Part shown: piece by piece, positions 1 to 64,000 of the stretch | How positions within the stretch are numbered: position 1 is the stretch's first letter | Layout of the letters: every line of letters begins with the position of its first letter | Source: Corynebacterium gallinarum | GTDB lineage: Bacteria; Actinomycetota; Actinomycetes; Mycobacteriales; Mycobacteriaceae | Length of the DNA stretch: 64,000 nucleotides | Assembly (NCBI RefSeq): GCF_014837045.1 | Contig: NZ_JACSPR010000011.1 | Coordinates: 1 to 64,000 of the forward strand | Direction of reading: 5' to 3' | Translations under genes and position numbers: made by a program | The notes under the pieces: model-generated | The model's input: the letters and a program-made list of their open reading frames with translations, nothing else | Told to the model about the DNA's origin: nothing | Databases searched by the model: none

Positions 1-68
1 AGCTAAGCCTGGTTACGCTGATGGTACTGCACTCGGGAGGGTGTGGGAGAGTAGGTGACCGCCGACCA
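1..68 (+). rRNA. rrf: 5S ribosomal RNA, 3' part
   Basis: The first bases match the 3' half of actinobacterial 5S rRNA: a CTAAGCCTGGTTACGCTGATGG-type loop region, the GGTACTGCACT segment and the closing GTGTGGGAGAGTAGGTGACCGCCG helix. The 5' half, 23S and 16S genes lie outside the window. The exact 3' end is estimated from where the terminal helix strand (GACCGCCGACC) would pair with the missing 5' end. Two strong hairpins follow it, as expected at the end of an rrn operon. Confidence 0.9.
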
Positions 69-88
69 ACAACTTAATGATTGATCAA

Positions 89-131
89 GGGGTGGGGTTC
101 GTACCGTAGGGTACGGACCCCACCCCTGTGC
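89..131 (+). terminator. rrn operon terminator hairpin 1
   Basis: A near-perfect inverted repeat (GGGGTGGGGT...ACCCCACCCC with an inner GTACC/GGTAC stem) spans about 89-126 and is followed by a short pyrimidine-rich stretch. It lies directly downstream of the 5S rRNA. Confidence 0.8.
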
Positions 132-167
132 TTTACGCGTCCACTATGACTGGTTCATGGATAGTAA

Positions 168-214
168 GAGGTGGTTGTCAGAGAGCTCATGCTCTCCGAC
201 AACCACCCCTTTTG
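168..214 (+). terminator. rrn operon terminator hairpin 2
   Basis: Inverted repeat GGTGGTTGTC / GACAACCACC with an inner GAGAGC/GCTCTC stem (170-208), followed by CCTTTT. This is a second intrinsic terminator in tandem with the first. It also separates the rRNA operon from the oppositely oriented pseudouridine synthase gene. Confidence 0.8.
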
Positions 215-245
215 CATGCCCGAAACACGGGCCACCGTCCTCTAT

Positions 246-1247
246 CTACAGTGAACCCATCGGCCGGGTGGAGGTGAAGGTGCGCTCCTCACCGCTTTGG
301 GGGTCGATGAAGGTGAGGGTGCGGGCGATGAGGTGCATCGGGGTGGTGTAGTCCTCGTCGTCGACCGCGTGGAGGACGGGATAGAGGGGATCACCCAGGA
401 TAGGTACGCCGGCATCACGCATGTGGATGCGCAGCTGATGGGTCTTTCCCGTCTCCGGGGCCAGCACATACCGCCCCTGCCGTACAAGAGGGCCGTGCAG
501 GGCCTCCAGCTGGGCTTGTTCGTCGTCAGTCACGGGTGTCACGCTGACCACCCTGGTGCGGGTATTCGGTTCGTCGTCAGTCACGTAGGCCTGGACCTGC
601 CCACGCACCTTCTCGATGTGGGATTCCCAGATGATGGGCTCATCGCCGGGGACCAGTTCGGGACGGTAATCACCGATGGCCTCGTAGGTCTTGGTGGCTT
701 CCCGACGCGCGAACAGGGTCTGGTACATGCCACGCAATTCGGGGCGTTTGACCATCACCAGGACACCTGAGGTCAGGCGGTCCAGGCGGTGGGCGGGGGT
801 CAGCTCCTGATGGCCGGTGAGCACACGCATCTTCACCAGGGCGGTCTCGGTGATGTGGCGCCCGCGGGGCATGGTGGCCAGGTAGGGGGGCTTGTCGACG
901 ACCAGCAGATCCTCATCCTCGTGGATGATGAGGATCTCATAGGGAATGGGTCGTTCGGCGGCGGGCATGCGGTAGAACCAGATGTCCTCACCCGGCTGCA
1001 CAACATCCCCGGGGGCGTAGGGCCTGCCCCAGAGGTTGACCACCTCGCCAGCGTCGAAACGCTCCTGGAGAGCGCGGGCATCATCGAGGGGGTGGCGGTG
1101 GCGTTGGCTGCTGATGAGATGCTCCACAAAGTCCCCGGCGGGGATGGGTTCTGCGTCCCGGGGGAGGATCACCCGTGAGGGGTTCAGCCCGTCGCGGATG
1201 GGTAGCGGCGGCGATGCCTTCGCTTTTTGTACTACCCTGTGTGACAT
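246..1247 (-). CDS. RluA-family RNA pseudouridine synthase
   Basis: Converts uridine to pseudouridine in structured RNA (probably rRNA or tRNA; the target cannot be read from sequence). The 333-residue protein has the RluA/RsuA catalytic core: the motif HRLDRLTSG holds the catalytic aspartate, preceded by VVDKPPYLATMPRG and followed by the KTYEA segment and, near the C-terminus, KTHQLRIHM. The N-terminal ~90 residues are family-variable and include a basic stretch. I chose the ATG at 1247 rather than an upstream start at 1331. The longer version would overlap the whole oppositely oriented small ORF, and a -10-like TACGTT lies exactly 7 nt upstream of this ATG. It converges on the rrn terminators. 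Function is confident at family level only. Confidence 0.9.
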   Translation of the reverse strand: MSHRVVQKAKASPPLPIRDGLNPSRVILPRDAEPIPAGDFVEHLISSQRHRHPLDDARALQERFDAGEVVNLWGRPYAPGDVVQPGEDIWFYRMPAAERPIPYEILIIHEDEDLLVVDKPPYLATMPRGRHITETALVKMRVLTGHQELTPAHRLDRLTSGVLVMVKRPELRGMYQTLFARREATKTYEAIGDYRPELVPGDEPIIWESHIEKVRGQVQAYVTDDEPNTRTRVVSVTPVTDDEQAQLEALHGPLVRQGRYVLAPETGKTHQLRIHMRDAGVPILGDPLYPVLHAVDDEDYTTPMHLIARTLTFIDPQSGEERTFTSTRPMGSL

Positions 1248-1260
1248 GGACTTCAACGTA
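1233..1260. promoter_or_regulatory. Overlapping divergent leaderless starts (CATG)
   Basis: Plus strand: TACCCT (1233-1238), 7 nt, ATG (1246). Minus strand: TACGTT (complement of 1255-1260), 7 nt, ATG (1247). Both hexamers fit the actinobacterial TAnnnT -10 pattern, and both starts lie in one CATG. Transcription start sites are inferred. Confidence 0.5.
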
Positions 1261-1383
1261 ATCATCAACCCAATTCTCGAATTTCTGGCCACCGACCTGG
1301 GCATGCTGTCCTCAGATATCGGCCGGGTCATTTTCGATCTGCTCTACCCGGCCAATGCCGATGCTCCTGTGATTGAGGCGTAA
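1246..1383 (+). CDS. 45-residue acidic, amphipathic small protein
   Basis: Begins MDFNVIINPILEFL and ends NADAPVIEA. The middle is hydrophobic with regularly spaced acidic residues, so one amphipathic helix is plausible. No signal peptide or cysteine. Length and character recall the short corynebacterial cell-wall channel peptides (PorA/PorH class), but I see no sequence match, so that is only a resemblance. The ATG lies inside the same CATG as the divergent pseudouridine synthase start. A TACCCT -10-like hexamer sits 7 nt upstream and there is no Shine-Dalgarno sequence, which suggests a leaderless mRNA. Function unknown; the ORF could be spurious, but it ends cleanly 35 bp before the next gene. 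Confidence 0.5.
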   Translation: MDFNVIINPILEFLATDLGMLSSDIGRVIFDLLYPANADAPVIEA

Positions 1384-1418
1384 CCGCCTCATTAGCTGAC
1401 TACATTTTACGGTCTGAC

Positions 1419-2384
1419 ATGGCAAAACCACGATTGAGCGTTCTGGATCTCGTCGCACTCAGTGACGGCATGACGGCGGGTGAGGCGATCGCGCATTCCG
1501 TGGAGGCGGCCCAGATCGCCGAGGCATCCGGGTATGTCCGTTACTGGTTGGCGGAACACCACAATTCCGAGGCCCTGGCTTCCTCGGCGACCACCCTGCT
1601 CATGGGCCATATCGCCGGCCACACCTCCTCTATCAGGGTGGGTTCCGGTGGCATCATGCTCCCCAATCATTCCCCTCTGCATGTCGCGGAGGAGCTCGGT
1701 ACCCTCGATGCGATGTACCCGGGGCGGATCGAGGCGGGTCTGGGTCGGGCTCCGGGAACTGATCCGGCCACGGCGAGGGAACTCGGGAGGGGAAGTGCCC
1801 ATGTCGGCGATGTCACGGCGTCGATAAGCGCTCTGATCCGGTACCTGGACGACCCGGAGGGGCGGCCGACGGTGATCGCCCACCCCGGCCGGGGATCGAA
1901 GGTGCCGCTCTACATGCTCGGTTCCTCCATCAATGGGGCGGCGATGGCAGCGGAGCTCGGGTTGCCGTTCGCCTTCGCCAGTCATTTCGCGCCTTTCCAG
2001 ATGGGGCCGGCGATCGCCTCCTACCGTGAACGCGCGGAGAACCCGTATGTCATGGCCGCGGCGAATGTCATGGTTGCCGATACGGAGGAGGAGGCACGTT
2101 TCCAGCTGTCCACCCTGCATCGGATGTTCGCGGGTACTGTCACCAACCAGCGTTCGGCTCTCACGCCGCCCGAGCATGGGCTGGAGGAGAAGCTCGGACC
2201 CATGGTGTGGAAACACATCACGGATTCCCTGGAGATCACCTTCGCCGGTACGGCCGAGCAGGTGGCCGCGGATCTGGAGGAATTCGCCCAGCGCTATGCC
2301 CTCGATGAGATCATCACAGTGACATATTCCTTCGATCCCGCTGTTCGGAAGGCATCCATCGAGGCACTCGGCCGGGTGTGGTGA
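1419..2384 (+). CDS. Luciferase-like flavin-dependent monooxygenase
   Basis: A 321-residue LLM-class oxidoreductase of the MsnO8 type. It should use reduced FMN and O2 on an unidentified substrate in the cytoplasm. Visible family features are RYWLAEHHN near residue 42, GGIMLPNHSPLHVAEELGTLDAMYPGRIEAGLGRAPG (about 77-113, the flavin-phosphate region) and the PLYMLGSS strand in the second half. Length is normal. The start ATG at 1419 has no good ribosome-binding site; TACGGT lies 5 nt upstream, so a leaderless message is possible. It follows the 45-residue ORF in the same direction. Substrate unknown. Confidence 0.9.
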   Translation: MAKPRLSVLDLVALSDGMTAGEAIAHSVEAAQIAEASGYVRYWLAEHHNSEALASSATTLLMGHIAGHTSSIRVGSGGIMLPNHSPLHVAEELGTLDAMYPGRIEAGLGRAPGTDPATARELGRGSAHVGDVTASISALIRYLDDPEGRPTVIAHPGRGSKVPLYMLGSSINGAAMAAELGLPFAFASHFAPFQMGPAIASYRERAENPYVMAAANVMVADTEEEARFQLSTLHRMFAGTVTNQRSALTPPEHGLEEKLGPMVWKHITDSLEITFAGTAEQVAADLEEFAQRYALDEIITVTYSFDPAVRKASIEALGRVW

Positions 2385-2544
2385 GAAAACCCGCCGAGTA
2401 CGAAAAATCACACCTCTTTACATGCACAGAACTGGTTGTAACCGCCTATAAAACCGGACATACACGGTACAATCAGAAGTGACAATTATTTTGAATCGTG
2501 TGGAAAATGTAGCCCGCGGTTCGCAGTAGAAAGGTCGACCAAAG

Positions 2545-3435
2545 ATGAGCGTAGAAGACATCGTCGTCGTCGCAGTAGATGGTTCGGAGGCTTCCAAGCA
2601 GGCCGTTCGATGGGCTGCGAACACGGCCAACAAGCGGGGCATCCCCCTCCGCCTCGCATCCAGCTACACCATGCCCCAGTTCCTCTATGCCGAGGGCATG
2701 GTCCCGCCGCAGGAGCTTTTCGATGACCTCCAGGCCGAGGCCCTGGAGAAGATCGATGAAGCACGTACCATCGCGCATGAGATGGCCCCGGACATCAAGA
2801 TTGGACACACCATCGCCGAGGGCAGTCCGATCGACATGCTCCTGGAAATGTCCAAGTCCGTCACCATGATCGTCATGGGATCCCGCGGACTGGGTGGACT
2901 CTCCGGCATGGTCATGGGTTCGGTCTCCGGCGCTGTGGTATCCCACGCGCAGTGCCCCGTGGTGGTTGTCCGCGAGGACAGCAGCGTCAATGAGGACAAC
3001 AAGTACGGACCCGTGGTCGTTGGTGTCGACGGTTCCGAGGTGTCTCAGCGCGCCACCGAGGTGGCCTTCGCCGAGGCCTCTGCCCGCGGTGCTGAACTCA
3101 TCGCCGTCCACACCTGGATGGACATGCAGGTCCAGGCATCCCTCGCAGGCCTCGCGGCAGCCCAGCAGCAGTGGGACGAGGTGGAGCGTGAGCAGACCGA
3201 ACTGCTCATCGAGCGCATCAAGCCACTGGCTGAGCAGTACCCGGACGTGCCGGTGAAGAAGGTCATCACCCGTGACCGCCCGGTTCGCGCACTGGCAGAG
3301 ACCTCCGAGGGGGCACAGCTCCTGGTCGTCGGCTCCCACGGTCGTGGCGGATTCAAGGGCATGCTCCTGGGTTCCACCTCTCGTGCGCTGCTGCAGTCCG
3401 CACCCTGCCCGATGATGGTGGTCCGCCCCGCATAA
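2545..3435 (+). CDS. Tandem-domain universal stress protein (UspA family)
   Basis: A 296-residue protein of two Usp domains (about 1-145 and 150-296). Each has the Rossmann-like start (VVAVDGSEASKQAVRWA; VVVGVDGSEVSQRATEVA) and the ATP-binding glycine motif near its end (VMGSRGLGGLSGMVMGSVSGAV; VVGSHGRGGFKGMLLGSTSRAL, GxxGxnG(S/T) type). Both motifs are intact, so nucleotide binding is likely in both halves. The start is supported by AGAAAGG about 15 nt upstream, and an AT-rich promoter region precedes it. The gene is monocistronic, with a strong terminator 35 bp downstream. Members act in stress and growth-arrest survival; the specific role is unknown. Confidence 0.93.
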   Translation: MSVEDIVVVAVDGSEASKQAVRWAANTANKRGIPLRLASSYTMPQFLYAEGMVPPQELFDDLQAEALEKIDEARTIAHEMAPDIKIGHTIAEGSPIDMLLEMSKSVTMIVMGSRGLGGLSGMVMGSVSGAVVSHAQCPVVVVREDSSVNEDNKYGPVVVGVDGSEVSQRATEVAFAEASARGAELIAVHTWMDMQVQASLAGLAAAQQQWDEVEREQTELLIERIKPLAEQYPDVPVKKVITRDRPVRALAETSEGAQLLVVGSHGRGGFKGMLLGSTSRALLQSAPCPMMVVRPA

Positions 3436-3469
3436 CAGCGATGATGGTGACAACCTGGACGTTGGCTTG

Positions 3470-3518
3470 AATAACACCCCAGTTTCCCCGCCAGGGAAAT
3501 GGGGTGTTATTACTTTTT
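3470..3518 (+). terminator. Intrinsic terminator after the Usp gene
   Basis: Perfect 12-bp inverted repeat AATAACACCCCA / TGGGGTGTTATT, with an inner CCCC/GGG stem, followed by ACTTTTTGG. It ends transcription of the universal stress protein gene. Confidence 0.85.
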
Positions 3519-3665
3519 GGTTAACTTCTCATCACGATTTCCTAATAAATACCATTTAGACGAGCATTGTTGTGCTAACCACCACTACTGTCGGGGGCGA
3601 TGCCGTGGACAACCCCTCACGGATCGGTGCCAGAAAACGGTTAGACCAAACAAAGGATTGAAACC

Positions 3666-3923
3666 ATGCTCGGACTGTCAATACTCGGTTGGATCATCAT
3701 CGGCGGACTCGCTGGTTGGATCGCATCCAAGATCAAGGGAACCGATGCCCAGCAGGGTATCGGCCTCAATATCGTGGTAGGTATCGTCGGTGGTCTCCTC
3801 GGAGGCTTCCTCCTCAGCCTGATCGGTGTGGATGTCGAGGGCGCCGGTTGGATCTTCAGTTTCCTCACCTGTCTCCTGGGTGCTGTGATTCTGCTCAGCA
3901 TCGTGCGGGCAGTCAAGAAATAG
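3666..3923 (+). CDS. GlsB/YeaQ/YmgE-family stress-response membrane protein
   Basis: An 85-residue, glycine-rich integral membrane protein with three predicted membrane segments: ILGWIIIGGLAGWIA, IVVGIVGGLLGGFLLSLIG and WIFSFLTCLLGAVILLSIV. The family hallmarks GGLAGWIASKI and NIVVGIVGGLLGG are present. It sits in the cytoplasmic membrane. Family members are induced by general stress; mechanism unknown. AAAGGATTG precedes the ATG at good spacing. It lies between a Usp gene and a TetR regulator and has its own terminator. Confidence 0.9.
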   Translation: MLGLSILGWIIIGGLAGWIASKIKGTDAQQGIGLNIVVGIVGGLLGGFLLSLIGVDVEGAGWIFSFLTCLLGAVILLSIVRAVKK

Positions 3924-3954
3924 CCAGGAAACACCAACGCACCGTTTATACCCT

Positions 3955-3986
3955 GCGACCCGTGGTTTTCCACGGGTCGTTTTTTC
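3955..3986 (+). terminator. Intrinsic terminator after the GlsB-like gene
   Basis: Stem CGACCCGTGG / CCACGGGTCG with a short loop, followed by TTTTTTC. Textbook Rho-independent terminator. Confidence 0.9.
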
Positions 3987-4067
3987 ATGCCCATCTCCGG
4001 CCCGGGAACACCCCCGAGGACACAAGTTGCTCTTCCATAACCAGTGGAATGACCTGTAGATTGAATC

Positions 4068-4226
4068 TATACGAACCGGTTTGTCTATATTGAAGGTGTG
4101 TGGGTGGATGCACCCGCGGGAAGCGTCCGAGTGATGCACCCGTGGATCCGCCGCAAGTGAATCCACGAGACCATCTTGCACACACTGTTGTGACTCCAGA
4201 GTTAACCCGAAAGGACGTGGCCCGCC
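4068..4226 (+). promoter_or_regulatory. Operator-like palindrome and leader of the TetR gene
   Basis: The stretch from the previous gene to 4226 (about 300 bp) holds no further gene. TATACGAACCGGTTTGTCTATA (4068-4089) has the core palindrome AACCGGTT with TATA-type flanks and is a likely TetR autoregulatory operator over a promoter. Downstream, GATGCACCCG occurs twice (4107-4116, 4133-4142) and TGGAT/ATCCA arms (about 4142-4165) could pair. I infer an untranslated leader of about 100 nt. The roles are inference. Confidence 0.5.
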
Positions 4227-4868
4227 GTGGCTGTCAGCGCTTCAGGAAAGAGTAGGACCAGTACAGGGGGCAACCGGCGACGTGATCGCCCGAGCCCCCG
4301 ACAGCGTCTGCTCGACAGCGCAACGAATCTGTTCACCACCGAGGGCATCCGCGTCATCGGCATCGACCGCATCCTCCGCGAGGCCGATGTGGCCAAGGCC
4401 AGCCTGTATTCCCTCTTCGGTTCCAAGGATGCCCTGGTCATTGCCTACCTGGAGAACCTGGATCAGCAGTGGCGTGATGCGTGGCATGAGCGGACGGACC
4501 AGCTGAAGGATCCGGAGGACAAGATCATCGCCTTCTTCGATCAGTGCATCGAGGAGGAACCCACGAAGGGGTTCCGTGGCTCCCACTTCCAGAACGCGGC
4601 GAACGAGTACCCGCGCCCGGAGACGGAATCCGAGAAGGGTATTGTCGCCGCCGTCATGGAGCACCGTCGCTGGTGTCATCAGACGCTGACGGATCTGCTC
4701 ACGGAGAAGAACGGCTACCCGGGCACCACCCAGGCGAATCAGCTGCTGGTGTTCCTGGATGGTGGTCTGGCGGGTTCGCGTCTGGTGCAGAATATCGGCC
4801 CGTTGGAAACGGCCCGTGATCTGGCACGTCAGCTGCTGTCCGCACCACCGGCGGATTACTCGATCTAG
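4227..4868 (+). CDS. TetR-family transcriptional regulator
   Basis: A 213-residue repressor. The N-terminal helix-turn-helix (about 25-70) contains RLLDSATNLFTTEGIRVIGIDRIL and VAKASLYSLFGSKDALVIAYLE, the standard TetR DNA-binding signature. The C-terminal ligand domain includes RGSHFQNAANEYP, typical of the subgroup whose targets are often oxidoreductases or efflux pumps. The start is GTG at 4227, with GAAAGG about 10 nt upstream. The palindrome at 4068-4089 is probably its own operator. No obvious co-regulated gene is adjacent: upstream is a terminated stress gene and downstream a converging yidC-like gene. Ligand unknown. Confidence 0.9.
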   Translation: MAVSASGKSRTSTGGNRRRDRPSPRQRLLDSATNLFTTEGIRVIGIDRILREADVAKASLYSLFGSKDALVIAYLENLDQQWRDAWHERTDQLKDPEDKIIAFFDQCIEEEPTKGFRGSHFQNAANEYPRPETESEKGIVAAVMEHRRWCHQTLTDLLTEKNGYPGTTQANQLLVFLDGGLAGSRLVQNIGPLETARDLARQLLSAPPADYSI

Positions 4869-4881
4869 AGGGCAGAAAAAA

Positions 4882-4914
4882 AGGGGGACCCACCGCGGCT
4901 GGTGGGTCCCCCTG
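4882..4914. terminator. Bidirectional terminator between TetR and yidC-like genes
   Basis: Inverted repeat AGGGGGACCCACC / GGTGGGTCCCCCT, with an A-run (GAAAAAAA) before it and TGTTGTTT after it. It can therefore terminate both converging genes. Confidence 0.85.
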
Positions 4915-4918
4915 TTGT

Positions 4919-6142
4919 TTACTTCCCGGGCGGGTCGGTGGTGTGGTCGGCGGTGTCGGTGTCCCCGGTGGCATCCGTGCCCGGCTGCTCGCCGTCGGCT
5001 TCGCGCGCGGCCTTGCGTGCCTGTCGACGCCTTCTCGACTCCTCCATCTTCTGCTGGTTGATCTTTCTCTCCGCAGCCCGCCTCTTGGCGGTGAGCTCCT
5101 TCTTCTCCGCCTTCTTGGCCCTGATGCGTTCGGTGCGTTCCCGGGTCATCTCCACATTCTGGGCATGCAGGTCAGCTGCCTTATGGGGGGTGAGGATCAT
5201 CATCAGGCGGTTCTTCCGGCGGGTCCAGAGGAAGGATCGTTTCTTCCGCTGCTGTTCCCGGTAGGCAGCGCGCTGGATCGAGTGGTGTTCCTTGAATTCC
5301 TCGGTGAGCGGGTAGTTGCGCTCGATGATGTAGTGCATGATGGCGGTCTGGCCGAAGGTCCACAGGTTGTTGGCCACCCAGTACAGGGCGATGGCGGTGG
5401 GGAAGGGGCCGGTGAGTCCAAGCACCAGGGGGAACAGTGGGGCCAGGACAGCCAGCCAGAGGAACGCCTTGAACATCCTGTTGGAGATGTTGGAGGCGTA
5501 GTCGTTGGTCTGGATGTTGCGGTAGGTGGACAGCGCCATGTTGAAGGCGGTGAACACCGCGGCCACGATGAACAGCGGCAGGACGAAGGAGAGCACGTCC
5601 TCACGGGTGGTGTCCAGGAAGGCGAGCTGTTCAGCCGGCATGGTCACGTAGGCGGGCAGTGGGACGTTGAACACCCGGCCCTGCAGGAAGCTCTGCACCT
5701 CCTCGGCGCTGAGGAAACCGATGGAGCGGGGAACGGGGTTCTCCAGTCCGCCCTCGGGCCGCGCCATGAGGAGCAGCACCTGGTAGAGGCCGACGATGAC
5801 TGGGATCTGGATGAGGGTGGGCACACAACCGGCAAAGGGGTTGATGCCGTATTCCTTGTTCAGGTCCTTATGCCTCTGCTGCATCTCCCGGATGGAATCC
5901 TCGTCGTGCCGGCCTGCGAATTCCTCCGTGATGGCCACACGTTTCGGGCGGATCTGGGCGGTCAGGCGCCCGGATTTGTACATCTTCCAGGTGAACGGGG
6001 CGATGATGGCGCGCACCGTGATCACCAGTCCGAAGAGGGAGATGAACCAGGCGAGCGAGTCATCTAGCCCGAGGCCATCGTGCAGCAGCAGGTGCCAGAG
6101 CTTCATCACTCCGGACACCGGGTAGATCAGAAAATCGAGCAC
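4919..6142 (-). CDS. YidC/Oxa1-type membrane protein insertase (second paralogue)
   Basis: A 407-residue polytopic protein that should insert and fold proteins in the cytoplasmic membrane. The N-terminal segment LIYPVSGVMKLWHLLLHDGLG and the 60KD_IMP core (about 20-285) match YidC: KMYKSGRLTAQIRPKR has a conserved arginine, followed by the cytosolic coiled hairpin EDSIREMQQRHKDLNKEYGINPFAGCVPTLIQIPVIVGLYQVL. The last ~120 residues are strongly basic and alanine/arginine-rich, as in ribosome-contacting tails. The housekeeping YidC is normally beside rnpA-rpmH near oriC. This copy stands alone, so it is probably the second paralogue with a restricted client set. It converges on the TetR gene. 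Confidence 0.9.
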   Translation of the reverse strand: MLDFLIYPVSGVMKLWHLLLHDGLGLDDSLAWFISLFGLVITVRAIIAPFTWKMYKSGRLTAQIRPKRVAITEEFAGRHDEDSIREMQQRHKDLNKEYGINPFAGCVPTLIQIPVIVGLYQVLLLMARPEGGLENPVPRSIGFLSAEEVQSFLQGRVFNVPLPAYVTMPAEQLAFLDTTREDVLSFVLPLFIVAAVFTAFNMALSTYRNIQTNDYASNISNRMFKAFLWLAVLAPLFPLVLGLTGPFPTAIALYWVANNLWTFGQTAIMHYIIERNYPLTEEFKEHHSIQRAAYREQQRKKRSFLWTRRKNRLMMILTPHKAADLHAQNVEMTRERTERIRAKKAEKKELTAKRRAAERKINQQKMEESRRRRQARKAAREADGEQPGTDATGDTDTADHTTDPPGK

Positions 6143-6347
6143 CGTGCTCTTCGCCCCTCCCAGGTTCGTTTTCGGGTATAGCTTTATCTCTAACAGCGGT
6201 ATGATCGGACAAGTGCTCGATCACACCAGTTCATGGTACGTGTCAGCGTCACCGGTGGCCTAAAACCGGATTGAGCGCGGATATGAATGTGCCAGGGCCC
6301 GTATTCGGTGCGTCCGCATCCCCACCACAGCAGAGGGAAGGTGAGTC
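6143..6347. promoter_or_regulatory. Divergent promoter region, yidC-like / sortase E
   Basis: A 205-bp intergenic region. AGCGGTATGATCGG contains TATGAT (about 6200-6205), a good -10 for the rightward sortase gene, which implies a leader of about 135 nt. No terminator and no clear leftward promoter are seen. Inference only. Confidence 0.35.
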
Positions 6348-7220
6348 ATGCAGTCACTTGACACCCGGCATGCTGGCCATGAGCCACAGCCCGGCCGTTC
6401 CACGCGCGCCGGGAAGTCCCGCCCGCGCCCCACCTTCTCCCAGGTTCTGGGTGAGGTGTTTCTGACAGTCGGTGTGTTGGTCCTGGCGTTTGCGTTCTAT
6501 GAGTCCTACTGGACCAATGTGGAGGCCGGCCGGCAGCAGGAGGCTGCCAATGAGCGCCTGGATGAGCTGTGGCAGGCGGAGGGGGAACAGCAACCTGAGG
6601 GGGAGCGGGTCAATCCGCGTGGGAGGTTCACACCTGAACTCGGTGAGGCGTTTGCCCGCATGTACATCCCCTCCTTCGGATCGGATTTCCACTTCGCCGT
6701 CATCGAGGGCACCGATGAGGAGGAACTGCTCGCCGGGCCGGGCCGGTACACCGCCTCCCAGATGCCGGGTGAGGCCGGGAATTTCGCCGTGGCCGGACAC
6801 CGTGTGGGCAAGGGTGCGCCGTTCAATGATCTGGGTAATCTGCGGTCCTGTGATGCGATCGTGGTGGAGACCTTCGCGTCGTGGAATGTCTACCGGGTGA
6901 TGCCGATGTCGGTGGATCCCACCACCCGGCAGCAGGAGGCCGCCGCCTGTTTCACCGACACCCAGGTGCAGCGGATGACCGGTGGGGAGTACGCGGGTGT
7001 GGCCGGTCGGCATATCACGACCCCCAACCACATCGAGATGATCAACCCGGTGCCGGGGGCCACCACCACAGAGGTCCATGCGGGGGCGGAGCCACTGATC
7101 ACCCTGACCACCTGCCATCCGCAGTTCTCCGCGGCCGAGCGCATGATCGTCCATGGCATGCTGGTGGAGCAGATCCCGAAAACCGGTGGGGAGCGTCCCG
7201 CCGTCCTGGAGGAGACCTAA
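6348..7220 (+). CDS. Class E sortase
   Basis: A 290-residue transpeptidase anchored by one membrane helix (about 42-58, VLGEVFLTVGVLVLAFAFYESYW); the catalytic domain is extracytoplasmic. Class E sortases of actinobacteria attach LAxTG-type proteins to the cell wall. The catalytic triad is visible: His in FAVAGHRVGKGAPF, Cys in LITLTTCHPQF (TLxTC box) and Arg in AERMIVHG. The linker EQQPEGERVNPRG is proline/charge rich. GAAGGTGAG precedes the ATG. The 50-residue membrane peptide gene 4 nt downstream is probably co-transcribed. No LAxTG substrate is encoded in the window. Confidence 0.92.
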   Translation: MQSLDTRHAGHEPQPGRSTRAGKSRPRPTFSQVLGEVFLTVGVLVLAFAFYESYWTNVEAGRQQEAANERLDELWQAEGEQQPEGERVNPRGRFTPELGEAFARMYIPSFGSDFHFAVIEGTDEEELLAGPGRYTASQMPGEAGNFAVAGHRVGKGAPFNDLGNLRSCDAIVVETFASWNVYRVMPMSVDPTTRQQEAAACFTDTQVQRMTGGEYAGVAGRHITTPNHIEMINPVPGATTTEVHAGAEPLITLTTCHPQFSAAERMIVHGMLVEQIPKTGGERPAVLEET

Positions 7221-7224
7221 GACT

Positions 7225-7377
7225 ATGTATTCCCTGTTGTGGCACTACCTCCCCGGGCCGTGGCCGGTGAAGCTCGTGACCGTGCTGGTCCTGTTGGCTG
7301 GGGTGTTCTTCCTGCTCATGGAGGTCGTCTTCCCCATGATCTCGCCGCTGATGCCCTACAACGACGTCGCTGTGTGA
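7225..7377 (+). CDS. 50-residue single-span membrane peptide next to sortase E
   Basis: MYSLLWHYLPGPWPVKLVTV... has one hydrophobic helix (about 16-37, KLVTVLVLLAGVFFLLMEVVFP), a tryptophan/proline-rich N-terminus and a short tail ending NDVAV. It begins 4 nt after the sortase stop and GGAGGAG overlaps the end of that gene, so translational coupling is likely. A small membrane protein after the class E sortase is a recurring arrangement in Corynebacteriales. I infer a link to sortase function or cell-envelope assembly but cannot name it. Confidence 0.8.
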   Translation: MYSLLWHYLPGPWPVKLVTVLVLLAGVFFLLMEVVFPMISPLMPYNDVAV

Positions 7378-7378
7378 G

Positions 7379-7978
7379 CTAGAGCCCCAGGTTACCGATC
7401 ACCGTTTCCGCGACCAGCTGCGCCTTGAGCGACTGGTCCTGGTTGGTGAACACCACCACCGCCACCGTGTCCTTCTGCACCGCGTAGAGCGCCCCGTCCC
7501 CGCCGCGTCGGCCCCCCGACCATCCCGCGGGTTCCTCCGCGAGTTCGGTGGTGTCGACCGGGGCGGCCCAGTCCACCACGGCGATCGCCTCGTCGATGGT
7601 GTCCATCTCGCGCACGATCACGGTGAGCTGCGGCTCCTCGGGGAAGGACCAGTAGACACAGGCGGGCGTCGAGAAGCGTTCGTCGACGCCGACCCCGGTG
7701 ACGCGCTGGCCGTTGGTGTCCGCGACCCACTGGGTATCCAGGTAGGGGCACTCCTGCCACGAGGTACGGCCACCGGGGACCTGCGGGGCCGCATCCACCG
7801 GGAGCTTGTCGACGGCCGGTTCCACCGGCTCAGCCACCGACTCCGATGATGCGGTGGCTGTCGTCTGCGGCGCGGGCGGTGCCTCAGGGGACTCATCTGT
7901 GCACCCTGCCACAACCAGGGCGATGGCACTGGTCAGGAGGATGGTCTTGAGGCCCCGAGTGGGTAATGTACGACGCAT
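7379..7978 (-). CDS. DUF2020-family lipoprotein
   Basis: A 199-residue secreted lipoprotein with a basic N-terminus, hydrophobic stretch TILLTSAIALVV and lipobox VVAGC (Cys about residue 26), followed by a Thr/Ser/Pro-rich linker. The mature domain contains PYLDTQWVADTNGQRVTGVGVDERF and PACVYWSFPEEPQL, recognisable as the Corynebacteriales DUF2020 domain. The two cysteines in ECPYLD and PACVYW may form a disulfide. The gene diverges from hrrS and starts in the same CATG as hrrS (ATG at 7978). TAGGCT sits 7 nt upstream, so it is probably leaderless. Function unknown; being back to back with a heme two-component system makes an envelope heme role conceivable, but that is inference. Confidence 0.85.
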   Translation of the reverse strand: MRRTLPTRGLKTILLTSAIALVVAGCTDESPEAPPAPQTTATASSESVAEPVEPAVDKLPVDAAPQVPGGRTSWQECPYLDTQWVADTNGQRVTGVGVDERFSTPACVYWSFPEEPQLTVIVREMDTIDEAIAVVDWAAPVDTTELAEEPAGWSGGRRGGDGALYAVQKDTVAVVVFTNQDQSLKAQLVAETVIGNLGL

Positions 7979-7991
7979 GCAGTCAAGCCTA
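7964..7991. promoter_or_regulatory. Overlapping divergent leaderless starts of hrrS and DUF2020 gene
   Basis: Rightward: TAATGT (7964-7969), 7 nt, ATG (7977). Leftward: TAGGCT (complement of 7986-7991), 7 nt, ATG (7978). Both fit TAnnnT and neither start has a Shine-Dalgarno sequence. The two start codons share CATG at 7976-7979, the same geometry as at 1245-1248. Confidence 0.55.
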
Positions 7992-9236
7992 GATCGCCAG
8001 CCTGATTCGATGCGCAATGAGCTGGATGTGGAGAACCTCGCACGTCGTGGGGGCCAGCCCGGTGCGATGAGTTACCGCAACAGCATCCACATCCTTACCG
8101 CGACCCTGCTGGTGGTGGGCCTGGGGGCGTCGGCACGCCTGCCGCTGCCGATGTTCGCCGCCTCCTGCGTCCTGCTGTTCGTGTGGGGTTTCCTGTACTT
8201 CTGGGGCTCCTCCAGGCGGGTGACCTTCGCGCACACCAAGCAGCTGGCGTGGTTGTTCGTGCTCACCCTGGTGTGGGTGCTCATGCTGCCGATCGTGCCG
8301 GTGAGTATCTATATCGTGTTCCCGCTGTTCTTCCTGTTCCTGCAGGTCATGCCGGATGTCCGTGGCATCATCGCGATCGTGGGTGCAACGTCGGTGGCCA
8401 TCGTCAGCCAGTACCCGGTGGGGCTGACCCTGGGTGGGGTGATGGGGCCGTCGGTGGCGGCGCTGGTGACCATCGCGATCGATTATGCGTTCCGCACCCT
8501 GTGGCGGGTGAACAATGAGAAACAGGAACTGATCGACCAGCTGATCGAGACGCGCTCCCAGCTCGCGGAGACCGAGCGCAACGCCGGTATTGCGGAGGAA
8601 CGTCAACGCATCGCCCACGAGATCCACGACACCGTCGCACAGGGTCTGTCCTCGATCCAGATGCTGCTGCATGTGGCGGAGCAGGAGATCGTGGCGCGTG
8701 GCCTGGAGGAGGATGACCTGGCAGGGTCGCCGCTGCATAAGATCCGTCTGGCCAGGACCACGGCCTCGGATAACCTCAGTGAGGCGCGGGCCATGATCGC
8801 CGCCCTACAGCCGGCGGCACTGTCCAAAACCTCCCTGGAGGGTGCACTGCACCGGGTGACCGCACCGCTGCTGGGCATCAACTTCGTGATCAACGTCGAT
8901 GGTGATGAACGCCAGCTGCCGATGAAAACCGAGGCGACCCTGCTGCGCATCGCCCAGGGTGCCATCGGTAATGTGGCCAAGCACTCCGAGGCGAAGAACT
9001 GCCATGTCACCCTCACCTATGAGATGGACCAGGTCCGCCTCGATGTGGTCGACGATGGTGTGGGTTTCGAACCGGAACGGGTGAGGCAGCAGCCGGCCGG
9101 GCTGGGGCACATCGGGTTGAGTGCCATGCGGCAGCGCGCCCAGGAACTCAACGGGGAGGTCATCGTGGAATCCGCGCACGGGCAGGGCACTGCGGTGTCC
9201 GTCGCACTTCCGATCGAATTCTCAAACGGGAGTTGA
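7977..9236 (+). CDS. hrrS: Heme-responsive sensor histidine kinase HrrS
   Basis: A 419-residue NarL-class kinase. The N-terminal half has about six membrane helices (residues about 33-170) and is the heme-sensing membrane module of HrrS. The DHp box ERQRIAHEIHDTVAQGL places the phospho-accepting histidine at residue 217 when the ATG at 7977 is used, the position I recall for C. glutamicum HrrS; this supports the start. The HATPase domain shows VTLTYEMDQVRLDVVDDGVGF and GLGHIGLSAMRQRA. Partner: HrrA immediately downstream. HrrSA controls heme oxygenase, heme biosynthesis and respiratory genes in C. glutamicum. No Shine-Dalgarno sequence; probably leaderless. Confidence 0.95.
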   Translation: MQSSLDRQPDSMRNELDVENLARRGGQPGAMSYRNSIHILTATLLVVGLGASARLPLPMFAASCVLLFVWGFLYFWGSSRRVTFAHTKQLAWLFVLTLVWVLMLPIVPVSIYIVFPLFFLFLQVMPDVRGIIAIVGATSVAIVSQYPVGLTLGGVMGPSVAALVTIAIDYAFRTLWRVNNEKQELIDQLIETRSQLAETERNAGIAEERQRIAHEIHDTVAQGLSSIQMLLHVAEQEIVARGLEEDDLAGSPLHKIRLARTTASDNLSEARAMIAALQPAALSKTSLEGALHRVTAPLLGINFVINVDGDERQLPMKTEATLLRIAQGAIGNVAKHSEAKNCHVTLTYEMDQVRLDVVDDGVGFEPERVRQQPAGLGHIGLSAMRQRAQELNGEVIVESAHGQGTAVSVALPIEFSNGS

Positions 9237-9263
9237 GAGAGGTTAGACTGGGATAACTGTTGA

Positions 9264-9310
9264 GGCACACCCCGGCCATGCAACCCATCCAGCCGTGCCG
9301 GGGGTGCGCC
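9264..9310 (+). other. Hairpin in the hrrS-hrrA intergenic region
   Basis: Arms GGCACACCCCGGC (9264-9276) and GCCGGGGGTGCGCC (9297-9310) pair over about 12 bp with a 20-nt loop. There is no T-run, so it is not a standard terminator; attenuation or RNA processing between kinase and regulator is possible. GGTTAGACTGGG (about 9241) offers a TAGACT -10 for an internal hrrA promoter, which agrees with separately controlled hrrA transcription known in C. glutamicum. The assignments here are inference. Confidence 0.5.
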
Positions 9311-9333
9311 ATGGGAAGGACCTAGTCACACAT

Positions 9334-9972
9334 ATGATCCGCGTGCTGCTCGCTGATGACCACGAGATCGTCAGGCTCGGACTCCGTGCCGTTCTGGAAA
9401 GTGCAGACGACATAGAAGTTGTCGGGGAGGTATCCACCGCCGAGGCCGCCGTGCAGGCCGCCGCTGCGGGAGGCATCGATGTCATCCTCATGGATCTCCG
9501 CTTCGGACCCGGTGTCCAGGGAACCCAGGTGTCCACCGGTGCCGATGCCACCGCTGCCATCAAGCGCAACATTGATAATCCCCCGAAGGTGCTCGTGGTG
9601 ACCAACTATGACACCGATGCCGATATCCTCGGCGCCATCGAGGCGGGTGCCCTGGGCTACCTGCTCAAGGATGCCCCGCCGAACGAGCTGCTGGCTGCGG
9701 TGCGTTCCGCGGCGGAGGGGGATTCCACCCTGTCGCCGATGGTGGCCAACCGCCTCATGACGCGGGTGCGTACCCCGAAGACCTCGCTCACCCCGCGTGA
9801 ACTAGAGGTGCTCAAGCTGGTCGCCGGTGGTTCCTCCAACCGGGAGATCGGGCGCATTCTGTTCCTCTCCGAGGCAACGGTGAAGTCCCATCTGGTGCAC
9901 ATCTATGACAAGCTCGGTGTGCGCTCGCGGACCTCCGCCGTGGCGTCGGCCAGGGAGCAGGGCCTGCTCTAG
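9334..9972 (+). CDS. hrrA: Response regulator HrrA
   Basis: A 212-residue NarL/LuxR-type regulator. The receiver domain (1-120) has acidic pocket ADDHE, phospho-accepting Asp54 in VILMDLRFG, the conserved Thr/Ser switch in VLVVTNYD and Lys in YLLKDAPP. The C-terminal LuxR helix-turn-helix is LTPRELEVLKLVAGGSSNREIGRIL followed by SEATVKSHLVHIYDKLGVRSRTSAV. It is phosphorylated by HrrS in the presence of heme. In C. glutamicum it activates hmuO and represses heme-biosynthesis genes; those targets are not in this window. The ATG at 9334 follows GGAAGGA at 13 nt. A strong terminator follows. Confidence 0.95.
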   Translation: MIRVLLADDHEIVRLGLRAVLESADDIEVVGEVSTAEAAVQAAAAGGIDVILMDLRFGPGVQGTQVSTGADATAAIKRNIDNPPKVLVVTNYDTDADILGAIEAGALGYLLKDAPPNELLAAVRSAAEGDSTLSPMVANRLMTRVRTPKTSLTPRELEVLKLVAGGSSNREIGRILFLSEATVKSHLVHIYDKLGVRSRTSAVASAREQGLL

Positions 9973-10004
9973 GGGGGCTGTTTCGCCGACTGCCTCATAT
10001 ACGT

Positions 10005-10041
10005 GAAGGGCGGATCCACCGTGGTGGATCCGCCCTTTATT
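10005..10041 (+). terminator. Intrinsic terminator after hrrA
   Basis: AAGGGCGGATCCACC / GGTGGATCCGCCCTT perfect inverted repeat followed by TATT. Clear Rho-independent terminator. Confidence 0.9.
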
Positions 10042-10130
10042 GCCGTCTGGGTATCGTTGTGATCCGCATTACGCAAATATTGCGGAAGTGATTGCAGTCA
10101 TATCGGATGGGGCTTAATGTTGTGCGTAAT

Positions 10131-10168
10131 GAATGAACGTTCATTCACTCTGAATAAACGTTCATTCA
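10131..10168. promoter_or_regulatory. Tandem TetR operators upstream of the CHC gene cluster
   Basis: GAATGAACGTTCATTC (10131-10146) is a perfect 16-bp palindrome. TGAATAAACGTTCATTCA (10151-10168) is an 18-bp palindrome with one mismatch. Their centres are 21 bp apart, two helical turns, so both bind on one DNA face. They lie 33 bp upstream of the TetR start, the expected place for autorepression and for control of the downstream catabolic operon. The GAACGTTC core is a common TetR half-site type. Confidence 0.8.
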
Positions 10169-10200
10169 GGACGTAACGGCAGTGAAAGGCCCTTGAGACC

Positions 10201-10869
10201 ATGACAATCTCGCACCACCACTCGGCTGATGAAGTGGCAGCCACCGCACGACAGGATGTGCGCACGCGCCAGATCCTCGACGCCGCCGCCACCGTCATGC
10301 AGCGGCATGGTTCCCAGGCGGCCTCCATGAAATCAATCGCCGACGAGGCCCAGGTCTCCGTCGGGTTGATCTACCGCTATTACGAAAACAAGGAAGCCCT
10401 GGTCCGGGCCGTCATCCTTGATGTCCTGGACCAGATGAACTACCAGATCCCCCTGGCGCTGGAACCTGTCGAAGACCCTGTCCGCAGGGTGGCCGCGGCC
10501 TTCACCGCCTACGCGGGGGTGGTCCGGGACAAGCGCAAGGCTGTCCTGCTCACCTACCGCGAAACCGGCAACCTCAACCAGGAGAGCCAGGACCTGGTCA
10601 AGAGCCTGGAATTGCAGACCGGACAGTTTATGCTCCGTGCAGTCCAGGGAGCCATCGAGTCCGGACATTTCCGCGACAACCTCAATCCGAGGCCCTACTC
10701 CTACAACCTCCTGCTCATCGCCCATTCCTGGGCACTGAAGTACTGGTACTTCGCCGAGCGCATGAGTTTCGAGGAGTTTGTCTCGGTGCAGCTGTCCATC
10801 GTGCTCCACGGCGCCCTCAAACCGGAGTTCCACCGGGACTATCCGGATCTGCTCACCGAACAGCCCTGA
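10201..10869 (+). CDS. TetR-family repressor of the cyclohexanecarboxylate cluster
   Basis: A 222-residue TetR protein. The HTH (about 22-68) reads RQILDAAATVMQRHGSQAASMKSIADEAQVSVGLIYRYYENKEALVRAVI. The C-terminal domain resembles TetR_C_33-like acyl-CoA-responsive members (e.g. GNLNQESQDLVKSLELQTGQFM). It is the first gene of a co-directional block and lies 33 bp after two tandem operators. I infer that it represses itself and the following catabolic genes and is released by an acyl-CoA intermediate (ligand unproven). Gap to the next gene: 30 bp, with AAGGAAT as its ribosome site. Confidence 0.88.
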   Translation: MTISHHHSADEVAATARQDVRTRQILDAAATVMQRHGSQAASMKSIADEAQVSVGLIYRYYENKEALVRAVILDVLDQMNYQIPLALEPVEDPVRRVAAAFTAYAGVVRDKRKAVLLTYRETGNLNQESQDLVKSLELQTGQFMLRAVQGAIESGHFRDNLNPRPYSYNLLLIAHSWALKYWYFAERMSFEEFVSVQLSIVLHGALKPEFHRDYPDLLTEQP

Positions 10870-10899
10870 CAACCCCTACTGAAGATTAAGGAATCCACC

Positions 10900-11709
10900 A
10901 TGTCTGCTCCCGTCGTCACCACCTTCGAGGACATCCTCTACGAGCGCCGCAACTCCGCCGCGGTGATCACCATCAACCGCCCCCAGCGTTACAACGCCTT
11001 CCGCGCCCAGACCGTGGAGGAACTGATCAAGGCCTTCAAGATGGCCTGGTCCGACAACGGCGTGCAGTCGGTGATCCTCACCGGTGCCGGCGAGAAGGCC
11101 TTCTGTTCCGGTGGCGATGTCAAGCAGCGCGCGGAGACCGGTGACTACGGCCCGAGCGAGTCCGGCCTCTTCGAGATCGGCCTGCTCCACAAGACCATCC
11201 GCGACATCCCCAAGCCCGTCATCGCCGCGGTCAACGGCATCGCGATCGGTGGTGGCCATGTCCTCCACGTGCTCTGCGACCTGACCATCGCCGCCTCCAC
11301 GGCACGCTTCGGGCAGTCCGGCCCGAAGGTCGGTTCCTTCGACGCCGGTTTCGGCAGTGCCTTCCTCGCCCGCATCGTCGGCGAGAAGCGTGCCCGCGAG
11401 ATCTGGTACCTTTGCCGCCAGTACGACGCCCAGACCGCCAAGGAGTGGGGCCTGGTCAACGAGGTGGTTGAGCCCGAGAAGCTTCTCGACGAGGCACTCG
11501 CCTGGGCCGACGAGATCGGTGAGAAATCCCCCACCGCTATCCGCTTCCTCAAGCAGTCCTTCAACGCCGACACCGATCACCAGGCAGGTCTGTCCAACAT
11601 GGCCATGTCCGCACTCGACCTCTACGGTGCGACCGCCGAGGGTATGGAGGGTGCTGTGGCCTTTGCCGAGAAGCGCCAGCCGGACTTCGCCTCCAAGGTA
11701 GGGAAGTAG
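10900..11709 (+). CDS. badI: 2-ketocyclohexanecarboxyl-CoA hydrolase (BadI-like)
   Basis: Crotonase-fold protein (269 residues) that should open the six-carbon ring of 2-ketocyclohexane-1-carboxyl-CoA to pimeloyl-CoA. It is much closer to BadI/MenB than to hydratases: AFCSGGDVKQRAETGDYG, AIGGGHVLHVLCDLTIAA, FGQSGPKVGSFDAGFGSAFLARIVGEKRAREIWYLCRQ and TAIRFLKQSFNADTDHQAG all line up with Rhodopseudomonas BadI as I recall it. The GSFDAG loop is the MenB/BadI active-site hallmark. MenB in menaquinone synthesis is a relative, but there are no men genes nearby and the badH-like and aliB-like neighbours favour BadI. Expected in the cytoplasm. Confidence 0.88.
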   Translation: MSAPVVTTFEDILYERRNSAAVITINRPQRYNAFRAQTVEELIKAFKMAWSDNGVQSVILTGAGEKAFCSGGDVKQRAETGDYGPSESGLFEIGLLHKTIRDIPKPVIAAVNGIAIGGGHVLHVLCDLTIAASTARFGQSGPKVGSFDAGFGSAFLARIVGEKRAREIWYLCRQYDAQTAKEWGLVNEVVEPEKLLDEALAWADEIGEKSPTAIRFLKQSFNADTDHQAGLSNMAMSALDLYGATAEGMEGAVAFAEKRQPDFASKVGK

Positions 11710-11714
11710 GCATC

Positions 11715-12857
11715 ATGGATTTCTCCATCGACGCAGAGATGCAGCGCTACATCGACGAGGCCCGCGCCTTCGGTGAGCAGATCGCCCCGGATTACCAGCA
11801 GCGTGAGATCGACCGCATCATCGACCCGGAACTCCGGAAGGAGATGGGCTCGCGTGGCCTGCTCGCCCCGGAGCTGCCCACTGAACTCGGTGGCCGTGGG
11901 GAACGTGCCCTGACCAGCGGCATGGTCATCGAGGAGGTCTCCCGCGGTGACATCAACGTCTCCTACCTGCAGGTGGTCGGTTCCCTCGTGGGCCAGGTTG
12001 TTGCCCGCAACGCACAGAAATCCGTGGCCGAGAAATGGGTTCCCAAGATCACCAGTGGTGAGGACATCGTGGCCATCGGCCTGTCCGAACCCTCCGGTGG
12101 TTCCGATGCCGGCAACCCCGACATGACCGCGCGCCGGGAGAGGGACGGCTGGGTGCTCAACGGCACCAAGTCCATGTCCTTCGCACTGCACGCCGGCGCC
12201 ACCGTGGTCTTCGCCCGCACCGAGGAGGGACGCCGCGGGCGTGGCATCAGCGCCTTCATCGTCGAACTCGACCGCGAGGGCGTCACCCGCACCGCCGCCA
12301 ACGACATGGGCACCCTGTCCGTGGGCCGTGGGTTCGTCGACTTCGACAATGTCTGGATCCCGGAGGAGAACCTCCTGGGTGCCGAGGGCAAGGCCTTCAC
12401 CGAGGTCATGCAGGGTTTCGACTTCTCCCGCGCACTCATCGGCCTGCAGGTCATCGGCGCCGCCCAGGTCACCCTCGATGAGACCTGGGAGTACACCAGC
12501 ACCCGCCAGGCCTTCGATCAGCCCATCTCCAAATTCCAAGGTGTGTCCTTCCCCCTGGCCGAGGCCGACACCTTCCTCACCGCCGCCCGCGTCATGTGCC
12601 AGAAGACGCTCTGGCTCAAGGATGCTGGCCAGCCCCACACCAAGGAAGCCGCCATGTGCAAGTGGTGGGCACCCAAGGTTGCCTACGACGTGATCAACCA
12701 GTGCCTGCTGTCCCACGGCCAGTTCGGTTACCTCAAGGACCGTCCCATCGAGCAGCGCATGCGCGATGTCCTCGGTCTGCAGATCGGTGATGGCACCGCA
12801 CAGATCATGAAGCTGATCATCGCCCGCCAGAACCTCGGCCGCGAATTCGCACCCTAA
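11715..12857 (+). CDS. aliB: Cyclohexanecarboxyl-CoA dehydrogenase (AliB-like acyl-CoA dehydrogenase)
   Basis: A 380-residue FAD acyl-CoA dehydrogenase expected to oxidise cyclohexanecarboxyl-CoA to cyclohex-1-ene-1-carboxyl-CoA. Family landmarks: IGLSEPSGGSDAGNPDMTARRERDGWVLNGTKSM (substrate/FAD-binding loop), RQAFDQPISKFQGVSFPLAEADT and the C-terminal IGDGTAQIMKLIIARQNLGREFAP. Where most acyl-CoA dehydrogenases have the catalytic glutamate (YEGT), this protein has Asp359 in GDGT. Assignment rests on context (badI 5 nt upstream, badH-like downstream) more than on sequence alone; another cyclic or branched acyl-CoA is possible. Confidence 0.82.
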   Translation: MDFSIDAEMQRYIDEARAFGEQIAPDYQQREIDRIIDPELRKEMGSRGLLAPELPTELGGRGERALTSGMVIEEVSRGDINVSYLQVVGSLVGQVVARNAQKSVAEKWVPKITSGEDIVAIGLSEPSGGSDAGNPDMTARRERDGWVLNGTKSMSFALHAGATVVFARTEEGRRGRGISAFIVELDREGVTRTAANDMGTLSVGRGFVDFDNVWIPEENLLGAEGKAFTEVMQGFDFSRALIGLQVIGAAQVTLDETWEYTSTRQAFDQPISKFQGVSFPLAEADTFLTAARVMCQKTLWLKDAGQPHTKEAAMCKWWAPKVAYDVINQCLLSHGQFGYLKDRPIEQRMRDVLGLQIGDGTAQIMKLIIARQNLGREFAP

Positions 12858-12909
12858 ACCAATCCTCCTCCACGCACACACCTCTCCCACTGAAAAGGAT
12901 TCTTCTCCC

Positions 12910-13659
12910 ATGAACTCACTCAACGGACGCATCTGCATTGTCACCGGCGCGGCACAGGGAATCGGCAAGGGCATCGCCCAGCGCCTGGCCGCCGAGGGCG
13001 CCACCGTCGTGGTCGCCGACCTCAACGGCGAGGCCGCCAGTGCCACCGCCGCGGAACTGGGCAACGACTCCATCGGTGTCACCGTGGACATCTCCGACCG
13101 CACCGCCGTGGACGCCATGGTCGCCGAGGCGAAGGACAAGTACGGGCGCATCGACGTCCTGGTCAACAACGCCGGCTGGGACAAGATCGGCCCCTTCCTG
13201 GAGATCGAACCGGACGTCTGGGACCGCATCATCAATATCAACCTCTACGGCACCCTGCACTGCTCCCAGTCCGTGGCACGCGTGATGGTGGAGCAGGAGG
13301 GTGGGGGAACCATCATCAACATCGGTTCCGATGCCGCCCGTGTGGGCTCCTCCGGCGAGGCCGTCTACTCCGCCTGCAAGGGTGGCGTGGTCTCCTTCAC
13401 CAAGACCCTCGCCCGTGAACTCGCCCGCTACGGCGTCACCGCGAATGCCATCTGCCCCGGCCCGGCCGACACCCCGCTGTTCGCGCAGATCTCCGAGGAG
13501 AACCCGAAGCTGCGCACCGCCCTGGAAAAGGCCATCCCGCTGCGTCGTCTGGCACAGCCTGAGGACCTGGCCAACGCCGTCGCCTTCTTCGCCTCCCCTG
13601 AGTCCTCCTACATCACCGGTCAGACGCTGTCCGTCTCCGGTGGCCTGACCATGATCTAA
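12910..13659 (+). CDS. badH: 2-hydroxycyclohexanecarboxyl-CoA dehydrogenase (BadH-like SDR)
   Basis: A 249-residue short-chain dehydrogenase that should oxidise 2-hydroxycyclohexane-1-carboxyl-CoA to the 2-keto compound with NAD+. The cofactor motif is VTGAAQGIGKGIA, with Asp at the end of beta-2 (VVADLNG) favouring NAD over NADP. The catalytic set is NNAG, the serine in IGSDAARVGSSGEAVY and Y-x3-K in VYSACKGG. IGSDAARVGSSGEAVYSACKGG and the end TGQTLSVSGGLTM are almost the same as in Rhodopseudomonas BadH, which makes this the most specific assignment in the cluster. Separate ribosome site AAAAGGATTC. Confidence 0.9.
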   Translation: MNSLNGRICIVTGAAQGIGKGIAQRLAAEGATVVVADLNGEAASATAAELGNDSIGVTVDISDRTAVDAMVAEAKDKYGRIDVLVNNAGWDKIGPFLEIEPDVWDRIININLYGTLHCSQSVARVMVEQEGGGTIINIGSDAARVGSSGEAVYSACKGGVVSFTKTLARELARYGVTANAICPGPADTPLFAQISEENPKLRTALEKAIPLRRLAQPEDLANAVAFFASPESSYITGQTLSVSGGLTMI

Positions 13660-13746
13660 CAACCTCACGACTGCGCAGGCCCCTACAATCCCGCGTCGTA
13701 AAGCATCTCCCTTGAGTACCTCCCCAGAGAAACGGATACCAAGACC

Positions 13747-16689
13747 ATGACTGTCGCAACCACCTTCGACATCCTGCTCACCGATGAGGAAAAGCAGAAG
13801 AACACCGAGGCCGGGTTCTGGAAGAACCGCCTCCTCATCGATTACTTCGACCAGGCCGCAGCGGCCAACCCGGACAAGCTCTGCACCGTCGAGCAGAATG
13901 GTCGCCACACCTACAGGGAGCTTGCCGACGACATCGAGATTGCCGCGCACGCCATGATCGAAGCCGGTGTGGAACCCGGCGATGTGGTGGGCATCCACCT
14001 GCCCAACTGGTACGAATGGCTGATCATCCACCTGGCCGCCATGCGCGTCGGCGCGATCACCAACCCGCTCATCCCGATCTACCGCGACCGGGAGATCGGT
14101 CACATGGCCCGAACCGCCAAAGTGTCGGTGCTGTTCATCGCCGAAACCTTCCGCCGCTTCAACTACATGGACATGGTGGACCGGCTCCGCGATGAGCTGC
14201 CCGACCTGAAGAAGACCGTCGTGGTGCGCGGACAAACCAAGCGCAAGGGTTTCGATCTCTTCGAGGATTTCCTCGAGACCGGACGCACGCGCCGGGAGGA
14301 GGCGCCGGTTGATTTCACCGAGCTGCGCCCCGACCCCAACGACCTGGCCCTGATCATGTTCACCTCCGGCACCACCGGCAAGCCCAAGGGTGTCATGCAC
14401 ACCCACAACACCGTGCTCGCCGGCGCGATGCCCTGGCCGGACAAGCTGGGGATGGATGACAGTGATGTCATCCACATGGCCTCCACCTTCGGTCACCTCA
14501 CCGGTTACCTCTACGGCGTGAGCCTGCCGTTCATGCTCGGTGGCACCGCCGTCATCCAGGATGTCTGGAGCGTGGATTACTTCGTCTACCTGGTGGAGAA
14601 GTACCGCATCACCCACACCTCGGGTGCCGCACCGTTCCTCCATGACCTGCTTCATGCGGAGAACCTGCACCACTACGACATGTCCAGCCTCAAGCGGTTC
14701 TGCTGCATGGGTGCGCCGATCCCGCGCGTGTTCATCACCCAGGCCAAGGAGAAACTGCCGGGGATGAGTGTCTTCGGTGGCTGGGGCATGACGGAATGCT
14801 GCCTGACCACCATGGGGCACCCGGATTACCCGGAGGAGAAGATCGTCAACACCGACGGTCGGGCGCTGGCCGGCATGGAGACCCGCGTGGTCGATGAGGA
14901 GGGCAATGAGGTTCCACGTGGAACAGAGGGCCGCCTCCAGGTACGGGGTGCGTTCCTGTTCCGTGGTTACCTCGGCATGCTGGAAGCCACCCGCGCGGAA
15001 TATGAGGGTGACTGGTTCAACACCGGTGACCTGGCGATCATGGACGATGAGGGGTTCATCTCCCTCTCGGGGCGCGACAAGGATGTCATCATCCGCGGTG
15101 GTGAGAACGTTCCCGTCGCCGACCTCGAGAACGCCCTGATCCAGCACCCGGACATCGCAGATGTGGCGGTGGTGGCGATGCCACACGACCGCCTGCAGGA
15201 GATCGCCGCTGCGGTGGTGGTCATGGAGCACGGCCGCGAGCCCATCACCATGGAGACCATGAAGGCGCATCTGGAATCCACCAACATCGCCAAGCCGTAC
15301 TGGCCGGAATACCTCGAGATCAGCGACGAACTTCCCCGCACCCCCTCGGGCAAACCACAGAAGTTCAAGCTGCGTGAGCACCTGGCAGAGGTGGCGGAGA
15401 AGCTCAAACAGGATGATATCGACAACGGTATCGTTGCCACCCCGGGACAGATCACCGCCCCGCCGGTACTCACCAACCCCCGCGGTTCCTGGTGGGGCCC
15501 GGTCGACACCACCCAGATGGACAGCCTGTTCTCCGTGGAGGAGAAATCCACCGCCCTGAAGGTCCGGCAGTTCGTGGACCGGGAGATCCGCCCCAACATC
15601 GCCGAATGGTACAACGCAGGCCACTTCCCCAAGGAGATCATCCCGGAGCTGGGCAAACTCGGCGTGCTGGGCATGTACCTCAAGGGCTTCGACTGCCCGG
15701 GCCGCTCCGCCGTGGAATACGGCCTGGCGGCACAGGAACTGGAGGCCGGTGACTCCGGTCTGCGCACCTTCGTCTCCGTCCAGGGTTCGCTGGCAATGGC
15801 CGCGATCCGCAAGCACGGATCCCTGGATCAGAAACTCGAATGGCTGCCCCGCATGGCCAGGGGTGAGGCCGTGGGTTGCTTCGGTCTGACCGAACCCACC
15901 GCCGGGTCCAACCCCGCGGCGATGAAGACCTTCGCCCGCCAGGAGCCGGGCGGCGACTGGGTTCTCAACGGCACCAAACGCTGGATCGGCCTGGCGAATA
16001 TCGCCGATGTGGCCATCATCTGGGCCCAGACCGAGGAATTCGGCGACGGCCGCGGGGTCCGCGGTTTCGTGGTCCCCACCGACACCCCGGGCTTCTCCGC
16101 CCAGGTCATCGAACCGAAACTGTCCATGCGTGCCTCCGTCCAGTGCGAGATCACCATGGAGGATGTCCGCCTCCCCTACACCGCGATGCTGCCGAAGGAC
16201 TCCGCCGTGGGTCTGCGCGGACCGTTCTCCTGCCTCAACGAGGCCCGCTACGGAATCGTGTGGGGTGTGCTCGGAGCCGCCCGCGACTCCTTCAACTCGG
16301 CACTGGAATACTCCCACCACCGCGAGCAGTTCGGCACCCCGCTGACCCACTTCCAGATCACCCAGACCAAACTGGCGGACATGGCCGTGGCCATCAACAA
16401 GGGCTACCACCTGGCGCACCACATCGGACGCCTCAAGGACACCACCGGTGTGACCCCGGAGATGATCTCCACCGGCAAACTGGACAACACCCGCATCGCC
16501 ATCCAGATCGCTCGCGATGCCCGCGCCATGCTCGGCGGCAACGGCATCTCCATGGACTACTCACCACTACGCCACGCCAACAACCTCGAATCGGTGCGCA
16601 CCTATGAGGGCACCGACGAGGTCCACCAGCTCACCATCGGCCGGTTCATCACCGGCGTCGGCGCATTCACCGCACAAGGAGCGAAGTAA
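13747..16689 (+). CDS. Fused acyl-CoA ligase (AliA-like) and glutaryl-CoA-dehydrogenase-like protein
   Basis: One uninterrupted 980-codon frame holds two enzymes. Residues about 1-545 form an AMP-dependent acyl-CoA synthetase: P-loop MFTSGTTGKPKGVMH near 204, GGWGMTE, the STGD-like NTGDLA region and the C-terminal lysine motif PSGKPQKFK near 535. I read it as cyclohexanecarboxylate-CoA ligase. After a linker (about 545-590), residues 591-980 form an acyl-CoA dehydrogenase of the glutaryl-CoA type. It keeps Arg673 in GLRTFVSVQGSLAM, which aligns with the carboxylate-binding arginine of glutaryl-CoA dehydrogenase, and Tyr953-Glu954 in TYEGTDEVH, the catalytic base. So it probably acts on a dicarboxyl-CoA such as pimeloyl- or glutaryl-CoA. 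The crotonase gene follows directly after the stop codon. Confidence 0.88.
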   Translation: MTVATTFDILLTDEEKQKNTEAGFWKNRLLIDYFDQAAAANPDKLCTVEQNGRHTYRELADDIEIAAHAMIEAGVEPGDVVGIHLPNWYEWLIIHLAAMRVGAITNPLIPIYRDREIGHMARTAKVSVLFIAETFRRFNYMDMVDRLRDELPDLKKTVVVRGQTKRKGFDLFEDFLETGRTRREEAPVDFTELRPDPNDLALIMFTSGTTGKPKGVMHTHNTVLAGAMPWPDKLGMDDSDVIHMASTFGHLTGYLYGVSLPFMLGGTAVIQDVWSVDYFVYLVEKYRITHTSGAAPFLHDLLHAENLHHYDMSSLKRFCCMGAPIPRVFITQAKEKLPGMSVFGGWGMTECCLTTMGHPDYPEEKIVNTDGRALAGMETRVVDEEGNEVPRGTEGRLQVRGAFLFRGYLGMLEATRAEYEGDWFNTGDLAIMDDEGFISLSGRDKDVIIRGGENVPVADLENALIQHPDIADVAVVAMPHDRLQEIAAAVVVMEHGREPITMETMKAHLESTNIAKPYWPEYLEISDELPRTPSGKPQKFKLREHLAEVAEKLKQDDIDNGIVATPGQITAPPVLTNPRGSWWGPVDTTQMDSLFSVEEKSTALKVRQFVDREIRPNIAEWYNAGHFPKEIIPELGKLGVLGMYLKGFDCPGRSAVEYGLAAQELEAGDSGLRTFVSVQGSLAMAAIRKHGSLDQKLEWLPRMARGEAVGCFGLTEPTAGSNPAAMKTFARQEPGGDWVLNGTKRWIGLANIADVAIIWAQTEEFGDGRGVRGFVVPTDTPGFSAQVIEPKLSMRASVQCEITMEDVRLPYTAMLPKDSAVGLRGPFSCLNEARYGIVWGVLGAARDSFNSALEYSHHREQFGTPLTHFQITQTKLADMAVAINKGYHLAHHIGRLKDTTGVTPEMISTGKLDNTRIAIQIARDARAMLGGNGISMDYSPLRHANNLESVRTYEGTDEVHQLTIGRFITGVGAFTAQGAK

Positions 16690-17499
16690 ATGACGAACTC
16701 CATTACAGAGCAGAACACCGCCACCGGTTTCGAGGCCATCACCGCGGAGGCCACCGACCGCATCGGTGTCATCACCATCAACCGGCCGGAGAAACGCAAT
16801 GCGCTGTCCAAGACGGTGCTCGCGGAGATCGGCCGGGTCCTGGATGCCTGGGAGGGGGACCCCGATGTGCAGGCGGTCATCTTCACCGGTGCCGGCGAGA
16901 AGGCGTTTGTGGCTGGTGCGGATATCTCCCAGCTGGCCCACTATGACCTCCACTACGGTCTGGCCGCCCATATGCAGAAGCTCTATGACCGGATCGAGGA
17001 CTACCCCAAGCCGACGATCGCAGCCATCAACGGTGTGGCGCTCGGTGGCGGTCTGGAACTGGCCATGAGCTGTGACATCCGGATTGTCTCCGAGAACGCC
17101 AAGGTGGGTCTGCCGGAAGCCACCCTGGGTGTGCTGCCCGGGGCGGGTGGAACCCAGCGGCTGTCGCGCCTGGTGGGCAAGGGCCGTGCGGTGGAGATGA
17201 TCCTCACCTCCCGTGTCCTGACCGCCCAGCAGGCACTGGATTACGGGCTGGCCACGGAGGTGCACCCACTGGCTGAGCTTGTCGACGCCGCCCGCACCAC
17301 GGCCGGCACCATCCTGAGCAAGGGACCGCTGGCGGTGCAGCTGGCCAAACTGGTCATCGGCAACGGCGCGGAGACCGATCAGCGCACGGGCCTGCTGCTG
17401 GAGCGTCTCGCGCAGACCCTGCTCTACACCACCGAGGACAAGGCAGAGGGCGCGGATGCGTTCCTGAACAAGCGGACACCGGAATTCAAGGGGAATTAA
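16690..17499 (+). CDS. Enoyl-CoA hydratase (BadK-like crotonase)
   Basis: A 269-residue crotonase. Both catalytic glutamates of true hydratases are present: in ALGGGLELAMSCD and in VGLPEATLGVLPGAGGTQRL. The oxyanion-hole region is AFVAGADISQL. It can hydrate cyclohex-1-ene-1-carboxyl-CoA (BadK role), crotonyl-CoA or 2,3-didehydropimeloyl-CoA; the sequence does not discriminate. The start ATG directly abuts the stop codon of the fusion gene, so the two are translationally coupled. Confidence 0.9.
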   Translation: MTNSITEQNTATGFEAITAEATDRIGVITINRPEKRNALSKTVLAEIGRVLDAWEGDPDVQAVIFTGAGEKAFVAGADISQLAHYDLHYGLAAHMQKLYDRIEDYPKPTIAAINGVALGGGLELAMSCDIRIVSENAKVGLPEATLGVLPGAGGTQRLSRLVGKGRAVEMILTSRVLTAQQALDYGLATEVHPLAELVDAARTTAGTILSKGPLAVQLAKLVIGNGAETDQRTGLLLERLAQTLLYTTEDKAEGADAFLNKRTPEFKGN

Positions 17500-17501
17500 A
17501 C

Positions 17502-18362
17502 ATGGTCGAGGTACACAAGATCGCCGTCATCGGCTCCGGTGCCATGGGCCGGCAGATCGGCATGGCGGCAGCCGTCGCCGGGTATGACGCGGTGGTGCAG
17601 GACATCTCCGCCGAGGCCGTCGAGGCCGCGGAACAGGATATGCGGACCTGGGCCGCCGGCCGGGTGACCAAGGGTCGCATGAGCCAGGAGGATGTGGATG
17701 CGGCACTGGGCCGGTTGCGTTTCACCACCGATCAGGCTGACGCGGTGGGCGATGCCGACCTGGTCATCGAGGCTGCCACCGAACGCCTGGACATCAAACG
17801 TCAGGTGTTCACCCAGATCGATGAGCTGGCCCCGGAGCATGCGATCCTGGCCACCAACTCCTCCACCTATGGGTCCTCCTCGGTGGCGGATGCCACCAAC
17901 CGCCCCGAGAAGGTCTGCAATATGCACTTCTTCAACCCCGCGCTGGTGATGAAGGCGGTGGAGGTGGTCCGGCATGAGAAGACCTCCGATGACACCGTCG
18001 ACAGTGTCATCGCCGTGATCGAGAAGATGGGCAAGCACCCGGTGGTGCTGAACGCGGAGATCCCCGGGTTCATCGCCAACCGCCTCATGGGGGCGGTGCG
18101 CACTGAGGCCCTCAACCTGGTGGAGCAGAACATCGCCTCCATCGAGGACATCGACACCGCCGCGAAGTCCGCCCTGGGCCACCCCATGGGCCCGTTCGAG
18201 CTCATGGACCTGGTCGGTCTGGATGTCACCTACCTCATCCGCAAGGCCACCTTCGAGCTGACCGGGGATGAATCCGAGGCTCCGCACCCGCTCATCACCG
18301 CCAAATACGAGGCGGGGGAGTTGGGCCGCAAGTCGGGCAAGGGCTGGTACACCTATGACTGA
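17502..18362 (+). CDS. 3-hydroxyacyl-CoA dehydrogenase
   Basis: A 286-residue NAD-dependent enzyme. N-terminal Rossmann motif AVIGSGAMGRQIGMAAAVAGY, NSSTYGSSSVADATNRPEKVCNMHFFNPALVMKAVEVV with catalytic His in MHFFNP, and C-terminal dimerisation region KSALGHPMGPFELMDLVGLDV. Of PaaH/Hbd length. It fits beta-oxidation of the ring-opened pimeloyl-CoA or 3-hydroxybutyryl-CoA downstream of crotonyl-CoA. The gene begins 2 nt after the crotonase stop and overlaps the next start by 8 nt: a tight operon. Confidence 0.92.
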   Translation: MVEVHKIAVIGSGAMGRQIGMAAAVAGYDAVVQDISAEAVEAAEQDMRTWAAGRVTKGRMSQEDVDAALGRLRFTTDQADAVGDADLVIEAATERLDIKRQVFTQIDELAPEHAILATNSSTYGSSSVADATNRPEKVCNMHFFNPALVMKAVEVVRHEKTSDDTVDSVIAVIEKMGKHPVVLNAEIPGFIANRLMGAVRTEALNLVEQNIASIEDIDTAAKSALGHPMGPFELMDLVGLDVTYLIRKATFELTGDESEAPHPLITAKYEAGELGRKSGKGWYTYD

Positions 18363-19065
18363 CGGTCGCCGCGCGGTGGTGGTCGGTGCCGGCGGGATCG
18401 GCACGGCGGTGGTGAACCGCCTGCTTGTCGACGCCCCCGTCACCGTCGCCTACCACCGGAACCGCCCCACGGGGCTGGCCCCAGACGTGCCCGTGGTGCA
18501 GCTCGACGCCACCGACCCTGCGGGGGTAGACCGGGCGTTCGGTGAGGTCGAGGAGTTCGACACCCTGGTGATCACCACCGGACACCGCCACGAGCTGGAC
18601 TTCTTCACCCGCCAGGACGCGAGCGCGGCGGAGGAGATCATCGCGGTGGAATTGCTGGGGCCGATGAACCTGGTGCGCGCAGCACTGAAGAGGTTCGGTG
18701 ATTATGGGCGCATTGTCATCGTGGGATCGGATTCCGGCAAGGCCGGCACCCTGGGTGATGCGGCCTCCTCGGCGGCACGCGCCGGGCTCATGGGATTTGT
18801 GCGTTCCATCGCCCGGGAGACGGCGCGCATGGACATCACCATCAATATCGTCAGCCCCGGGCCCACCGACACCCCGCTGCTGACGGACATGCTGGACGGT
18901 GACGGACTGACCGCCAAGGTGATGGCCGGGACCGTCAAGGCGGTGCCCAAGGGCAGGAAAGCCACGCCGGAGGAGATCGCGGAGGCGGTGGCCTACTTCA
19001 CCCACCCGCGGGCTGGCTTCACCACCGGACAGGTGTTGTCCGTGTCCGGTGGGCTGACCATGTAG
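18355..19065 (+). CDS. Second SDR dehydrogenase of the CHC cluster
   Basis: A 236-residue short-chain dehydrogenase. Start ATG at 18355 overlaps the previous gene by 8 nt; an upstream ATG at 18268 would overlap far more and reads a non-SDR peptide. Cofactor motif VVVGAGGIGTAVVNRL is a shortened, atypical TGxxxGxG. The active-site Ser is in IVIVGSDSGKAGTLGDA; the canonical Tyr-x3-Lys is replaced by a segment reading AASSAARAG, so Tyr and Lys are missing there. The end TGQVLSVSGGLTM matches BadH. With the catalytic Tyr/Lys lost it may be a non-catalytic partner or use an altered mechanism. Last gene of the block. Confidence 0.8.
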   Translation: MTDGRRAVVVGAGGIGTAVVNRLLVDAPVTVAYHRNRPTGLAPDVPVVQLDATDPAGVDRAFGEVEEFDTLVITTGHRHELDFFTRQDASAAEEIIAVELLGPMNLVRAALKRFGDYGRIVIVGSDSGKAGTLGDAASSAARAGLMGFVRSIARETARMDITINIVSPGPTDTPLLTDMLDGDGLTAKVMAGTVKAVPKGRKATPEEIAEAVAYFTHPRAGFTTGQVLSVSGGLTM

Positions 19066-19067
19066 GT

Positions 19068-19706
19068 CTAGCGGCCGTCGAGAAGCCGATCCTGGATCTG
19101 GTCGCTGACCTGCTGCAGATCGCGCTCGATGGACTGGTGCGCCCGGTTGCGCTGCTGTGGGGTCATGTATTCGGCGTTGTCCACCGCGGCGTCGAGTTCC
19201 TTCAGGCGCTCATCCGCATCGCGGACGAAACCCTGCGGCAGGTCGGACTTGCGGGCCACCTCGCGCACACCGGCGATGCGCGCCTTCAGTGGGGCGCCAT
19301 GGCCCGGGTACTTCGCCAGCTGCTCACCGGTCACACCGGAACGCTGCGCACGGTTCTGCACAATCTGGTCGCGGATCTGGGTGGAGGCCCGGTAGACGAG
19401 CGGCAGCAGGATGGGGGTGAGCATGCGGGCGGTGCCACCCCACCGCTTCACCGTGTCGGAGTTGAACTTGCCGGCCTTCTTCTCCTCCAGGATCTTCTTG
19501 GCCAACTTCAACTCATGCTTGCGGCGCGCCTTGAGTCCCTCCTTCTCCGCCTTGAGCAGATTCCGCTCCTGCTGGGCGATGAGCTTCTCCCGCTTGAGAT
19601 CCAACTTGGCCTTATTCCTGGCCTCAGCCTTCACCTTGGCCTCGGCGGCTTTGATCTCCGCCTTGGTCTTCGCCCGGGAGGAACGGATCTTCTCGAAGAT
19701 ACCCAT
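19068..19706 (-). CDS. DUF6474-type basic coiled-coil protein
   Basis: A 212-residue protein. Residues 1-75 are a long, highly charged Lys/Glu/Ala-rich helix (AKTKAEIKAAEAKVKAEARNK...). A short hydrophobic patch follows (ARMLTPILLPLVYRA, about 92-106), then a helical C-terminal half. It matches the DUF6474 type found in Corynebacteriales. No enzyme motif. The hydrophobic patch suggests peripheral or single-pass membrane contact. The gene converges on the CHC operon with 2 nt between stops; no terminator is visible there. Function unknown. Confidence 0.8.
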   Translation of the reverse strand: MGIFEKIRSSRAKTKAEIKAAEAKVKAEARNKAKLDLKREKLIAQQERNLLKAEKEGLKARRKHELKLAKKILEEKKAGKFNSDTVKRWGGTARMLTPILLPLVYRASTQIRDQIVQNRAQRSGVTGEQLAKYPGHGAPLKARIAGVREVARKSDLPQGFVRDADERLKELDAAVDNAEYMTPQQRNRAHQSIERDLQQVSDQIQDRLLDGR

Positions 19707-19812
19707 GTGCTTTCAACTCTTTCGTGTGCCGGATGATAATCCACTTTTCGATTCAACTTTACCTACGAATGTGCAATAAGCTCGTGGCATCACGGGAAGG
19801 TGATGGAGAAGA

Positions 19813-21333
19813 ATGCGAAGTGAGAGACTCACACCGGGGGACCTGGTGGGGTGCCGGTACCGGCAGGTGCAACGCCTGCGCTTCCCCGGCATCGGTCCCC
19901 TGGAGGCATCGGTGCAGCGTAAGGCACGTCGGGATGCCGGTGTGGCGGAGGTCTACTCCAGGCTCCCCATCCCCCCGAAGAAGCGCGGCCGGGTGCCCTT
20001 TGAACGCCTGAACCTGGACCCGGATGAGGAACTGGCCGAATTCCACACCCTCGAGGCGATCGCGGCCGGGGCGAACCTGATCACCGGTGCGGTGTTCGCC
20101 GGGGAGTGGGACGGGGTGGCCTGGGAGACGGTCGCCGACATCCTGGTCCGCAACCCGGATGGCACCTACCTGCCGGTGATGGTGAGCAACCACCGCGTGG
20201 CCAGGCCCTCACCCCACGGGCAGATGCAGGCGATCGCCACCGCCCGGCTGGGACTCGGTGCGGCGGTGCCGGTCAAGGCGAATCTGCGCCACCACACCAT
20301 CGACGGCTACCGCCTGGCGTTAGCCATCCGGGGGTTGGAGGAGGCGGGGGCAGTGGGCGTCGACAAGCACGGTGCGGTGATCGGGCAGGACCGTGACCGC
20401 GCCTACCTCCTTGACGTGACGCGCTACGCCCCGGCCGCGGAGCGGGCGCTGCTGGCACCCCCGCCGACCGGCCCGCGCCGCGTCAAGGAATGCGCGAACT
20501 GCCGGTTCTGGGGTGAATGCGAACCCGAACTGCAGCGTGTCGACGAGATCAGCCTCTTCCTCCCGGGCGACCGCGCGGCCCCCTACCGCGAGCGCGGCAT
20601 CGCCACCACTCAGGCGCTTATCGACGCCCACCTCGGCGACATCTCCCACATCGCCGCAGCCTGGCGCGCCGACATCCCGGTGCTCCGTCGCGTGCGCGAC
20701 ACCACCGCCCCGCGTTTTGACGTGGAGATCGACGTCGATGTGGAGGCCTATCTCGACCTCGGCGCCTACCTGTGGGGCGCCTTCGACGGCCATGACTACC
20801 ACCCGTTTGTCATCTGGTCGGGCCTGGGCGAGGCAGCGGAGGGCGAGAATTTTGCTGCGTTCTGGCGGTGGCTCATGGCGCGCCGGGACAAAGCCCGCCA
20901 GCACGGACAGACCTTCGCGGCATTCTGCTACGCCAGCAACGGCGAGAACCACTGGATGCTGTCGTCGGCGCGGCGTTTCCACGGCGTGGTCGACGGTGTC
21001 CCGGATGAAGAGGAAGTGCGCCGGTTCATCAGCTCCGACCAGTGGGTGGACATGTTCGCCGTGGCCCGCAGCCAACTCGTCGGCCCCGGCGGACTCGGCC
21101 TGAAACAACTGGCACCCGCCGCCGGATTCCACTGGGAGGAAGAAGACTTCGCCGGCGAGGACAGCCTGCACGCCTTCCTGGTGGCGGCGACGGGAACTGA
21201 GGGGGAAGCGGAAGCAGCACGTGCCCAGCTGCTCAGCTACAACGGCGACGACTGCCGCGCCACCGCCGCCGTACGACACTGGCTGCGACAGGGCGCTAGG
21301 TCAGCCCCGGTGCTGGGTTCCGGGAGCGCTTAG
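19813..21333 (+). CDS. TM0106-type RecB-like putative nuclease
   Basis: A 506-residue protein. The N-terminal half is RecB/PD-(D/E)xK-like: LTPGDLVGCRYRQVQRLRFP, then TVADILVRNPDGTYLPVMVSNHRV. A zinc/iron-type CxxC...C motif ECANCRFWGECEPEL precedes the second half. The C-terminal ~200 residues look like a predicted RNase-H-fold 3'-5' exonuclease: DVEIDVDVEAYLDLGAYLWG with acidic residues, and the ending LLSYNGDDCRATAAVRHWL with a conserved Asp-Asp. Family members are predicted nucleases without a settled role. Its last 4 bp overlap the oppositely oriented next gene. Confidence 0.82.
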   Translation: MRSERLTPGDLVGCRYRQVQRLRFPGIGPLEASVQRKARRDAGVAEVYSRLPIPPKKRGRVPFERLNLDPDEELAEFHTLEAIAAGANLITGAVFAGEWDGVAWETVADILVRNPDGTYLPVMVSNHRVARPSPHGQMQAIATARLGLGAAVPVKANLRHHTIDGYRLALAIRGLEEAGAVGVDKHGAVIGQDRDRAYLLDVTRYAPAAERALLAPPPTGPRRVKECANCRFWGECEPELQRVDEISLFLPGDRAAPYRERGIATTQALIDAHLGDISHIAAAWRADIPVLRRVRDTTAPRFDVEIDVDVEAYLDLGAYLWGAFDGHDYHPFVIWSGLGEAAEGENFAAFWRWLMARRDKARQHGQTFAAFCYASNGENHWMLSSARRFHGVVDGVPDEEEVRRFISSDQWVDMFAVARSQLVGPGGLGLKQLAPAAGFHWEEEDFAGEDSLHAFLVAATGTEGEAEAARAQLLSYNGDDCRATAAVRHWLRQGARSAPVLGSGSA

Positions 21334-21605
21334 GCGTTGAGCATGGCCAACACCTCCTGCTCATAGTCGGCCAGGCTGGCATCCATCATCCGATACCCCT
21401 CGCAGCCATCGGACGGGGTCTGGAAATCATTGGACAACTCACGGATCCGGGCGAGCTTGCTCCTGACATCATCCTGTTGGGGTGCCTGGAGCTGGTTGTC
21501 GACCTCGTGGAACAGGGTCTTCACCTCTGCGAGGTGCGGATGGTTCGGGCCGTGGACGCGGGCAACCAGGTCAACCAACTTGGCGGTCTGGGCTGAGATA
21601 CTCAT
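21330..21605 (-). CDS. Short ScdA/RIC-like protein lacking iron ligands
   Basis: A 91-residue protein. I chose the ATG at 21605 because GAAAGGA lies 7 nt upstream. LVDLVARVHGPNHPHLAEVKTLFHEV resembles the VxxVHGxxHPxL segment of RIC (ScdA/YtfE) diiron repair proteins, and RELSNDFQTPSDGCEGYRMMDASLADYEQEV resembles their ...TNNYTPPxxACNTYRALYAGLxEFExDL segment. The terminal HQHIHLEN ligand motif and the middle histidines are missing, and the protein is about half the usual length. So it probably does not bind the di-iron centre. The similarity is read by eye; function unknown. Confidence 0.65.
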   Translation of the reverse strand: MSISAQTAKLVDLVARVHGPNHPHLAEVKTLFHEVDNQLQAPQQDDVRSKLARIRELSNDFQTPSDGCEGYRMMDASLADYEQEVLAMLNA

Positions 21606-21752
21606 GATATTTCCTTTCGGGTTGTGTTCTTTAACCTTCAACTTATGGGGGATCCCGCGGGCCTTCCTTGACCTGCGTCAAGGAACGGGGAAATGAGTAT
21701 CACCAGTGGCTTTACTGGGGGTTCGGGTGCGTGGCGCGGGTAGGGTCGTGGC

Positions 21753-22136
21753 ATGAGCAGACAGTGGATCTTCATCACCTACTTCATCCTGGAACAGGGG
21801 GATGAGGAGGCCGCCTACGAGACCTACCGCGGGCGGATCCGGCGGCTCACCGCGCTGGAAGGCGTTTCGGTGATCTCTGTGTCCCGGGGATTGCGACAGG
21901 ACGATAAAGGGACACGGTGGGAGTCCCTTGCGGCGCAGTACCAGATTGAGCACGATGGCGAATCCCCTGCCAATCACGTTCTATGCAAAGTGCTGACCAG
22001 TGTGGAGCTTGAGGAGACCGCCGATTTCGAACAGGTGGGGGAGGCGCTGGTCATGGATGATCCTTACGTTCCTGTTGACCGTTATCCCAGCTGCGTTGAG
22101 GCCATCGAACAGTTCGATCCTGCCTCCCCGCATTAA
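21753..22136 (+). CDS. Hypothetical 127-residue protein
   Basis: I do not recognise a family. The protein is acidic, soluble, without signal peptide or membrane segment; it starts SRQWIFITYFILEQGDEEAAYETYRGRIRRLTALEG and ends in an Asp/Glu-rich tail. The beta-strand-like opening (WIFITYFIL) followed by a helix would fit a small alpha/beta (ferredoxin-like) fold. Codon use is normal. The stop codon is part of repeat copy A, so the repeat may have provided the 3' end. Confidence 0.6.
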   Translation: MSRQWIFITYFILEQGDEEAAYETYRGRIRRLTALEGVSVISVSRGLRQDDKGTRWESLAAQYQIEHDGESPANHVLCKVLTSVELEETADFEQVGEALVMDDPYVPVDRYPSCVEAIEQFDPASPH

Positions 22137-22216
22137 CCCAGAGATCCTGTTCCCAGAGACCACTTTGACTAACCCAGAGATCACTACTCCTTTCGGGGAA
22201 CAGGATCTCTGGGTTA
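22134..22216. repeat. 83-bp palindromic repeat, copy A
   Basis: Outer arms TAACCCAGAGATCCTGTTCCC (22134-22154) and GGGGAACAGGATCTCTGGGTTA (22195-22216) pair. An internal TAACCCAGAGATCA repeats the left-arm start. Copy B at 31440-31522 is the same length and orientation with 4 mismatches by eye. The two bracket the hydroaromatic gene cluster. Confidence 0.9.
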
Positions 22217-22377
22217 GCTCCCGCGCCGTAGGCAGGTCAGCTTCCCCTGTCCGGTAACGCCACCGCGAAAGGGCACACCCGCGGCCGGACGTCATGGCAC
22301 AATGACGGTCGGATAATGCCCGTTGCATGGTTCTCATGCGGGTTGAGCAGCACAAAGAGGGACAGGTGGGGTAGGAG

Positions 22378-23154
22378 ATGGCCAATTCTCGATCAGGTGA
22401 ATCCGTCCTCCAGCGGACGGTGCGTATCCTGAAGGCTTTTGATGTTGACCATCCCCGGCTCAGTGCGGCTGAGATCTGCCGGCGCACGGGGTTGCCTCAG
22501 TCCACTGCGCATCGGCTTGCCAATGAAATGTGTGATGTCGGGCTTCTGCAGAGACTGCAGGAGGGCGATTTCATCGTCAGTCCCACCGCATGGGAGATGT
22601 TTGTGCGCAGTAATCCCCTGGAACGGCTCCGGTTCCGTGCCCAGCCGGTGATGGAAAGCGTCCACAACACCCTGCGGCACTACGTCAGCCTGACGACACC
22701 TGATTTTGAACAACGGAGCATCCTCTACATCGAGCGGTTCAACTCGCGCAGTGATGCCAGCATCCTCGGTCGCCATGCCAGCCGTCTCGACTTACACACC
22801 ACATCATCAGGGCTGGTCATGCTGGCATTCGCCCGGGATTCCATCGTGGATCAGGTGCTCTCCGTCCCCCTCAAGGATTCCATCACCGGGGTGATCATCG
22901 ACCCGGGTGAGATCAGGGCGATGCTCCCGGGTATCAGGAAGAAGGGGTATACGCATATCGTCGGTGGACTGGTCGCGGAGAACACCTCCATGGCAGTACC
23001 CATCTTTGATGCTCGTGGCATTGTCATCGCCGCGCTGGGGGTGGTGGCGAAAACCGCGGAATGTGATCACGAATCGGTTATTTCCACCCTGCGTGTAGCG
23101 GGGCGGAATCTCAGCCTGAGCTTGGGTGATGTGCCCGACATTCCCACCTTCTGA
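22378..23154 (+). CDS. IclR-family transcriptional regulator
   Basis: A 258-residue regulator. Winged HTH at about 10-65: SVLQRTVRILKAFDVDHPRLSAAEICRRTGLPQSTAHRLANEM. The C-terminal effector domain (about 85-250) contains RLDLHTTSSGLVMLAFARD, RKKGYTHIVGGLVAENTSMAVPIFDARGIVIAALGVV, the IclR small-ligand pocket. It is the first gene of a co-directional catabolic block and is the likely local regulator. Effector unknown; a hydroaromatic acid such as shikimate or quinate is inferred from the neighbours. AGGAG lies just before the ATG at tight spacing. A terminator hairpin separates it from the transporter gene. Confidence 0.9.
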   Translation: MANSRSGESVLQRTVRILKAFDVDHPRLSAAEICRRTGLPQSTAHRLANEMCDVGLLQRLQEGDFIVSPTAWEMFVRSNPLERLRFRAQPVMESVHNTLRHYVSLTTPDFEQRSILYIERFNSRSDASILGRHASRLDLHTTSSGLVMLAFARDSIVDQVLSVPLKDSITGVIIDPGEIRAMLPGIRKKGYTHIVGGLVAENTSMAVPIFDARGIVIAALGVVAKTAECDHESVISTLRVAGRNLSLSLGDVPDIPTF

Positions 23155-23203
23155 CGGGAGCCACACGGGTCATCAGACATCATGTTCGCAGTGTGCACAT
23201 CCC

Positions 23204-23246
23204 CCCGCCTTCCCATTGAATGGGTGAAAGCGGGATCACGTTTTTC
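23204..23246 (+). terminator. Intrinsic terminator after the IclR gene
   Basis: Stem CCCGC-TT-CCCATT / AATGGG-AA-GCGGG (23204-23234) followed by ATCACGTTTTTC. Terminator-like although the T-run starts 6 nt after the stem. Confidence 0.65.
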
Positions 23247-23297
23247 TCTATTTTATGCTTCACATCACACAAAGTCGTGATCTCCCAACAAGATCAC
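23234..23297 (+). promoter_or_regulatory. Promoter and possible operator of the hydroaromatic operon
   Basis: GATCACG (23234-23240) and CGTGATC (23276-23282) form an inverted pair around TATGCT (about 23255-23260), a plausible -10. A third half-site GATCAC lies at 23292-23297. The arrangement fits IclR control of the transporter operon. Inference from position and symmetry. Confidence 0.45.
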
Positions 23298-23322
23298 TTT
23301 CACCCTTTTGAAGGAGACCACC

Positions 23323-24756
23323 GTGGATATGACACGCAAGCTGAACCCGCCAGGCAACGCCTACGAGAGCAACACCGTAGGCTCCTCCGCCGCCCTCCTG
23401 GAAAGGCCGGTTGTGGAAACCACTGAAGCCCCCGAAGCGGGCAAGTCGCCTAAGAAGGCCGCCATGGCCTCCCTGCTCGGATCGACACTCGAATACTATG
23501 ATTTCGTCATCTACGGCACCGCCTCGGCACTGCTGTTCAGTCAGATCTTCTTCCCCGAGGGTAACCCCGCAGTGGCCACCATCGCATCCCTCGCCTCCTT
23601 CGGCGTGGCCTACATTGCCCGCCCCATCGGCGGTCTGGTGATGGGACATGTCGGTGACCGGATCAGCCGCAAGACAGCCCTGATGATCACCCTGCTGATC
23701 ATGGGTGCGGCATCCATCGCCATCGGCCTGCTGCCCACCTACGGCATGATCGGCATCTGGGCCACCGTCCTGCTCTTCGTCTGCCGAGTCGCCCAGGGCT
23801 TCTCCGCAGGTGCAGAATCAGCGGGTGCCTCCACACTGACGATGGAACACTCCCCCGAGGGGCGTCGTGGCCTGTTCACCAGCTCAGTGATGGTGGGATG
23901 TGCCGCCGGTAATGTGCTCGCCGGATTGGTGTTCATTCCCTTCCTCATGCTGCCCGAGGAGCACCTCATGACATGGGGCTGGCGTGTGCCGTTCCTCCTG
24001 TCCGCAGTTGTTCTCCTGGTGGCCTACTTCATCCGTACCCGACTCGAAGAGCCTGAGGTGCTGAAAGAGGCCATCGAGGAAACCTCACCCACGGATGCCG
24101 CCGTTCACCAGGCACCGGCCATCGCCGTGCTCCAGACCCAGGGCATCGACGTACTGAAGGTCTTCTTCATCACCTTCTTCTCCGTCGTCCAGACCATCTT
24201 CAATGTCTATGCCCTGGCCTACGCCACGGGGGAGATGGGCATCGAACGCTCGCTCATGGTCACGGTCAACACCCTCGCAATGGGCCTGTCGCTCTTTACC
24301 ATCCCCCTGGCCGCCTGGGTCTCAGACAAGGTGGGACGTCGTCCGGTTCTGCTCTTCAGTGCGGTTGGTTCAGGAATCACCACCTTCTTCTACTTCCAGG
24401 CCATCAGCGAAGTGAATGTTCCACTGATCTTCCTGTTCTGCATCCTCAACCAGGGCCTGTTCTATGCCTGCTGGAATGGTGTCTGGACCATCTTCTTCCC
24501 GGAGATGTTCGCAGCTCCGGTCCGCTACACCGGAATGGCCATGGGCAACCAGCTGGGACTCATCGTGGTGGGATTCGCCCCATCCATCGCCACCGCCCTT
24601 CACCTCCAGGGGGGATGGATCGCCGTGGTGCTCTTCGTCCTCGCAGCTCTGACCATCGCGTCCGTGACCATCCTGACCTGCCGGGAAACGGCCTTCACGC
24701 CGATGAAGGACCTGGGCAGGAAACGTCCGAACACCTTCGTCCCCACCAACCAGTAA
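23323..24756 (+). CDS. MHS-family major facilitator transporter (ShiA-like)
   Basis: A 12-helix proton symporter of the metabolite:H+ symporter family. I use GTG at 23323 because AAGGAG lies 6 nt upstream; TTG at 23308 and ATG at 23329 are alternatives. Family marks: STLEYYDFVIYGTASALLFSQIFFP (helix 1), GRP-like ARPIGGLVMGHVGDRISRK (loop 2-3) and RVAQGFSAGAESAGAS (helix 4/5). The closest described group imports shikimate, alpha-ketoglutarate or proline/betaine; QsuD-like and dehydrogenase neighbours point to a hydroaromatic or aromatic acid. The N-terminal ~45 residues are hydrophilic. First gene of a tightly packed operon. Confidence 0.88.
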   Translation: MDMTRKLNPPGNAYESNTVGSSAALLERPVVETTEAPEAGKSPKKAAMASLLGSTLEYYDFVIYGTASALLFSQIFFPEGNPAVATIASLASFGVAYIARPIGGLVMGHVGDRISRKTALMITLLIMGAASIAIGLLPTYGMIGIWATVLLFVCRVAQGFSAGAESAGASTLTMEHSPEGRRGLFTSSVMVGCAAGNVLAGLVFIPFLMLPEEHLMTWGWRVPFLLSAVVLLVAYFIRTRLEEPEVLKEAIEETSPTDAAVHQAPAIAVLQTQGIDVLKVFFITFFSVVQTIFNVYALAYATGEMGIERSLMVTVNTLAMGLSLFTIPLAAWVSDKVGRRPVLLFSAVGSGITTFFYFQAISEVNVPLIFLFCILNQGLFYACWNGVWTIFFPEMFAAPVRYTGMAMGNQLGLIVVGFAPSIATALHLQGGWIAVVLFVLAALTIASVTILTCRETAFTPMKDLGRKRPNTFVPTNQ

Positions 24757-24795
24757 TTCATCATCATTTTTCACACCAAGGAGAACATCGTCCAC

Positions 24796-25875
24796 ATGGC
24801 TACCACCTGGCGCGTCGGAATCATCGGCTGCGGAGCTATTTCCCGCAACCACATCGAGGCATTCAACACCATCGAGGGAGCAGAGGTCACCATCGTCTGT
24901 GATGTTGATGCGGATCGTGCGGCCCACACCGCGGACACCTACGGTATCCCGGCCCACACCACCTCCGTGGAGGAACTACTCGCCCACGGCGTTGATATTG
25001 TCTCCGTCTGCACCCCACACCCCACCCATGAGGAGGTTGTTCTGGCGGCAGCGGCAGCCGGTGTCCACGTTGTGTGCGAAAAGCCCATTGCCATCCAGCT
25101 GAGTTCCGCTGAGCGCATGGTCGCGGCCTGCCGGGAGGCGGGGGTCAAACTGGGTGTGTTGTTCCAGCGTCGTTTCTGGTCCGCCGCCCAGGAGATGAAG
25201 AACAGTTTCATCGAGGGCCGGCTGGGTACTCCCGTGCTGGGGCAGTGCAATGTTATCCTCCACCGCGATACCTCCTACTATTCCGCCACCCCGTGGCGTG
25301 GTACCTGGGACAGCGACGGTGGCGGTGTGCTGATGACCCAGGCGATCCATTACATCGATCTGCTGCAGTGGGTTCTCGGTGAGCCTGAGGAGGTGTTCGG
25401 TCACATCGCCACCTTCAAGCACGGTGAGCATATCGAGGTGGAGGATTCCGCAGTGGCCACGGTCCGTTTCGCCTCCGGCGCACTGGCGACAATCCAGGCG
25501 TCCACTGCCGTGAACCCCTCGCTGGGCGCGCAGGTTCAGGTCACCGGTTCCAGCGGAGCCACCATGACCCTGCTCGAATTCCCGGAGGGGACCGAAGGCC
25601 GGTTGACCGTCCGTGCCGCCGAGGGCCACATCGATGCCACGCAGTCCTACCCGGCCGGGGTGGATCCCAATGTGGACCTGGGTTCGATCAATGGGGCTCT
25701 CATCCCGTACCACGTGGCCCAGATCGCCGACTTCATCGATGCCCTCCACGAGGATCGTGAGCCCGCCGTCAACGGTGAGGATGCCACCCGTGCCCTCCGG
25801 GTGCTGCTGGGCATCTATGAATCCGCCTCCTCCGGGGTCCCTGTCCGTCTCGGCAATTCGGTGTCGACCGCTTAA
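24796..25875 (+). CDS. Gfo/Idh/MocA-family NAD(P)-dependent dehydrogenase
   Basis: A 359-residue oxidoreductase of the glucose-fructose oxidoreductase / inositol dehydrogenase family. Rossmann motif VGIIGCGAISRNHIEAF, the EKP motif HVVCEKPIAIQL with the conserved lysine, and the C-terminal sheet domain containing GGVLMTQAIHYIDLLQWVLGEPEEV with the catalytic-region histidine. Many relatives oxidise or epimerise polyhydroxylated rings (inositol, quinate-like or sugar acids). In this cluster it may oxidise a ring hydroxyl. AAGGAGAAC precedes the ATG. Confidence 0.9.
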   Translation: MATTWRVGIIGCGAISRNHIEAFNTIEGAEVTIVCDVDADRAAHTADTYGIPAHTTSVEELLAHGVDIVSVCTPHPTHEEVVLAAAAAGVHVVCEKPIAIQLSSAERMVAACREAGVKLGVLFQRRFWSAAQEMKNSFIEGRLGTPVLGQCNVILHRDTSYYSATPWRGTWDSDGGGVLMTQAIHYIDLLQWVLGEPEEVFGHIATFKHGEHIEVEDSAVATVRFASGALATIQASTAVNPSLGAQVQVTGSSGATMTLLEFPEGTEGRLTVRAAEGHIDATQSYPAGVDPNVDLGSINGALIPYHVAQIADFIDALHEDREPAVNGEDATRALRVLLGIYESASSGVPVRLGNSVSTA

Positions 25876-25903
25876 GTCGACCGGTTACATCAAAGGAGTA
25901 GTA

Positions 25904-27943
25904 ATGAACCATTCTCTTCCTGGTTCGCCCGAGCTGGTGACCGTCGACAAGCCCCTCGAGCTGGGACGGCACGGCCGGCCCACCCTGCGGCTGAAGAACC
26001 GCATCGTCACCAGTCCGATGGAGCGCAACTACGGCACCTCGGACGGACGCCCGACGGAACAGTACCTGGATTATCTCCGCGCCCGCGCGGTGGCCGGTGC
26101 CGGTCTGATCACCACCGAGGCGACCTTCGTGCGTGAAGACGGCCGGGGCCGCACCCACCAACTCGGCCTGCACACCGACGCCGTGATCGCATCCCACCGC
26201 CGTCTCACCGATGAGCTGCATGCGGCAGGTGCCCTCGTGGCCGTGGAACTCAACCACGGTGGCCGCACCGCCCAGGCTGAGGTATCCGGCCACCCGAGCG
26301 TCGCTCCGTCCCCCATCCCCTGCGCCGTCGCAGGTGGGGAGATGCCGCGGGAGCTGACCACCGCGCAGTGCCGGGAGCTTGTCGACGCGTTCGCCGAGGC
26401 CGCCCGACGCGCCGTCGACGCCGGTTACGACGTCATCAACCTGCACGGTGGACACGGCTACCTGATCCATCAGTTCATGTCCCCGCGCACCAACCAGCGC
26501 AGCGACGAATACGCGGTACCGGAGCGCTTCGCCAACGAGGTCATCGCGGCGGTGCGCCGGGCCGCACCCACCATCATTCTCGGGATCCGCATCTCCGTCG
26601 TGGAGGGTGTGGAGGACGGACTCGATGCTGAGACCACCCGTGAGATCGTGGGCCGGCTCGATCTCGACCAGTTGGACTTCCTCGATCTGTCAGCAGGCAG
26701 CTATGAGGCGGGCGAATGGATTGTGCAGTCGGGTGAATGGTCCCGGGGTTTCCTCGCGGACCTCGCCGCGAGCTACCGCGACCTGGGTCTGCCCATCGGG
26801 ATGGCCGGCAGGCTCAACACCGTCGATGCCGTCAAACGCGTGCTGGCCGAGGGCACCTGCGACTTCGTGTCGCTGGGTCGGGCGGTCCATGCAGATCCCG
26901 ATTTCATCGGTGGACTGCTGCACGGACACCGCTTCCGCCCCTGCATCGCCTGCAACGTGTGCATCGACAACCTCGGGGTCGGGCAGGTCACCTGCACCGT
27001 CAACCCGCAGGTCGGGCGATCACGGGTGCCGGTGGCTACCGGCGACGTCACCGGGCGTCGTATAGCAGTCGTTGGGGCCGGACCCTCCGGGTTGACGGCC
27101 GCCCTGGAACTGTCCCGCGCCGGGGCGGAGGTGACCATCTACGAGGCCTCCGACCACATCGGCGGTGACCTTGCCTTCGCCTCCACCATGCGCTCCACCC
27201 CGGAATTCCCCGGTTTCATGACCTGGATGCAGGAGGAGATCGAGGCCTACGGCATGGATCTGCGTCTGGATTCACGGATCTCGCCCGAGGACCTCGCGGA
27301 TACTCCCGCCGATGGGATCGTCCTGGCTACCGGCGGCATCCCGCAGGACCCGGGTTTTGACACCGGGGCCGAGCAGACCATCCAGATCCGGGAATGGCTG
27401 AAGGCCAATCCGGATGCCCTCGGGAGCAACCCCCCGGAGCAGGTAACCATCTGGGGATCGGACTCCGTGGCCATGAGCGTGGCGGACACCCTGGCCAGCC
27501 GGGGAACCAAGGTCCTGCTCATCGGCGATCAGGAGACGATCGCTCCCGAGGCGGGGAGGCGGGCCAAGATCCTCGCGGTCCCGCGCCTGCAGGAAGCACC
27601 CAATGTGACCATCGTGCTGTCCTCCCGCGTGATCAGTATCGACGACGGGGAGATCACCATTGTCGGCCCCGACGGGGAGTACGTACTGCCCACCGCAGGC
27701 CCCGTGCTGGTCAGCCGCTCCACCCGCCCGCTGAACCCGGCGGTGGTTCCCTCAGGCCGGGAAGCGGCCATGAGCAGGGCAGCCGGAAAACCGGTGGTGC
27801 TCGCCGGAACCGTCGTCGAAACCGCCGCCCCGATCGTGTCCACAGCCACCAAGAGCGGTTACGACGCCGCCCAGCGCCTGGCCCACCGCATCTGCCACCC
27901 CACCCAGATTCTCGACCCACTCACCACCGGAGTTCTCTCATGA
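25904..27943 (+). CDS. FadH-like 2-enoate / 2,4-dienoyl reductase (FMN, Fe-S, FAD)
   Basis: A 679-residue old-yellow-enzyme multidomain reductase. Residues about 20-360 are the FMN TIM barrel: NRIVTSPMERNYG, VELNHGGRTA, GYDVINLHGGHGYLIHQFMSPRTNQR and the FMN-phosphate end FVSLGRAVHADPDF. The Fe-S cysteine cluster follows, CIACNVCIDNLGVGQVTCTVNP (C-x2-C-x3-C variant with a downstream Cys). Residues about 380-670 are the NAD/FAD domain: RIAVVGAGPSGLTAALELSRAGAEVTIYE. It reduces conjugated C=C bonds of acids or acyl-CoAs. The ATG at 25904 follows AAAGGAGTA. Overlaps the next gene by 4 bp. Confidence 0.9.
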   Translation: MNHSLPGSPELVTVDKPLELGRHGRPTLRLKNRIVTSPMERNYGTSDGRPTEQYLDYLRARAVAGAGLITTEATFVREDGRGRTHQLGLHTDAVIASHRRLTDELHAAGALVAVELNHGGRTAQAEVSGHPSVAPSPIPCAVAGGEMPRELTTAQCRELVDAFAEAARRAVDAGYDVINLHGGHGYLIHQFMSPRTNQRSDEYAVPERFANEVIAAVRRAAPTIILGIRISVVEGVEDGLDAETTREIVGRLDLDQLDFLDLSAGSYEAGEWIVQSGEWSRGFLADLAASYRDLGLPIGMAGRLNTVDAVKRVLAEGTCDFVSLGRAVHADPDFIGGLLHGHRFRPCIACNVCIDNLGVGQVTCTVNPQVGRSRVPVATGDVTGRRIAVVGAGPSGLTAALELSRAGAEVTIYEASDHIGGDLAFASTMRSTPEFPGFMTWMQEEIEAYGMDLRLDSRISPEDLADTPADGIVLATGGIPQDPGFDTGAEQTIQIREWLKANPDALGSNPPEQVTIWGSDSVAMSVADTLASRGTKVLLIGDQETIAPEAGRRAKILAVPRLQEAPNVTIVLSSRVISIDDGEITIVGPDGEYVLPTAGPVLVSRSTRPLNPAVVPSGREAAMSRAAGKPVVLAGTVVETAAPIVSTATKSGYDAAQRLAHRICHPTQILDPLTTGVLS

Positions 27944-28764
27944 TCAGAAATATCGGGCTCGCACCCCTCTCGGCCCTCACCACCCCATCCGATGAACTCA
28001 TCCGGATGGCTGCCAACGCTGGTTTTTCCTTCGTCGGCCTGCGGGTTCTTGCCGTCACCCCGGACGAACCACACTATGACCTGGCGCCCGGTTCACCACT
28101 GCTGAACCGCACGCTCCGTGCTCTGGACGAGACCGGCCTGCATGTGGTGGATACCGAATTCCTCCAGGTCAATGCCCACACCGATCGCGACACCTGGTTG
28201 CCAGCCCTCGAGGCAGCCGGAGCCCTGGGTGCCACCCGTTTCACCGTGGCAGCCGGGGATGAGAACCTGTCACGGCTCACCGACACCCTGGGTTCCCTGG
28301 TTGCCGACGCCGCCGAGTTCGGGGTGATCCCGGCACTGGAACCCATCACCTACCGCAGCGTCCATTCCATTCCCCAGGCGGTTGCCATCGCCGAGGCCAC
28401 CGGTGTCCGGGTGCTTGCGGACACCCTGCACATGGCCCGCTTCGGCGCGACACTCGATGAACTGCACATGGCTGCCGACTTCATCGACATGATCCAGTTG
28501 TGCGACAGCCCCCTGCAGGCTCCGGCGGAAACCGAGGGGCTCATCTATGAATCCCGCGCGGCACGTCTCGCGCCGGGGGATGGAGAACAGCCGCTGGCTG
28601 ATTTCGTCGCAGCCCTGCCCGAGGACACCCTGATCAGCGTGGAGGTTCCCAACGACGCTGAACTGACCCTGCGTGGCCCCCAGAACTGGATCAACCACCT
28701 GTACAACACCACCCGAGCAATGCTGGAACAGCCTGCTCTCATTCCCGTAGGAGGACGGAAATAA
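27940..28764 (+). CDS. TIM-barrel sugar-phosphate isomerase/epimerase-like protein
   Basis: A 274-residue AP-endonuclease-2-fold protein. Metal-binding acids are visible: E in PALEPITYR, D and H in VLADTLHMARFG, and E in LISVEVPND. PGDGEQPLADFVAALPEDTLISVEVP is typical of xylose-isomerase-like family members. 3-Dehydroshikimate dehydratases (AsbF, the N-domain of QsuB) share this fold, so it may dehydrate or isomerise a hydroaromatic acid here; I cannot decide. Start ATG overlaps the preceding stop (ATGA) and the stop overlaps the next ATG by one base: translational coupling on both sides. Confidence 0.82.
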   Translation: MIRNIGLAPLSALTTPSDELIRMAANAGFSFVGLRVLAVTPDEPHYDLAPGSPLLNRTLRALDETGLHVVDTEFLQVNAHTDRDTWLPALEAAGALGATRFTVAAGDENLSRLTDTLGSLVADAAEFGVIPALEPITYRSVHSIPQAVAIAEATGVRVLADTLHMARFGATLDELHMAADFIDMIQLCDSPLQAPAETEGLIYESRAARLAPGDGEQPLADFVAALPEDTLISVEVPNDAELTLRGPQNWINHLYNTTRAMLEQPALIPVGGRK

Positions 28765-30545
28765 TGTCAGCAGTCAACCAGGTCCGTAATTATGATGTCG
28801 TCGTTGTCGGCTCAGGCGCCGGAGGTCTGGCCGCGGCGGTCACCGCTGCCCACCACGGTTGCCGGGTCGCCGTGGTGGAAAAGGCACCCGTCCTGGGTGG
28901 TGCCACGTCCTGGTCCGGTGGGTGGGCCTGGACTCCAGGGACGAGCTTCGCCAAGAAGGACGGCGTGATCGAGGAGAAGGACCAGTTCCGGACCTATCTC
29001 AAATCAGTGATCGGGGAGCGTTATCAGGCTGAGAACGTTGATGCCTTCCTGGATGCGGCACCTGAAATGGTGGATTTCTTCGAGAATAACACCCAGTTGC
29101 AGTTCACTCCCGGCGCAGCCATCAACGATATCTACGGCAATCTCCCGGGTGCTGGAACCGGGCACCGCTCCGTCGGGCCGAAACCGATCAACGGGCGCAA
29201 AATCCGTAAAGAGGTGCGGGAAAAACTACGACATCAGTATTATGAGACCTCCTTCCTCGGGATGGGCATCATGGCGGGACCGGACCTGATGAAGTTCCTG
29301 TCCGCCTCCCAGTTCAGCCCGAGTGGCTGGGTGCATGCCGCCCGCCGGTTCCTGGTCCACCTGTGGGATCTGGCCATCCACCGACGCAACATGCAGATGG
29401 TTAACGGCGTCGCACTCACCGGCCGTCTGGCTGCCTCCGCCGATGACCTGGGCGTGGAGCTGCTCACCAGCACCGAGGCGCTGTCCCTGGACACCGACCC
29501 CGAGACCGGCCGGATCACGGGCGTGCGGGTCCGTGGCGCTGACGGGGTGGAACTGCTCACCGCCACCCGCGGTGTTGTGCTGGCCACCGGCGGCTTCCCC
29601 AACAACGTTGAACTGCGCAAGGACCTGTTCCCACGCACCCCCACCGGCCAGGAACACTGGACTCTCTCACCTGCTGAAACCGTGGGTGATGGATTGACGA
29701 TGGCCCAGGAGGTCGGTGCCGCATTCGAGAAGGATCTGGCATCCCCAGCGGCCTGGTGCCCGGTGTCCAGGGTGCCCTTCCTCAATGGCAAGACCGGTAC
29801 CTTCCCCCACATCATGGACCGTGCCAAGCCCGGTTCCATCGGGGTGGTGTCCACAGGAAAACGCTTTGTCAACGAGGCCAACGGCTACCACGACTACGTC
29901 ACCGCGATGATCGAAGCCGCACCGGAAGGCGAACCGGTTGAATCCTGGCAGATTGCTGATTCCACCTTCGTGCGCAAATACCCACTGGGTATGGCGAAAC
30001 CACTGCCGGTTCCCCTCACCCCCTACCTGCGCAGTGGATACCTGATCAAGGGTGACACCATCGAGGAACTCGCGGAGAAGTGCGGCATTGATCCCGCGGG
30101 ACTCGCCCAGACCGTCCGTGACTTCAACAACAACGCCAAGAAGGGCATCGACCCGGAGTTCCACCGCGGGGAAACCCCCTTCAACCGTTATGGAGGGGAC
30201 AAGAAAACCGCCCCCAACCCGTCGCTGGCTCCGATTGAAAAAGGTCCCTTCTACGCGGTCAAGGTGCTCCCCGGCAGCTTCGGTACCTTCGCCGGAATCG
30301 CCGCAGATGGTCGCTCCCGTGTGCTGAGGGAGGACAAGACACCGATCGAGGGTCTCTACACCGCGGGTAATGACCGGGCATCCATCATGGGTGGTTTCTA
30401 CCCTGCCGGAGGTATCAACCTGGGACCGGCCCTGACCTTTGGTTATATTGCCGGATGTGAGCTGGCGGGCGTGTCGGAGGACGCCGGTGCCGGTTTGGCC
30501 GAGTTTGAGAATGCTGCTGTGTCCGCTGCATCCCGTGAGGGCTGA
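28764..30545 (+). CDS. KstD/fumarate-reductase-like FAD dehydrogenase
   Basis: A 593-residue flavoprotein. N-terminal dinucleotide fold: YDVVVVGSGAGGLAAAVTAAHHGCRVAVVEKAPVLGGATSWSGGW. C-terminal FAD segment: GLYTAGNDRASIMGGFYPAGGINLGPALTFGYIAG. It resembles 3-ketosteroid delta-1-dehydrogenase and related 3-oxo ring dehydrogenases, which introduce double bonds next to a ring ketone. No steroid genes are present, so a cyclic hydroaromatic ketone is a more likely substrate, and dehydrogenation toward an aromatic ring is possible (inference). No signal peptide. Confidence 0.88.
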   Translation: MSAVNQVRNYDVVVVGSGAGGLAAAVTAAHHGCRVAVVEKAPVLGGATSWSGGWAWTPGTSFAKKDGVIEEKDQFRTYLKSVIGERYQAENVDAFLDAAPEMVDFFENNTQLQFTPGAAINDIYGNLPGAGTGHRSVGPKPINGRKIRKEVREKLRHQYYETSFLGMGIMAGPDLMKFLSASQFSPSGWVHAARRFLVHLWDLAIHRRNMQMVNGVALTGRLAASADDLGVELLTSTEALSLDTDPETGRITGVRVRGADGVELLTATRGVVLATGGFPNNVELRKDLFPRTPTGQEHWTLSPAETVGDGLTMAQEVGAAFEKDLASPAAWCPVSRVPFLNGKTGTFPHIMDRAKPGSIGVVSTGKRFVNEANGYHDYVTAMIEAAPEGEPVESWQIADSTFVRKYPLGMAKPLPVPLTPYLRSGYLIKGDTIEELAEKCGIDPAGLAQTVRDFNNNAKKGIDPEFHRGETPFNRYGGDKKTAPNPSLAPIEKGPFYAVKVLPGSFGTFAGIAADGRSRVLREDKTPIEGLYTAGNDRASIMGGFYPAGGINLGPALTFGYIAGCELAGVSEDAGAGLAEFENAAVSAASREG

Positions 30546-30551
30546 GCGGAT

Positions 30552-31424
30552 ATGCCACGCGATAGCCTTCTCCTGGGGCTGATCGGGCAGGGTCTTACTC
30601 TCTCCCGCACGCCGGCGCTCCACGAGGCCGAGGGGCTGGCGAACGGGAGGGCCACGGTGTATCGACGTCTGGACACCCTCACTGACCCGCTCCGGGGCAA
30701 GAGCTTGGCGGAGATCCTCGATGCCGCACGGATCACAGGATTCAACGGGCTCAATATCACCCACCCCTATAAACAGGAGGTGCTGCCCCTGCTGGATGGG
30801 GTCTCCGACCAGGCTGCACAGCTTGGTTCGGTCAACACCGTTGTGATCTCCCCCGAGGGCCGGTTGACGGGTTACAACACCGACACGTCCGGTTTTGCTC
30901 GTGGCCTGGAGGAGGGGCTGGGCGGTGTGCCCATGGCAACCGCTGTCCAGGTGGGTGCCGGTGGCGTGGGCAATGCCGTGGCCTATGCGCTGGCCACCCA
31001 CGGTGTGGAGCACCTGTATGTTGCCGACCTGGAACCCGCGAGGGCGCAGGCGCTTGCGGAGTCCATCAATGAGATCGTCGGGAGAAAGGCGGTGGAAGGA
31101 ATCGGACTGGACGGCATCGAGGAGACCATCGCCGGTGCCTCCGGCGTGGTCAATGCCACCCCGATGGGTACGCTCCACCACCCGGGAACCGCATTCGACA
31201 CCTCATGCCTGACACCTGATCACTGGGTTGCGGATGTTGTCTACATGCCGGTCGAGACACAATTGCTGGCCGACGCCAGGGCCCGCGGATGCCGCACCCT
31301 GGATGGCACCCGGATGGCTGTCTACCAGGCAGTGGATGCCTTCGAGTTGTTCACCGGCATCGCCCCATCCCCGGAGCGGATGCGGCAGACCTTCCTCTCT
31401 CTGGGGTTGGCTTCCGCGCAGTAG
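30552..31424 (+). CDS. Quinate/shikimate dehydrogenase (QsuD-like)
   Basis: A 290-residue AroE-family enzyme oxidising quinate and shikimate with NAD+. It is very close to C. glutamicum QsuD as I recall it: LGLIGQGLTLSRTPALHEAEGLANGRATVYRR, GFNGLNITHPYKQEVLPLLD with the catalytic lysine, YNTDTSGFARG with the catalytic aspartate, and VQVGAGGVGNAVAYALATHG. The Ser/Thr pattern SRTP (instead of SxSP) marks catabolic quinate/shikimate dehydrogenases rather than biosynthetic AroE. Last gene of the cluster, 6 nt after the flavoprotein gene. No qsuB or qsuC homologue is present beside it. Confidence 0.9.
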   Translation: MPRDSLLLGLIGQGLTLSRTPALHEAEGLANGRATVYRRLDTLTDPLRGKSLAEILDAARITGFNGLNITHPYKQEVLPLLDGVSDQAAQLGSVNTVVISPEGRLTGYNTDTSGFARGLEEGLGGVPMATAVQVGAGGVGNAVAYALATHGVEHLYVADLEPARAQALAESINEIVGRKAVEGIGLDGIEETIAGASGVVNATPMGTLHHPGTAFDTSCLTPDHWVADVVYMPVETQLLADARARGCRTLDGTRMAVYQAVDAFELFTGIAPSPERMRQTFLSLGLASAQ

Positions 31425-31439
31425 CCAGGTCAGCCGTCT

Positions 31440-31522
31440 TAACCCCGAGATCCTGTTCCCAGAAACCACTCTGATTAACCCAGAGATCACTACTCCTTTC
31501 GGGGAACAGGATCTCTGGGTTA
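31440..31522. repeat. 83-bp palindromic repeat, copy B
   Basis: Same length and orientation as copy A (22134-22216) with 4 differences by eye. It lies between the converging qsuD-like gene and the cupredoxin gene, 15 bp after each stop, where it may also act as a bidirectional terminator-like stem. Confidence 0.9.
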
Positions 31523-31536
31523 ATGAATCGGTCAGG

Positions 31537-33192
31537 TCAGCTCCCGGCTACCACCATCAGGTCCATTCCCTGGGCGCGGTGGCCGGCGATGGTGCACCAC
31601 CCCTCCATTTCCGCGGTGATCGGCCCAACCGTGATGGTGACCTCCTCACCGGGGGCCACGCGCCCGGTCTGCGCACCGTTGGCGAATTTCAGATCATGCA
31701 CCATGTCATCGGTGTTAACCAGCGTGACCTCCAGGGACTTCCCGGCAGGCACCTCGATCACATCGGGTGCGAAAACCATGTTGCCTGCATCAATCGTCAC
31801 GGCGTGCACGTCCCCGTCGGTCACTGGTGCAACCTCTCCACCACCGGTTGTGCCCAGCCCGCCAAATGCCGCCAGCACGAGGGCCAGCACGGCAATACCG
31901 GCGGTGACCTGGTTATATCTGGGGGTGGTGAGCGGTTCCACGGGGTCGCGCTTCTTCATCAGCACTCCACGCTGCGCCTTCACCGCGCTGCGCATCAGTG
32001 GCACGAACACCACCAGCGCGCCTATGGAGAGCAGCGATGCCACCACCCGCAGCCAGCTGTTGTCGGTGAGCAGCCAGATCGCCAGGCCACCGTTGAGAAG
32101 CGTCCACCGGAACAACCCCGCGCGCCCGAGTTCATAGGTGCCGGTGCGCACCGCGGCGGGCCCACCGCCGATGGTGGACGGCAGCAGGTGACTCATCACG
32201 CCGATGAGCAGCTGCGCGCCGAAACCGATGAGCACGGCGGTCGTCGGCAGGCTGATCTGGAACAGCTCACCATGATGCGCGATCGCCTCGGCGATCAGGT
32301 ACACCAGCGCCCCCAGCAGCCACAGTGGTGCGGTGCCCACCGCCGACGCGCTGAAGCCGACGCGGTCACGGGGCTCCGCCAGCACGCTTATCGACGCCCT
32401 CCCCCACGCCCCCATGGGTACCACCCACGCCACCGCATACAGCCCCAGCCCGCCTGCGGCGACATACCCGTTGTCCGACAGAGCGCCACCCAGGATCACC
32501 GGCAGCGCGATGATCATCAACCCCACCGAATACCTCGTGACATCAAAGGGCAGGCGGGTGCGCCACACCGCGGCATAGAGCACGGACAGTGAACCCAGCG
32601 CCGCGAATCCCAGGAATCCCAGGATGTTGGCCACGGTGTGGGCCAGCAGGACCCGCTCCTGCCAGGTCCCGGGGAGTTCCGCGGCCAGGAACCCGCCGGC
32701 CAGTGCACCCAGTGGCAGGCAGCAGGCACTGGCCACATAGGCCACCACGGCAGGGGCGTAGGGCTGACCGCGTTTGGCTGCCAGAAACTGCCCTGCCAGC
32801 GAGAAGGCATGCCAGACCAGCGCGCCACTGACGATGCCCGCACCGATGCTCGTGATCACCCAGTGCCGGTCCCACACATCAGTGAGCAACTGACCCAGGA
32901 TGGTAATGATGACACCGGCGTTGAGCACCCACACCTTGCGCAACTGCCAGGGTCGTTTCTCATCCGGGATGCGGTGGTGGAGGAATTTTTCCGTGAAGTG
33001 CTGCGACCACACCACGATTGAGTTGGTGATCGCCCCCAGGGTGAACAGGTGGATGAGCACCCAGCGGTATTCGGGGAGGATCGGGTGGATGATGCCCGCC
33101 ACAATCAGGGCGATGAACCAGTAGGTGACGGGTTTGCTGGCACGGCGGTGCCAGGACCGGCTTGTCCACTTCTGGGTGGTGGTCTCACTCAT
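31537..33192 (-). CDS. Multi-span membrane protein with C-terminal cupredoxin domain
   Basis: A 551-residue protein. Residues about 20-425 contain some 11-12 hydrophobic helices with several membrane histidines (IIHPILPEYRW, HLFTLGAITN, HHGELFQI, MSHLLPSTIGGG), recalling heme-copper-oxidase/NnrS-like membrane proteins. Residues about 440-551 form an exported cupredoxin-like domain, IDAGNMVFAPDVIEVPAGKSLEVTLVNTDDMVHDLKFA. The type-1 copper ligands look complete: His in MVHDL, Cys in GWCTIAGHRAQGM, with His and Met following. Likely a copper redox protein of the membrane in denitrification/NO or respiratory metabolism; exact role unknown. Confidence 0.75.
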   Translation of the reverse strand: MSETTTQKWTSRSWHRRASKPVTYWFIALIVAGIIHPILPEYRWVLIHLFTLGAITNSIVVWSQHFTEKFLHHRIPDEKRPWQLRKVWVLNAGVIITILGQLLTDVWDRHWVITSIGAGIVSGALVWHAFSLAGQFLAAKRGQPYAPAVVAYVASACCLPLGALAGGFLAAELPGTWQERVLLAHTVANILGFLGFAALGSLSVLYAAVWRTRLPFDVTRYSVGLMIIALPVILGGALSDNGYVAAGGLGLYAVAWVVPMGAWGRASISVLAEPRDRVGFSASAVGTAPLWLLGALVYLIAEAIAHHGELFQISLPTTAVLIGFGAQLLIGVMSHLLPSTIGGGPAAVRTGTYELGRAGLFRWTLLNGGLAIWLLTDNSWLRVVASLLSIGALVVFVPLMRSAVKAQRGVLMKKRDPVEPLTTPRYNQVTAGIAVLALVLAAFGGLGTTGGGEVAPVTDGDVHAVTIDAGNMVFAPDVIEVPAGKSLEVTLVNTDDMVHDLKFANGAQTGRVAPGEEVTITVGPITAEMEGWCTIAGHRAQGMDLMVVAGS

Positions 33193-33295
33193 GGGTCAAG
33201 ACTAACCCCATTATTAGTACGGTCAAAGCAGTTCAAAATCACGTTCACCAACCCCGACACCGGTACTGATGTCGTGGTCGGGGAGCCCACACACA

Positions 33296-33378
33296 TAACC
33301 CCGAGATCCTGTCCCCAGAAAGCAGTACTGATCTCTGGGTTAACTAACGCGGTTTCTGGGGACAGGATCTCGGGGTTA
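33296..33378. repeat. Palindromic repeat, copy C
   Basis: Perfect 26-bp arms TAACCCCGAGATCCTGTCCC... (33296-33321) and its complement (33353-33378). The loop holds ATCTCTGGGTTA, another piece of the same repeat. Related to copies A and B at the ends, rearranged inside. The stop codon of the MFS gene is inside the right arm. Confidence 0.88.
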
Positions 33379-34614
33379 AGTGGTGGCTGGAGCGGTGGCG
33401 CTGGCGGGCACGGAACGCTCCACCCGGGCCAGCCTCGCCAGCATCACTGTCACAGCCAACAGCACCACAAGGATCCCCGTCAGGTAGCCAACAAAAACCC
33501 ACCAGCTGGCGTGGGTGAAGATGAAGCCTGAGAACCAGCCCACCGCGGAGGAGCCCACGTAGTAACAGAAGAGGTACATGCTGGAGGCCTCGGCACGGTC
33601 GCGGGTGGCAATCAGCCCGATCCACCCCGAGGCGGAGGAGTGCAGGGCGAAGAAGGCCGCGGTGAAGGCGAACAGTGCGATCATGGTGACCCACAGGTTG
33701 TCCACCGCCATGGCGAGCATGCTCACGATCATGGTGATTGCGAGGAAGATCACGGTCGGGCCGTTGCCCAGGCGCTGTCGCAACGTCCCGGCCCGCGCGG
33801 AACTCCAGGTGCCGGACAGGTACATCAGGAACACCGCGCCCACCAGCACCTCGCTGAGCCCGAACTGGTCGATCATGCGGAAGCCCAGGTAGTTGTACAG
33901 GGAGACGAAGGTGCCCATCGCCAGGAAGGCGGTGATGAACAGCAGTGCCAGGCGGGGGTTGCGCCAGTGGCCGGTCATCGCGGACAGTTCATAGCGCAGG
34001 GTGATCTTCTTCGGACGGAACAGTTTCTGCTTTGGCAGCAGCACCACCATGATCACGGTGAACACCAGCGTGGCAGCCGAGGCGCCGAACAGGGCGAACT
34101 GCCAGTGCGTGACTTCCAGCAGTCCGGCCGGTATGAGGCGTCCCATCAGCCCGCCGACGGTGTTGCCGGCGATGTAGATGCCCATGGCATGGCCCAGGTC
34201 GCGTGGGTGGAGTTCCTCACTCAGCCAGGTCATCGCCACCGCGGGGGCGCCGGCCAGCATGGCGCCCTGCAGTCCGCGCAGGGCGATGAGCGTGGTGATG
34301 CCCGGTGCGAACGGGATGATCAGCCCCAGCACCGCGGCCAGGGCCAGGGAGGTGATGAGCACGCGTCCGCGTCCGAATTTCTCCGACAGGATCGATGCCG
34401 GGACGATGCACAGCGCCAGCATGCCGGTGGTTGCGGAGACGGTCAGTGCGGATTCGACGGGGGTGATGCCGAGGTCGGCGGTCATCGTGGGCAGCAGCGC
34501 CTGGGTGCAGTAGAGCGAGTTGAAGGTGGCCAGGCCGGCGGCGAGCATGGCCAACACTGCGCGCAGGTAGGTGCGGGATCCGCGTTCGATACCCCGGTAC
34601 TCGTCGGTGTCCAT
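33376..34614 (-). CDS. MFS transporter (YnfM/arabinose-efflux type)
   Basis: A 412-residue 12-helix major facilitator. Loop 2-3 motif SEKFGRGRVLI, helix 4 ALRGLQGAMLAGAPAVAMTWLSEELHPRDLGHAMGIYIAGNTVGGLMGR (motif-C-like for exporters). The subfamily includes YnfM-type and chloramphenicol/arabinose-efflux-like permeases; substrate unknown. It is divergently transcribed from a LysR regulator with an 83-bp AT-rich spacer, which is the usual arrangement for LysR control of the exporter. The stop codon lies in repeat copy C. Confidence 0.9.
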   Translation of the reverse strand: MDTDEYRGIERGSRTYLRAVLAMLAAGLATFNSLYCTQALLPTMTADLGITPVESALTVSATTGMLALCIVPASILSEKFGRGRVLITSLALAAVLGLIIPFAPGITTLIALRGLQGAMLAGAPAVAMTWLSEELHPRDLGHAMGIYIAGNTVGGLMGRLIPAGLLEVTHWQFALFGASAATLVFTVIMVVLLPKQKLFRPKKITLRYELSAMTGHWRNPRLALLFITAFLAMGTFVSLYNYLGFRMIDQFGLSEVLVGAVFLMYLSGTWSSARAGTLRQRLGNGPTVIFLAITMIVSMLAMAVDNLWVTMIALFAFTAAFFALHSSASGWIGLIATRDRAEASSMYLFCYYVGSSAVGWFSGFIFTHASWWVFVGYLTGILVVLLAVTVMLARLARVERSVPASATAPATT

Positions 34615-34697
34615 GGCACCATCTTCGACGAGCGGCGGTGATTAGTAAAATGTCACAAATAGCTGTTTTCCATGCGTTTTCTGCATAAGCTGCCACC
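34615..34697. promoter_or_regulatory. Divergent MFS / LysR control region
   Basis: An 83-bp AT-rich spacer (GATTAGTAAAATGTCACAAATAGC...) between the two divergent starts. LysR proteins normally bind such a spacer. I see no clear T-N11-A palindrome, so no operator is drawn. Confidence 0.4.
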
Positions 34698-35594
34698 ATG
34701 AGAATCGATGATCTCCGCCTTTTCATCGAAGTTGCCGAGTCCGGGCACCTCACGGAGACGGCGGATCGGCTGGGTATTCCGCAGCCGACACTGTCGCGCC
34801 GGATGGCGCGCGTCGAAAAGCACGTGGGCACGCCGCTGTTCGAGCGCGCCGGGCGCAGGCTCCACCTCAACCCCCGCGGGCAGGCGTTCCTGCCACACGC
34901 GCGGCGCATCACCGCCGAGCTGGAGATGGCGATCACGCAGGTCAAGCGCCTGATGGATCCGGAGCTGGGCACGATCCGCCTGGATTTCATGCATTCGCTG
35001 GGCACGTGGATGGTCCCGGAGCTGATCCGCACCTTCCGCACCGACCACCCGCGCGTGGAGTTCGAGCTGCACCAGGGTCCGGCCAATGAGCTGGTTGCCC
35101 GCGTGCTTGACGACGCCGCCGACCTCGCCCTCGTGGGACCGAGGCCCGCGGAGGTCGACGCCGGTCTGGGGTGGGCGCCCCTGCTGCGCCAGCGCCTCGC
35201 GCTTGCCGTGCCCGAGGGGCACCGCCTCGACGGTGAGGGACCGGTCGATCTGCGGGAGGCGGCCGGGGAGCCCTTCGTGGCGATGCTGCCGGGTTTCGGT
35301 ACCCGCCTGCTTCTCGACGCCCTCGCCACCGCCTCCGGTATCACCCCCGACATCGTCTTCGAATCCATGGAACTGACCACAGTATCCGGCCTGGTCAGCG
35401 CCGGTCTGGGGGTGGGCGTGCTGCCCATGGGTGATCCACACCTGCCCACCGTCGGCGTGAAACTGCGGCCCCTGGAACCTGCGACCCACCGCGAACTCGG
35501 CCTGGTGTGGCGGGCGGATTCCGGGCCCGCCCCGGCGGTGGAGGTGTTCCGGGATTTCGTGGCCCGGTCCCGGTTTGCTGTTTCACATCCCTGA
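34698..35594 (+). CDS. LysR-family transcriptional regulator
   Basis: A 298-residue LTTR. N-terminal winged HTH: MRIDDLRLFIEVAESGHLTETADRLGIPQPTLSRRMARVEKHVGTPLFERAGRRLHLNPRG. The periplasmic-binding-like effector domain follows (about 90-298) with PEL-IRLDFMHSLGTWMVPELI and the hinge GLVSAGLGVGVLPMG. Divergent from the MFS exporter, which it probably regulates. Effector unknown. Confidence 0.92.
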   Translation: MRIDDLRLFIEVAESGHLTETADRLGIPQPTLSRRMARVEKHVGTPLFERAGRRLHLNPRGQAFLPHARRITAELEMAITQVKRLMDPELGTIRLDFMHSLGTWMVPELIRTFRTDHPRVEFELHQGPANELVARVLDDAADLALVGPRPAEVDAGLGWAPLLRQRLALAVPEGHRLDGEGPVDLREAAGEPFVAMLPGFGTRLLLDALATASGITPDIVFESMELTTVSGLVSAGLGVGVLPMGDPHLPTVGVKLRPLEPATHRELGLVWRADSGPAPAVEVFRDFVARSRFAVSHP

Positions 35595-35711
35595 TCACGC
35601 TGCTAGGGTCTAACGGGAATGCCACAGGGGGGACATAAATTCATCAGGCCCGGGCAAAACGCACCGGGGTGTTTTTCCCGTGACGCCCCCCGGATGCAGT
35701 GAGGACACACC

Positions 35712-37634
35712 ATGCCCGAAAACCCCCGACCACAACCGGATGACAGCTTCACCCAGAGACTGCGCAGCAGCACGAAGACCACCGCCGTGGGGCTGTATCC
35801 CCATGATCTCCACCCCGGGCTGGTGCCCGGCATCAGCGTGGATGAACAACGCCAGCGCTTCGGGGTGGACCGGGTGGTGTTCTTCACCACCGCGACCATC
35901 ATTATCGCCTTTATCGCCTGGGGTGTGAGCAGCCCGGATTCCGTCTCCGCGGTGTCCTCCACCGCCTATTCCTGGGCGATGAGCAACGCCGCCTGGCTGC
36001 TCAACCTCGTCATGGCGCTCGGCCTGTTCGTCATGTTATTCCTGGCGTTCTCCCGTTTCGGCCACATCCCGCTGGGCACGGACGCCGACAAACCGGAATT
36101 CTCCCGTTTCTCCTGGATTGCCATGATGTTCGGCGCCGGAATCGGCGTGGGCATCTTCTTCTTCGGCCCGTCCGAACCCCTGGCGTATTTCCTGTCCCCG
36201 CCACCAAACACCGTGGAGGCAGGCACCCCGGAGGCACTCCACCAGGCAATGGCGCAATCTCACTTCCACTGGGGGCTGTCCATCTGGGCACTGTATTCCC
36301 TGGTGGGAGGGGCACTGGCCTACTCCACCTACCGACGTGGCCGCCCCTCCCTGATCAGTTCCGTCTTCCGCCCCCTGCTGGGCACCAGACATGCTGAGGG
36401 GCCGGCGGCGCGGGTCATTGACATCCTGGCGATCATCGCCACGCTTTTCGGCACTGCCGCCACCCTGGGGTTGTCCGCACTCCAGATCGGTCGGGGCGTG
36501 GAGATCATCTCCGGGGTGGGTCCACTGGCTAACAACGCGGTTCTCATGATCATCGGCCTGCTGGGCGTGGCGTTCATCATCAGTGCGGTCTCCGGTGTGG
36601 CCCGGGGCATCCGCTACCTGTCCAACATCAACATCAGCCTCACCCTGGGGTTGATCGCCTTCGTCTTCATCTTCGGCCCCAGCCTCTTCCTGCTCAACCT
36701 CATCCCCTCGGGCATCATGACCTACCTGGATGAGCTGCTGCCCATGATGGGCAAATCCCTGTCCTGGGGCGAGGACACCCTGGAGTTCCAGGGCTGGTGG
36801 ACCGCCTTCTACTGGGCCTGGTGGATCGCCTGGACCCCGTTCGTGGGCATGTTCATCGCACGTATCTCACGGGGCCGCACCCTCCGGGAATTCGCACTGG
36901 TCACCATCGCGGTGCCCAGTTTCATTCTCATCCTGGCGTTTACCATCTTCGGTGGTGCCGCCATCCACTTCCACCGTGAGGGTGTCCAGACATTCGACGG
37001 AACCGCCGACAATGAACAGGTGCTGTTCGCCCTGTTTGACCAGCTTCCGCTGAACACCCTGACCCCGTTCATCCTTGTCACGGTGTTGGCAATCTTCTTC
37101 GTCACCTCCGCGGACTCGGCGTCCGTGGTGATGGGCACAATGTCTTCCAAGGGGGATCCTGCTCCGAAGAAGATGGTCGTAGTCTTCTGGGGTCTGTGCA
37201 TGATGGGCATCGCGGTGGTCATGTTGCTGGCCGGCGGTGAGACCACCCTGACCGCACTCCAGAACCTCACGATCCTCATCGCCCTGCCGTTCTCCGTCGT
37301 GCTCATCCTGATGACGGTGGCGTTCCTGCGCGATCTCACCACCGATCCGGCGGCCATCCGTCGCACCTACGCCACCGCTGCAGTGCGCAGTGCTGTGGTT
37401 CGTGGCCTGGAGGAACATGGTGATGATTTCGAGCTGGCGGTTTCGGCCTCCCCGGCGGGACAGGGGGCCGGTGCCGATTTCGATTCCACCGCCGACCGCG
37501 TGACCGAGTGGTACCAGCGCACCGATGAGGAGGGTAACCCCATCGACTACAACTACACCACCGGTGAGTGGGCTGATGGGTGGATCCCCAATGAGGACAC
37601 CGCTTCGCGTGCGGTGACTGACGACAAGAACTGA
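35712..37634 (+). CDS. BCCT-family Na+-coupled betaine/compatible-solute transporter
   Basis: A 640-residue LeuT-fold carrier. Twelve hydrophobic helices at about 55-560. The sodium/substrate helix reads FSWIAMMFGAGIGVGIFFFGPSEPL (glycine-rich GxGxG unwound segment). The tryptophan-rich helix FYWAWWIAWTPFVGMFIARISRGRTLREF is the BCCT signature. The C-terminal ~85 residues are hydrophilic and acidic, unlike the basic osmosensing tail of BetP, so I do not call it BetP; EctP or LcoP are closer in type. Substrate (betaine, ectoine, proline or carnitine) undetermined. Ends at a 34-bp perfect palindromic terminator shared with sodA. Confidence 0.92.
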   Translation: MPENPRPQPDDSFTQRLRSSTKTTAVGLYPHDLHPGLVPGISVDEQRQRFGVDRVVFFTTATIIIAFIAWGVSSPDSVSAVSSTAYSWAMSNAAWLLNLVMALGLFVMLFLAFSRFGHIPLGTDADKPEFSRFSWIAMMFGAGIGVGIFFFGPSEPLAYFLSPPPNTVEAGTPEALHQAMAQSHFHWGLSIWALYSLVGGALAYSTYRRGRPSLISSVFRPLLGTRHAEGPAARVIDILAIIATLFGTAATLGLSALQIGRGVEIISGVGPLANNAVLMIIGLLGVAFIISAVSGVARGIRYLSNINISLTLGLIAFVFIFGPSLFLLNLIPSGIMTYLDELLPMMGKSLSWGEDTLEFQGWWTAFYWAWWIAWTPFVGMFIARISRGRTLREFALVTIAVPSFILILAFTIFGGAAIHFHREGVQTFDGTADNEQVLFALFDQLPLNTLTPFILVTVLAIFFVTSADSASVVMGTMSSKGDPAPKKMVVVFWGLCMMGIAVVMLLAGGETTLTALQNLTILIALPFSVVLILMTVAFLRDLTTDPAAIRRTYATAAVRSAVVRGLEEHGDDFELAVSASPAGQGAGADFDSTADRVTEWYQRTDEEGNPIDYNYTTGEWADGWIPNEDTASRAVTDDKN

Positions 37635-37645
37635 TAACGCACGAA

Positions 37646-37688
37646 GGTGGGCCCCGGAGGAATTCCTCCGGGGCCCACCCTTATTTCA
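37646..37688. terminator. Bidirectional terminator, BCCT / superoxide dismutase
   Basis: Perfect 34-bp palindrome (37646-37679; arms GGTGGGCCCCGGAGGAA and complement) followed by CTTATTTC on the plus side. Located between two converging genes. Confidence 0.88.
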
Positions 37689-37721
37689 CGCGTTGCGATC
37701 CCGGTTACCGGGAATCACTGC

Positions 37722-38324
37722 CTACTTGGAGGCGGAGTCGAAACGCTGTGCAACGTCATCCCAGTTGAAGACGTTCCAGACTGCCTTGACGTAGTCAGCC
37801 TTGACGTTCTTGTACTGGAGGTAGAAGGCGTGCTCCCACATGTCGAGCATCAGCAGCGGGGTGATGTCGATGGAGATGTTGCCCTGCTGGTCGGTCAGCT
37901 GCTCGATGACGAGGCGGTCAGCGATGTGGTCGTAACCGAGAACGGCCCAGCCGGAGCCCTGCAGGCCGAGTGCTGCGGAGTTGAAGTGGTCCTTGAACTT
38001 CTCGAAGGAACCGAAGTCGCGGTTGATGGCCTCAGCCAGTGCACCGGTAGGCTCGCCGCCACCGTTGGGGGAAAGGTTCTTCCAGAAGATGGAGTGGTTG
38101 GTGTGGCCACCCAGGTTGAAAGCAAGGTTCTTGGACAGAGCGCGAACCTGGTCGGGGTTGGTGCCCTCCTCGCGTGCCTTCTCGAGAGCGTCGAGTGCAG
38201 CGTTGGCGCCTGCAACGTAGGTTGCGTGGTGCTTGGAGTGGTGCAGCTCCATGATCTCAGCCGCGATGTGTGGCTCGAGAGCGTCGTATGCGTAATCAAG
38301 TTCCGGAAGTTCGTAAACAGCCAT
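37722..38324 (-). CDS. sodA: Superoxide dismutase (Mn/Fe type)
   Basis: A 200-residue enzyme dismutating superoxide to peroxide and oxygen. The metal ligands are visible: His in [15 protein letters not shown], His in [12 protein letters not shown], and Asp/His in [17 protein letters not shown]. Glycine/glutamine positions ([13 protein letters not shown]) suit the Mn form. ATG at 38324 follows GAAAGGAAA at 6 nt. In corynebacteria this gene is highly expressed. No signal peptide, so cytoplasmic. Confidence 0.96.
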
Positions 38325-38575
38325 GTTGTTTCCTTTCGTTGGGTTCGGCACCGAGCATATACAGATTTCGGCGACTCGTCAGCGAGTGCCCTCCACATGG
38401 GTGGTGCCTCTGTTTACAATGATAGGCGATTTTGTTGATAAAGCAACGACTTTTATGCAAATCCTATTATTAGGTCCCAGGGTAGGGCACCTCCTGGGCT
38501 GGAATAGCGCAGCGGAAAACACGGTTGTGTGGGAGTAGAGTCGCAACAAAAATCCCTTATGGAAGGAACGTCACA

Positions 38576-39229
38576 ATGGCATTTTTCTTCAGGCCCGAGC
38601 CGAAGATGGTGACACCCGAGGAGGCCCTCAAGGGCGGTCGACATCCTGTTCTCGAATCCCCCCAACCCCACACCGTGCTGGGCACCCCGATCACCGGCCC
38701 CTGGAAGGAGGGGCAGAAGCGCGTCTGGATCGGACTGGGCTGTTTCTGGGGCGTGGAACAGATGTACTGGAAGATGGACGGAGTGGAATCCACCTCGGTG
38801 GGTTACGCTGGCGGTTACACCCCGAACCCCACCTACCGCGAGGTCTGCTCGGGGCGCACCGGCCACACCGAGATCGTCGAGGTGGTCTACGACCCGGAGA
38901 AGGTCACCCTGGCGGAACTGGTGGCCCGGGGCCTGGAAGCCCACGACCCGACGCAGGGATACCGCCAGGGCAATGATGTGGGCACCCAGTACCGCTCGGC
39001 CTTCTATGTGGAAACCGGTGAGGAGGCCGAAACCGTGCGCCAGATTGTCTCCACCTACGGGGAGACGCTGAAGTCCCACGGTTTCGGCGAGATCACCACC
39101 GAGGTTGATGTCATCACACCGGCGGACTATTACCTCGCCGAGGACTACCATCAGCAGTATCTACATAAGAACCCCGATGGGTACTGCCCGCACCATTCCA
39201 CCGGTATTCCCTGCGGCGTGGAGGCTTAG
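38576..39229 (+). CDS. msrA: Peptide methionine-S-sulfoxide reductase
   Basis: A 217-residue enzyme that reduces methionine-S-sulfoxide. Catalytic motif IGLGCFWGVEQMYWK (nucleophilic Cys in GCFWG), followed by VGYAGGYTPNPTYREVCSGRTGHTE and QGNDVGTQYRSAFY. C-terminal resolving cysteines lie in GYCPHHSTGIPCG. ATG at 38576 follows GGAAGGAAC at good spacing. Head-to-head with superoxide dismutase across 250 bp: two oxidative-stress genes side by side. The LURP-one gene 15 bp downstream may be co-transcribed. Confidence 0.96.
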   Translation: MAFFFRPEPKMVTPEEALKGGRHPVLESPQPHTVLGTPITGPWKEGQKRVWIGLGCFWGVEQMYWKMDGVESTSVGYAGGYTPNPTYREVCSGRTGHTEIVEVVYDPEKVTLAELVARGLEAHDPTQGYRQGNDVGTQYRSAFYVETGEEAETVRQIVSTYGETLKSHGFGEITTEVDVITPADYYLAEDYHQQYLHKNPDGYCPHHSTGIPCGVEA

Positions 39230-39244
39230 GAGAAAGGTCCGCGC

Positions 39245-39796
39245 GTGTCCCTGCTGACTCATAACACCCTGATGTTCCAGCAGGTCACCGCCCTGGTGAC
39301 TAATGACTTCGCCATCCTCGATGGTGAGGGGCAGGTTGCTGGCCGTGTGGAGACCCACGGGTCGCTGGGGTCCCTACTGGTGAAGGGGAGCCGGCATTTC
39401 ACCGTGCGGGACGTGGAGGATCAGCCGGTCCTGATCGTGCGCGATCCGCTCAACTTCGTTCGCGACACCTTCGAATTACAGTTCCCCGACGGCAGTGCCT
39501 TCGGCCAGGTGCGCAGGCGGTTTGTTGCGCTCACGACGCGTTTGGATATCACTCTGGCCTCGGGCGCTCTGATTGAACTTCGGGGCAACCTCACCGGTTT
39601 GAAGTTCACTTTCACCACGCAGGGGCGCGTGGTGGCCCGGGTGTCACGGACCTGGCCGGGCCTGGCCAGGGGAGTGCTGGGGCGCAGCGCCTATGCACTG
39701 ACCTTTGAGCCGGAGGCCCCGGTTGAGATCCGTCGTGCGGTCATCGGCACCATGGTGGTGCTCGACCTGGTCCGCCACAAAGACAGCAACAGCTGA
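39245..39796 (+). CDS. LURP-one-related / scramblase-like protein
   Basis: A 183-residue beta-rich protein of the Tubby-like/LURP-one type: FQQVTALVTNDFAILDGEGQVAGRVET, repeated beta-strand patterns FTVRDVEDQPVLIVRDPLNFVRDTFEL and a hydrophobic C-terminal helix YALTFEPEAPVEIRRAVIGTMVVLDLV. GTG start at 39245, with AGGAGAAAGG about 8 nt upstream. These proteins are poorly understood and are thought to bind membranes or phospholipids. Likely an operon with msrA. Confidence 0.75.
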   Translation: MSLLTHNTLMFQQVTALVTNDFAILDGEGQVAGRVETHGSLGSLLVKGSRHFTVRDVEDQPVLIVRDPLNFVRDTFELQFPDGSAFGQVRRRFVALTTRLDITLASGALIELRGNLTGLKFTFTTQGRVVARVSRTWPGLARGVLGRSAYALTFEPEAPVEIRRAVIGTMVVLDLVRHKDSNS

Positions 39797-39815
39797 GATC
39801 ACCGGGAAAGTGGGG

Positions 39816-41159
39816 TCAGGGGGTGAATTCCTCGAAGGGGACGGAGCTCATGATCTTCGCCCGTTCCGCTTCGAGTTCCGCATGGCTGCAGGAATAGAAG
39901 AAGTCCATCCCCTGCGTGTCGCTGATCGCGGAATCGATCTGCCGGATGTATTCCTCCCATAGTTCCTCATTGCGTTCCTCCAGGTAGTCAATGTCTGCTG
40001 CCATTTCCTCGACGACATCAGCCTCCCCATGATGCTGCGCCTGGGTGTACAGGCGTACGGCCTCCTCCGGGGTGGGGATATGTTCCCCGATTTCCTGGCA
40101 GAACAGATTGGGAAAATGCTCATGATCCCGGGCTAGGGAAATATCGTGGTTTTTCTCTTCCCGAATGCTGGATATCGCCTCGGTTGTCACCTGTTGGCGT
40201 TGAGCTTTCAGTTGGGCGGTGATCAGATCGTGGAAAAGGGAGGAATTCTGGGGAGGCGCCTCGTTGTTTGTGGTGGTCTCCAGGAGCCTGGACACACGGG
40301 ATATATCCTGGAGAACGGTGCCGGTTCGGCTGCCTCCTAACGTTGTTTCCACATGTCGGTGGAGTGCGGTGGGTGCGCTCAGGAAGAGATCGGTGTGTTG
40401 TTCCATGGTGCGTTCCAGCAGCTGGATCAGCTGCTCCTGCAAGGCCTCCCAGAAGATGAGGATGGAGGCGGCGGTGCAGTCCTCCTCGACATGCTGGCGC
40501 ACGGTTCGCTCATTCTCCGTGGTATCGGGCAGCGCCATGATCGCGGTGGTGAAGTGCTCGACCAGACTGTCCATCCGGGCAAGATATAAGCGGTGGATCC
40601 ATTCATAGGTGCGCTGGAAGGCATCGATGGAATCATCCCCGGTGAACAGATCCACCAGCAGCACCAGCTGTTCTGGGAGCACCTCGATGAAATCCGTGGT
40701 TTTCAGCTCAGACCGGTGGGCAAGGAGAGCCTCCGGATCCGCATGGTCGGAGGCGGCCGGAGGGATGATGCCCTGGGCGAGAGTGAAGGCACTGGTGAGG
40801 TCCTCGGGCGTGGGTTCCGCAGCGAGGAAAAGATACATTCTTCTGCGCGCGCGTATTTTATCGGCGCGCGCATGCTTGATATGTAGGGAGTTTTCCGGGT
40901 AGGCAACCAGCGCGAGGATGTCTTCATAAGTGAAATCCGCCTGGAGTCGGGCGAGCTGGTCGACTGCAGGATTGGATACTTTGTGGGGATCAGGCATCAG
41001 GGAGCGGAGCGCGTACTCTCGGGCTATCAGGGGGCGGTAGTGGGCGGTGAGCTTATCGACGTTTTCTGCCACCGCCTCCCGGGCTCGGAGGACGGTATCC
41101 TCATTGATCGGAACCACAACAGCTTTCATGGCATCGCGGATGAGGGTTTCGGCAACCAT
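39816..41159 (-). CDS. Orphan 447-residue helical protein
   Basis: I do not recognise this family. The protein is acidic, mostly alpha-helical, with no signal peptide or membrane segment and few cysteines (one near the middle, EEDCTAASILIFW; one at the end, FFYSCSHAE). It has repeated helical stretches with TTEAISSIREEKNHDISLARDHEHF and AADIDYLEERNEELWEEYIRQIDSAISDTQG. GC is lower and codon use plainer than in neighbours (many ATA/TAT-type codons), which could mark acquired DNA. It stands alone between LURP-one and lldD. Confidence 0.7.
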   Translation of the reverse strand: MVAETLIRDAMKAVVVPINEDTVLRAREAVAENVDKLTAHYRPLIAREYALRSLMPDPHKVSNPAVDQLARLQADFTYEDILALVAYPENSLHIKHARADKIRARRRMYLFLAAEPTPEDLTSAFTLAQGIIPPAASDHADPEALLAHRSELKTTDFIEVLPEQLVLLVDLFTGDDSIDAFQRTYEWIHRLYLARMDSLVEHFTTAIMALPDTTENERTVRQHVEEDCTAASILIFWEALQEQLIQLLERTMEQHTDLFLSAPTALHRHVETTLGGSRTGTVLQDISRVSRLLETTTNNEAPPQNSSLFHDLITAQLKAQRQQVTTEAISSIREEKNHDISLARDHEHFPNLFCQEIGEHIPTPEEAVRLYTQAQHHGEADVVEEMAADIDYLEERNEELWEEYIRQIDSAISDTQGMDFFYSCSHAELEAERAKIMSSVPFEEFTP

Positions 41160-41243
41160 GGCAACTCCTGAACGTAGGGGATGTGGGGCACGCTTCTTAT
41201 CGAAAGTGTATTCGATAAGCTGGCGTCTGTCTCCCCTTTCCGC

Positions 41244-41280
41244 AAAACCCCGTACCCCACCGCGGAGGTGGGGTACGGGG
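41244..41280 (-). terminator. Intrinsic terminator after lldD
   Basis: CCCCGTACCCCACC (41248-41261) and GGTGGGGTACGGGG (41267-41280) form a perfect stem. For leftward transcription it is followed by TTTTGCGG. Clear end of the lactate operon. Confidence 0.88.
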
Positions 41281-41309
41281 AGGGGTCGGGCGTCGACAAG
41301 CGTTGAGCG

Positions 41310-42563
41310 TTAGACGTGGGTGCGCGAGGTGTCGCTGACGGGCGCCAGCGTGGTCAGCTGGGTGACATGGCGCGGTTCGAGCTCGTCGAGTGTGGACACT
41401 CCGAGCAACGCCATGGTGCGGGTGATCTCGGTGCGCAGGATCTCGATGGTGCGGTCCACGCCCTGGCGGCCGCCGGCCATGAGGCCGTAGAGGTAGGCGC
41501 GTCCGATGAGGGTGAAGTCGGCGCCGAGGGCGATGGCTGCGACGATGTCCGCGCCGTTCATGATGCCGGTGTCGACCATGATGGTCGGCTCGGAACCGAC
41601 CTCGCGGCGCACCTGTGGAAGGAGGTGGAACGGCACCGGCGCGCGGTCGAGCTGGCGGCCGCCGTGGTTGGACAGGATGAGACCGTCGACGCCCTCCTCC
41701 AGCAGCTTCACCGCGTCGGGGACGTTCTGCACACCCTTGACCAGCAGTTTTCCGGGCCACATCTCGCGGATGATCTTGAGGTCCTCGTAGGAGATGGTGG
41801 GGTCCATTGCGGAGTTGAGCAGATCGCCGACGGTGCCGCCGGTGGAGGACAGGGACGCGAATTCCAGGGTCGGGGTGGTGAGGAAATCGATCCACCACCA
41901 GGGGCGTGGGATGGCGTTGAGGACGGTGGCCGGGGTCAGCTGCGGTGGGATGGAGAAACCGTTGCGGGTGTCGCGGATGCGGTAACCGGCGACGGGGGTG
42001 TCGACGGTGAACATGAGGGTGTCGAAACCCGCCGCGGCCGCGCGCTCCACCAGGCCGTAGGAGATCTCACGGTCCCGCATGACGTAGAGCTGGAACCAGT
42101 TGCGGCCCTGCGGGTTGGTGGCCTTGACATCCTCGATGGAAGTGGTGCCCAGTGTCGACAGTGTGAACGGAATTCCGGCGGCGCCCGCGGCTCCAGCACC
42201 GGCGATCTCCCCCTCCGTCTGCATGAGACGGGTGAACCCGGTGGGCGCGATACCGAACGGCAGCGCGGAATGACCACCGAGGATCTGTGTGGAAGGGTCC
42301 ACATTCTCCGCGGGCTTGAGGATGTCCGGGTGGAATTCGATGTTCTCGAACGCCTCGCGGGCCCGTTTGATGGACAGCTCGGCCTCGGCGGCACCGTCGG
42401 TGTAATCGAAGGCGGCCGCCGGCGTGCGACGCTTGGCGATCTTCCGCAGATCATAGATGGTGAGCGCCGAATCCAGACGGCGTTTCTTCGCGTTGAGCTC
42501 CGGCTTCTTGAACTTCATCAGCTCAAGCATCTCGGATGGGTTGGGCAGCTGGCGCTTGACCAT
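41310..42563 (-). CDS. lldD: Quinone-dependent L-lactate dehydrogenase LldD
   Basis: A 417-residue FMN alpha-hydroxyacid dehydrogenase that oxidises L-lactate to pyruvate and passes electrons to menaquinone. Very close to C. glutamicum Lld[37 protein letters not shown], the FMN region [29 protein letters not shown], and the catalytic His/Arg in [21 protein letters not shown]-phosphate loop [30 protein letters not shown]. Operon with the MHS permease 101 bp upstream; controlled through the LldR operator. GGAAGGACC precedes the ATG. Confidence 0.97.
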
Positions 42564-42664
42564 GGGGGAGGGTCCTTCCTTACAACAAAGGGGGTTATGG
42601 GCGATGGTAATCAGACTCGGGCGGGCGTGGGGCGCGGTCGGTCCGCGGCCGGTTCACGGCGGGT

Positions 42665-43999
42665 TCAGCTTTGCGACGCGACAGTCTCCGGCTCCCGGTG
42701 CGCCACCCGCTGGATGAAGAACGAGGCGACGATGGAGATGGAACAGCAGACCACGACATAGAGGGCGATCGGCCACCACTGGCCACCAGATACCTCGAAC
42801 ATCCAGGCCGCGATGATCGGTGCTGTGCCGCCGAAGATCGCCGCACCGAGCTGGTATCCCAGGGAGGCGCCGGTGTAGCGGACCTCGGGGGCGAAGTTCT
42901 CCGCGATGACGGTGCCGAGGATGGCGTTCACGCTGCCCCACAACATTCCGAAGCCGATGACGGTGGCGACGAACAGTGCCCAGATATAACCGGTGTTGAG
43001 CACCAGGTAGTAGGGGACGATCAGGAGGATCGTCGCCGTGGCGGACCAGCGGTACAGCTTCGCGCGGGGGACCCGGTCGGAGAAGGCTCCGAACAGTGGC
43101 ATCCAGATGGTGGCCACGAGTGCGGCGCAGGCCACCGCGAGCAGGACGATGTTGTCGCGGATGTTCAGGAAGTTGGTGGCATAGGCGACGATGTAGGTGC
43201 CGAAGATATAGAACGGTCCCGTCTCGGCGGCCTTCGCCCCGATGGAGACCAGCACCGCCGGCCAGTACTTGGTCACGACCTCCTTGATGGGCAGCTTCAC
43301 CTGATTGCCGGATTCGCGCATGCGCTTGAATTCGGGGGTCTCATCCAGGCCGTTGCGGATCCACAGGCCGATGAACACCAGGACGATGCTTCCCACGAAC
43401 GGCACACGCCAACCCCAGGTGAGGAACTGCTCATCGGGCAGCAGGGTGAGCAGGGACACCACGCCCGCCGCCAGCAGCATCCCCAGGGAGATGCCCATCT
43501 GGGGAACCGCGCCGTAGAGGCCGCGCTGGTGTTTGGGGGCGTATTCGTAGGCGAGCAGCAGCGCCCCGCCCCATTCGCCACCGATGCCGATGCCCTGCAG
43601 GATGCGCAGCAGCATCAGCAGGATCGGCGCCCAGATACCGATCGTGTTGTAATCCGGCAGCAGGCCGATGGCCACTGTTCCTCCTCCCATGAGCATGAGG
43701 GTGAGGAACAGGGTCTTCTTGCGGCCGATGCGATCCCCGATGTGTGCGAAGATCACTCCACCCAGGGGGCGGAAGAAGAAGGTCAGCGAGAAGGATGCGT
43801 AGGCCAGCATCGTGGAGACGAACGGATTGTCGTTGGGGAAGAACATCTTGTTGAACACGAGCGCGGCGACTGTTCCATAGACCAGGAAGTCGAACCATTC
43901 GATGACGCTGCCACTGAGGCTGCCGAACAGTACCCGTTTGTTCAGTTTGGTCGGGGGCTGCGCGGTGGCAGTCCTCGTTGAGGCGGTTGTGGTGATCAA
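42665..43999 (-). CDS. MHS-family transporter, probable lactate permease
   Basis: A 12-helix metabolite:H+ symporter (444 residues from the chosen start). Motifs: SVIEWFDFLVYGTVAALVFNKMFFP, FRPLGGVIFAHIGDRIGRKKTLF (loop 2-3) and LRILQGIGIGGEWGGALLLAYEYAP. As the first gene of the lldD operon, downstream of the LldR operator, it is the probable L-lactate importer (as cg3226 in C. glutamicum). Start is uncertain: TTG at 43999 has GAGG 5 nt upstream, while TTG at 44029 lacks a ribosome site and no ATG/GTG fits. Confidence 0.9.
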   Translation of the reverse strand: MITTTASTRTATAQPPTKLNKRVLFGSLSGSVIEWFDFLVYGTVAALVFNKMFFPNDNPFVSTMLAYASFSLTFFFRPLGGVIFAHIGDRIGRKKTLFLTLMLMGGGTVAIGLLPDYNTIGIWAPILLMLLRILQGIGIGGEWGGALLLAYEYAPKHQRGLYGAVPQMGISLGMLLAAGVVSLLTLLPDEQFLTWGWRVPFVGSIVLVFIGLWIRNGLDETPEFKRMRESGNQVKLPIKEVVTKYWPAVLVSIGAKAAETGPFYIFGTYIVAYATNFLNIRDNIVLLAVACAALVATIWMPLFGAFSDRVPRAKLYRWSATATILLIVPYYLVLNTGYIWALFVATVIGFGMLWGSVNAILGTVIAENFAPEVRYTGASLGYQLGAAIFGGTAPIIAAWMFEVSGGQWWPIALYVVVCCSISIVASFFIQRVAHREPETVASQS

Positions 44000-44064
44000 G
44001 GTGACCTCATTTCGCAGGGGGGGATTCAAGGGGGCAGCATGGGGTGGGGCTCCTGTGGCCCGAC

Positions 44065-44092
44065 CTTGTGGTCAGACCACAAGAATGTAAGG
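44065..44092 (-). promoter_or_regulatory. LldR operator and promoter of the lactate operon
   Basis: CTTGTGGTCAGACCACAAG (44065-44083) is a perfect 19-bp palindrome apart from the central base. Its TGGTCAGACCA core fits the FadR-type GntR consensus TNGTNNNACNA, the LldR binding pattern. On the minus strand TACATT (complement of about 44084-44089) abuts the palindrome as the -10, so bound LldR would cover the start of transcription. L-lactate would release it. Confidence 0.85.
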
Positions 44093-44313
44093 CGCGTCAC
44101 CTTCGGGTGTCAACAGTGGGGCGGTGGGCAGGGGTGGGGGCGCTGGCCCGTTTGCGGCCAAAAGCACTGTTCAATGCGGTGGAGTGGCACCCCCGCGCCG
44201 GGGTGGCTGGAAGCAGGAAGTGTGGCCGGGGGTTTGGCTCTGGCCACCCTTTGTGATCGTGGTTACACTCGGGGCCCAGAGGAAATGTCAGCCCCTATGG
44301 AAGGACCCGCATC

Positions 44314-44886
44314 ATGGCCCACGCAGACCAGCCCGCCAGCAGCACCGATGTCACCGCAATTCTCACCGCCGACCACAAGGACATGCGTGATCTGCTCGCC
44401 CAGGTTCATCTGACCAGCGACCCCGAGCAGCGTCGCAACCTGGTCGACACCGCCACCGCCGAGGTCATGCGCCACTCGGTCGCGGAGGAGATGTACGTCT
44501 ACCCCGTCATGGAGGAGCACCTGCCCAACGGAGCGGAAGAAGTGGAGCACGACAAGAAGGAACACGACGAACTGGTCCAGGTGATGAAGGAGCTGGAGGG
44601 TGTGGATGCCGCGCACCCCGACTTCATCGACCTGGTCAAGAAGTTCGAGGAGATGCTCGCCCACCACGCCAAGGATGAGGAGGAGGACCAGTTTCCGAAG
44701 CTGCGCGCCCACCTTCCCCAGGAGCAGCTGGAGGAACTGGGGGAGAAGGTCGAGCAGGCCAAAAAAGTCGCCCCGACCCGTCCTCACCCCAGCGCACCGC
44801 ACTCCGAGCTCTTCCACAAGACCGTCGGCGTCGGTGTCGGCATGGTCGACCGGCTGCGTGACAAGCTCACCGGGCGCGCGACCTAG
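44314..44886 (+). CDS. Hemerythrin HHE-domain protein
   Basis: A 190-residue protein with one HHE cation-binding domain (about 12-140). Iron ligands: His in LTADHKDMRDLL, His in EVMRHSVAEEMYVYPV, His-x3-E in VEHDKKEHDELVQ and His in MLAHHAKDEEEDQF. So a complete diiron set is likely, unlike the ScdA-like protein at 21330. Such proteins sense or store oxygen/NO or iron. The Pro/His tail and helix VGVGVGMVDRLRDKL are extra. The stop overlaps the convergent phosphoesterase gene by 4 bp. Confidence 0.9.
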   Translation: MAHADQPASSTDVTAILTADHKDMRDLLAQVHLTSDPEQRRNLVDTATAEVMRHSVAEEMYVYPVMEEHLPNGAEEVEHDKKEHDELVQVMKELEGVDAAHPDFIDLVKKFEEMLAHHAKDEEEDQFPKLRAHLPQEQLEELGEKVEQAKKVAPTRPHPSAPHSELFHKTVGVGVGMVDRLRDKLTGRAT

Positions 44887-45671
44887 CTGATCTGCATCAC
44901 CGGGAACGGCCACGGCCGCGCCAGGTGGGGCGGGTGCTGTTCGAAGGGATAGCCGAGTGACACCTCGACGTGGCTGATGCCGTCGACACGCGTTTCCACG
45001 GGGATGTGCAGGTGACCGTGGATGGCCATGACCGCGTTGTGTTTCACGGGCCAGTCGCGGGTGGCGGTGGTGCCGCACCACAGGGCGATGTCACGCATCC
45101 GGAGTCGGTGCGTGGGTTCGACGACCAGCGGCCAGTGGTTGACCAGCACCTTCTCACCGCGTGTGGCCTTGAGGCGGTCCTCGGTGTATTCGATTCGCTC
45201 GGCGCACCATTTCTCGATGTCGACATAGGGGGCGATGGCGATCTCGTCGTCAAGCTTCACCGACGCGCGCGCCACCGCCTGCTGCGCGGTGAGCCCCGGC
45301 GGGCGGAAGGAGTAGTCGTAGAGGGTGAACAGCGGGCAGACCGTCACCCGCCCGAACACCGGATAAGGGTCCTCCGGGGTGATCACCCCGATTGCGCGCA
45401 GCTGCCCGACCAGCGCACGGTAACGGGCCCGGCCGTTGACGCGGTCGGTTCTGCGGTTGAACAGCTCATGGTTACCCGGCACCCAGATCACCATCTCGAA
45501 CCGCTGCTTCAGCGCACCGAGCGTGCGCACCACATCGGGGATGCGCTCGGCGACGTCGCCGGCCACGATCAACCAGTCCCCGGGGTGCCGGGGAGCAAGC
45601 TTGTCGACGACCGCCTGATTCTCAGCGAACGTGACATGCAGATCGCTGACCGCCCAAAGCGTCCGAGGCAT
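44883..45671 (-). CDS. Calcineurin-like metallophosphoesterase
   Basis: A 262-residue phosphoesterase. Metal motifs: WAVSDLHVTF (D-x-H), VAGDVAERIPD (GD-x2), VPGNHELFNR (GNHE), and C-terminal VNHWPL and MAIHGHLHIPVE (GHxH). ATG at 45671 follows AGGGGTAGC; a longer frame upstream lacks homology and would run into lldR. It starts 7 nt after the lldR stop, so the two form an operon. Substrate unknown; no signal peptide. Confidence 0.9.
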   Translation of the reverse strand: MPRTLWAVSDLHVTFAENQAVVDKLAPRHPGDWLIVAGDVAERIPDVVRTLGALKQRFEMVIWVPGNHELFNRRTDRVNGRARYRALVGQLRAIGVITPEDPYPVFGRVTVCPLFTLYDYSFRPPGLTAQQAVARASVKLDDEIAIAPYVDIEKWCAERIEYTEDRLKATRGEKVLVNHWPLVVEPTHRLRMRDIALWCGTTATRDWPVKHNAVMAIHGHLHIPVETRVDGISHVEVSLGYPFEQHPPHLARPWPFPVMQIS

Positions 45672-45678
45672 CAACCAG

Positions 45679-46359
45679 CTACCCCTGTGTCTCCTCGTAG
45701 TACCCGGTGATGTGCCGGTGCAGCAGCTCAGCAGCCTCCTCCGCCCTATGCTCACGCAGGGCGGTGAGAATGTCGCGGTGCTCCGCCTGGAGACGGGTGG
45801 CGGTGGCACGCCAATCGGGCAGGGTCTGTGCACGGGCCACGGTGTGATCCGCCACGGATGTGCGCAGTGCATCCATCAGCGTGCTGATCAGCGGATTCGA
45901 GGCCGCCCTGGACAGCACCGCATGGAACTGGGCATCCAGGTTGAGGAACTCCTCCAGGGGCAGTTCGGGATCATCCATGATGGTGAGCAGCTTCTCCGCC
46001 GAATCCCAATCACCACGCTCCGGGAGCGAATGCCGCGCCGCCCAGCCCTCCAGCAACAGACGGGCCTCGAACACATCATGATGTCCGACCTGGCTCGTGG
46101 CCAACTGCAGCGTCAGCGACAGCGACAACGCCTGCTCGGGGACGGCCGTGATGATCGTCCCCGACCGCGGCCCGGAACCCGTCGCGCTGGAGATACTCCC
46201 CAGCGCCTCCAGCACGCGGAGAGCCTCCCTCAGCGAACTGCGGGACACACCGAGCGTTTCTGCGAGTGCCCGCTCGCTGGGGAGATGATCACCGATACCG
46301 AGCCGGCCGCTTTTCAATTCCTCAGTGACCCAATTCATGACGGTTTCATGCGCTTTCAT
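45679..46359 (-). CDS. lldR: FadR-type GntR repressor LldR
   Basis: A 226-residue GntR/FadR-subfamily regulator very close to C. glutamicum LldR: KAHETVMNWVTEELKSGRLGIGDHLPSERALAETLGVSRSSLREALRVLEALG (winged HTH, 1-60), GSGPRSGTIITAVPEQALSLSLTLQLATSQVGHHD, and helical FCD domain with LDAQFHAVLSR and ITGYYEE. The FCD metal/ligand histidines (H in FHAVL, H in EHRDI, H in HRHIT) are present. L-lactate binding relieves repression of lldD. ATG at 46359 preferred over 46377; GATACT lies about 8 nt upstream, suggesting a leaderless start. Confidence 0.95.
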   Translation of the reverse strand: MKAHETVMNWVTEELKSGRLGIGDHLPSERALAETLGVSRSSLREALRVLEALGSISSATGSGPRSGTIITAVPEQALSLSLTLQLATSQVGHHDVFEARLLLEGWAARHSLPERGDWDSAEKLLTIMDDPELPLEEFLNLDAQFHAVLSRAASNPLISTLMDALRTSVADHTVARAQTLPDWRATATRLQAEHRDILTALREHRAEEAAELLHRHITGYYEETQG

Positions 46360-46401
46360 TATGTTCCAGTATCGCACGGAGCCGGCAGGAAAAGGCGATT
46401 G

Positions 46402-46947
46402 TCAGCGCCTCAGTGCCTCCAGGAGAGCATCCACAACCTTTGCCAGCTCACCTGCACGACGCTCATTCGGTGAGAAAACACCATCCCTGCTCTCATTGAA
46501 CGTGGAGAAGGTCACCTGGGCACGGACATCGAACATGTTGAAATTGCCCACGATCTGACGCCACTGCTCCACAGACCGCACCCCCTCGGCCGCGCCATAG
46601 GAGACGAAACCAACCGGCTTGCCCCACCATTCCATCCCCAGGACATCGAAGGCATTCTTGAACGCGCCGGGCACACCATGGTTGTACTCAGGCGTGATGA
46701 AAAGGAATGCATCACACGCATCGATGGCCTGCGACCACCGGGTGACATTCTCATCCTCATACTGCTTATTGGCAGCACCCGGCACTGTCTCCGCCTCCAG
46801 GAGGGGGACATTGAACGCCTTCAGATCCAGGAGCTCATACTCCACACCCTCATCGGCGCGGGCTTCAACCTGGCCCATGACCCAGTCACCCACCCCCTGC
46901 CCGAACCGTCCCTTGCGGATACTTCCGATAATGACGCCGACCTTCAT
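46402..46947 (-). CDS. NADPH-dependent FMN reductase
   Basis: A 181-residue flavodoxin-fold reductase. FMN-phosphate loop GVIIGSIRKGRFGQGV, the signature LFITPEYNHGVPGAFKNAFDVLG, and SYGAAEGVRSVEQWR. It supplies reduced flavin or acts as an azo/quinone reductase in the cytoplasm. ATG at 46947 follows AAAGGAGTC. A related gene lies at 63724. Between lldR and a HAD hydrolase; regulation unknown. Confidence 0.92.
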   Translation of the reverse strand: MKVGVIIGSIRKGRFGQGVGDWVMGQVEARADEGVEYELLDLKAFNVPLLEAETVPGAANKQYEDENVTRWSQAIDACDAFLFITPEYNHGVPGAFKNAFDVLGMEWWGKPVGFVSYGAAEGVRSVEQWRQIVGNFNMFDVRAQVTFSTFNESRDGVFSPNERRAGELAKVVDALLEALRR

Positions 46948-47012
46948 GTTGGACTCCTTTGGTAGATGATGTGCAGTGTTGTCCGCCATCGTAGGTGCGC
47001 CCGGCCGGTATG

Positions 47013-47657
47013 TCAGCCGAAGACGACCTGATCCAGGGAGGTGACATCCACGCGCGGATCGGTGCCGGAGCGGTTGATGTACCAGGCCTTCCATCCCAGT
47101 TCACGGGGCTTTTCCACATCATTGACCCAGTCATCACCGACGATGGTGGCGGTTGTGGTACCGAGCCGGTTCAGGGCACGTTCATATATCTCCGGGCGTG
47201 GTTTCGCGGAATCCAGCGTGGTGGCCGCCAACATCACCACCCCGGGCAGGTTCAGGCCGGTGCGATCGAGCTTGTCCTGCTGCATCTCCTCGCTGCCGTT
47301 AGTGAGGATCCCCACCGGATCCCCCGTGGCCAGAGCCCGTTCCAGGCAGGGCAGGGCATCGTCGAAGGCGGTCCAGTGCTGCTCATAGGCGCGTAGGTAG
47401 CCTGTGTAGATCTCGTCGCAGGTGTCATCGTCCATCTCCCGGCCGGTGTAGGCGCGGATGCGATCACGACGCTGCCCCAGGTGGGTGGTCTCACCCCGTT
47501 CGAAACGCCCGAAGCCCCATTTGTCCAACTCCAGCCAGCGCTCGAAATCCGGCTCGATGCCGATGGTGGGGGACCATGCCTGCAGCGCCGCATGGGAAGC
47601 GCTGGTGTGATCCACGAGGGTGCCGTCGAGGTCGAAGAGGATTGCGTGCCGGTTCAT
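47013..47657 (-). CDS. HAD-superfamily hydrolase
   Basis: A 214-residue haloacid-dehalogenase-type phosphatase. Motif I ILFDLDGTLVDHT with nucleophile Asp, motif II VGILTNGSEEMQ, motif III lysine in SAKPRPEIY and motif IV VGDDWVNDVEKPRELGWK. The subfamily resembles YjjG/phosphoglycolate-phosphatase-like nucleotidases with an alpha cap. I use ATG at 47657; the longer frame to 47780 runs into the GTGTCGAAA repeat array. Substrate unknown. Confidence 0.9.
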   Translation of the reverse strand: MNRHAILFDLDGTLVDHTSASHAALQAWSPTIGIEPDFERWLELDKWGFGRFERGETTHLGQRRDRIRAYTGREMDDDTCDEIYTGYLRAYEQHWTAFDDALPCLERALATGDPVGILTNGSEEMQQDKLDRTGLNLPGVVMLAATTLDSAKPRPEIYERALNRLGTTTATIVGDDWVNDVEKPRELGWKAWYINRSGTDPRVDVTSLDQVVFG

Positions 47658-47689
47658 GGCATTGATACTAGGTGGGTTGGTGCCGGGGG

Positions 47690-48060
47690 TTCGATTATTT
47701 CGACACCTGCTGCGGTTGCCGGGGAGGGTGTGTCGAAAAATTCGCGTTTCAGCGACGCCTGGGTTCGCGTTTTTCGACACACGGCCTGCTCACCCCGCCC
47801 GTTGTGTCGAAGAAGTCGAACCTGCACCGCGCCCCACATCCCGCAGGCTATGCCCGGCCCATTTCGACACGGTGACAGCCACAGAAGGTCGTCCGGGCGG
47901 GAGGGGTTCGATTATTTCGACACGCACCGCGTCATCCGGGGAGGGTGTGTCGAAAAAATCGCATTGCAGCGGCACCTGGGTTCGAATTTCTCGACACACT
48001 GCCTGCTCACCGTGCCCGTTGTGTCGAAAAAGTCGAACTCCACCCCGCGGGGGCCGAAAA
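47690..48060. repeat. Tandem double-hairpin array rich in GTGTCGAAA / TTTCGACAC
   Basis: No gene between 47658 and 48152. Two diverged units start at about 47690 and 47907 (period 217 bp; both open with TTCGATTATTTCGACAC). The 9-mer TTTCGACAC or its complement occurs nine times, allowing one mismatch (47698, 47730, 47772, about 47805, 47862, 47915, 47947, 47989, 48021). Neighbouring copies face each other and can form stems, two per unit. Short open frames here encode repetitive basic peptides and are not convincing genes. Confidence 0.85.
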
Positions 48061-48152
48061 ACACCCCGCCCCAGATCGCCGTCTAAGCGCCCAGCAACCC
48101 GCAGGCCATGCCCAGGCCCATCCGGCCCCCACAAAGGCCTTAAAACGCCCCA

Positions 48153-49964
48153 CTACCGCCTGACCGAGTTCTCCCGGATCCAGGTGATCGCCTTCTGCTG
48201 GATTCCCGGGGTCAGCTGCACCGGAACTCCCACCCGGGAGCCCAGCAGCGCCGCCCAGTAGGGAAGGAATTCACCGTGGTAGTTGTGCCCGTGACCTCCG
48301 GGGACATCCACGGACACCGTCAGGTCCAGGGCCAGCTGCCATCCGGTGACAAACGGCACCCACCGCAGTCGTTGGAACACATCCAGTTTCTGCGCATCGG
48401 GTGCTGTCACCCCGCGGGTGCCGGGTTCACGCAGCCAGTCGGGGCGGCGGACAAACAGTGGCAGCTCCCACCAGACGATCGGGTCGGAGGCGTGCTGGGC
48501 GATGATCATCCGCGGGTGGGACCATTCGCACGCATAACCCTCGCCCCGGTAATCGCAGGTCAGGTGCACCGGATCGGCGACAAAGCGGATGTGCCGGCCG
48601 CCGTCGATGATGGGCAGGCGTTCGGGACTGCCGGGATCGCGCTGGGTGATCAGCTCTTGCATGGCGTCACTGAAGCGCGGGGTCCCGGACAGCATGACCC
48701 CGTCGGCCCTAGTCAACAGCTCGCGGACATCGCCGTAGGCGCTGGCGGTTCCGTAGGCGCCGAGGGATTCGCCGGCCAGGTAGAGGCGGGGGCGGTGGTG
48801 TGGTGGGAGGGAGTGGTGGTGGTGGAGGATGGCGTCGATAAGCTCGCGGGCGGCGCGCACGGGGGCGTCGTTGTCGCGGTACCAGCTCAGCCAGCTGGGG
48901 AGGTAGCTGTATTGCATGGAGATGGTGGCGCAGTTGCCGCCGGTGAGGAATTCCACGGCGGCGACGGACCAGTCGGTGATCCAACCGGTGCCGGTGGAGG
49001 TGGTGATGACGATGGTGTCGCGTCGGAAGGCGCCGGTGCGGTGTATCTCGCGGATGAGCAGGTCGATCTGCATGGCGCGGGTGCGCCCGGGCACGAGGCC
49101 CGCGAAGAGGCGGATGGGTTCGTGCACACGGCTCGGATCAAGTCCGGTGACCTCTGCGATATCCCGCCTGCGTGGCCCGCCCGACAACACCGCCCGCCCC
49201 TGCGACCCGACCGCGCCCCAGTGCTCATGGGACCACGGGCTGCCGGAGCGTTCCGGTTCCCACGGCTGCCAGGTGCCGGGGAAGACCAGTCTGTTGAGGT
49301 GTTCGGCCTTGCGGGCGGCGGTGTTGAGCATGCGTAGGACCACGCGGTCGGCAAGCAGCATCACGCCGACGCTCAATGCGCCCACTGACAATGGCCAGCT
49401 CAGCCACCTGGTCCAGGTGGGCAGCATCCGCACCGCCAGCACCCGCAGCCGGTCCACCGCGCCCTGGATCAACTCGCCCAGCACCAGCAGCGCACCGTAA
49501 CCGACGGTCCCGACCAGCACACCCAGGGTGGTTTCCGCAGGCCCGCGGTTCTTGATGCCCATGAGTTGGGACTGGTTGCGTTGCCGCTGCACACCCACCG
49601 CCACGGTGACCAGCGTGATCGCCCCCACCGCGCCGTGGGTGATCTGACTCAGGCCCGGCACCCGGGGCGCGAGTGTGGACAGACCGGTGGCCACGCCATG
49701 ACCGACCGCCTGGCATACCGCGAGGTTGACCGCCGTGACCCACCACGGCCGGGGCAGCAGCGAGGGTGATAATGCCCACCAGGTGGCCACCTCCGCACCG
49801 AGCAGCCCGGCGCCCATGCGGCGCGGCAGGATACGGCGCGGGACGGCGGGCAGCAGTTCCAGGGTGGCGCCCAGTTCGCGGGCTACCAGGCGTAATGCTT
49901 GTCGACGCCCTCCTCCCACCCAGCGCACACACTCACGAACCACTAGTCTCGGGGTTGATGGCAT
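48153..49964 (-). CDS. Membrane-bound alpha/beta hydrolase (Abhydrolase_9 type)
   Basis: A 603-residue protein with 4-5 membrane segments in the first ~240 residues (e.g. VATWWALSPSLLPRPWWVTAVNLAV, GALLVLGELIQGAVD, LSWPLSVGALSVGVMLL) and a C-terminal alpha/beta-hydrolase domain. Nucleophile elbow RLYLAGESLGAYGTASAYGD (GESLG), with later Asp (FVADPVHLTCDYRGEG) and His (GHGHNYHGEFLPYW) candidates. PWSHEHWGAVGSQGRAVLSGGPRRRDI is a family-typical linker. Matches the actinobacterial DUF2319/Abhydrolase_9 family; probably an envelope-facing esterase, substrate unknown. ATG at 49964 preferred; the frame extends antisense through ldhA without homology. Confidence 0.85.
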   Translation of the reverse strand: MPSTPRLVVRECVRWVGGGRRQALRLVARELGATLELLPAVPRRILPRRMGAGLLGAEVATWWALSPSLLPRPWWVTAVNLAVCQAVGHGVATGLSTLAPRVPGLSQITHGAVGAITLVTVAVGVQRQRNQSQLMGIKNRGPAETTLGVLVGTVGYGALLVLGELIQGAVDRLRVLAVRMLPTWTRWLSWPLSVGALSVGVMLLADRVVLRMLNTAARKAEHLNRLVFPGTWQPWEPERSGSPWSHEHWGAVGSQGRAVLSGGPRRRDIAEVTGLDPSRVHEPIRLFAGLVPGRTRAMQIDLLIREIHRTGAFRRDTIVITTSTGTGWITDWSVAAVEFLTGGNCATISMQYSYLPSWLSWYRDNDAPVRAARELIDAILHHHHSLPPHHRPRLYLAGESLGAYGTASAYGDVRELLTRADGVMLSGTPRFSDAMQELITQRDPGSPERLPIIDGGRHIRFVADPVHLTCDYRGEGYACEWSHPRMIIAQHASDPIVWWELPLFVRRPDWLREPGTRGVTAPDAQKLDVFQRLRWVPFVTGWQLALDLTVSVDVPGGHGHNYHGEFLPYWAALLGSRVGVPVQLTPGIQQKAITWIRENSVRR

Positions 49965-50016
49965 AGATGAATGATGACAGAGCCCGGCGCACTCCGCAGG
50001 GCGACCATGTCTTTCG

Positions 50017-50058
50017 TGTCTGGTCAGACAGCTTTTCCGGACAGAATCGGGCATAATT
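50017..50058 (+). promoter_or_regulatory. ldhA promoter with operator-like palindrome
   Basis: TGTCTGGTCAGACA (50017-50030) is an inverted repeat with 6-bp arms. CATAAT at 50052-50057 is a good -10, which puts the palindrome on the -35 region. TGGTCAGAC resembles the LldR core (TGGTCAGACCA) but lacks the final CA match. ldhA in C. glutamicum is repressed by SugR and LldR; either could bind here. Binding not shown. Confidence 0.6.
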
Positions 50059-50147
50059 AAAAAGGTAGACACAGTTCCTGGGCACGCCACGGACACGCAC
50101 CATCTCTCTGGCAGCCTGGGCTCAACACGGGAATGAGGATGGACAAC

Positions 50148-51101
50148 ATGCGTTTTGTGGGCAACCGGGTGGTTTTGATCGGGGCGGGCGATGTGGGGGT
50201 CGCCTATGCGTATGCGCTGGTCAACCAGGGTATCGCGGATGAGCTGTGCATCATTGACATCGATGAGAAGAAACTTGAAGGCAATGTCATGGACTTGAGC
50301 CATGGCGTGGTGTGGGCCGGCAAGCGCACCAAGGTGAGGAAGGGGACCTACGCCGACTGCGAGGACGCTGCCATGGTGGTCATCTGCGCCGGTGCCGCCC
50401 AGAAGCCGGGTGAGACCCGTCTGCAGCTGGTGGACAAGAATGTGAAGATCATGCACGCCATCGTGGATGAGGTCATGGCCAATGGTTTCGATGGTCTGTT
50501 CCTGGTGGCCACCAACCCCGTGGACATCCTCACCTACGCGGTGTGGAAATTCTCCGGCCTGGACCACAGCCGTGTGATCGGGTCCGGCACCGTCCTGGAT
50601 ACCGCGCGCTTCCGGTACATGCTCGGTGAGCTCTATGATGTCTCGCCGAAGTCGATCCACGCCTACATCATCGGTGAGCACGGTGATACCGAGCTGCCTG
50701 TTCTCTCCTCCGCCACGATCGCGGGTGTGTCCATGCGCAAGATGCTGGAAAAGGATCCCGAGCTGGAGCCGCGCCTGGAGAAGATCTTCGAGGACACCCG
50801 TGATGCCGCGTACCGGATCATCGATGCCAAGGGCTCGACGTCCTACGGTATCGGCATGGGCCTGGCGCGCATCACCCGGGCGATCCTCAACAACCAGGAT
50901 GTCGCCCTGCCGGTCAGCGCCTACCTGGAGGGACAGTACGGCGAGGAGGACATCTACATCGGCACCCCCGCCATCATCGACCGCAGTGGCATCCACCGCG
51001 TGGTGGAGCTGGAGATCTCCGATCGTGAGATGAGCCGCTTCAAGCATTCTGCGCAGACGCTGCGTGCGATTAAGGATGAGATCTTCCCGGCGGGGGAATA
51101 G
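50148..51101 (+). CDS. ldhA: NAD-dependent L-lactate dehydrogenase
   Basis: A 317-residue tetrameric enzyme reducing pyruvate to L-lactate with NADH. It is nearly C. glutamicum Ldh[65 protein letters not shown] with catalytic Arg, [14 protein letters not shown], and [18 protein letters not shown] with catalytic His. ATG at 50148 chosen: TGAGGA lies 7-8 nt upstream. ATGs at 50133 and 50139 would add MRMDN-type residues and have no ribosome site. Confidence 0.97.
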
Positions 51102-51201
51102 GGGGCGGGGGTTTTCGTCGATAAGCATTGTGTGGCGCGCGGGATCACCGCTGCGGGGGCACAATGGGACTATTAGCGGTCCGAGGGTTAAGGAGCAACA
51201 G

Positions 51202-53094
51202 ATGGGTACGTTCGATCACGATCATCTGCAGGAACTACGCCGTGAGGTCGATGACCTGCTGACCGAGCTGGCGCAGGTCACAGAGGCGAATAAGGCGGAG
51301 ATCGATAAGGTGGCGCCGACGCATTACAACGGCGCGATCAACCTGCTCCACTACCTGCATCTGCGCACCCGGGATCTGCGTGGCCTGCAGAGCGCCCTGG
51401 CCTCCATCGGGTCGACCCGTCTGACCACCACCGAACCCAGCGTGAAGGCGCGCCTGAAATCTGCGCGCAATGTCATCGGCGCCTACCTGGGGGAGGGGCC
51501 CATCTACCCCGGTCGCGATGTTGCCGATGCCTTCTCCGATGCCGATGAGATCCTCGACGAGCACGCCGAGATCCTCCTGGGCGCACCCATCGAGGGCACC
51601 CCGTCCTGCATCATGGTGACCCTGCCCGCCGAGGCCGCCACCGACCTGGAGATGGTCCGCGGGTTCGCCAAGAGCGGCATGGACCTGGCCCGTATCAACT
51701 GCGCGCACGATGATGAGACCGTGTGGAAGCAGATGATCGACAATGTCCACATCGTCGCCGAGGAGGCCGGCCGTGAGATCCGCGTGGCCATGGACCTGGG
51801 CGGCCCGAAGGTGCGCACCGGTGAGATCGCGCCGGGCCCCGAGGTCGGTCGTGCGCGTGTGACCCGCCTGGACACCGGCAAGGTGCTCACCCCCGCGAAG
51901 ATCTGGATCACCCCGATCCCGGAGGAGGGCACCGAACCCGCACCGGTTCCGGAGAATCTGCCCGGCCGCCCGGCGCTGGCGGTGCAGGTGGATCCGGCGT
52001 GGTTCGAGAAATTGTCCACCGGCAGCGTCATCGGCCTGACCGACACCCGCGGTTCCCGCCGCTCCTTCACCGTCGTTCGCACCTTCGACGGCGCTGTGCT
52101 GGCCGAGGGGTACCAGAACGCCTACATCGCCAACGGAACCCTGCTCCAGCACGATTACGAGCGCACCCCGGTCCGCGGCATCCCGCCGGTGGACCAGCGC
52201 ATCAACCTCAAGGTGGGTAACCGCATGTTCCTCACCTCCGAGGACGTGGTCTACGATCCCTCGGCCGGCCACGGCCGCACGCCCAAGATCAGCTGCACCC
52301 TCCCGGAGGCGGTCGGGGCCATCAAGGTCGGTCACCGGGTGCTTTTCGACGACGGATCCATCGCCGCCGTCTGCATCGACCGCAAGGAACACGACGGCCA
52401 CCACGTGGTGGAACTGGAGGTCACCCGCGCCCGCCCGCAGGGTGTCAACCTGGCCGCCTATAAGGGCATCAACCTGCCCGATTCCGCACTGCCCCTGCCC
52501 AGCCTCACCGAGGAGGACCTCCGCCACCTGCGGTTCGTGGCCGAGCACGCCGACATTGTCAACGTCTCCTTCATCCGCGACACCGGTGATGTGGAGTATG
52601 TCCTCGATGCCCTCGCCGAGATCGCGGAGGAGACCGGCGAGCACGACAAGATCCGGGAACTGGGCCTCGTGCTCAAGATTGAGACCATCCCCGGATATGA
52701 GAACCTCGCGCCCATCATGCTCACCGGCATGCGGCATGAGAACTTCGGCGTGATGATCGCCCGCGGTGACCTCGCCGTGGAACTCGGCTTCGACCGCATG
52801 GCCGAGGTCCCGCAGCTGATCATGGCTCTGGCCGAGGCTGCCCACATCCCCACCATCTTCGCCACCCAGGTCCTGGAGAACATGGCCAAGAACGGCCTGC
52901 CCTCCCGCGCCGAGATCACCGACGCCACCCTGGCGCTGCGCTGCGAATGCGTCATGCTCAACAAGGGCCCACACATCAACGACGCCATCAAGGTGCTGTC
53001 CCGCATGAGCAGGAAACTCGGTGCCTCCCAGCGTAAGAGCCGCATGCTGCTGCGCCGTATCCGCAGCTGGGAGGAGCCGGACCAGCAGAGTTAG
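51202..53094 (+). CDS. pyk2: Long-form pyruvate kinase (Pyk2 type)
   Basis: A 630-residue pyruvate-kinase family protein, about 150 residues longer than the usual enzyme. Residues about 1-130 are an N-terminal helical extension (EVDDLLTELAQVTEANKAEIDKVAP). The core has FAKSGMDLARINCAHDDE, AMDLGGPKVRTGEI (DLGGPK), LVLKIETIPGYENL with catalytic Lys/Glu, and MIARGDLAVELGFDRMAEVPQ. The usual C-terminal regulatory domain is reduced. It sits directly after ldhA, like the second pyruvate kinase of C. glutamicum. AAGGAG is 8 nt before the ATG. Enzyme activity is likely but its regulation differs from Pyk1. Confidence 0.9.
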   Translation: MGTFDHDHLQELRREVDDLLTELAQVTEANKAEIDKVAPTHYNGAINLLHYLHLRTRDLRGLQSALASIGSTRLTTTEPSVKARLKSARNVIGAYLGEGPIYPGRDVADAFSDADEILDEHAEILLGAPIEGTPSCIMVTLPAEAATDLEMVRGFAKSGMDLARINCAHDDETVWKQMIDNVHIVAEEAGREIRVAMDLGGPKVRTGEIAPGPEVGRARVTRLDTGKVLTPAKIWITPIPEEGTEPAPVPENLPGRPALAVQVDPAWFEKLSTGSVIGLTDTRGSRRSFTVVRTFDGAVLAEGYQNAYIANGTLLQHDYERTPVRGIPPVDQRINLKVGNRMFLTSEDVVYDPSAGHGRTPKISCTLPEAVGAIKVGHRVLFDDGSIAAVCIDRKEHDGHHVVELEVTRARPQGVNLAAYKGINLPDSALPLPSLTEEDLRHLRFVAEHADIVNVSFIRDTGDVEYVLDALAEIAEETGEHDKIRELGLVLKIETIPGYENLAPIMLTGMRHENFGVMIARGDLAVELGFDRMAEVPQLIMALAEAAHIPTIFATQVLENMAKNGLPSRAEITDATLALRCECVMLNKGPHINDAIKVLSRMSRKLGASQRKSRMLLRRIRSWEEPDQQS

Positions 53095-53115
53095 TGGTTG
53101 CGTTCCGGGGACAGG

Positions 53116-53238
53116 TTATGCCGCCACGGCCTCGGAACGTCGAAACCAGAGGGCGAGTAGTGGTCCAACGATAAGGAGCACCACCCACACAAGGGTGATC
53201 ACCGTGATCTCGAAGATGTCCCCGCGTTCCCTGCCCAA
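53116..53238 (-). CDS. Possible 40-residue single-span membrane peptide
   Basis: Read by eye: start TTG at 53238, then GRERGDIFEITVITLVWVVLLIVGPLLALWFRRSEAVAA. One clean hydrophobic helix with a basic C-terminal flank is typical of a small membrane peptide. There is no ribosome site and the start codon is weak; coding is uncertain. Divergent from the small gene at 53263 with 24 bp between starts. Confidence 0.35.
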   Translation of the reverse strand: MGRERGDIFEITVITLVWVVLLIVGPLLALWFRRSEAVAA

Positions 53239-53262
53239 GGTCGCGCCGGGAAGAGTGGCGCG

Positions 53263-53460
53263 GTGGATGCGCAGACCGTCAAACGGGGCGTTGCGCTTGC
53301 GCTGGTCTCGTTCCTGGTCTCTCGCGCCGTGACCGCCTGGACTGATCTGCTGTTCCGCCCACCCGTCCAGGTCAGGGGTCCCAAGGCTGGCTGGGTATGG
53401 ATCACCGCCATACCTTTCGTAGGGCCTCTGGCCTTTTTCATCCGGGGGATACGACGGTGA
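53263..53460 (+). CDS. 65-residue PLDc_N-like membrane protein
   Basis: GTG start (GGGAAGAG 7 nt upstream). Two hydrophobic segments: VALALVSFLVSRAVTAWTDLLF and WVWITAIPFVGPLAFFIRGIRR. TDLLFRPPVQVRGPKAGWVW...PFVGPLAFFI is the pattern of the phospholipase-D-nuclease N-terminal (PLDc_N) domain found alone in many actinobacterial small proteins. Function unknown. Confidence 0.6.
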   Translation: MDAQTVKRGVALALVSFLVSRAVTAWTDLLFRPPVQVRGPKAGWVWITAIPFVGPLAFFIRGIRR

Positions 53461-53796
53461 ACACGGTTGACGAACAGCGCCCCTCCGCTACCTTGTGATA
53501 AGCGGCATAAGGGGTGCTTGTCACCAGATTTTTCCTGGTCAAAGCAATAAGAGTGGCCCATACTGGATATGAGCGGACGTGCTTCCGCCCCGGTCATTGC
53601 CGTCACTCCAAGGAGTTTGTCCATAGCCAGTAGTCACCGCGCCACCACATGAACCTGACTGATTCCCACACCACACGTATTCTCCACCCCAGGGAAAACT
53701 GAATATAGGCGATGAAGGGTCCGGCGACCGAGTAGAGCATCCGACCCCATGGGCTGCCTAGAACCTCATGTCTTCCCACTTTCCTAAGGAAGCGTC
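53461..53796. other. 336-bp intergenic stretch without a convincing gene
   Basis: Holds CCGCT...AGCGG arms (about 53485-53505) and GAATATAGG (about 53701), a possible -10 for the DUF4389 gene. Several short frames exist in both strands but none shows a protein pattern. Confidence 0.4.
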
Positions 53797-55281
53797 ATGA
53801 CCTCTCAACCGACCTATCCAACCGCCCCCACCACACCGAGGGAACCACCTCCCCGCATGAGACCCCTGAACTGGATCCTGCTGGTCATGGGTGTCCTGAT
53901 CACCATTGCCGGACTGGGCCTGACCATCGGCGGGGCGGTACTCGCCGGTGCCGGTGCAGCCCAGTCCGATGGGCAGTACCCCGTTGTCTATGAAGAGAAT
54001 TTCCAGAGCGCCGGTCACGCCATCCTCGCCCCACCGCTGGTGTTCGATGCGTCGGACACCGGGTCCTCCGATCTGGCCTCCACGGGTGAGATCGCCAGTG
54101 CGCGGGTGCAGGTGAGCTCCGTGGTCTCCGATCAGGACATCTTCATCGGGATCGCCGATTCCGCTGATATCGGCGATTATCTCGACGGGGTGTCCCACAC
54201 CGTCCTGGGGGATCTCTCCTGGCAGTCCGGACAGCCATCGTCGGCGCCGCCGGAGTGGTTCCCGTCCTCGGACACCGGTGTTCGACAACAGGAGATCGAT
54301 GGTACCCGGACCCCGGAGCTTCCCGCTGACCAGGATTTCTGGGCTGTTTCCGCCTCCGGTGTGGGCACCCAGGAGATCACCTTCGATCTGCAACCGGGGA
54401 ACTGGACCCTGGTGGTGATGAATACTGACGCCTCCCGCCCTGTATGGGCGGATCTGCAGGTCGGGGCCAGAACCGAACTGCTGGATTCCGGTACACTCGC
54501 GGTCTGGATCGCGGGACTGTTGGCGCTGCTGCTGGGCATCCCACTGCTGTTGGTGGGTGCCGCCGGCCTGGGTAGGGACATCAGCCTGGGTAGCAGCCGG
54601 GGTAGCAGCCTGGGTGCAGATCCGGCATACCCGCAACCCTATGACACCCTCCGCGTTCACCCGTTGACCTTCACCGGCCACCTGGATGGGACACCGTCCC
54701 GGGGTCTGTGGCTGATCAAATGGCTGCTGGTGATCCCGCACTACCTCATCCTGGGGTTGTTGTGGTTCGCGCAGCTGATCACCACGATCGCGGCCGGGGT
54801 GGCGATCCTGTTCACCGGTCGCTATCCCCGGTCGTGGTTCGCCTTCAGCGTCGGCGTGCTGAGATGGCAGTGGCGGGTGGGATTCTACGGTTATGCTGCT
54901 CTGGGCACCGACCGGTATCCCCCCTTCACCTTGGCGCATGTGGACTACCCGGCCACGCTCGATGTGGTCTATCCCGAGCAGCTTTCCCGGGGCCTTGTCC
55001 TGGTCAAATGGTGGTTACTGGCACTGCCGCACCTGTTCATCGTGGCACTCCTCACCGGTAACAGCGGGTCCCTGCTGGGCCTGCTCATTCTGATCATCGC
55101 CGTGGCGCTGCTGTTCACCGGTCGCTACCTCCCCGGGCTCTTCGACCTGGTGATGGGTACGGAGAGGTGGGCCTACCGGGTGGTCACCTACACACTGCTG
55201 CTGCGTGATGAGTACCCGCCGTTCCGCCTCGACCAGGGGCCCACCGACCCAGCGCCCACCGGAATGGAGGCCACCGGGTAG
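53797..55281 (+). CDS. DUF4389-family membrane protein
   Basis: A 494-residue protein. A proline-rich cytoplasmic N-terminus, one membrane helix (about 26-50), an extracytoplasmic beta-rich domain (about 60-220, with SSVVSDQDIFIGIADSADI and FDLQPGNWTLVVMNTDASRP), a second helix (LAVWIAGLLALLLGIPLLLVGAAG), then two DUF4389 repeats (about 285-385, 390-475) sharing WLLVIPHYLILGLLWF / WWLLALPHLFIVALL and LFTGRYPRSWFAFSVG / LFTGRYLPGLFDLVMG. TAAGGAAGC precedes the ATG. Function unknown; envelope-located. Confidence 0.85.
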   Translation: MTSQPTYPTAPTTPREPPPRMRPLNWILLVMGVLITIAGLGLTIGGAVLAGAGAAQSDGQYPVVYEENFQSAGHAILAPPLVFDASDTGSSDLASTGEIASARVQVSSVVSDQDIFIGIADSADIGDYLDGVSHTVLGDLSWQSGQPSSAPPEWFPSSDTGVRQQEIDGTRTPELPADQDFWAVSASGVGTQEITFDLQPGNWTLVVMNTDASRPVWADLQVGARTELLDSGTLAVWIAGLLALLLGIPLLLVGAAGLGRDISLGSSRGSSLGADPAYPQPYDTLRVHPLTFTGHLDGTPSRGLWLIKWLLVIPHYLILGLLWFAQLITTIAAGVAILFTGRYPRSWFAFSVGVLRWQWRVGFYGYAALGTDRYPPFTLAHVDYPATLDVVYPEQLSRGLVLVKWWLLALPHLFIVALLTGNSGSLLGLLILIIAVALLFTGRYLPGLFDLVMGTERWAYRVVTYTLLLRDEYPPFRLDQGPTDPAPTGMEATG

Positions 55282-55302
55282 CCCACTGCCTGACCGTTAA
55301 CC

Positions 55303-56292
55303 TCAACCGTTGAGTATCCGACGCATCCAGCTGCTGCGGGTGGAGGTGGTTTCCCGGGCCACCTCCGACTCGGGTGCCAGGGTGTCATAACCGTGGAAGC
55401 CACCACGCCAGACATGCAGTTCGGTCTGCACGCCTGCCTCCAGGAGACGCAGGGCAAACTTGATGTCCTCATCACGGAACACCTCTGCGGAGCCGACGTC
55501 GATGTAGGTGGTGGGCAGACCGGTCAGATCGGTGGCGCGCGCAGGGGCAGCGTAGTGGTTGATGTCCTCGCGTTCGGCGTGCCCCCGCCCAGGATCGCAT
55601 TCCAGGCGTATTCATTGGATTCCCGGGGCCAGATGTGGCCGTAGCCCTCGGTGAACTGCCGTGAGGAGACGGTGGTGTTGCGGTCATCGAGCATGGGGTA
55701 GATCAGGCATTGGGCAAACAGACTGATCTCACCCTTGTCGCGCGCCATGAGGGCGACCCCTGCGGCCAGGCCTCCGCCACCGGAACCACCACCGACGATG
55801 ATCCGCTCCGGGTTCACACCCCATTCCCTGGCCTGGGATGCCGCCCACAGCAGACCGGCGTAGCAGTCCTCCACACCGGCGGGTGCCGGGTGATCAGGGG
55901 CCAGGCGGTATTCCGGAGTGACGATCACCATGTTGTGTTCCTGCACCCAGGCGAATTCGTCGTAGCCTCCGAAGCCGGCGAAGCGGTCACCCAGGATCAT
56001 GCCGCCACCGTGGATACCGTAATACAGGGGCGCGTCCGTCACTGTGCCTGCGGGCCGGATCACGGTGAGCTCAATCGGCCCACGGGGGCCGTCGATGGTG
56101 TGGTCCTCCCACTGCAGGCCGAGGGCATCGGCCTGCTCCTTCACCAGGTCCCGCCCGGCTGGTGCGGACATGGCTTCGCGCAGCACGGGGGAAGGTCTGC
56201 TCGGTGACGGTGGGCAGCACCATCTCCGGGTTGTCCAGGATGACCGCGGCGTCGGGGTCGATGGGCTGCCGCACAATATCGTCATTATGCAT
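55303..56292 (-). pseudogene. Alpha/beta-hydrolase (HSL-family esterase) with two frameshifts
   Basis: The protein can be followed in three frames. MHNDDIVRQPIDPDAAVIL...EQTFP (from ATG 56292, after AAGGAG) shifts at a run of five G on the plus strand (56187-56191) into PVLREAMSAPAGRDLVKEQ. The main body has GIHGGGMILGDR (HGGG oxyanion), GGGSGGGGLAAG (GxSxG) and LIYPMLDD. At five C (55582-55586) it shifts back into GHAERED INHYAAPARATDLTGLP, then TYIDVGSAEVFRDEDIKFAL and HVWRGGFHGYDTLAP with catalytic Asp and His. All triad residues survive, so either the gene is freshly broken or the sequence has two homopolymer errors. Family role: hydrolysis of short acyl esters. Confidence 0.85.
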
Positions 56293-56386
56293 CGGAACTC
56301 CTTCAGATGAAAGTGTGATGTGCGACTCATTCTAGCCAGCTGTCCAACATCCGGGGTGGAAATCAGTGCTTTTGTTGACATCCCAC

Positions 56387-56403
56387 CAACTGGTCACCAG
56401 TTG
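56387..56403. promoter_or_regulatory. 17-bp palindrome upstream of glpQ2 and the esterase
   Basis: CAACTGGTCACCAGTTG is perfect apart from the central base. It lies between divergent genes, about 55 bp above a TAGAAT -10-like box for the esterase side. A dimeric regulator site is likely; the factor is unknown. Confidence 0.5.
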
Positions 56404-56524
56404 TAGCCCGTTAATTCATCTGGTCTTAATTGGTGGGTGGCGATAAGGCTCTGCAAAGTTCACCACCTGCGGGGATACTGGGAAAAGGTTTCCGCATTGC
56501 CGTCGGCGTAGGAGAATGTGAAAT

Positions 56525-57286
56525 ATGAAGATCATCGCGCACCGGGGATTGTGCTCCCAGTACCCGGAGCTGACCGCCTCCGCTTTCCGCGCAGCCCTCA
56601 AACTGCCCATCCATGGGGTCGAGACCGATGTCCGTCTCACCAGGTGCGGGGAGGTGGTGTGTGTCCATGATCCGGTGATCAGCAGGGTCTCTGATGGTTT
56701 CGGCCGGGTGTCCGCGATGCGCCTGGAGCAGCTGCTGGAGTACAACTTCGGTACGAAGGACGCCCCGGAGAAGGTGCTCACCCTCAATAATCTGCTGGAC
56801 ATCATGGAGGACTACCCGGACAAGCACGTCTACATCGAGTCGAAGCACCCGATGCGGTATTCCATCATGCTGGAGGAGGAGATTGTCAAGATCCTGCGCT
56901 ACCGCGGCCTCACCGAGGATCCGCGCATCCACTTCATCTCCTTCTCCCTGCCCGCCATCCACTGGATGACCACACTCGCCCCGGGCATCGACCGCATCCA
57001 CCTGCGCCGGTCCTGGGAGCGGTGGCTCAACCCGACGGACCGTCGCCTCGGCAATCCGACCGGTCTTGGCCTGTCCATCGAGCGGGCGAAAATGAGCCCC
57101 GGGCTCATCGGCCGGCGGGGGTTGCCCACCTATCTGTTCACCGTGGACAAGGAGAAGGACTGGCAGTGGGCGTATGACCGCGGTGTGGAGATGCTCACCA
57201 CCAACTTCCCCGGTGAAGCTGCGGAGTATCTGGGCGATGCACCTGCCACCGCCCTGTACGCTGATGTCCATGGCAAAGAAGAATAA
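56525..57286 (+). CDS. glpQ2: Glycerophosphodiester phosphodiesterase
   Basis: A 253-residue GDPD hydrolysing glycerophosphodiesters to glycerol-3-phosphate and an alcohol. KIIAHRGLCSQYPELTASAF (catalytic His, HRG), GVETDVRLTRCGEVVCVHDPVI (metal-binding ExD and second His), VYIESKHP (metal Glu/Lys) and LPTYLFTVDKEKDWQWAYDRGVEMLTTNFP at the end. No signal peptide, so cytoplasmic. AGGAGAATG precedes the ATG. Overlaps the next gene by 17 bp. Confidence 0.94.
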   Translation: MKIIAHRGLCSQYPELTASAFRAALKLPIHGVETDVRLTRCGEVVCVHDPVISRVSDGFGRVSAMRLEQLLEYNFGTKDAPEKVLTLNNLLDIMEDYPDKHVYIESKHPMRYSIMLEEEIVKILRYRGLTEDPRIHFISFSLPAIHWMTTLAPGIDRIHLRRSWERWLNPTDRRLGNPTGLGLSIERAKMSPGLIGRRGLPTYLFTVDKEKDWQWAYDRGVEMLTTNFPGEAAEYLGDAPATALYADVHGKEE

Positions 57287-58184
57287 GAAGAACGAACAAC
57301 TGCCCGAGGGTATGAGCCGTCGTCAAGCAAAGATGGCCGCACGCGCCGCCGAGCGCGCCGCCCTGGAGGGTGAGCCCCGCCCCTTCGAGGGTCTGGCTAT
57401 GGAGCCGCAGCTCGTGGCGCTGCAGGAATTCATTCCGTCGGCAACCACGCCGATCACCGTCAAGGGCACCGACCGCACGGTCACGCTGTGTACCGTTCTC
57501 CCGGGCGCCGTCGCCGCACTGATCCGCGATGAGGAGCACGGCGCCGAGGCGTTCGTCGCCATGCAGCAGGGCACCCGCTCCACCACCCCGGGCAAGGACC
57601 TCGCGTTCGCGCTGAACTGGGTGCTCAGCGCCACCCCCGGCCAGTCCCTGACCAGCGCGAAGCACGACGGTACGCAGCCAGCGCTCACCGAGCTTATCGA
57701 CGAAACGACCTCCCTCGACATCACCCCGCACCAGGATTTCAACTGGTGGCTTGCTGACAACGATGACCTCTCCCCGGAGGTCACCCAGCACATGCAGATG
57801 GCCAATGAGTCCATCCTGCCGTCCTATCCCGTGGACGCTGAGATCCCCGGCACCGCCTGGTGGGTCAACCCCGGCGGCAAGGCCCACATCCGCTGGGTAC
57901 GTACCGACGATGAGAACACCCTCCTCAACGCACTGGCCCGCATCGCCGCACGCGGTGAGCTGATCCTGGGCGAGGACACCAAGTTCGCCGGTGCCTTCCG
58001 CACCCACGGCATCACCGTCCCGGTGTGGGACCTCGACCCCGAGCGTTCCCACACCGATTACGCCGCCGACCTGAAGGCCCTCGACGAGAAGATCGCGGGA
58101 GAGCTGGGCAACGATGCGCAGCTCACCCCGGATGAGCGCCGTCAGCTGGAGAACATCAAGTCCCGCCAGGTGACCATCCGCTAA
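57270..58184 (+). CDS. DUF5926-family protein
   Basis: A 304-residue soluble protein typical of actinobacteria: basic start MAKKNKKNEQLPEGMSRRQAKMAARAAERAALEGEPRPFEGL, then LVALQEFIPSATTPITV, NWVLSATPGQSLTS, DFNWWLADN and a preprotein-translocase/SecA-like remnant-free middle; no enzyme motif. ATG at 57270 overlaps glpQ2, so co-translated. Followed by a terminator. Function unknown. Confidence 0.85.
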   Translation: MAKKNKKNEQLPEGMSRRQAKMAARAAERAALEGEPRPFEGLAMEPQLVALQEFIPSATTPITVKGTDRTVTLCTVLPGAVAALIRDEEHGAEAFVAMQQGTRSTTPGKDLAFALNWVLSATPGQSLTSAKHDGTQPALTELIDETTSLDITPHQDFNWWLADNDDLSPEVTQHMQMANESILPSYPVDAEIPGTAWWVNPGGKAHIRWVRTDDENTLLNALARIAARGELILGEDTKFAGAFRTHGITVPVWDLDPERSHTDYAADLKALDEKIAGELGNDAQLTPDERRQLENIKSRQVTIR

Positions 58185-58196
58185 CCGGTAATTACA

Positions 58197-58244
58197 AAAA
58201 ATGCCCTATCCTCCGAGCCGAATCGGCGGATAGGGCATTTATGC
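58197..58244. terminator. Terminator between DUF5926 and the LCP gene
   Basis: AAATGCCCTATCC-TCCG / CGGA-TAGGGCATTT stem (58199-58241) with A-run before and TTTAT after; suits both converging genes. Confidence 0.88.
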
Positions 58245-58255
58245 TGATCAGGGTA

Positions 58256-59536
58256 TTAACGCAGAGAGCTGAACAGCTCCTCGGCGGCGTAATCATCCCA
58301 AATGACAACATTTCCTACGTCATAATCGGCGAAGGTGGCGATGGGGACGGTCTCGTTCTGAATGCCGCCACGCATGGCCAGCGCCAGGCGCCCCAGGTGC
58401 CAGACATGATCGCCCTCGCCGACGGTGAAGGTGCCCACGGCGTCGCCGATCATCGGGAAGACACGGAAGGGATTGAGCAGCGTGCCGGGGGAGGTGGCGG
58501 TGCTCAACAGGGCGGAGAAGAACTCCCGTTGGCGCACCACACGGTCCAGATCACCCATCGCGGTGGCGCGGGTGCGCACATAACCCAGCGCGGTCGCCCC
58601 GTCGAACTCCTGGCAACCCGCCTGGATATCCAGGTTGGCCAGCGGATCCTGGATGGGGTCAGCCGGGCACATCTCCACCCCGCCGATGGCATCGACCATG
58701 TTGGCCAACCCACCCATGCCGATCTCCGCGTAGTGGTCAACGCGCAGGCCGGTGGATTCCTCCACAGTTTGCGCCAACAGTTCCGGGCCGCCGACGGTGA
58801 AGGCCGCGTTGATCTTGTCCATGCCCCACCCGGGGATGTTGACATAGGAATCACGCGGGATCGACAGCAGGGTCGGCTCACCGCTGCGGGGGAGGTGCAG
58901 CACCATGATGGTGTCGGTGCGTCCCACACCGATATCCCCACCGGTGCCCAGACGATTGATGTCCTCCTCGCTCAGGCCCTGACGCGAATCAGAACCCACC
59001 AGCAACCAGTTCGTCCCAGCGGTGTTGGACACCCGGGCCTCCGGGGTGGCATCCACCCGGTTGAGCTGCGAGTCGGCCCACAGGGTCACCGCACCGACCA
59101 GCACCAGGATGACTGCGAACATGGTGAACAGGGATCCCAGGCATCCCCGCGGGCGCAGGCGGATCCGCGGCAGACCACGGCGCCGACGCTGCGCCGGTCC
59201 TTGAGTATTGACCACCTGGGGTAGTTCCTGCGGAACGTGTCCGACGTGGCCCGGGTGCTGGTAGACCTGCGGGCCGGGTTGGTTCTGGGGTCGCGGGGGA
59301 AACTGCTGGGGCGGAAACTGCTGACGCGGGGCGGCCGGCGGGAATTGCTGGCGGGGTGCCGCCGACCCGGGTTGTTCCGGGAAGATGCGGGTAGAATCCG
59401 CCGGCGGGGAAGTCCGTCGTGGCGGGGTCGGCCGTTGCGTTGCTTGTCGACGCGCCCGCACCGGCCTGCCATAGCGGTCGAGGATGGGCCGACCCTGGCT
59501 GTCACGGGCGAAATCGCCCTGTCCACGTGAATCCAT
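58256..59536 (-). CDS. lcpB: LytR-CpsA-Psr (LCP) phosphotransferase
   Basis: A 426-residue envelope protein. A cytoplasmic Pro/Gln-rich N-terminus (about 1-120, repeats of RQQFPP), one membrane helix (CLGSLFTMFAVILVLVGAVTLWA), then the extracytoplasmic LCP domain: NWLLVGSDSRQG, GRTDTIMVLHLPR (R/D ligands of polyprenyl-phosphate), TLLSIPRDSYVNIPG, KINAAFTVGG, GLANMVDAIGGVEMCP and GATALGYVRTRATAMGDLDRVVRQREF. It should link arabinogalactan to peptidoglycan. By position it is LcpB of C. glutamicum; LcpA lies elsewhere. Confidence 0.9.
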   Translation of the reverse strand: MDSRGQGDFARDSQGRPILDRYGRPVRARRQATQRPTPPRRTSPPADSTRIFPEQPGSAAPRQQFPPAAPRQQFPPQQFPPRPQNQPGPQVYQHPGHVGHVPQELPQVVNTQGPAQRRRRGLPRIRLRPRGCLGSLFTMFAVILVLVGAVTLWADSQLNRVDATPEARVSNTAGTNWLLVGSDSRQGLSEEDINRLGTGGDIGVGRTDTIMVLHLPRSGEPTLLSIPRDSYVNIPGWGMDKINAAFTVGGPELLAQTVEESTGLRVDHYAEIGMGGLANMVDAIGGVEMCPADPIQDPLANLDIQAGCQEFDGATALGYVRTRATAMGDLDRVVRQREFFSALLSTATSPGTLLNPFRVFPMIGDAVGTFTVGEGDHVWHLGRLALAMRGGIQNETVPIATFADYDVGNVVIWDDYAAEELFSSLR

Positions 59537-59552
59537 GGGTTATACAGTAGCC

Positions 59553-59971
59553 CTAGTGCCACCGGATTTTTGAAGAGCGCCGGAACAGTCCCCGGTGCGC
59601 GGGATCAGGAGATTTCGAAAATGCGGCCCCCGCGTTTCCTGGCTCGCACCACTGGGAGAGGTAGTCCTGGTACTCCGGGTCGGCCGGGTTCTCCTGGCGG
59701 TAGTGGTGGCCGGCCATATCGAGGTAGGCGTTGTACTCCTCGGCCCGGCGGCGGACATCGACCAGCATGTCCGGTGTCTCTACCTTGGCCATCTCCTCCT
59801 CGTACTTCCGGGCGATCCCCACGTTCTGGTAGTCATTCCACGCCGTGGACACGACCGGGTACGCCATGATGGCCAGGCTCAGCAGCAGCAGGACCGGGGA
59901 GAGCAGGCGGGACCTGCGCCCCGGATCCTTCTCCCCGTCCGCTTATCGCCTGTACTGGCGGTTTTCTCCAC
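59553..59971 (-). pseudogene. Remnant of a class C (pilin) sortase, N-terminal part
   Basis: The frame RLLSPVLLLLSLAIMAYPVVSTAWNDYQNVGIARKYEEEM...RRRAEEYNAYL...DPEYQDYLSQ is the N-terminal half of a class C sortase (membrane helix, YPxVSxxxNxxQ, A-x-x-YN-x-x-L, DPEYxxYL). The start is broken: GTG at 59971 reads EKTASTGDKRTG and must shift frame in a GGGG run near 59940; the sortase frame itself has no start and a stop just upstream. After DYLSQ the catalytic domain (His/Cys/Arg) is missing. So it is a truncated, inactive relic. Confidence 0.75.
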
Positions 59972-60079
59972 TGAATTATCATGCCCGGTGCTGCTGAGGT
60001 GCCAGGAAAAGTCTTAAGAAAGAGTAGAACACTTGGGGATCTGTATGCCACGTCGAGTGGCATTGGTGCCCGTGAATTT

Positions 60080-60808
60080 CTACAACCCCAGCCAGCTCAG
60101 ATCCCCACCCAGGGCGGTGTACCCCACAAAGGCCACGGCATCAATGAGGAAGTGGGCGATCACCAGGGGCCACACCCTGCCGGTGCGGTGGTAGAACCAG
60201 GCGAAGATGACACCCATGATGATGTTGCCGAAGCCGGCGGAGACCCCTTGGTACAGGTGGTAGGAACCCCGCAGTAGGGAGGAGGCGATGATCATCGCGG
60301 GCATACTCCAGCCCAGGCCGCGCAGGCGGGTGAGCAGCCAGAACACCACCACGATCTCCTCGGCGAAGGCATTGGCACCGGACCACACCAGCAGGATCGG
60401 TATCTCCCACCAGGGGCTGTCCAGGGTGGTGGGGATGACCTGCTTTGACAGTCCCAGGTGAACGGCACTGGCGTAGAAGATCAGACCGGGGAGGCCGATC
60501 AGCGCGGCCAGTCCGGCACCCCAACCGAGGTCACTCCACCGGATCCGCCCGATCCGGATCCCACTACCTGAGAGCAGATACAGCGCCAGCCCGCCCCAGG
60601 AGAACAGCACACCGGCAGAGACCAGCTGCAGGGCCAGGTCCAGCCAGATGCCCTGGGCCTGCGGGGCGTTGAGGGAGACGGCCTGATCGTTGAGGGCGGT
60701 GGGGGAGAGGAGGTCGTCGATAAGCCTGAGCAGTGAGCGTAGGCCACTCGCGCCGAAGGTGACGGCCAGGACCACGAGGATCTCCACCCGGATGCGCGCA
60801 TGCGTCAT
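60080..60808 (-). CDS. CPBP-family intramembrane metalloprotease
   Basis: A 242-residue, six- to eight-helix protein. CPBP (Abi/CAAX) motifs: ANAFAEEIVVVFWLLTRL (EExxxR-like; here the Arg is LLTRL), SSLLRGSYHLYQGVSAGFGNIIMGVIFAWFY (FxxxH-like), and IAHFLIDAVAF (HxxxD/N). Likely an intramembrane endopeptidase; substrate unknown. ATG overlaps the amidase stop by 4 bp (ATGA), so translated from one mRNA. Ends beside the sortase remnant. Confidence 0.85.
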   Translation of the reverse strand: MTHARIRVEILVVLAVTFGASGLRSLLRLIDDLLSPTALNDQAVSLNAPQAQGIWLDLALQLVSAGVLFSWGGLALYLLSGSGIRIGRIRWSDLGWGAGLAALIGLPGLIFYASAVHLGLSKQVIPTTLDSPWWEIPILLVWSGANAFAEEIVVVFWLLTRLRGLGWSMPAMIIASSLLRGSYHLYQGVSAGFGNIIMGVIFAWFYHRTGRVWPLVIAHFLIDAVAFVGYTALGGDLSWLGL

Positions 60809-61944
60809 AACAACTGCCCTCCCAGGCCGAGGATCTCGGCGTTGCCCACGCGCACCGCACCCAGGTGCATGCCCACGCCGTCCACCGGCATGCTCATCGC
60901 CGCGCCGCCGGTCATGTTGTAGGTGGTCGCCCACGGGGTCCACCGGGTCTGCTCCAGGAAATCCCCCTCCGGTCCCAGTGAGGAAAAATGACCCAGACGT
61001 GGTGGCGGGAAGGCGAGCGTGGGGCTGAGCACCACATCCACATCCCAGCTCTCCCGCACCGCATCCCCCACCGAGTCGAAGGCCGCCACCGCCCGGCCAC
61101 GCGCAACCGGCGACTGGCTCCGGCCCTGCTCGCGCAACCACCTGACGATCGCGCTGGTGTCACCCGCGCCGGGATCCTCTATGGAGCAGGAACGCATCGC
61201 CAGCACCGCAGCAAATGCCTCGAACGCCCAGCTGCCATAGGGGCGATCAACCGGCACCACCTCGTGGCCGAGCTGCTCCAACCGTCGGGCCACCTCCTCC
61301 ACCGTGTTCACAAAATGATCATCCACCGTCGTCTCCGCATGCACCGGTTCCAGCAGCACACCGATGCGCAAGGGGCGCACCACTGGGGTGAGGGCATGCA
61401 ACCGCGCCTGGGTGGTGATGTCCCGGGTGATGAACCCCTGCGTTGCGGGCATGCCACCGCGGGAATCATGGGCGGGTTTGAAACCCACCACCTGGCACGC
61501 GGCGGCCGGAACCCGGATGGAACCGCCACCGTCGGAGGCGTGGGCGGCGTCGACAAGCATCCGTGCCACCGCCACCGCCGCACCCCCGGAGGACCCGCCC
61601 GTGGTGTGGCCGGGCAGGAGGGGATTGTCGGGCGCGGGCATCCCGACGGGTTCGCAGTAGGCGCTCAGACCAAGCTCGCTGGTCTGGGTTTTACCCGCGA
61701 TGATCGCGCCCCGGTCAATGAGAGCCTGCAGAAACGGGTCCGTCTCCGTGGCCTGCACCTGTCGCCCGGCGGACCCGAAGGCAGTGGGCATGCCAGCCAC
61801 ATGGTGCAGATCCTTCGCCGGGATCACCATGCCGCGCAGTGGCCCCCGCCCGTGGCCGACGGTCACCTCCGGATCGAACCAGGCGAAACCATGTTCAGCC
61901 GGGGTCATGGTGGATAGGCACGCGGAAAGTGTGGCAACGGACAT
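60805..61944 (-). CDS. Amidase-signature hydrolase
   Basis: A 379-residue amidase. Catalytic Ser-cisSer-Lys set: Lys in MVIPAKDLHHVAG, the serine loop GHTTGGSSGGAAVAVARML and GGSIRVPAAACQVVGFKPAHDSRG. It is shorter than typical amidases (about 450). Start ATG at 61944 is chosen because TACTGT lies 8 nt upstream in leaderless geometry and the longer frame gives an extra unrelated peptide. Substrate unknown (aryl or aliphatic amides). Confidence 0.88.
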   Translation of the reverse strand: MSVATLSACLSTMTPAEHGFAWFDPEVTVGHGRGPLRGMVIPAKDLHHVAGMPTAFGSAGRQVQATETDPFLQALIDRGAIIAGKTQTSELGLSAYCEPVGMPAPDNPLLPGHTTGGSSGGAAVAVARMLVDAAHASDGGGSIRVPAAACQVVGFKPAHDSRGGMPATQGFITRDITTQARLHALTPVVRPLRIGVLLEPVHAETTVDDHFVNTVEEVARRLEQLGHEVVPVDRPYGSWAFEAFAAVLAMRSCSIEDPGAGDTSAIVRWLREQGRSQSPVARGRAVAAFDSVGDAVRESWDVDVVLSPTLAFPPPRLGHFSSLGPEGDFLEQTRWTPWATTYNMTGGAAMSMPVDGVGMHLGAVRVGNAEILGLGGQLL

Positions 61945-61984
61945 GAACAACCACAGTAGTGAACACGGGTTAAGCTGAGTAACC
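61945..61984. promoter_or_regulatory. Divergent leaderless promoters of the amidase and pheA
   Basis: Leftward: TACTGT (complement of 61953-61958), 8 nt, ATG 61944. Rightward: TAAGCT (61971-61976), 8 nt, ATG 61985. Neither start has a Shine-Dalgarno sequence. The -10 hexamers are only 12 bp apart. Confidence 0.5.
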
Positions 61985-62941
61985 ATGAGCAGCGAAGCCA
62001 CTAAACCCACCGTCGTGTCCTATCTGGGACCTGCAGGAACCTTCACCGAAGCCGCCCTGCTCCGCCTGGCGCAGCGCGGGGAGTTCGGCGACGGTGAGAT
62101 CACCCAGCTGCCGGTGAACTCCCCCCAGCAGGCCGTTGATGCCGTGCGCGAGGGAACCGCGGATTTCGCCGTGGTGGCCATCGAGAACTTCGTCGACGGT
62201 TTTGTCACCCCCACCTACGATGCCCTGGATCAGGGCTCCGACGTGCAGATCTTCGCTGAGGAAGCCATCGAGGTCTCCTTCACCATCATGGCGCGCCCCG
62301 GCACCGTGCTCGCCGACATCCGCACCCTGGCCACCCACCCGGTCGCCCACCAGCAGATCAAGAACTGGATGGCCGCCACCGTCCCGGACGCACGTTTCGT
62401 CTCCGCGTCGTCCAACGCCGCCGCCGCGCAGCTCGTCGCCGAACACGGTGCCGACGCCGCCGCCGCTCCCGAGCGCGCCGCCGACCTGTTCGGCCTGAGC
62501 AGGCTTGTCGACGATGTGGCTGACATCCGTGGCGCCCGCACCCGTTTTGTGGCCGTGCGCAAACGCATCTCCCCGCCACCCCGCACCGGCCATGACCACA
62601 CCGCCGTCGTCTTCGCGCTGCCCAATGTCCCCGGCAGCCTGGTGCGCGCCCTCAATGAATTCGCCCTGCGTGGGGTGGATCTGGCGCGCATCGAGTCCCG
62701 CCCCACACGCAAGACCTTCGGCACCTACCGTTTCCACCTCGATTTCATCGGTCACATCGAGGATCTCCCCGTCCGCGAGGCCCTCCGCGCCCTGCACATG
62801 CAGGCCGAGGACCTGGTATTCCTGGGTTCGTGGCCCGCTCCGCGGGATACCGATGACGAGAACACCTGGGCGGATGACATCGCCCGCCTGGAGAAGGCGG
62901 ACGACTGGGTCCGCGCCGTACTGGAAGGCAGGGAGTACTAG
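61985..62941 (+). CDS. pheA: Prephenate dehydratase
   Basis: A 318-residue enzyme making phenylpyruvate from prephenate. Catalytic domain (about 1-200): YLGPAGTFTEAALLRL, AIENFVDGFVTPTYDAL (the N-x-x-x-G region) and the Thr-Arg-Phe end GARTRFVAVRKR. ACT regulatory domain (about 215-300): ALNEFALRGVDLARIESRPTRKTFGTYRFHLDFIGH, with the ESRP motif that binds phenylalanine, so feedback inhibition is expected. The histidine phosphatase gene starts 4 nt after its stop: operon as in C. glutamicum. Confidence 0.97.
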   Translation: MSSEATKPTVVSYLGPAGTFTEAALLRLAQRGEFGDGEITQLPVNSPQQAVDAVREGTADFAVVAIENFVDGFVTPTYDALDQGSDVQIFAEEAIEVSFTIMARPGTVLADIRTLATHPVAHQQIKNWMAATVPDARFVSASSNAAAAQLVAEHGADAAAAPERAADLFGLSRLVDDVADIRGARTRFVAVRKRISPPPRTGHDHTAVVFALPNVPGSLVRALNEFALRGVDLARIESRPTRKTFGTYRFHLDFIGHIEDLPVREALRALHMQAEDLVFLGSWPAPRDTDDENTWADDIARLEKADDWVRAVLEGREY

Positions 62942-62945
62942 AACA

Positions 62946-63626
62946 ATGGCTGGCAGGATCATTCTGGTCAGGCACGGACAGACCCACAACAATGTCCGGC
63001 ATCTTCTGGACACCCGACCCCCGGGTGCGGAACTCACCGATCAGGGCCGCCGGCAGGCACTCAAGGTCGGTCACGAACTCGCCGGCTACAGCGGCGACCG
63101 CCTGGCGCATGTGTACAGCTCCATCGTGCTGCGCGCCCAGCAGACCGCGGTGCTGGCCACCAACACCTTCGAAAAGGCCCGTGACCTGCAGGAGGGTACC
63201 GTTCCTCTCGACGTGGTCCACGGCATCCACGAGATCGATGCCGGTGACTTCGAGATGCGTGGTGATGAAGAGGCCCACATGACCTATTCCACCGCCCTCA
63301 ACGGCTGGCTCCACGGCGATCCCACCGCGGCCCTGCCCGGTGGGGAAACCTACAAGGATGTGCTGGGCCGCTACCAGCCCACACTGGACCGGATCATGGA
63401 CAGCCACGACCTGGATGAGGACCGGGATGTGGCAATCGTCAGCCACGGTGCGGTGATCCGCATTGTGGCCACCCATGCTTCCGGAGTGGATCCCAACTGG
63501 GCATTTAAGACCTACCTGGGCAACTGCCGTTATGTGGTGCTGGAGCCCAACGGCCGTCGTTTCGGTCAGTGGGATGTGGTGCACTGGACCGGCAGCCCGC
63601 TGCCGTGGCAGGAGAACCAGCCGTAG
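62946..63626 (+). CDS. Histidine phosphatase (phosphoglycerate-mutase-like)
   Basis: A 226-residue branch-1 histidine phosphatase. RILVRHGQTHNN (nucleophilic His in RHG), VYSSIVLRAQQTA (Arg), HEIDAGDFEMRG and VSHGAVIRIVATHA (second His). Whether it is a true mutase or a phosphatase is not decidable. Coupled to pheA (4 nt gap). Confidence 0.92.
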   Translation: MAGRIILVRHGQTHNNVRHLLDTRPPGAELTDQGRRQALKVGHELAGYSGDRLAHVYSSIVLRAQQTAVLATNTFEKARDLQEGTVPLDVVHGIHEIDAGDFEMRGDEEAHMTYSTALNGWLHGDPTAALPGGETYKDVLGRYQPTLDRIMDSHDLDEDRDVAIVSHGAVIRIVATHASGVDPNWAFKTYLGNCRYVVLEPNGRRFGQWDVVHWTGSPLPWQENQP

Positions 63627-63723
63627 ATCTGATTGACTGCGTCTGCTATGACGGCCTCCGCGGGCCGGGATGAAGCTGGCTATCGTGGGGCTTGTCACAC
63701 ACCTTCAATGTTAGGAGTTAGAC

Positions 63724-64000
63724 ATGACCCGTATCGCAATCGTCGTCGGCAGCACCCGCCCCAACCGTAATGCAGCCAGCGTGGCGGAGTGGGTGTTCGA
63801 CAACGCCCCCAAGGACTCCGGTGCCGAGTACGAACTCGTCGACATCGCCGATTTCAACCTTCCCCTCCTGGACGAGCCCATGCCCCCGGCCATGGGGCAG
63901 TACTCCAAGGACCACACCAAGGCATGGGCGGAGAAGGTTGCTTCCTTCGACGGCTTCATCTTCGTCACCCCCGAGTACAACCACTCCGTCCCCGCAGCCC
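63724..64000 (+). CDS. NADPH-dependent FMN reductase, cut by the window end
   Basis: The first 92 residues of a flavodoxin-fold reductase: IAIVVGSTRPNRNAASVAEWV (FMN-phosphate loop) and FIFVTPEYNHSVPAA. AGGAG lies 7 nt before the ATG. A second member of the family present at 46402. The remaining half lies beyond 64000. Confidence 0.92.
   Translation, partial: MTRIAIVVGSTRPNRNAASVAEWVFDNAPKDSGAEYELVDIADFNLPLLDEPMPPAMGQYSKDHTKAWAEKVASFDGFIFVTPEYNHSVPAA

Follow-up and report, generated by a model that had tools for sequence, protein, structure and literature searches.

A cyclohexanecarboxylate-CoA ligase-type domain joined to a glutaryl-CoA dehydrogenase-type domain in a Corynebacterium bad-ali-type gene cluster

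Introduction

The bad-ali pathway of Rhodopseudomonas palustris and Aromatoleum proceeds through a ligase, AliB, a hydratase, BadH and BadI to pimeloyl-CoA (PMC9795900), and dicarboxylate beta-oxidation then converts pimeloyl-CoA to glutaryl-CoA, on which glutaryl-CoA dehydrogenase acts (PMC9795900, PMC5906575). In the chcpca cluster of Rhodococcus aetherivorans, aliA adjoins a gene annotated as glutaryl-CoA dehydrogenase; cyclohexanecarboxylate induced aliA and other chcpca genes, and the dehydrogenase gene is not named among the induced ones in the text available from that source (PMC5906575). The legend of Figure 6 in PMC9795900 lists C. efficiens and C. terpenotabidum as bearers of the bad-ali cluster, and so the cluster is already known from Corynebacterium. 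In glutaryl-CoA dehydrogenase, an Arg residue contacts the terminal carboxylate of glutaryl-CoA and a catalytic Tyr-Glu pair is present, and the enzymes related to the dehydrogenase half described below are tetramers (PMC3169403).

The window analysed here, the whole stretch of 64,000 nucleotides of Corynebacterium gallinarum DNA, contains a gene in which a ligase and a dehydrogenase are fused. The fusion is a variant of known enzymes that is not described in the literature searched, where no text on a ligase–dehydrogenase fusion was found; the authors of PMC9795900 may have drawn it in a figure. The ligase part resembles AliA of R. palustris and Aromatoleum (TIGR03208) in its best family, its catalytic motifs and its aliB- and badH-like neighbours, with a candidate badI-like gene also present, and differs from it in scoring under the family cut-off and in being joined to a dehydrogenase. 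The second part belongs to the sequence family of the glutaryl-CoA dehydrogenases (3swo, 3sf6, 2eba and human 1siq/1sir) and has equivalents of human Arg94, Tyr369 and Glu370, but it carries the attached ligase and has Gly and Gln at two Thr positions. The gene set and the TetR-type regulator are similar to those of the Gram-positive bad-ali clusters (PMC9795900) and of Rhodococcus chcpca (PMC5906575), whereas the available portions of these two texts mention no protein fusion. Taken with its gene context, the protein is probably a bifunctional enzyme of a bad-ali cluster, in which a ring-acid ligase and a glutaryl-CoA enzyme would have been joined once through the loss of a thiolase gene and a stop codon. 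This would be a lineage-bound fusion of two enzymes of the same pathway that are not adjacent in reaction order.

Domain organization of the fusion protein

The fusion gene and its parts are as follows.

13747..16689, plus strand: ligase–dehydrogenase fusion gene, 980 residues in a stop-free frame
13747..15390, plus strand: cyclohexanecarboxylate-CoA ligase (AliA-type) domain, residues 1-548, best NCBIfam TIGR03208
15391..15510, plus strand: linker, residues 549-588
15499..16671, plus strand: glutaryl-CoA dehydrogenase-type domain of the RWIG...Q type, residues 585-975, best solved relative 3swo
15988..15990, plus strand: codon 748, a Gly that replaces the KxWIT-motif Thr facing the flavin, from alignment to solved relatives

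An earlier note on this DNA had claimed that one open frame joins the two enzymes, and the frame does hold Pfam domains of both: AMP-binding (34-409) and AMP-binding_C (460-536) are followed by the acyl-CoA dehydrogenase N (598-707), M (711-807) and C (823-968) domains. The codon score of the frame, 474, is the top one among the ORFs called in the window, from a model whose training set partly included the fusion gene itself. TIGR03208, the best NCBIfam family of the ligase domain, gives 496.6 bits, below its cut-off of 792.3, and the best match of the dehydrogenase half among solved structures is 3swo (E 1.3e-146). The ligase half carries the P-loop, TSGTTGKPKG at residue 206, and the C-terminal Lys536 typical of the adenylate-forming superfamily, and both are identical in all seven fusions found in the genus. 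Arg673 and Glu954 of the dehydrogenase half are likewise identical in 7/7, and Tyr953 is also present. The claim of the earlier note that the active-site residues are intact in both domains stands for the P-loop, Lys536, Arg673 and Glu954, but not at the flavin, where a Thr is replaced by Gly748 and a second Thr by Gln799.

The linker is 39-40 residues long, and its GSWWGPVD stretch is kept in all seven fusions. Its mean pairwise identity, 0.64, is the lowest of the three regions, against 0.80 and 0.87 for the other two. A free dehydrogenase made from an internal start was considered for the gene in the window and dropped, as no Shine-Dalgarno-like site lies upstream of the five in-frame starts at residues 549-640. 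The full-length predicted structure is poor (pLDDT 67.5, pTM 0.47); in nine rows of the alignment behind the model, about 23 residues near the end of the ligase are out of place, and the model is unsuited to a fold search.

The gene cluster in the window

By family matches, the fusion gene sits in a bad-ali-type cyclohexanecarboxylate cluster, in the order TetR, badI/menB-like, aliB, badH, fusion, enoyl-CoA hydratase, HBD and short-chain dehydrogenase homolog. The genes flanking the fusion are as follows.

10201..10869, plus strand: TetR-type regulator, first gene of the cluster, from a domain match
10900..11709, plus strand: BadI/MenB-type ring hydrolase candidate (MenB model 354.5 bits, badI model 324.9 bits)
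11715..12857, plus strand: AliB, cyclohexanecarboxyl-CoA dehydrogenase (best TIGR03207, 476.2 bits; cut-off 575.35)
12910..13659, plus strand: BadH, 2-hydroxycyclohexanecarboxyl-CoA dehydrogenase (best TIGR03206, 304.4 bits; cut-off 431.2)
16690..17499, plus strand: enoyl-CoA hydratase, from family matches
17502..18362, plus strand: 3-hydroxyacyl-CoA dehydrogenase (HBD), from family matches
18355..19065, plus strand: homolog of short-chain dehydrogenases in which the catalytic Tyr and Lys are missing

The neighbours aliB and badH are assigned by their best families and both stay below the cut-offs; the ring hydrolase candidate scores higher with MenB than with badI, and each score is under its own cut-off. 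A further acyl-CoA dehydrogenase, ACAD2, is present in 4/7 fused clusters and absent from the cluster in the window and from L054 and L055. In the genome of the window, an ACAD2 that is 61% identical to that of the fused cluster L056 lies elsewhere, and the stretch around it also contains a TRAP transporter, a glutarate CoA-transferase-like gene and an unfused paralog of the fused dehydrogenase. The assignment of the CoA-transferase-like gene is by best family (322.7 bits, cut-off 750), and it lies within 5 kb of the paralog. A thiolase 56% identical to that of the unfused cluster L076 is found within a phenylacetate-type gene run of the same genome; its best families are PcaF-type, below the cut-off.

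Occurrence and conservation of the fusion

The earlier note took absence of the fusion from all relatives as a sign against it. A full-length, stop-free fusion is found in 7 of 242 Corynebacterium genomes when the three best candidates per genome are scored, with identities to the protein of the window of 100, 97, 87, 84, 82, 79 and 76%. Outside Corynebacterium no fusion was found in the sampled genomes of the order (n=397), the phylum (n=396) and the family (n=401), samples that overlap and in which two candidates per genome were scored. One genome of the family sample, G1017, gives a full-length match but was rejected as a fusion, since it encodes the ligase and a dehydrogenase with the other type of motif in separate, adjoining genes 60 nt apart. 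Of 72,556 plasmid records, 25 matched at 1e-100, and none of these 25 has a single place covering 80% of the protein.

The dN/dS ratios, computed for 6 of the 21 possible pairs by a simple counting method with partly saturated synonymous sites, are 0.09-0.31 for the ligase, 0.04-0.21 for the dehydrogenase and 0.14-0.57 for the linker; every region is below 0.6, and the linker is highest in each of the six pairs. Since seven genomes carry the same stop-free frame, the fusion is genuine and conserved and is not a sequencing error. That two genes are read as one through such an error is extremely improbable: no point in favour of this explanation was found, and against it the fusion recurs in independently sequenced species, two of the seven genomes matching the named records of Corynebacterium lubricantis DSM 45231 and an uncultured Corynebacterium.

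Unfused clusters and the origin of the fusion

Across nine clusters of other genera that carry the ligase unfused, the ligase gene is the same-strand neighbour of badH every time (9/9). A PcaF-type thiolase gene directly follows the ligase gene in 5/9, overlapping it by 4 nt in four of these five. In L076 and L077, from other families, the order is badI-aliB-badH-ligase-thiolase-dehydrogenase-hydratase-HBD, followed by ACAD2, and all seven fused clusters show this badI-to-HBD order minus the thiolase. The ligase is likewise directly followed by the thiolase in L078, L158 and L159, where other genes separate the latter from the dehydrogenase; the thiolase of L158 and L159 is assigned by 71-73% identity to the L076 thiolase. 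L080, which ends at a contig end, has thiolase, dehydrogenase, a hydratase fragment and HBD. In the remaining unfused clusters the ligase is followed by the hydratase (2/9) or the dehydrogenase (1/9) or is last in its run (1/9).

Because L076 and L077 share the badI-to-HBD order with a thiolase gene interposed between ligase and dehydrogenase, loss of that gene is a plausible origin of the fusion. Other routes are also conceivable: in unfused L081 and L082 no thiolase follows the ligase, and in L082 the dehydrogenase is found at the distant end of the gene run. Compared with L076 and L077, the fused clusters have an extra short-chain dehydrogenase gene, and 3/7 are without ACAD2.

The seven fused dehydrogenase domains group as a single clade (98/95) in a 54-row tree. 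Its neighbours there are four unfused rows from Corynebacterium, and all eleven together are supported at 100/100. One fusion event is the simplest reading of this tree. The first part of the linker continues the ligase C-terminus, and its second half (PGQ...GSWWGPVD) is homologous to an N-terminal extension of two of the unfused relatives, L060 and L061; an extension of this type was not seen in the unfused Corynebacterium L062 and L063. The four unfused relatives may descend from a fused ancestor that lost its ligase. No ligase gene lies within the 18-19 kb read around each of them, and the dehydrogenase could therefore have come by another route.

The flavin site of the dehydrogenase half

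Where 3swo, 3sf6, 2eba and the human enzyme carry the flavin motif KxWIT, the fused domain has KRWIG, with Gly748 in place of the hydroxyl residue. At the last place of RASVQ it has Gln799, where the same four enzymes have Thr. After removal of rows below 48% identity, Gly goes with Gln in 37/37 and Thr with Thr in 27/27 Corynebacterium rows (60 genomes), and in the tree of 54 rows the RWIG/Q clade spans five family groups. Arabidopsis acyl-CoA oxidase 4 (ACX4, 2ix5) also reads KRWIG, with Gly replacing the flavin-facing Thr. Its Asn255, aligned by way of ACAD2, falls at Gln799, again an amide side chain but a different residue, and the fused domain is far nearer to glutaryl-CoA dehydrogenase 3swo (494 bits) than to ACX4 (216.5 bits).

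In methylsuccinyl-CoA dehydrogenase, three single substitutions were compared, and T317G, which lies in this motif, alone conferred significant oxidase activity, which was low relative to the dehydrogenase activity, and the authors liken their own E377N to Asn255 of ACX4, as given in the part of the source available (PMC6017585). The change to Gly748 matches T317G, and the fused domain may therefore have a raised reactivity with dioxygen. The flavin half also points to a natural clade that already carries a change at the residue to which work on an engineered acyl-CoA dehydrogenase assigned a dioxygen gatekeeper role.

ACAD2 agrees in type with the dehydrogenase in all ten actinobacterial clusters that hold both genes, of 16 read: where the dehydrogenase is Gly-type, ACAD2 is also of the Gly/Gln type (6/6), and in the Thr-type clusters both are Thr-type (4/4). 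The Thr-type ACAD2 is only 36% identical to the L056 ACAD2, so the two kinds are not close, and the agreement looks like the use of different enzymes rather than a parallel change of one. A Salipiger glutaryl-CoA-dehydrogenase-like protein has Ser at the position of the flavin Thr, and in its cluster a gene annotated as ETF beta adjoins one for a FAD-binding protein. A loss of the flavin Thr in AliB was considered and dropped, as a one-residue gap in the alignment may place a Ser there; two proteobacterial AliB proteins also have Ser at this position.

That the fused half and the whole RWIG/Q clade are glutaryl-CoA oxidases passing electrons to O2 is possible but rather unlikely. The Gly-Gln pairing in every Gly-type row and the agreement with the ACAD2 type in every such cluster speak for it, and so does the genome of the window, in which neither the Fer4_ETF_QO domain nor the CCG domain of EtfD-type proteins was matched. 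Against it, the Trp of the motif is kept in the fused domain, the engineered Thr-to-Gly change by itself yields little oxidase activity (PMC6017585, in the part available), and ETF is present in 241 of 242 genomes of the genus, including that of the window; absence of ETF was accordingly rejected as support. Also against it, EtfD, which is present in 145/242 Corynebacterium genomes, occurs in 2/7 fusion genomes. Among genomes with one motif type only, it occurs in 13/33 of the Gly type and 18/26 of the Thr type, a difference with a Fisher p of 0.035 that is uncorrected for kinship; the association is weak, and EtfD was rejected as a sharp marker of motif type. A CCG-domain protein of genome G030 was rejected as EtfD-like, its sequence reading as that of a FAD-binding, D-lactate-dehydrogenase-like protein. 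If the fused domain were an oxidase, the fusion would be an acyl-CoA ligase-oxidase, and pimeloyl-CoA (by an ACX4-like ACAD2) and glutaryl-CoA (by the fusion) would be oxidised without a quinone-linked ETF. No acyl-CoA ligase-oxidase was found in the literature searched, where the term glutaryl-CoA oxidase does occur.

Proposed function and alternative readings

In step one, the N-terminal half would make the CoA ester of cyclohexanecarboxylate or of a closely related alicyclic acid, and the C-terminal half would oxidise and probably decarboxylate glutaryl-CoA to crotonyl-CoA, a late step after ring opening and one round of beta-oxidation. The ligase and dehydrogenase genes would once have been near neighbours and would have been joined a single time, in a Corynebacterium lineage, when the thiolase gene and the stop codon of the ligase were lost. 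The two activities are then not consecutive, as the earlier note had also held. Such a protein would provide an entry enzyme and a late enzyme in a 1:1 ratio and, if the dehydrogenase half is tetrameric like its relatives, would place both activities on one particle, with no handing of product between the two sites. Channelling of CoA intermediates, which the earlier note had raised, may occur.

Two other readings would make the steps consecutive. The earlier note had suggested that the second domain may act on the ring acyl-CoA made by the ligase half, which is very unlikely: a separate AliB is encoded in the cluster at 11715-12857, and the unfused paralog of the second domain lies near the glutarate CoA-transferase-like gene. 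Arg673, Tyr953 and Glu954 are kept, and glutaryl-CoA is therefore favoured over the ring ester as the substrate. In addition, L060, L061 and L095 hold the same enzyme type beside HBD, with a hydratase gene in L095 and a hydratase fragment in L060, and nothing in the stretches read there matches badI or aliB; L095 has a distant ligase (31%). In the converse reading, the substrate of the ligase half is glutarate or another dicarboxylate. This offers a simple explanation of the fusion, and ligase specificity is not readable from sequence by the methods used. It is nonetheless improbable, as the best family is that of cyclohexanecarboxylate-CoA ligase, the unfused relatives of the ligase accompany badI-, aliB- and badH-like genes, the annotated aliA of Paraburkholderia and Salipiger are 39% identical to the ligase, and the glutarate CoA-transferase-like gene beside the dehydrogenase paralog lies elsewhere in the genome.

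A neutral read-through fusion, in which the halves work as they do when separate and gain co-expression at most, is a serious contender, although it falls short of being likely. The low conservation of the linker and its high dN/dS in every computed pair agree with neutrality, and co-expression probably existed before the fusion, given the constant same-strand pairing of the ligase with badH in unfused clusters. On the other side, the fusion persists with a stop-free linker in seven species, at identities as low as 76%, and the linker length and GSWWGPVD are kept throughout, though GSWWGPVD also occurs in unfused relatives. For the bifunctional enzyme of ring-acid ligase and glutaryl-CoA type proposed here, the near-identical unfused gene orders offer a comparison that can test channelling, stoichiometry and lack of function against one another as the reason for keeping fusions.

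At 6 of the 8 junctions measured in unfused clusters (L077, L078, L081, L082, L158 and L159, all from other genera), the ligase stop codon lies in a 4-nt overlap with the following gene, and such tight coupling may ease gene fusion. An antisense open reading frame of 1168 codons spans most of the ligase–dehydrogenase fusion and the neighbouring gene (12916-16422, minus strand), and it is most likely spurious because a conserved coding strand stands opposite to it.

The final gene of the cluster encodes a BadH-like short-chain dehydrogenase homolog:
18355-19065, short-chain dehydrogenase homolog
All seven fused clusters have SSAAR at the site of the YSACK motif of BadH, so that the catalytic Tyr and Lys are gone. 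This homolog is conserved and probably has no catalytic activity.

Other gene runs

A second, catabolic-looking gene run adjoins the ring-acid cluster:
22378-31424, IclR regulator, MFS transporter, Gfo/Idh oxidoreductase, 668-aa reductase of the old-yellow-enzyme type, TIM-barrel protein, FAD_binding_2 flavoprotein, and a protein carrying the N-terminal domain of shikimate dehydrogenase
The ring pathway might receive a reduced shikimate-like acid from this run.

Elsewhere in the same genome, another gene run (L064, G000:C22:94000-112000) contains a TRAP transporter, a thiolase, an unfused RWIG-type dehydrogenase, an ACX4-like acyl-CoA dehydrogenase (ACAD2) and a CaiB-type CoA-transferase, whose best family is glutarate CoA-transferase.
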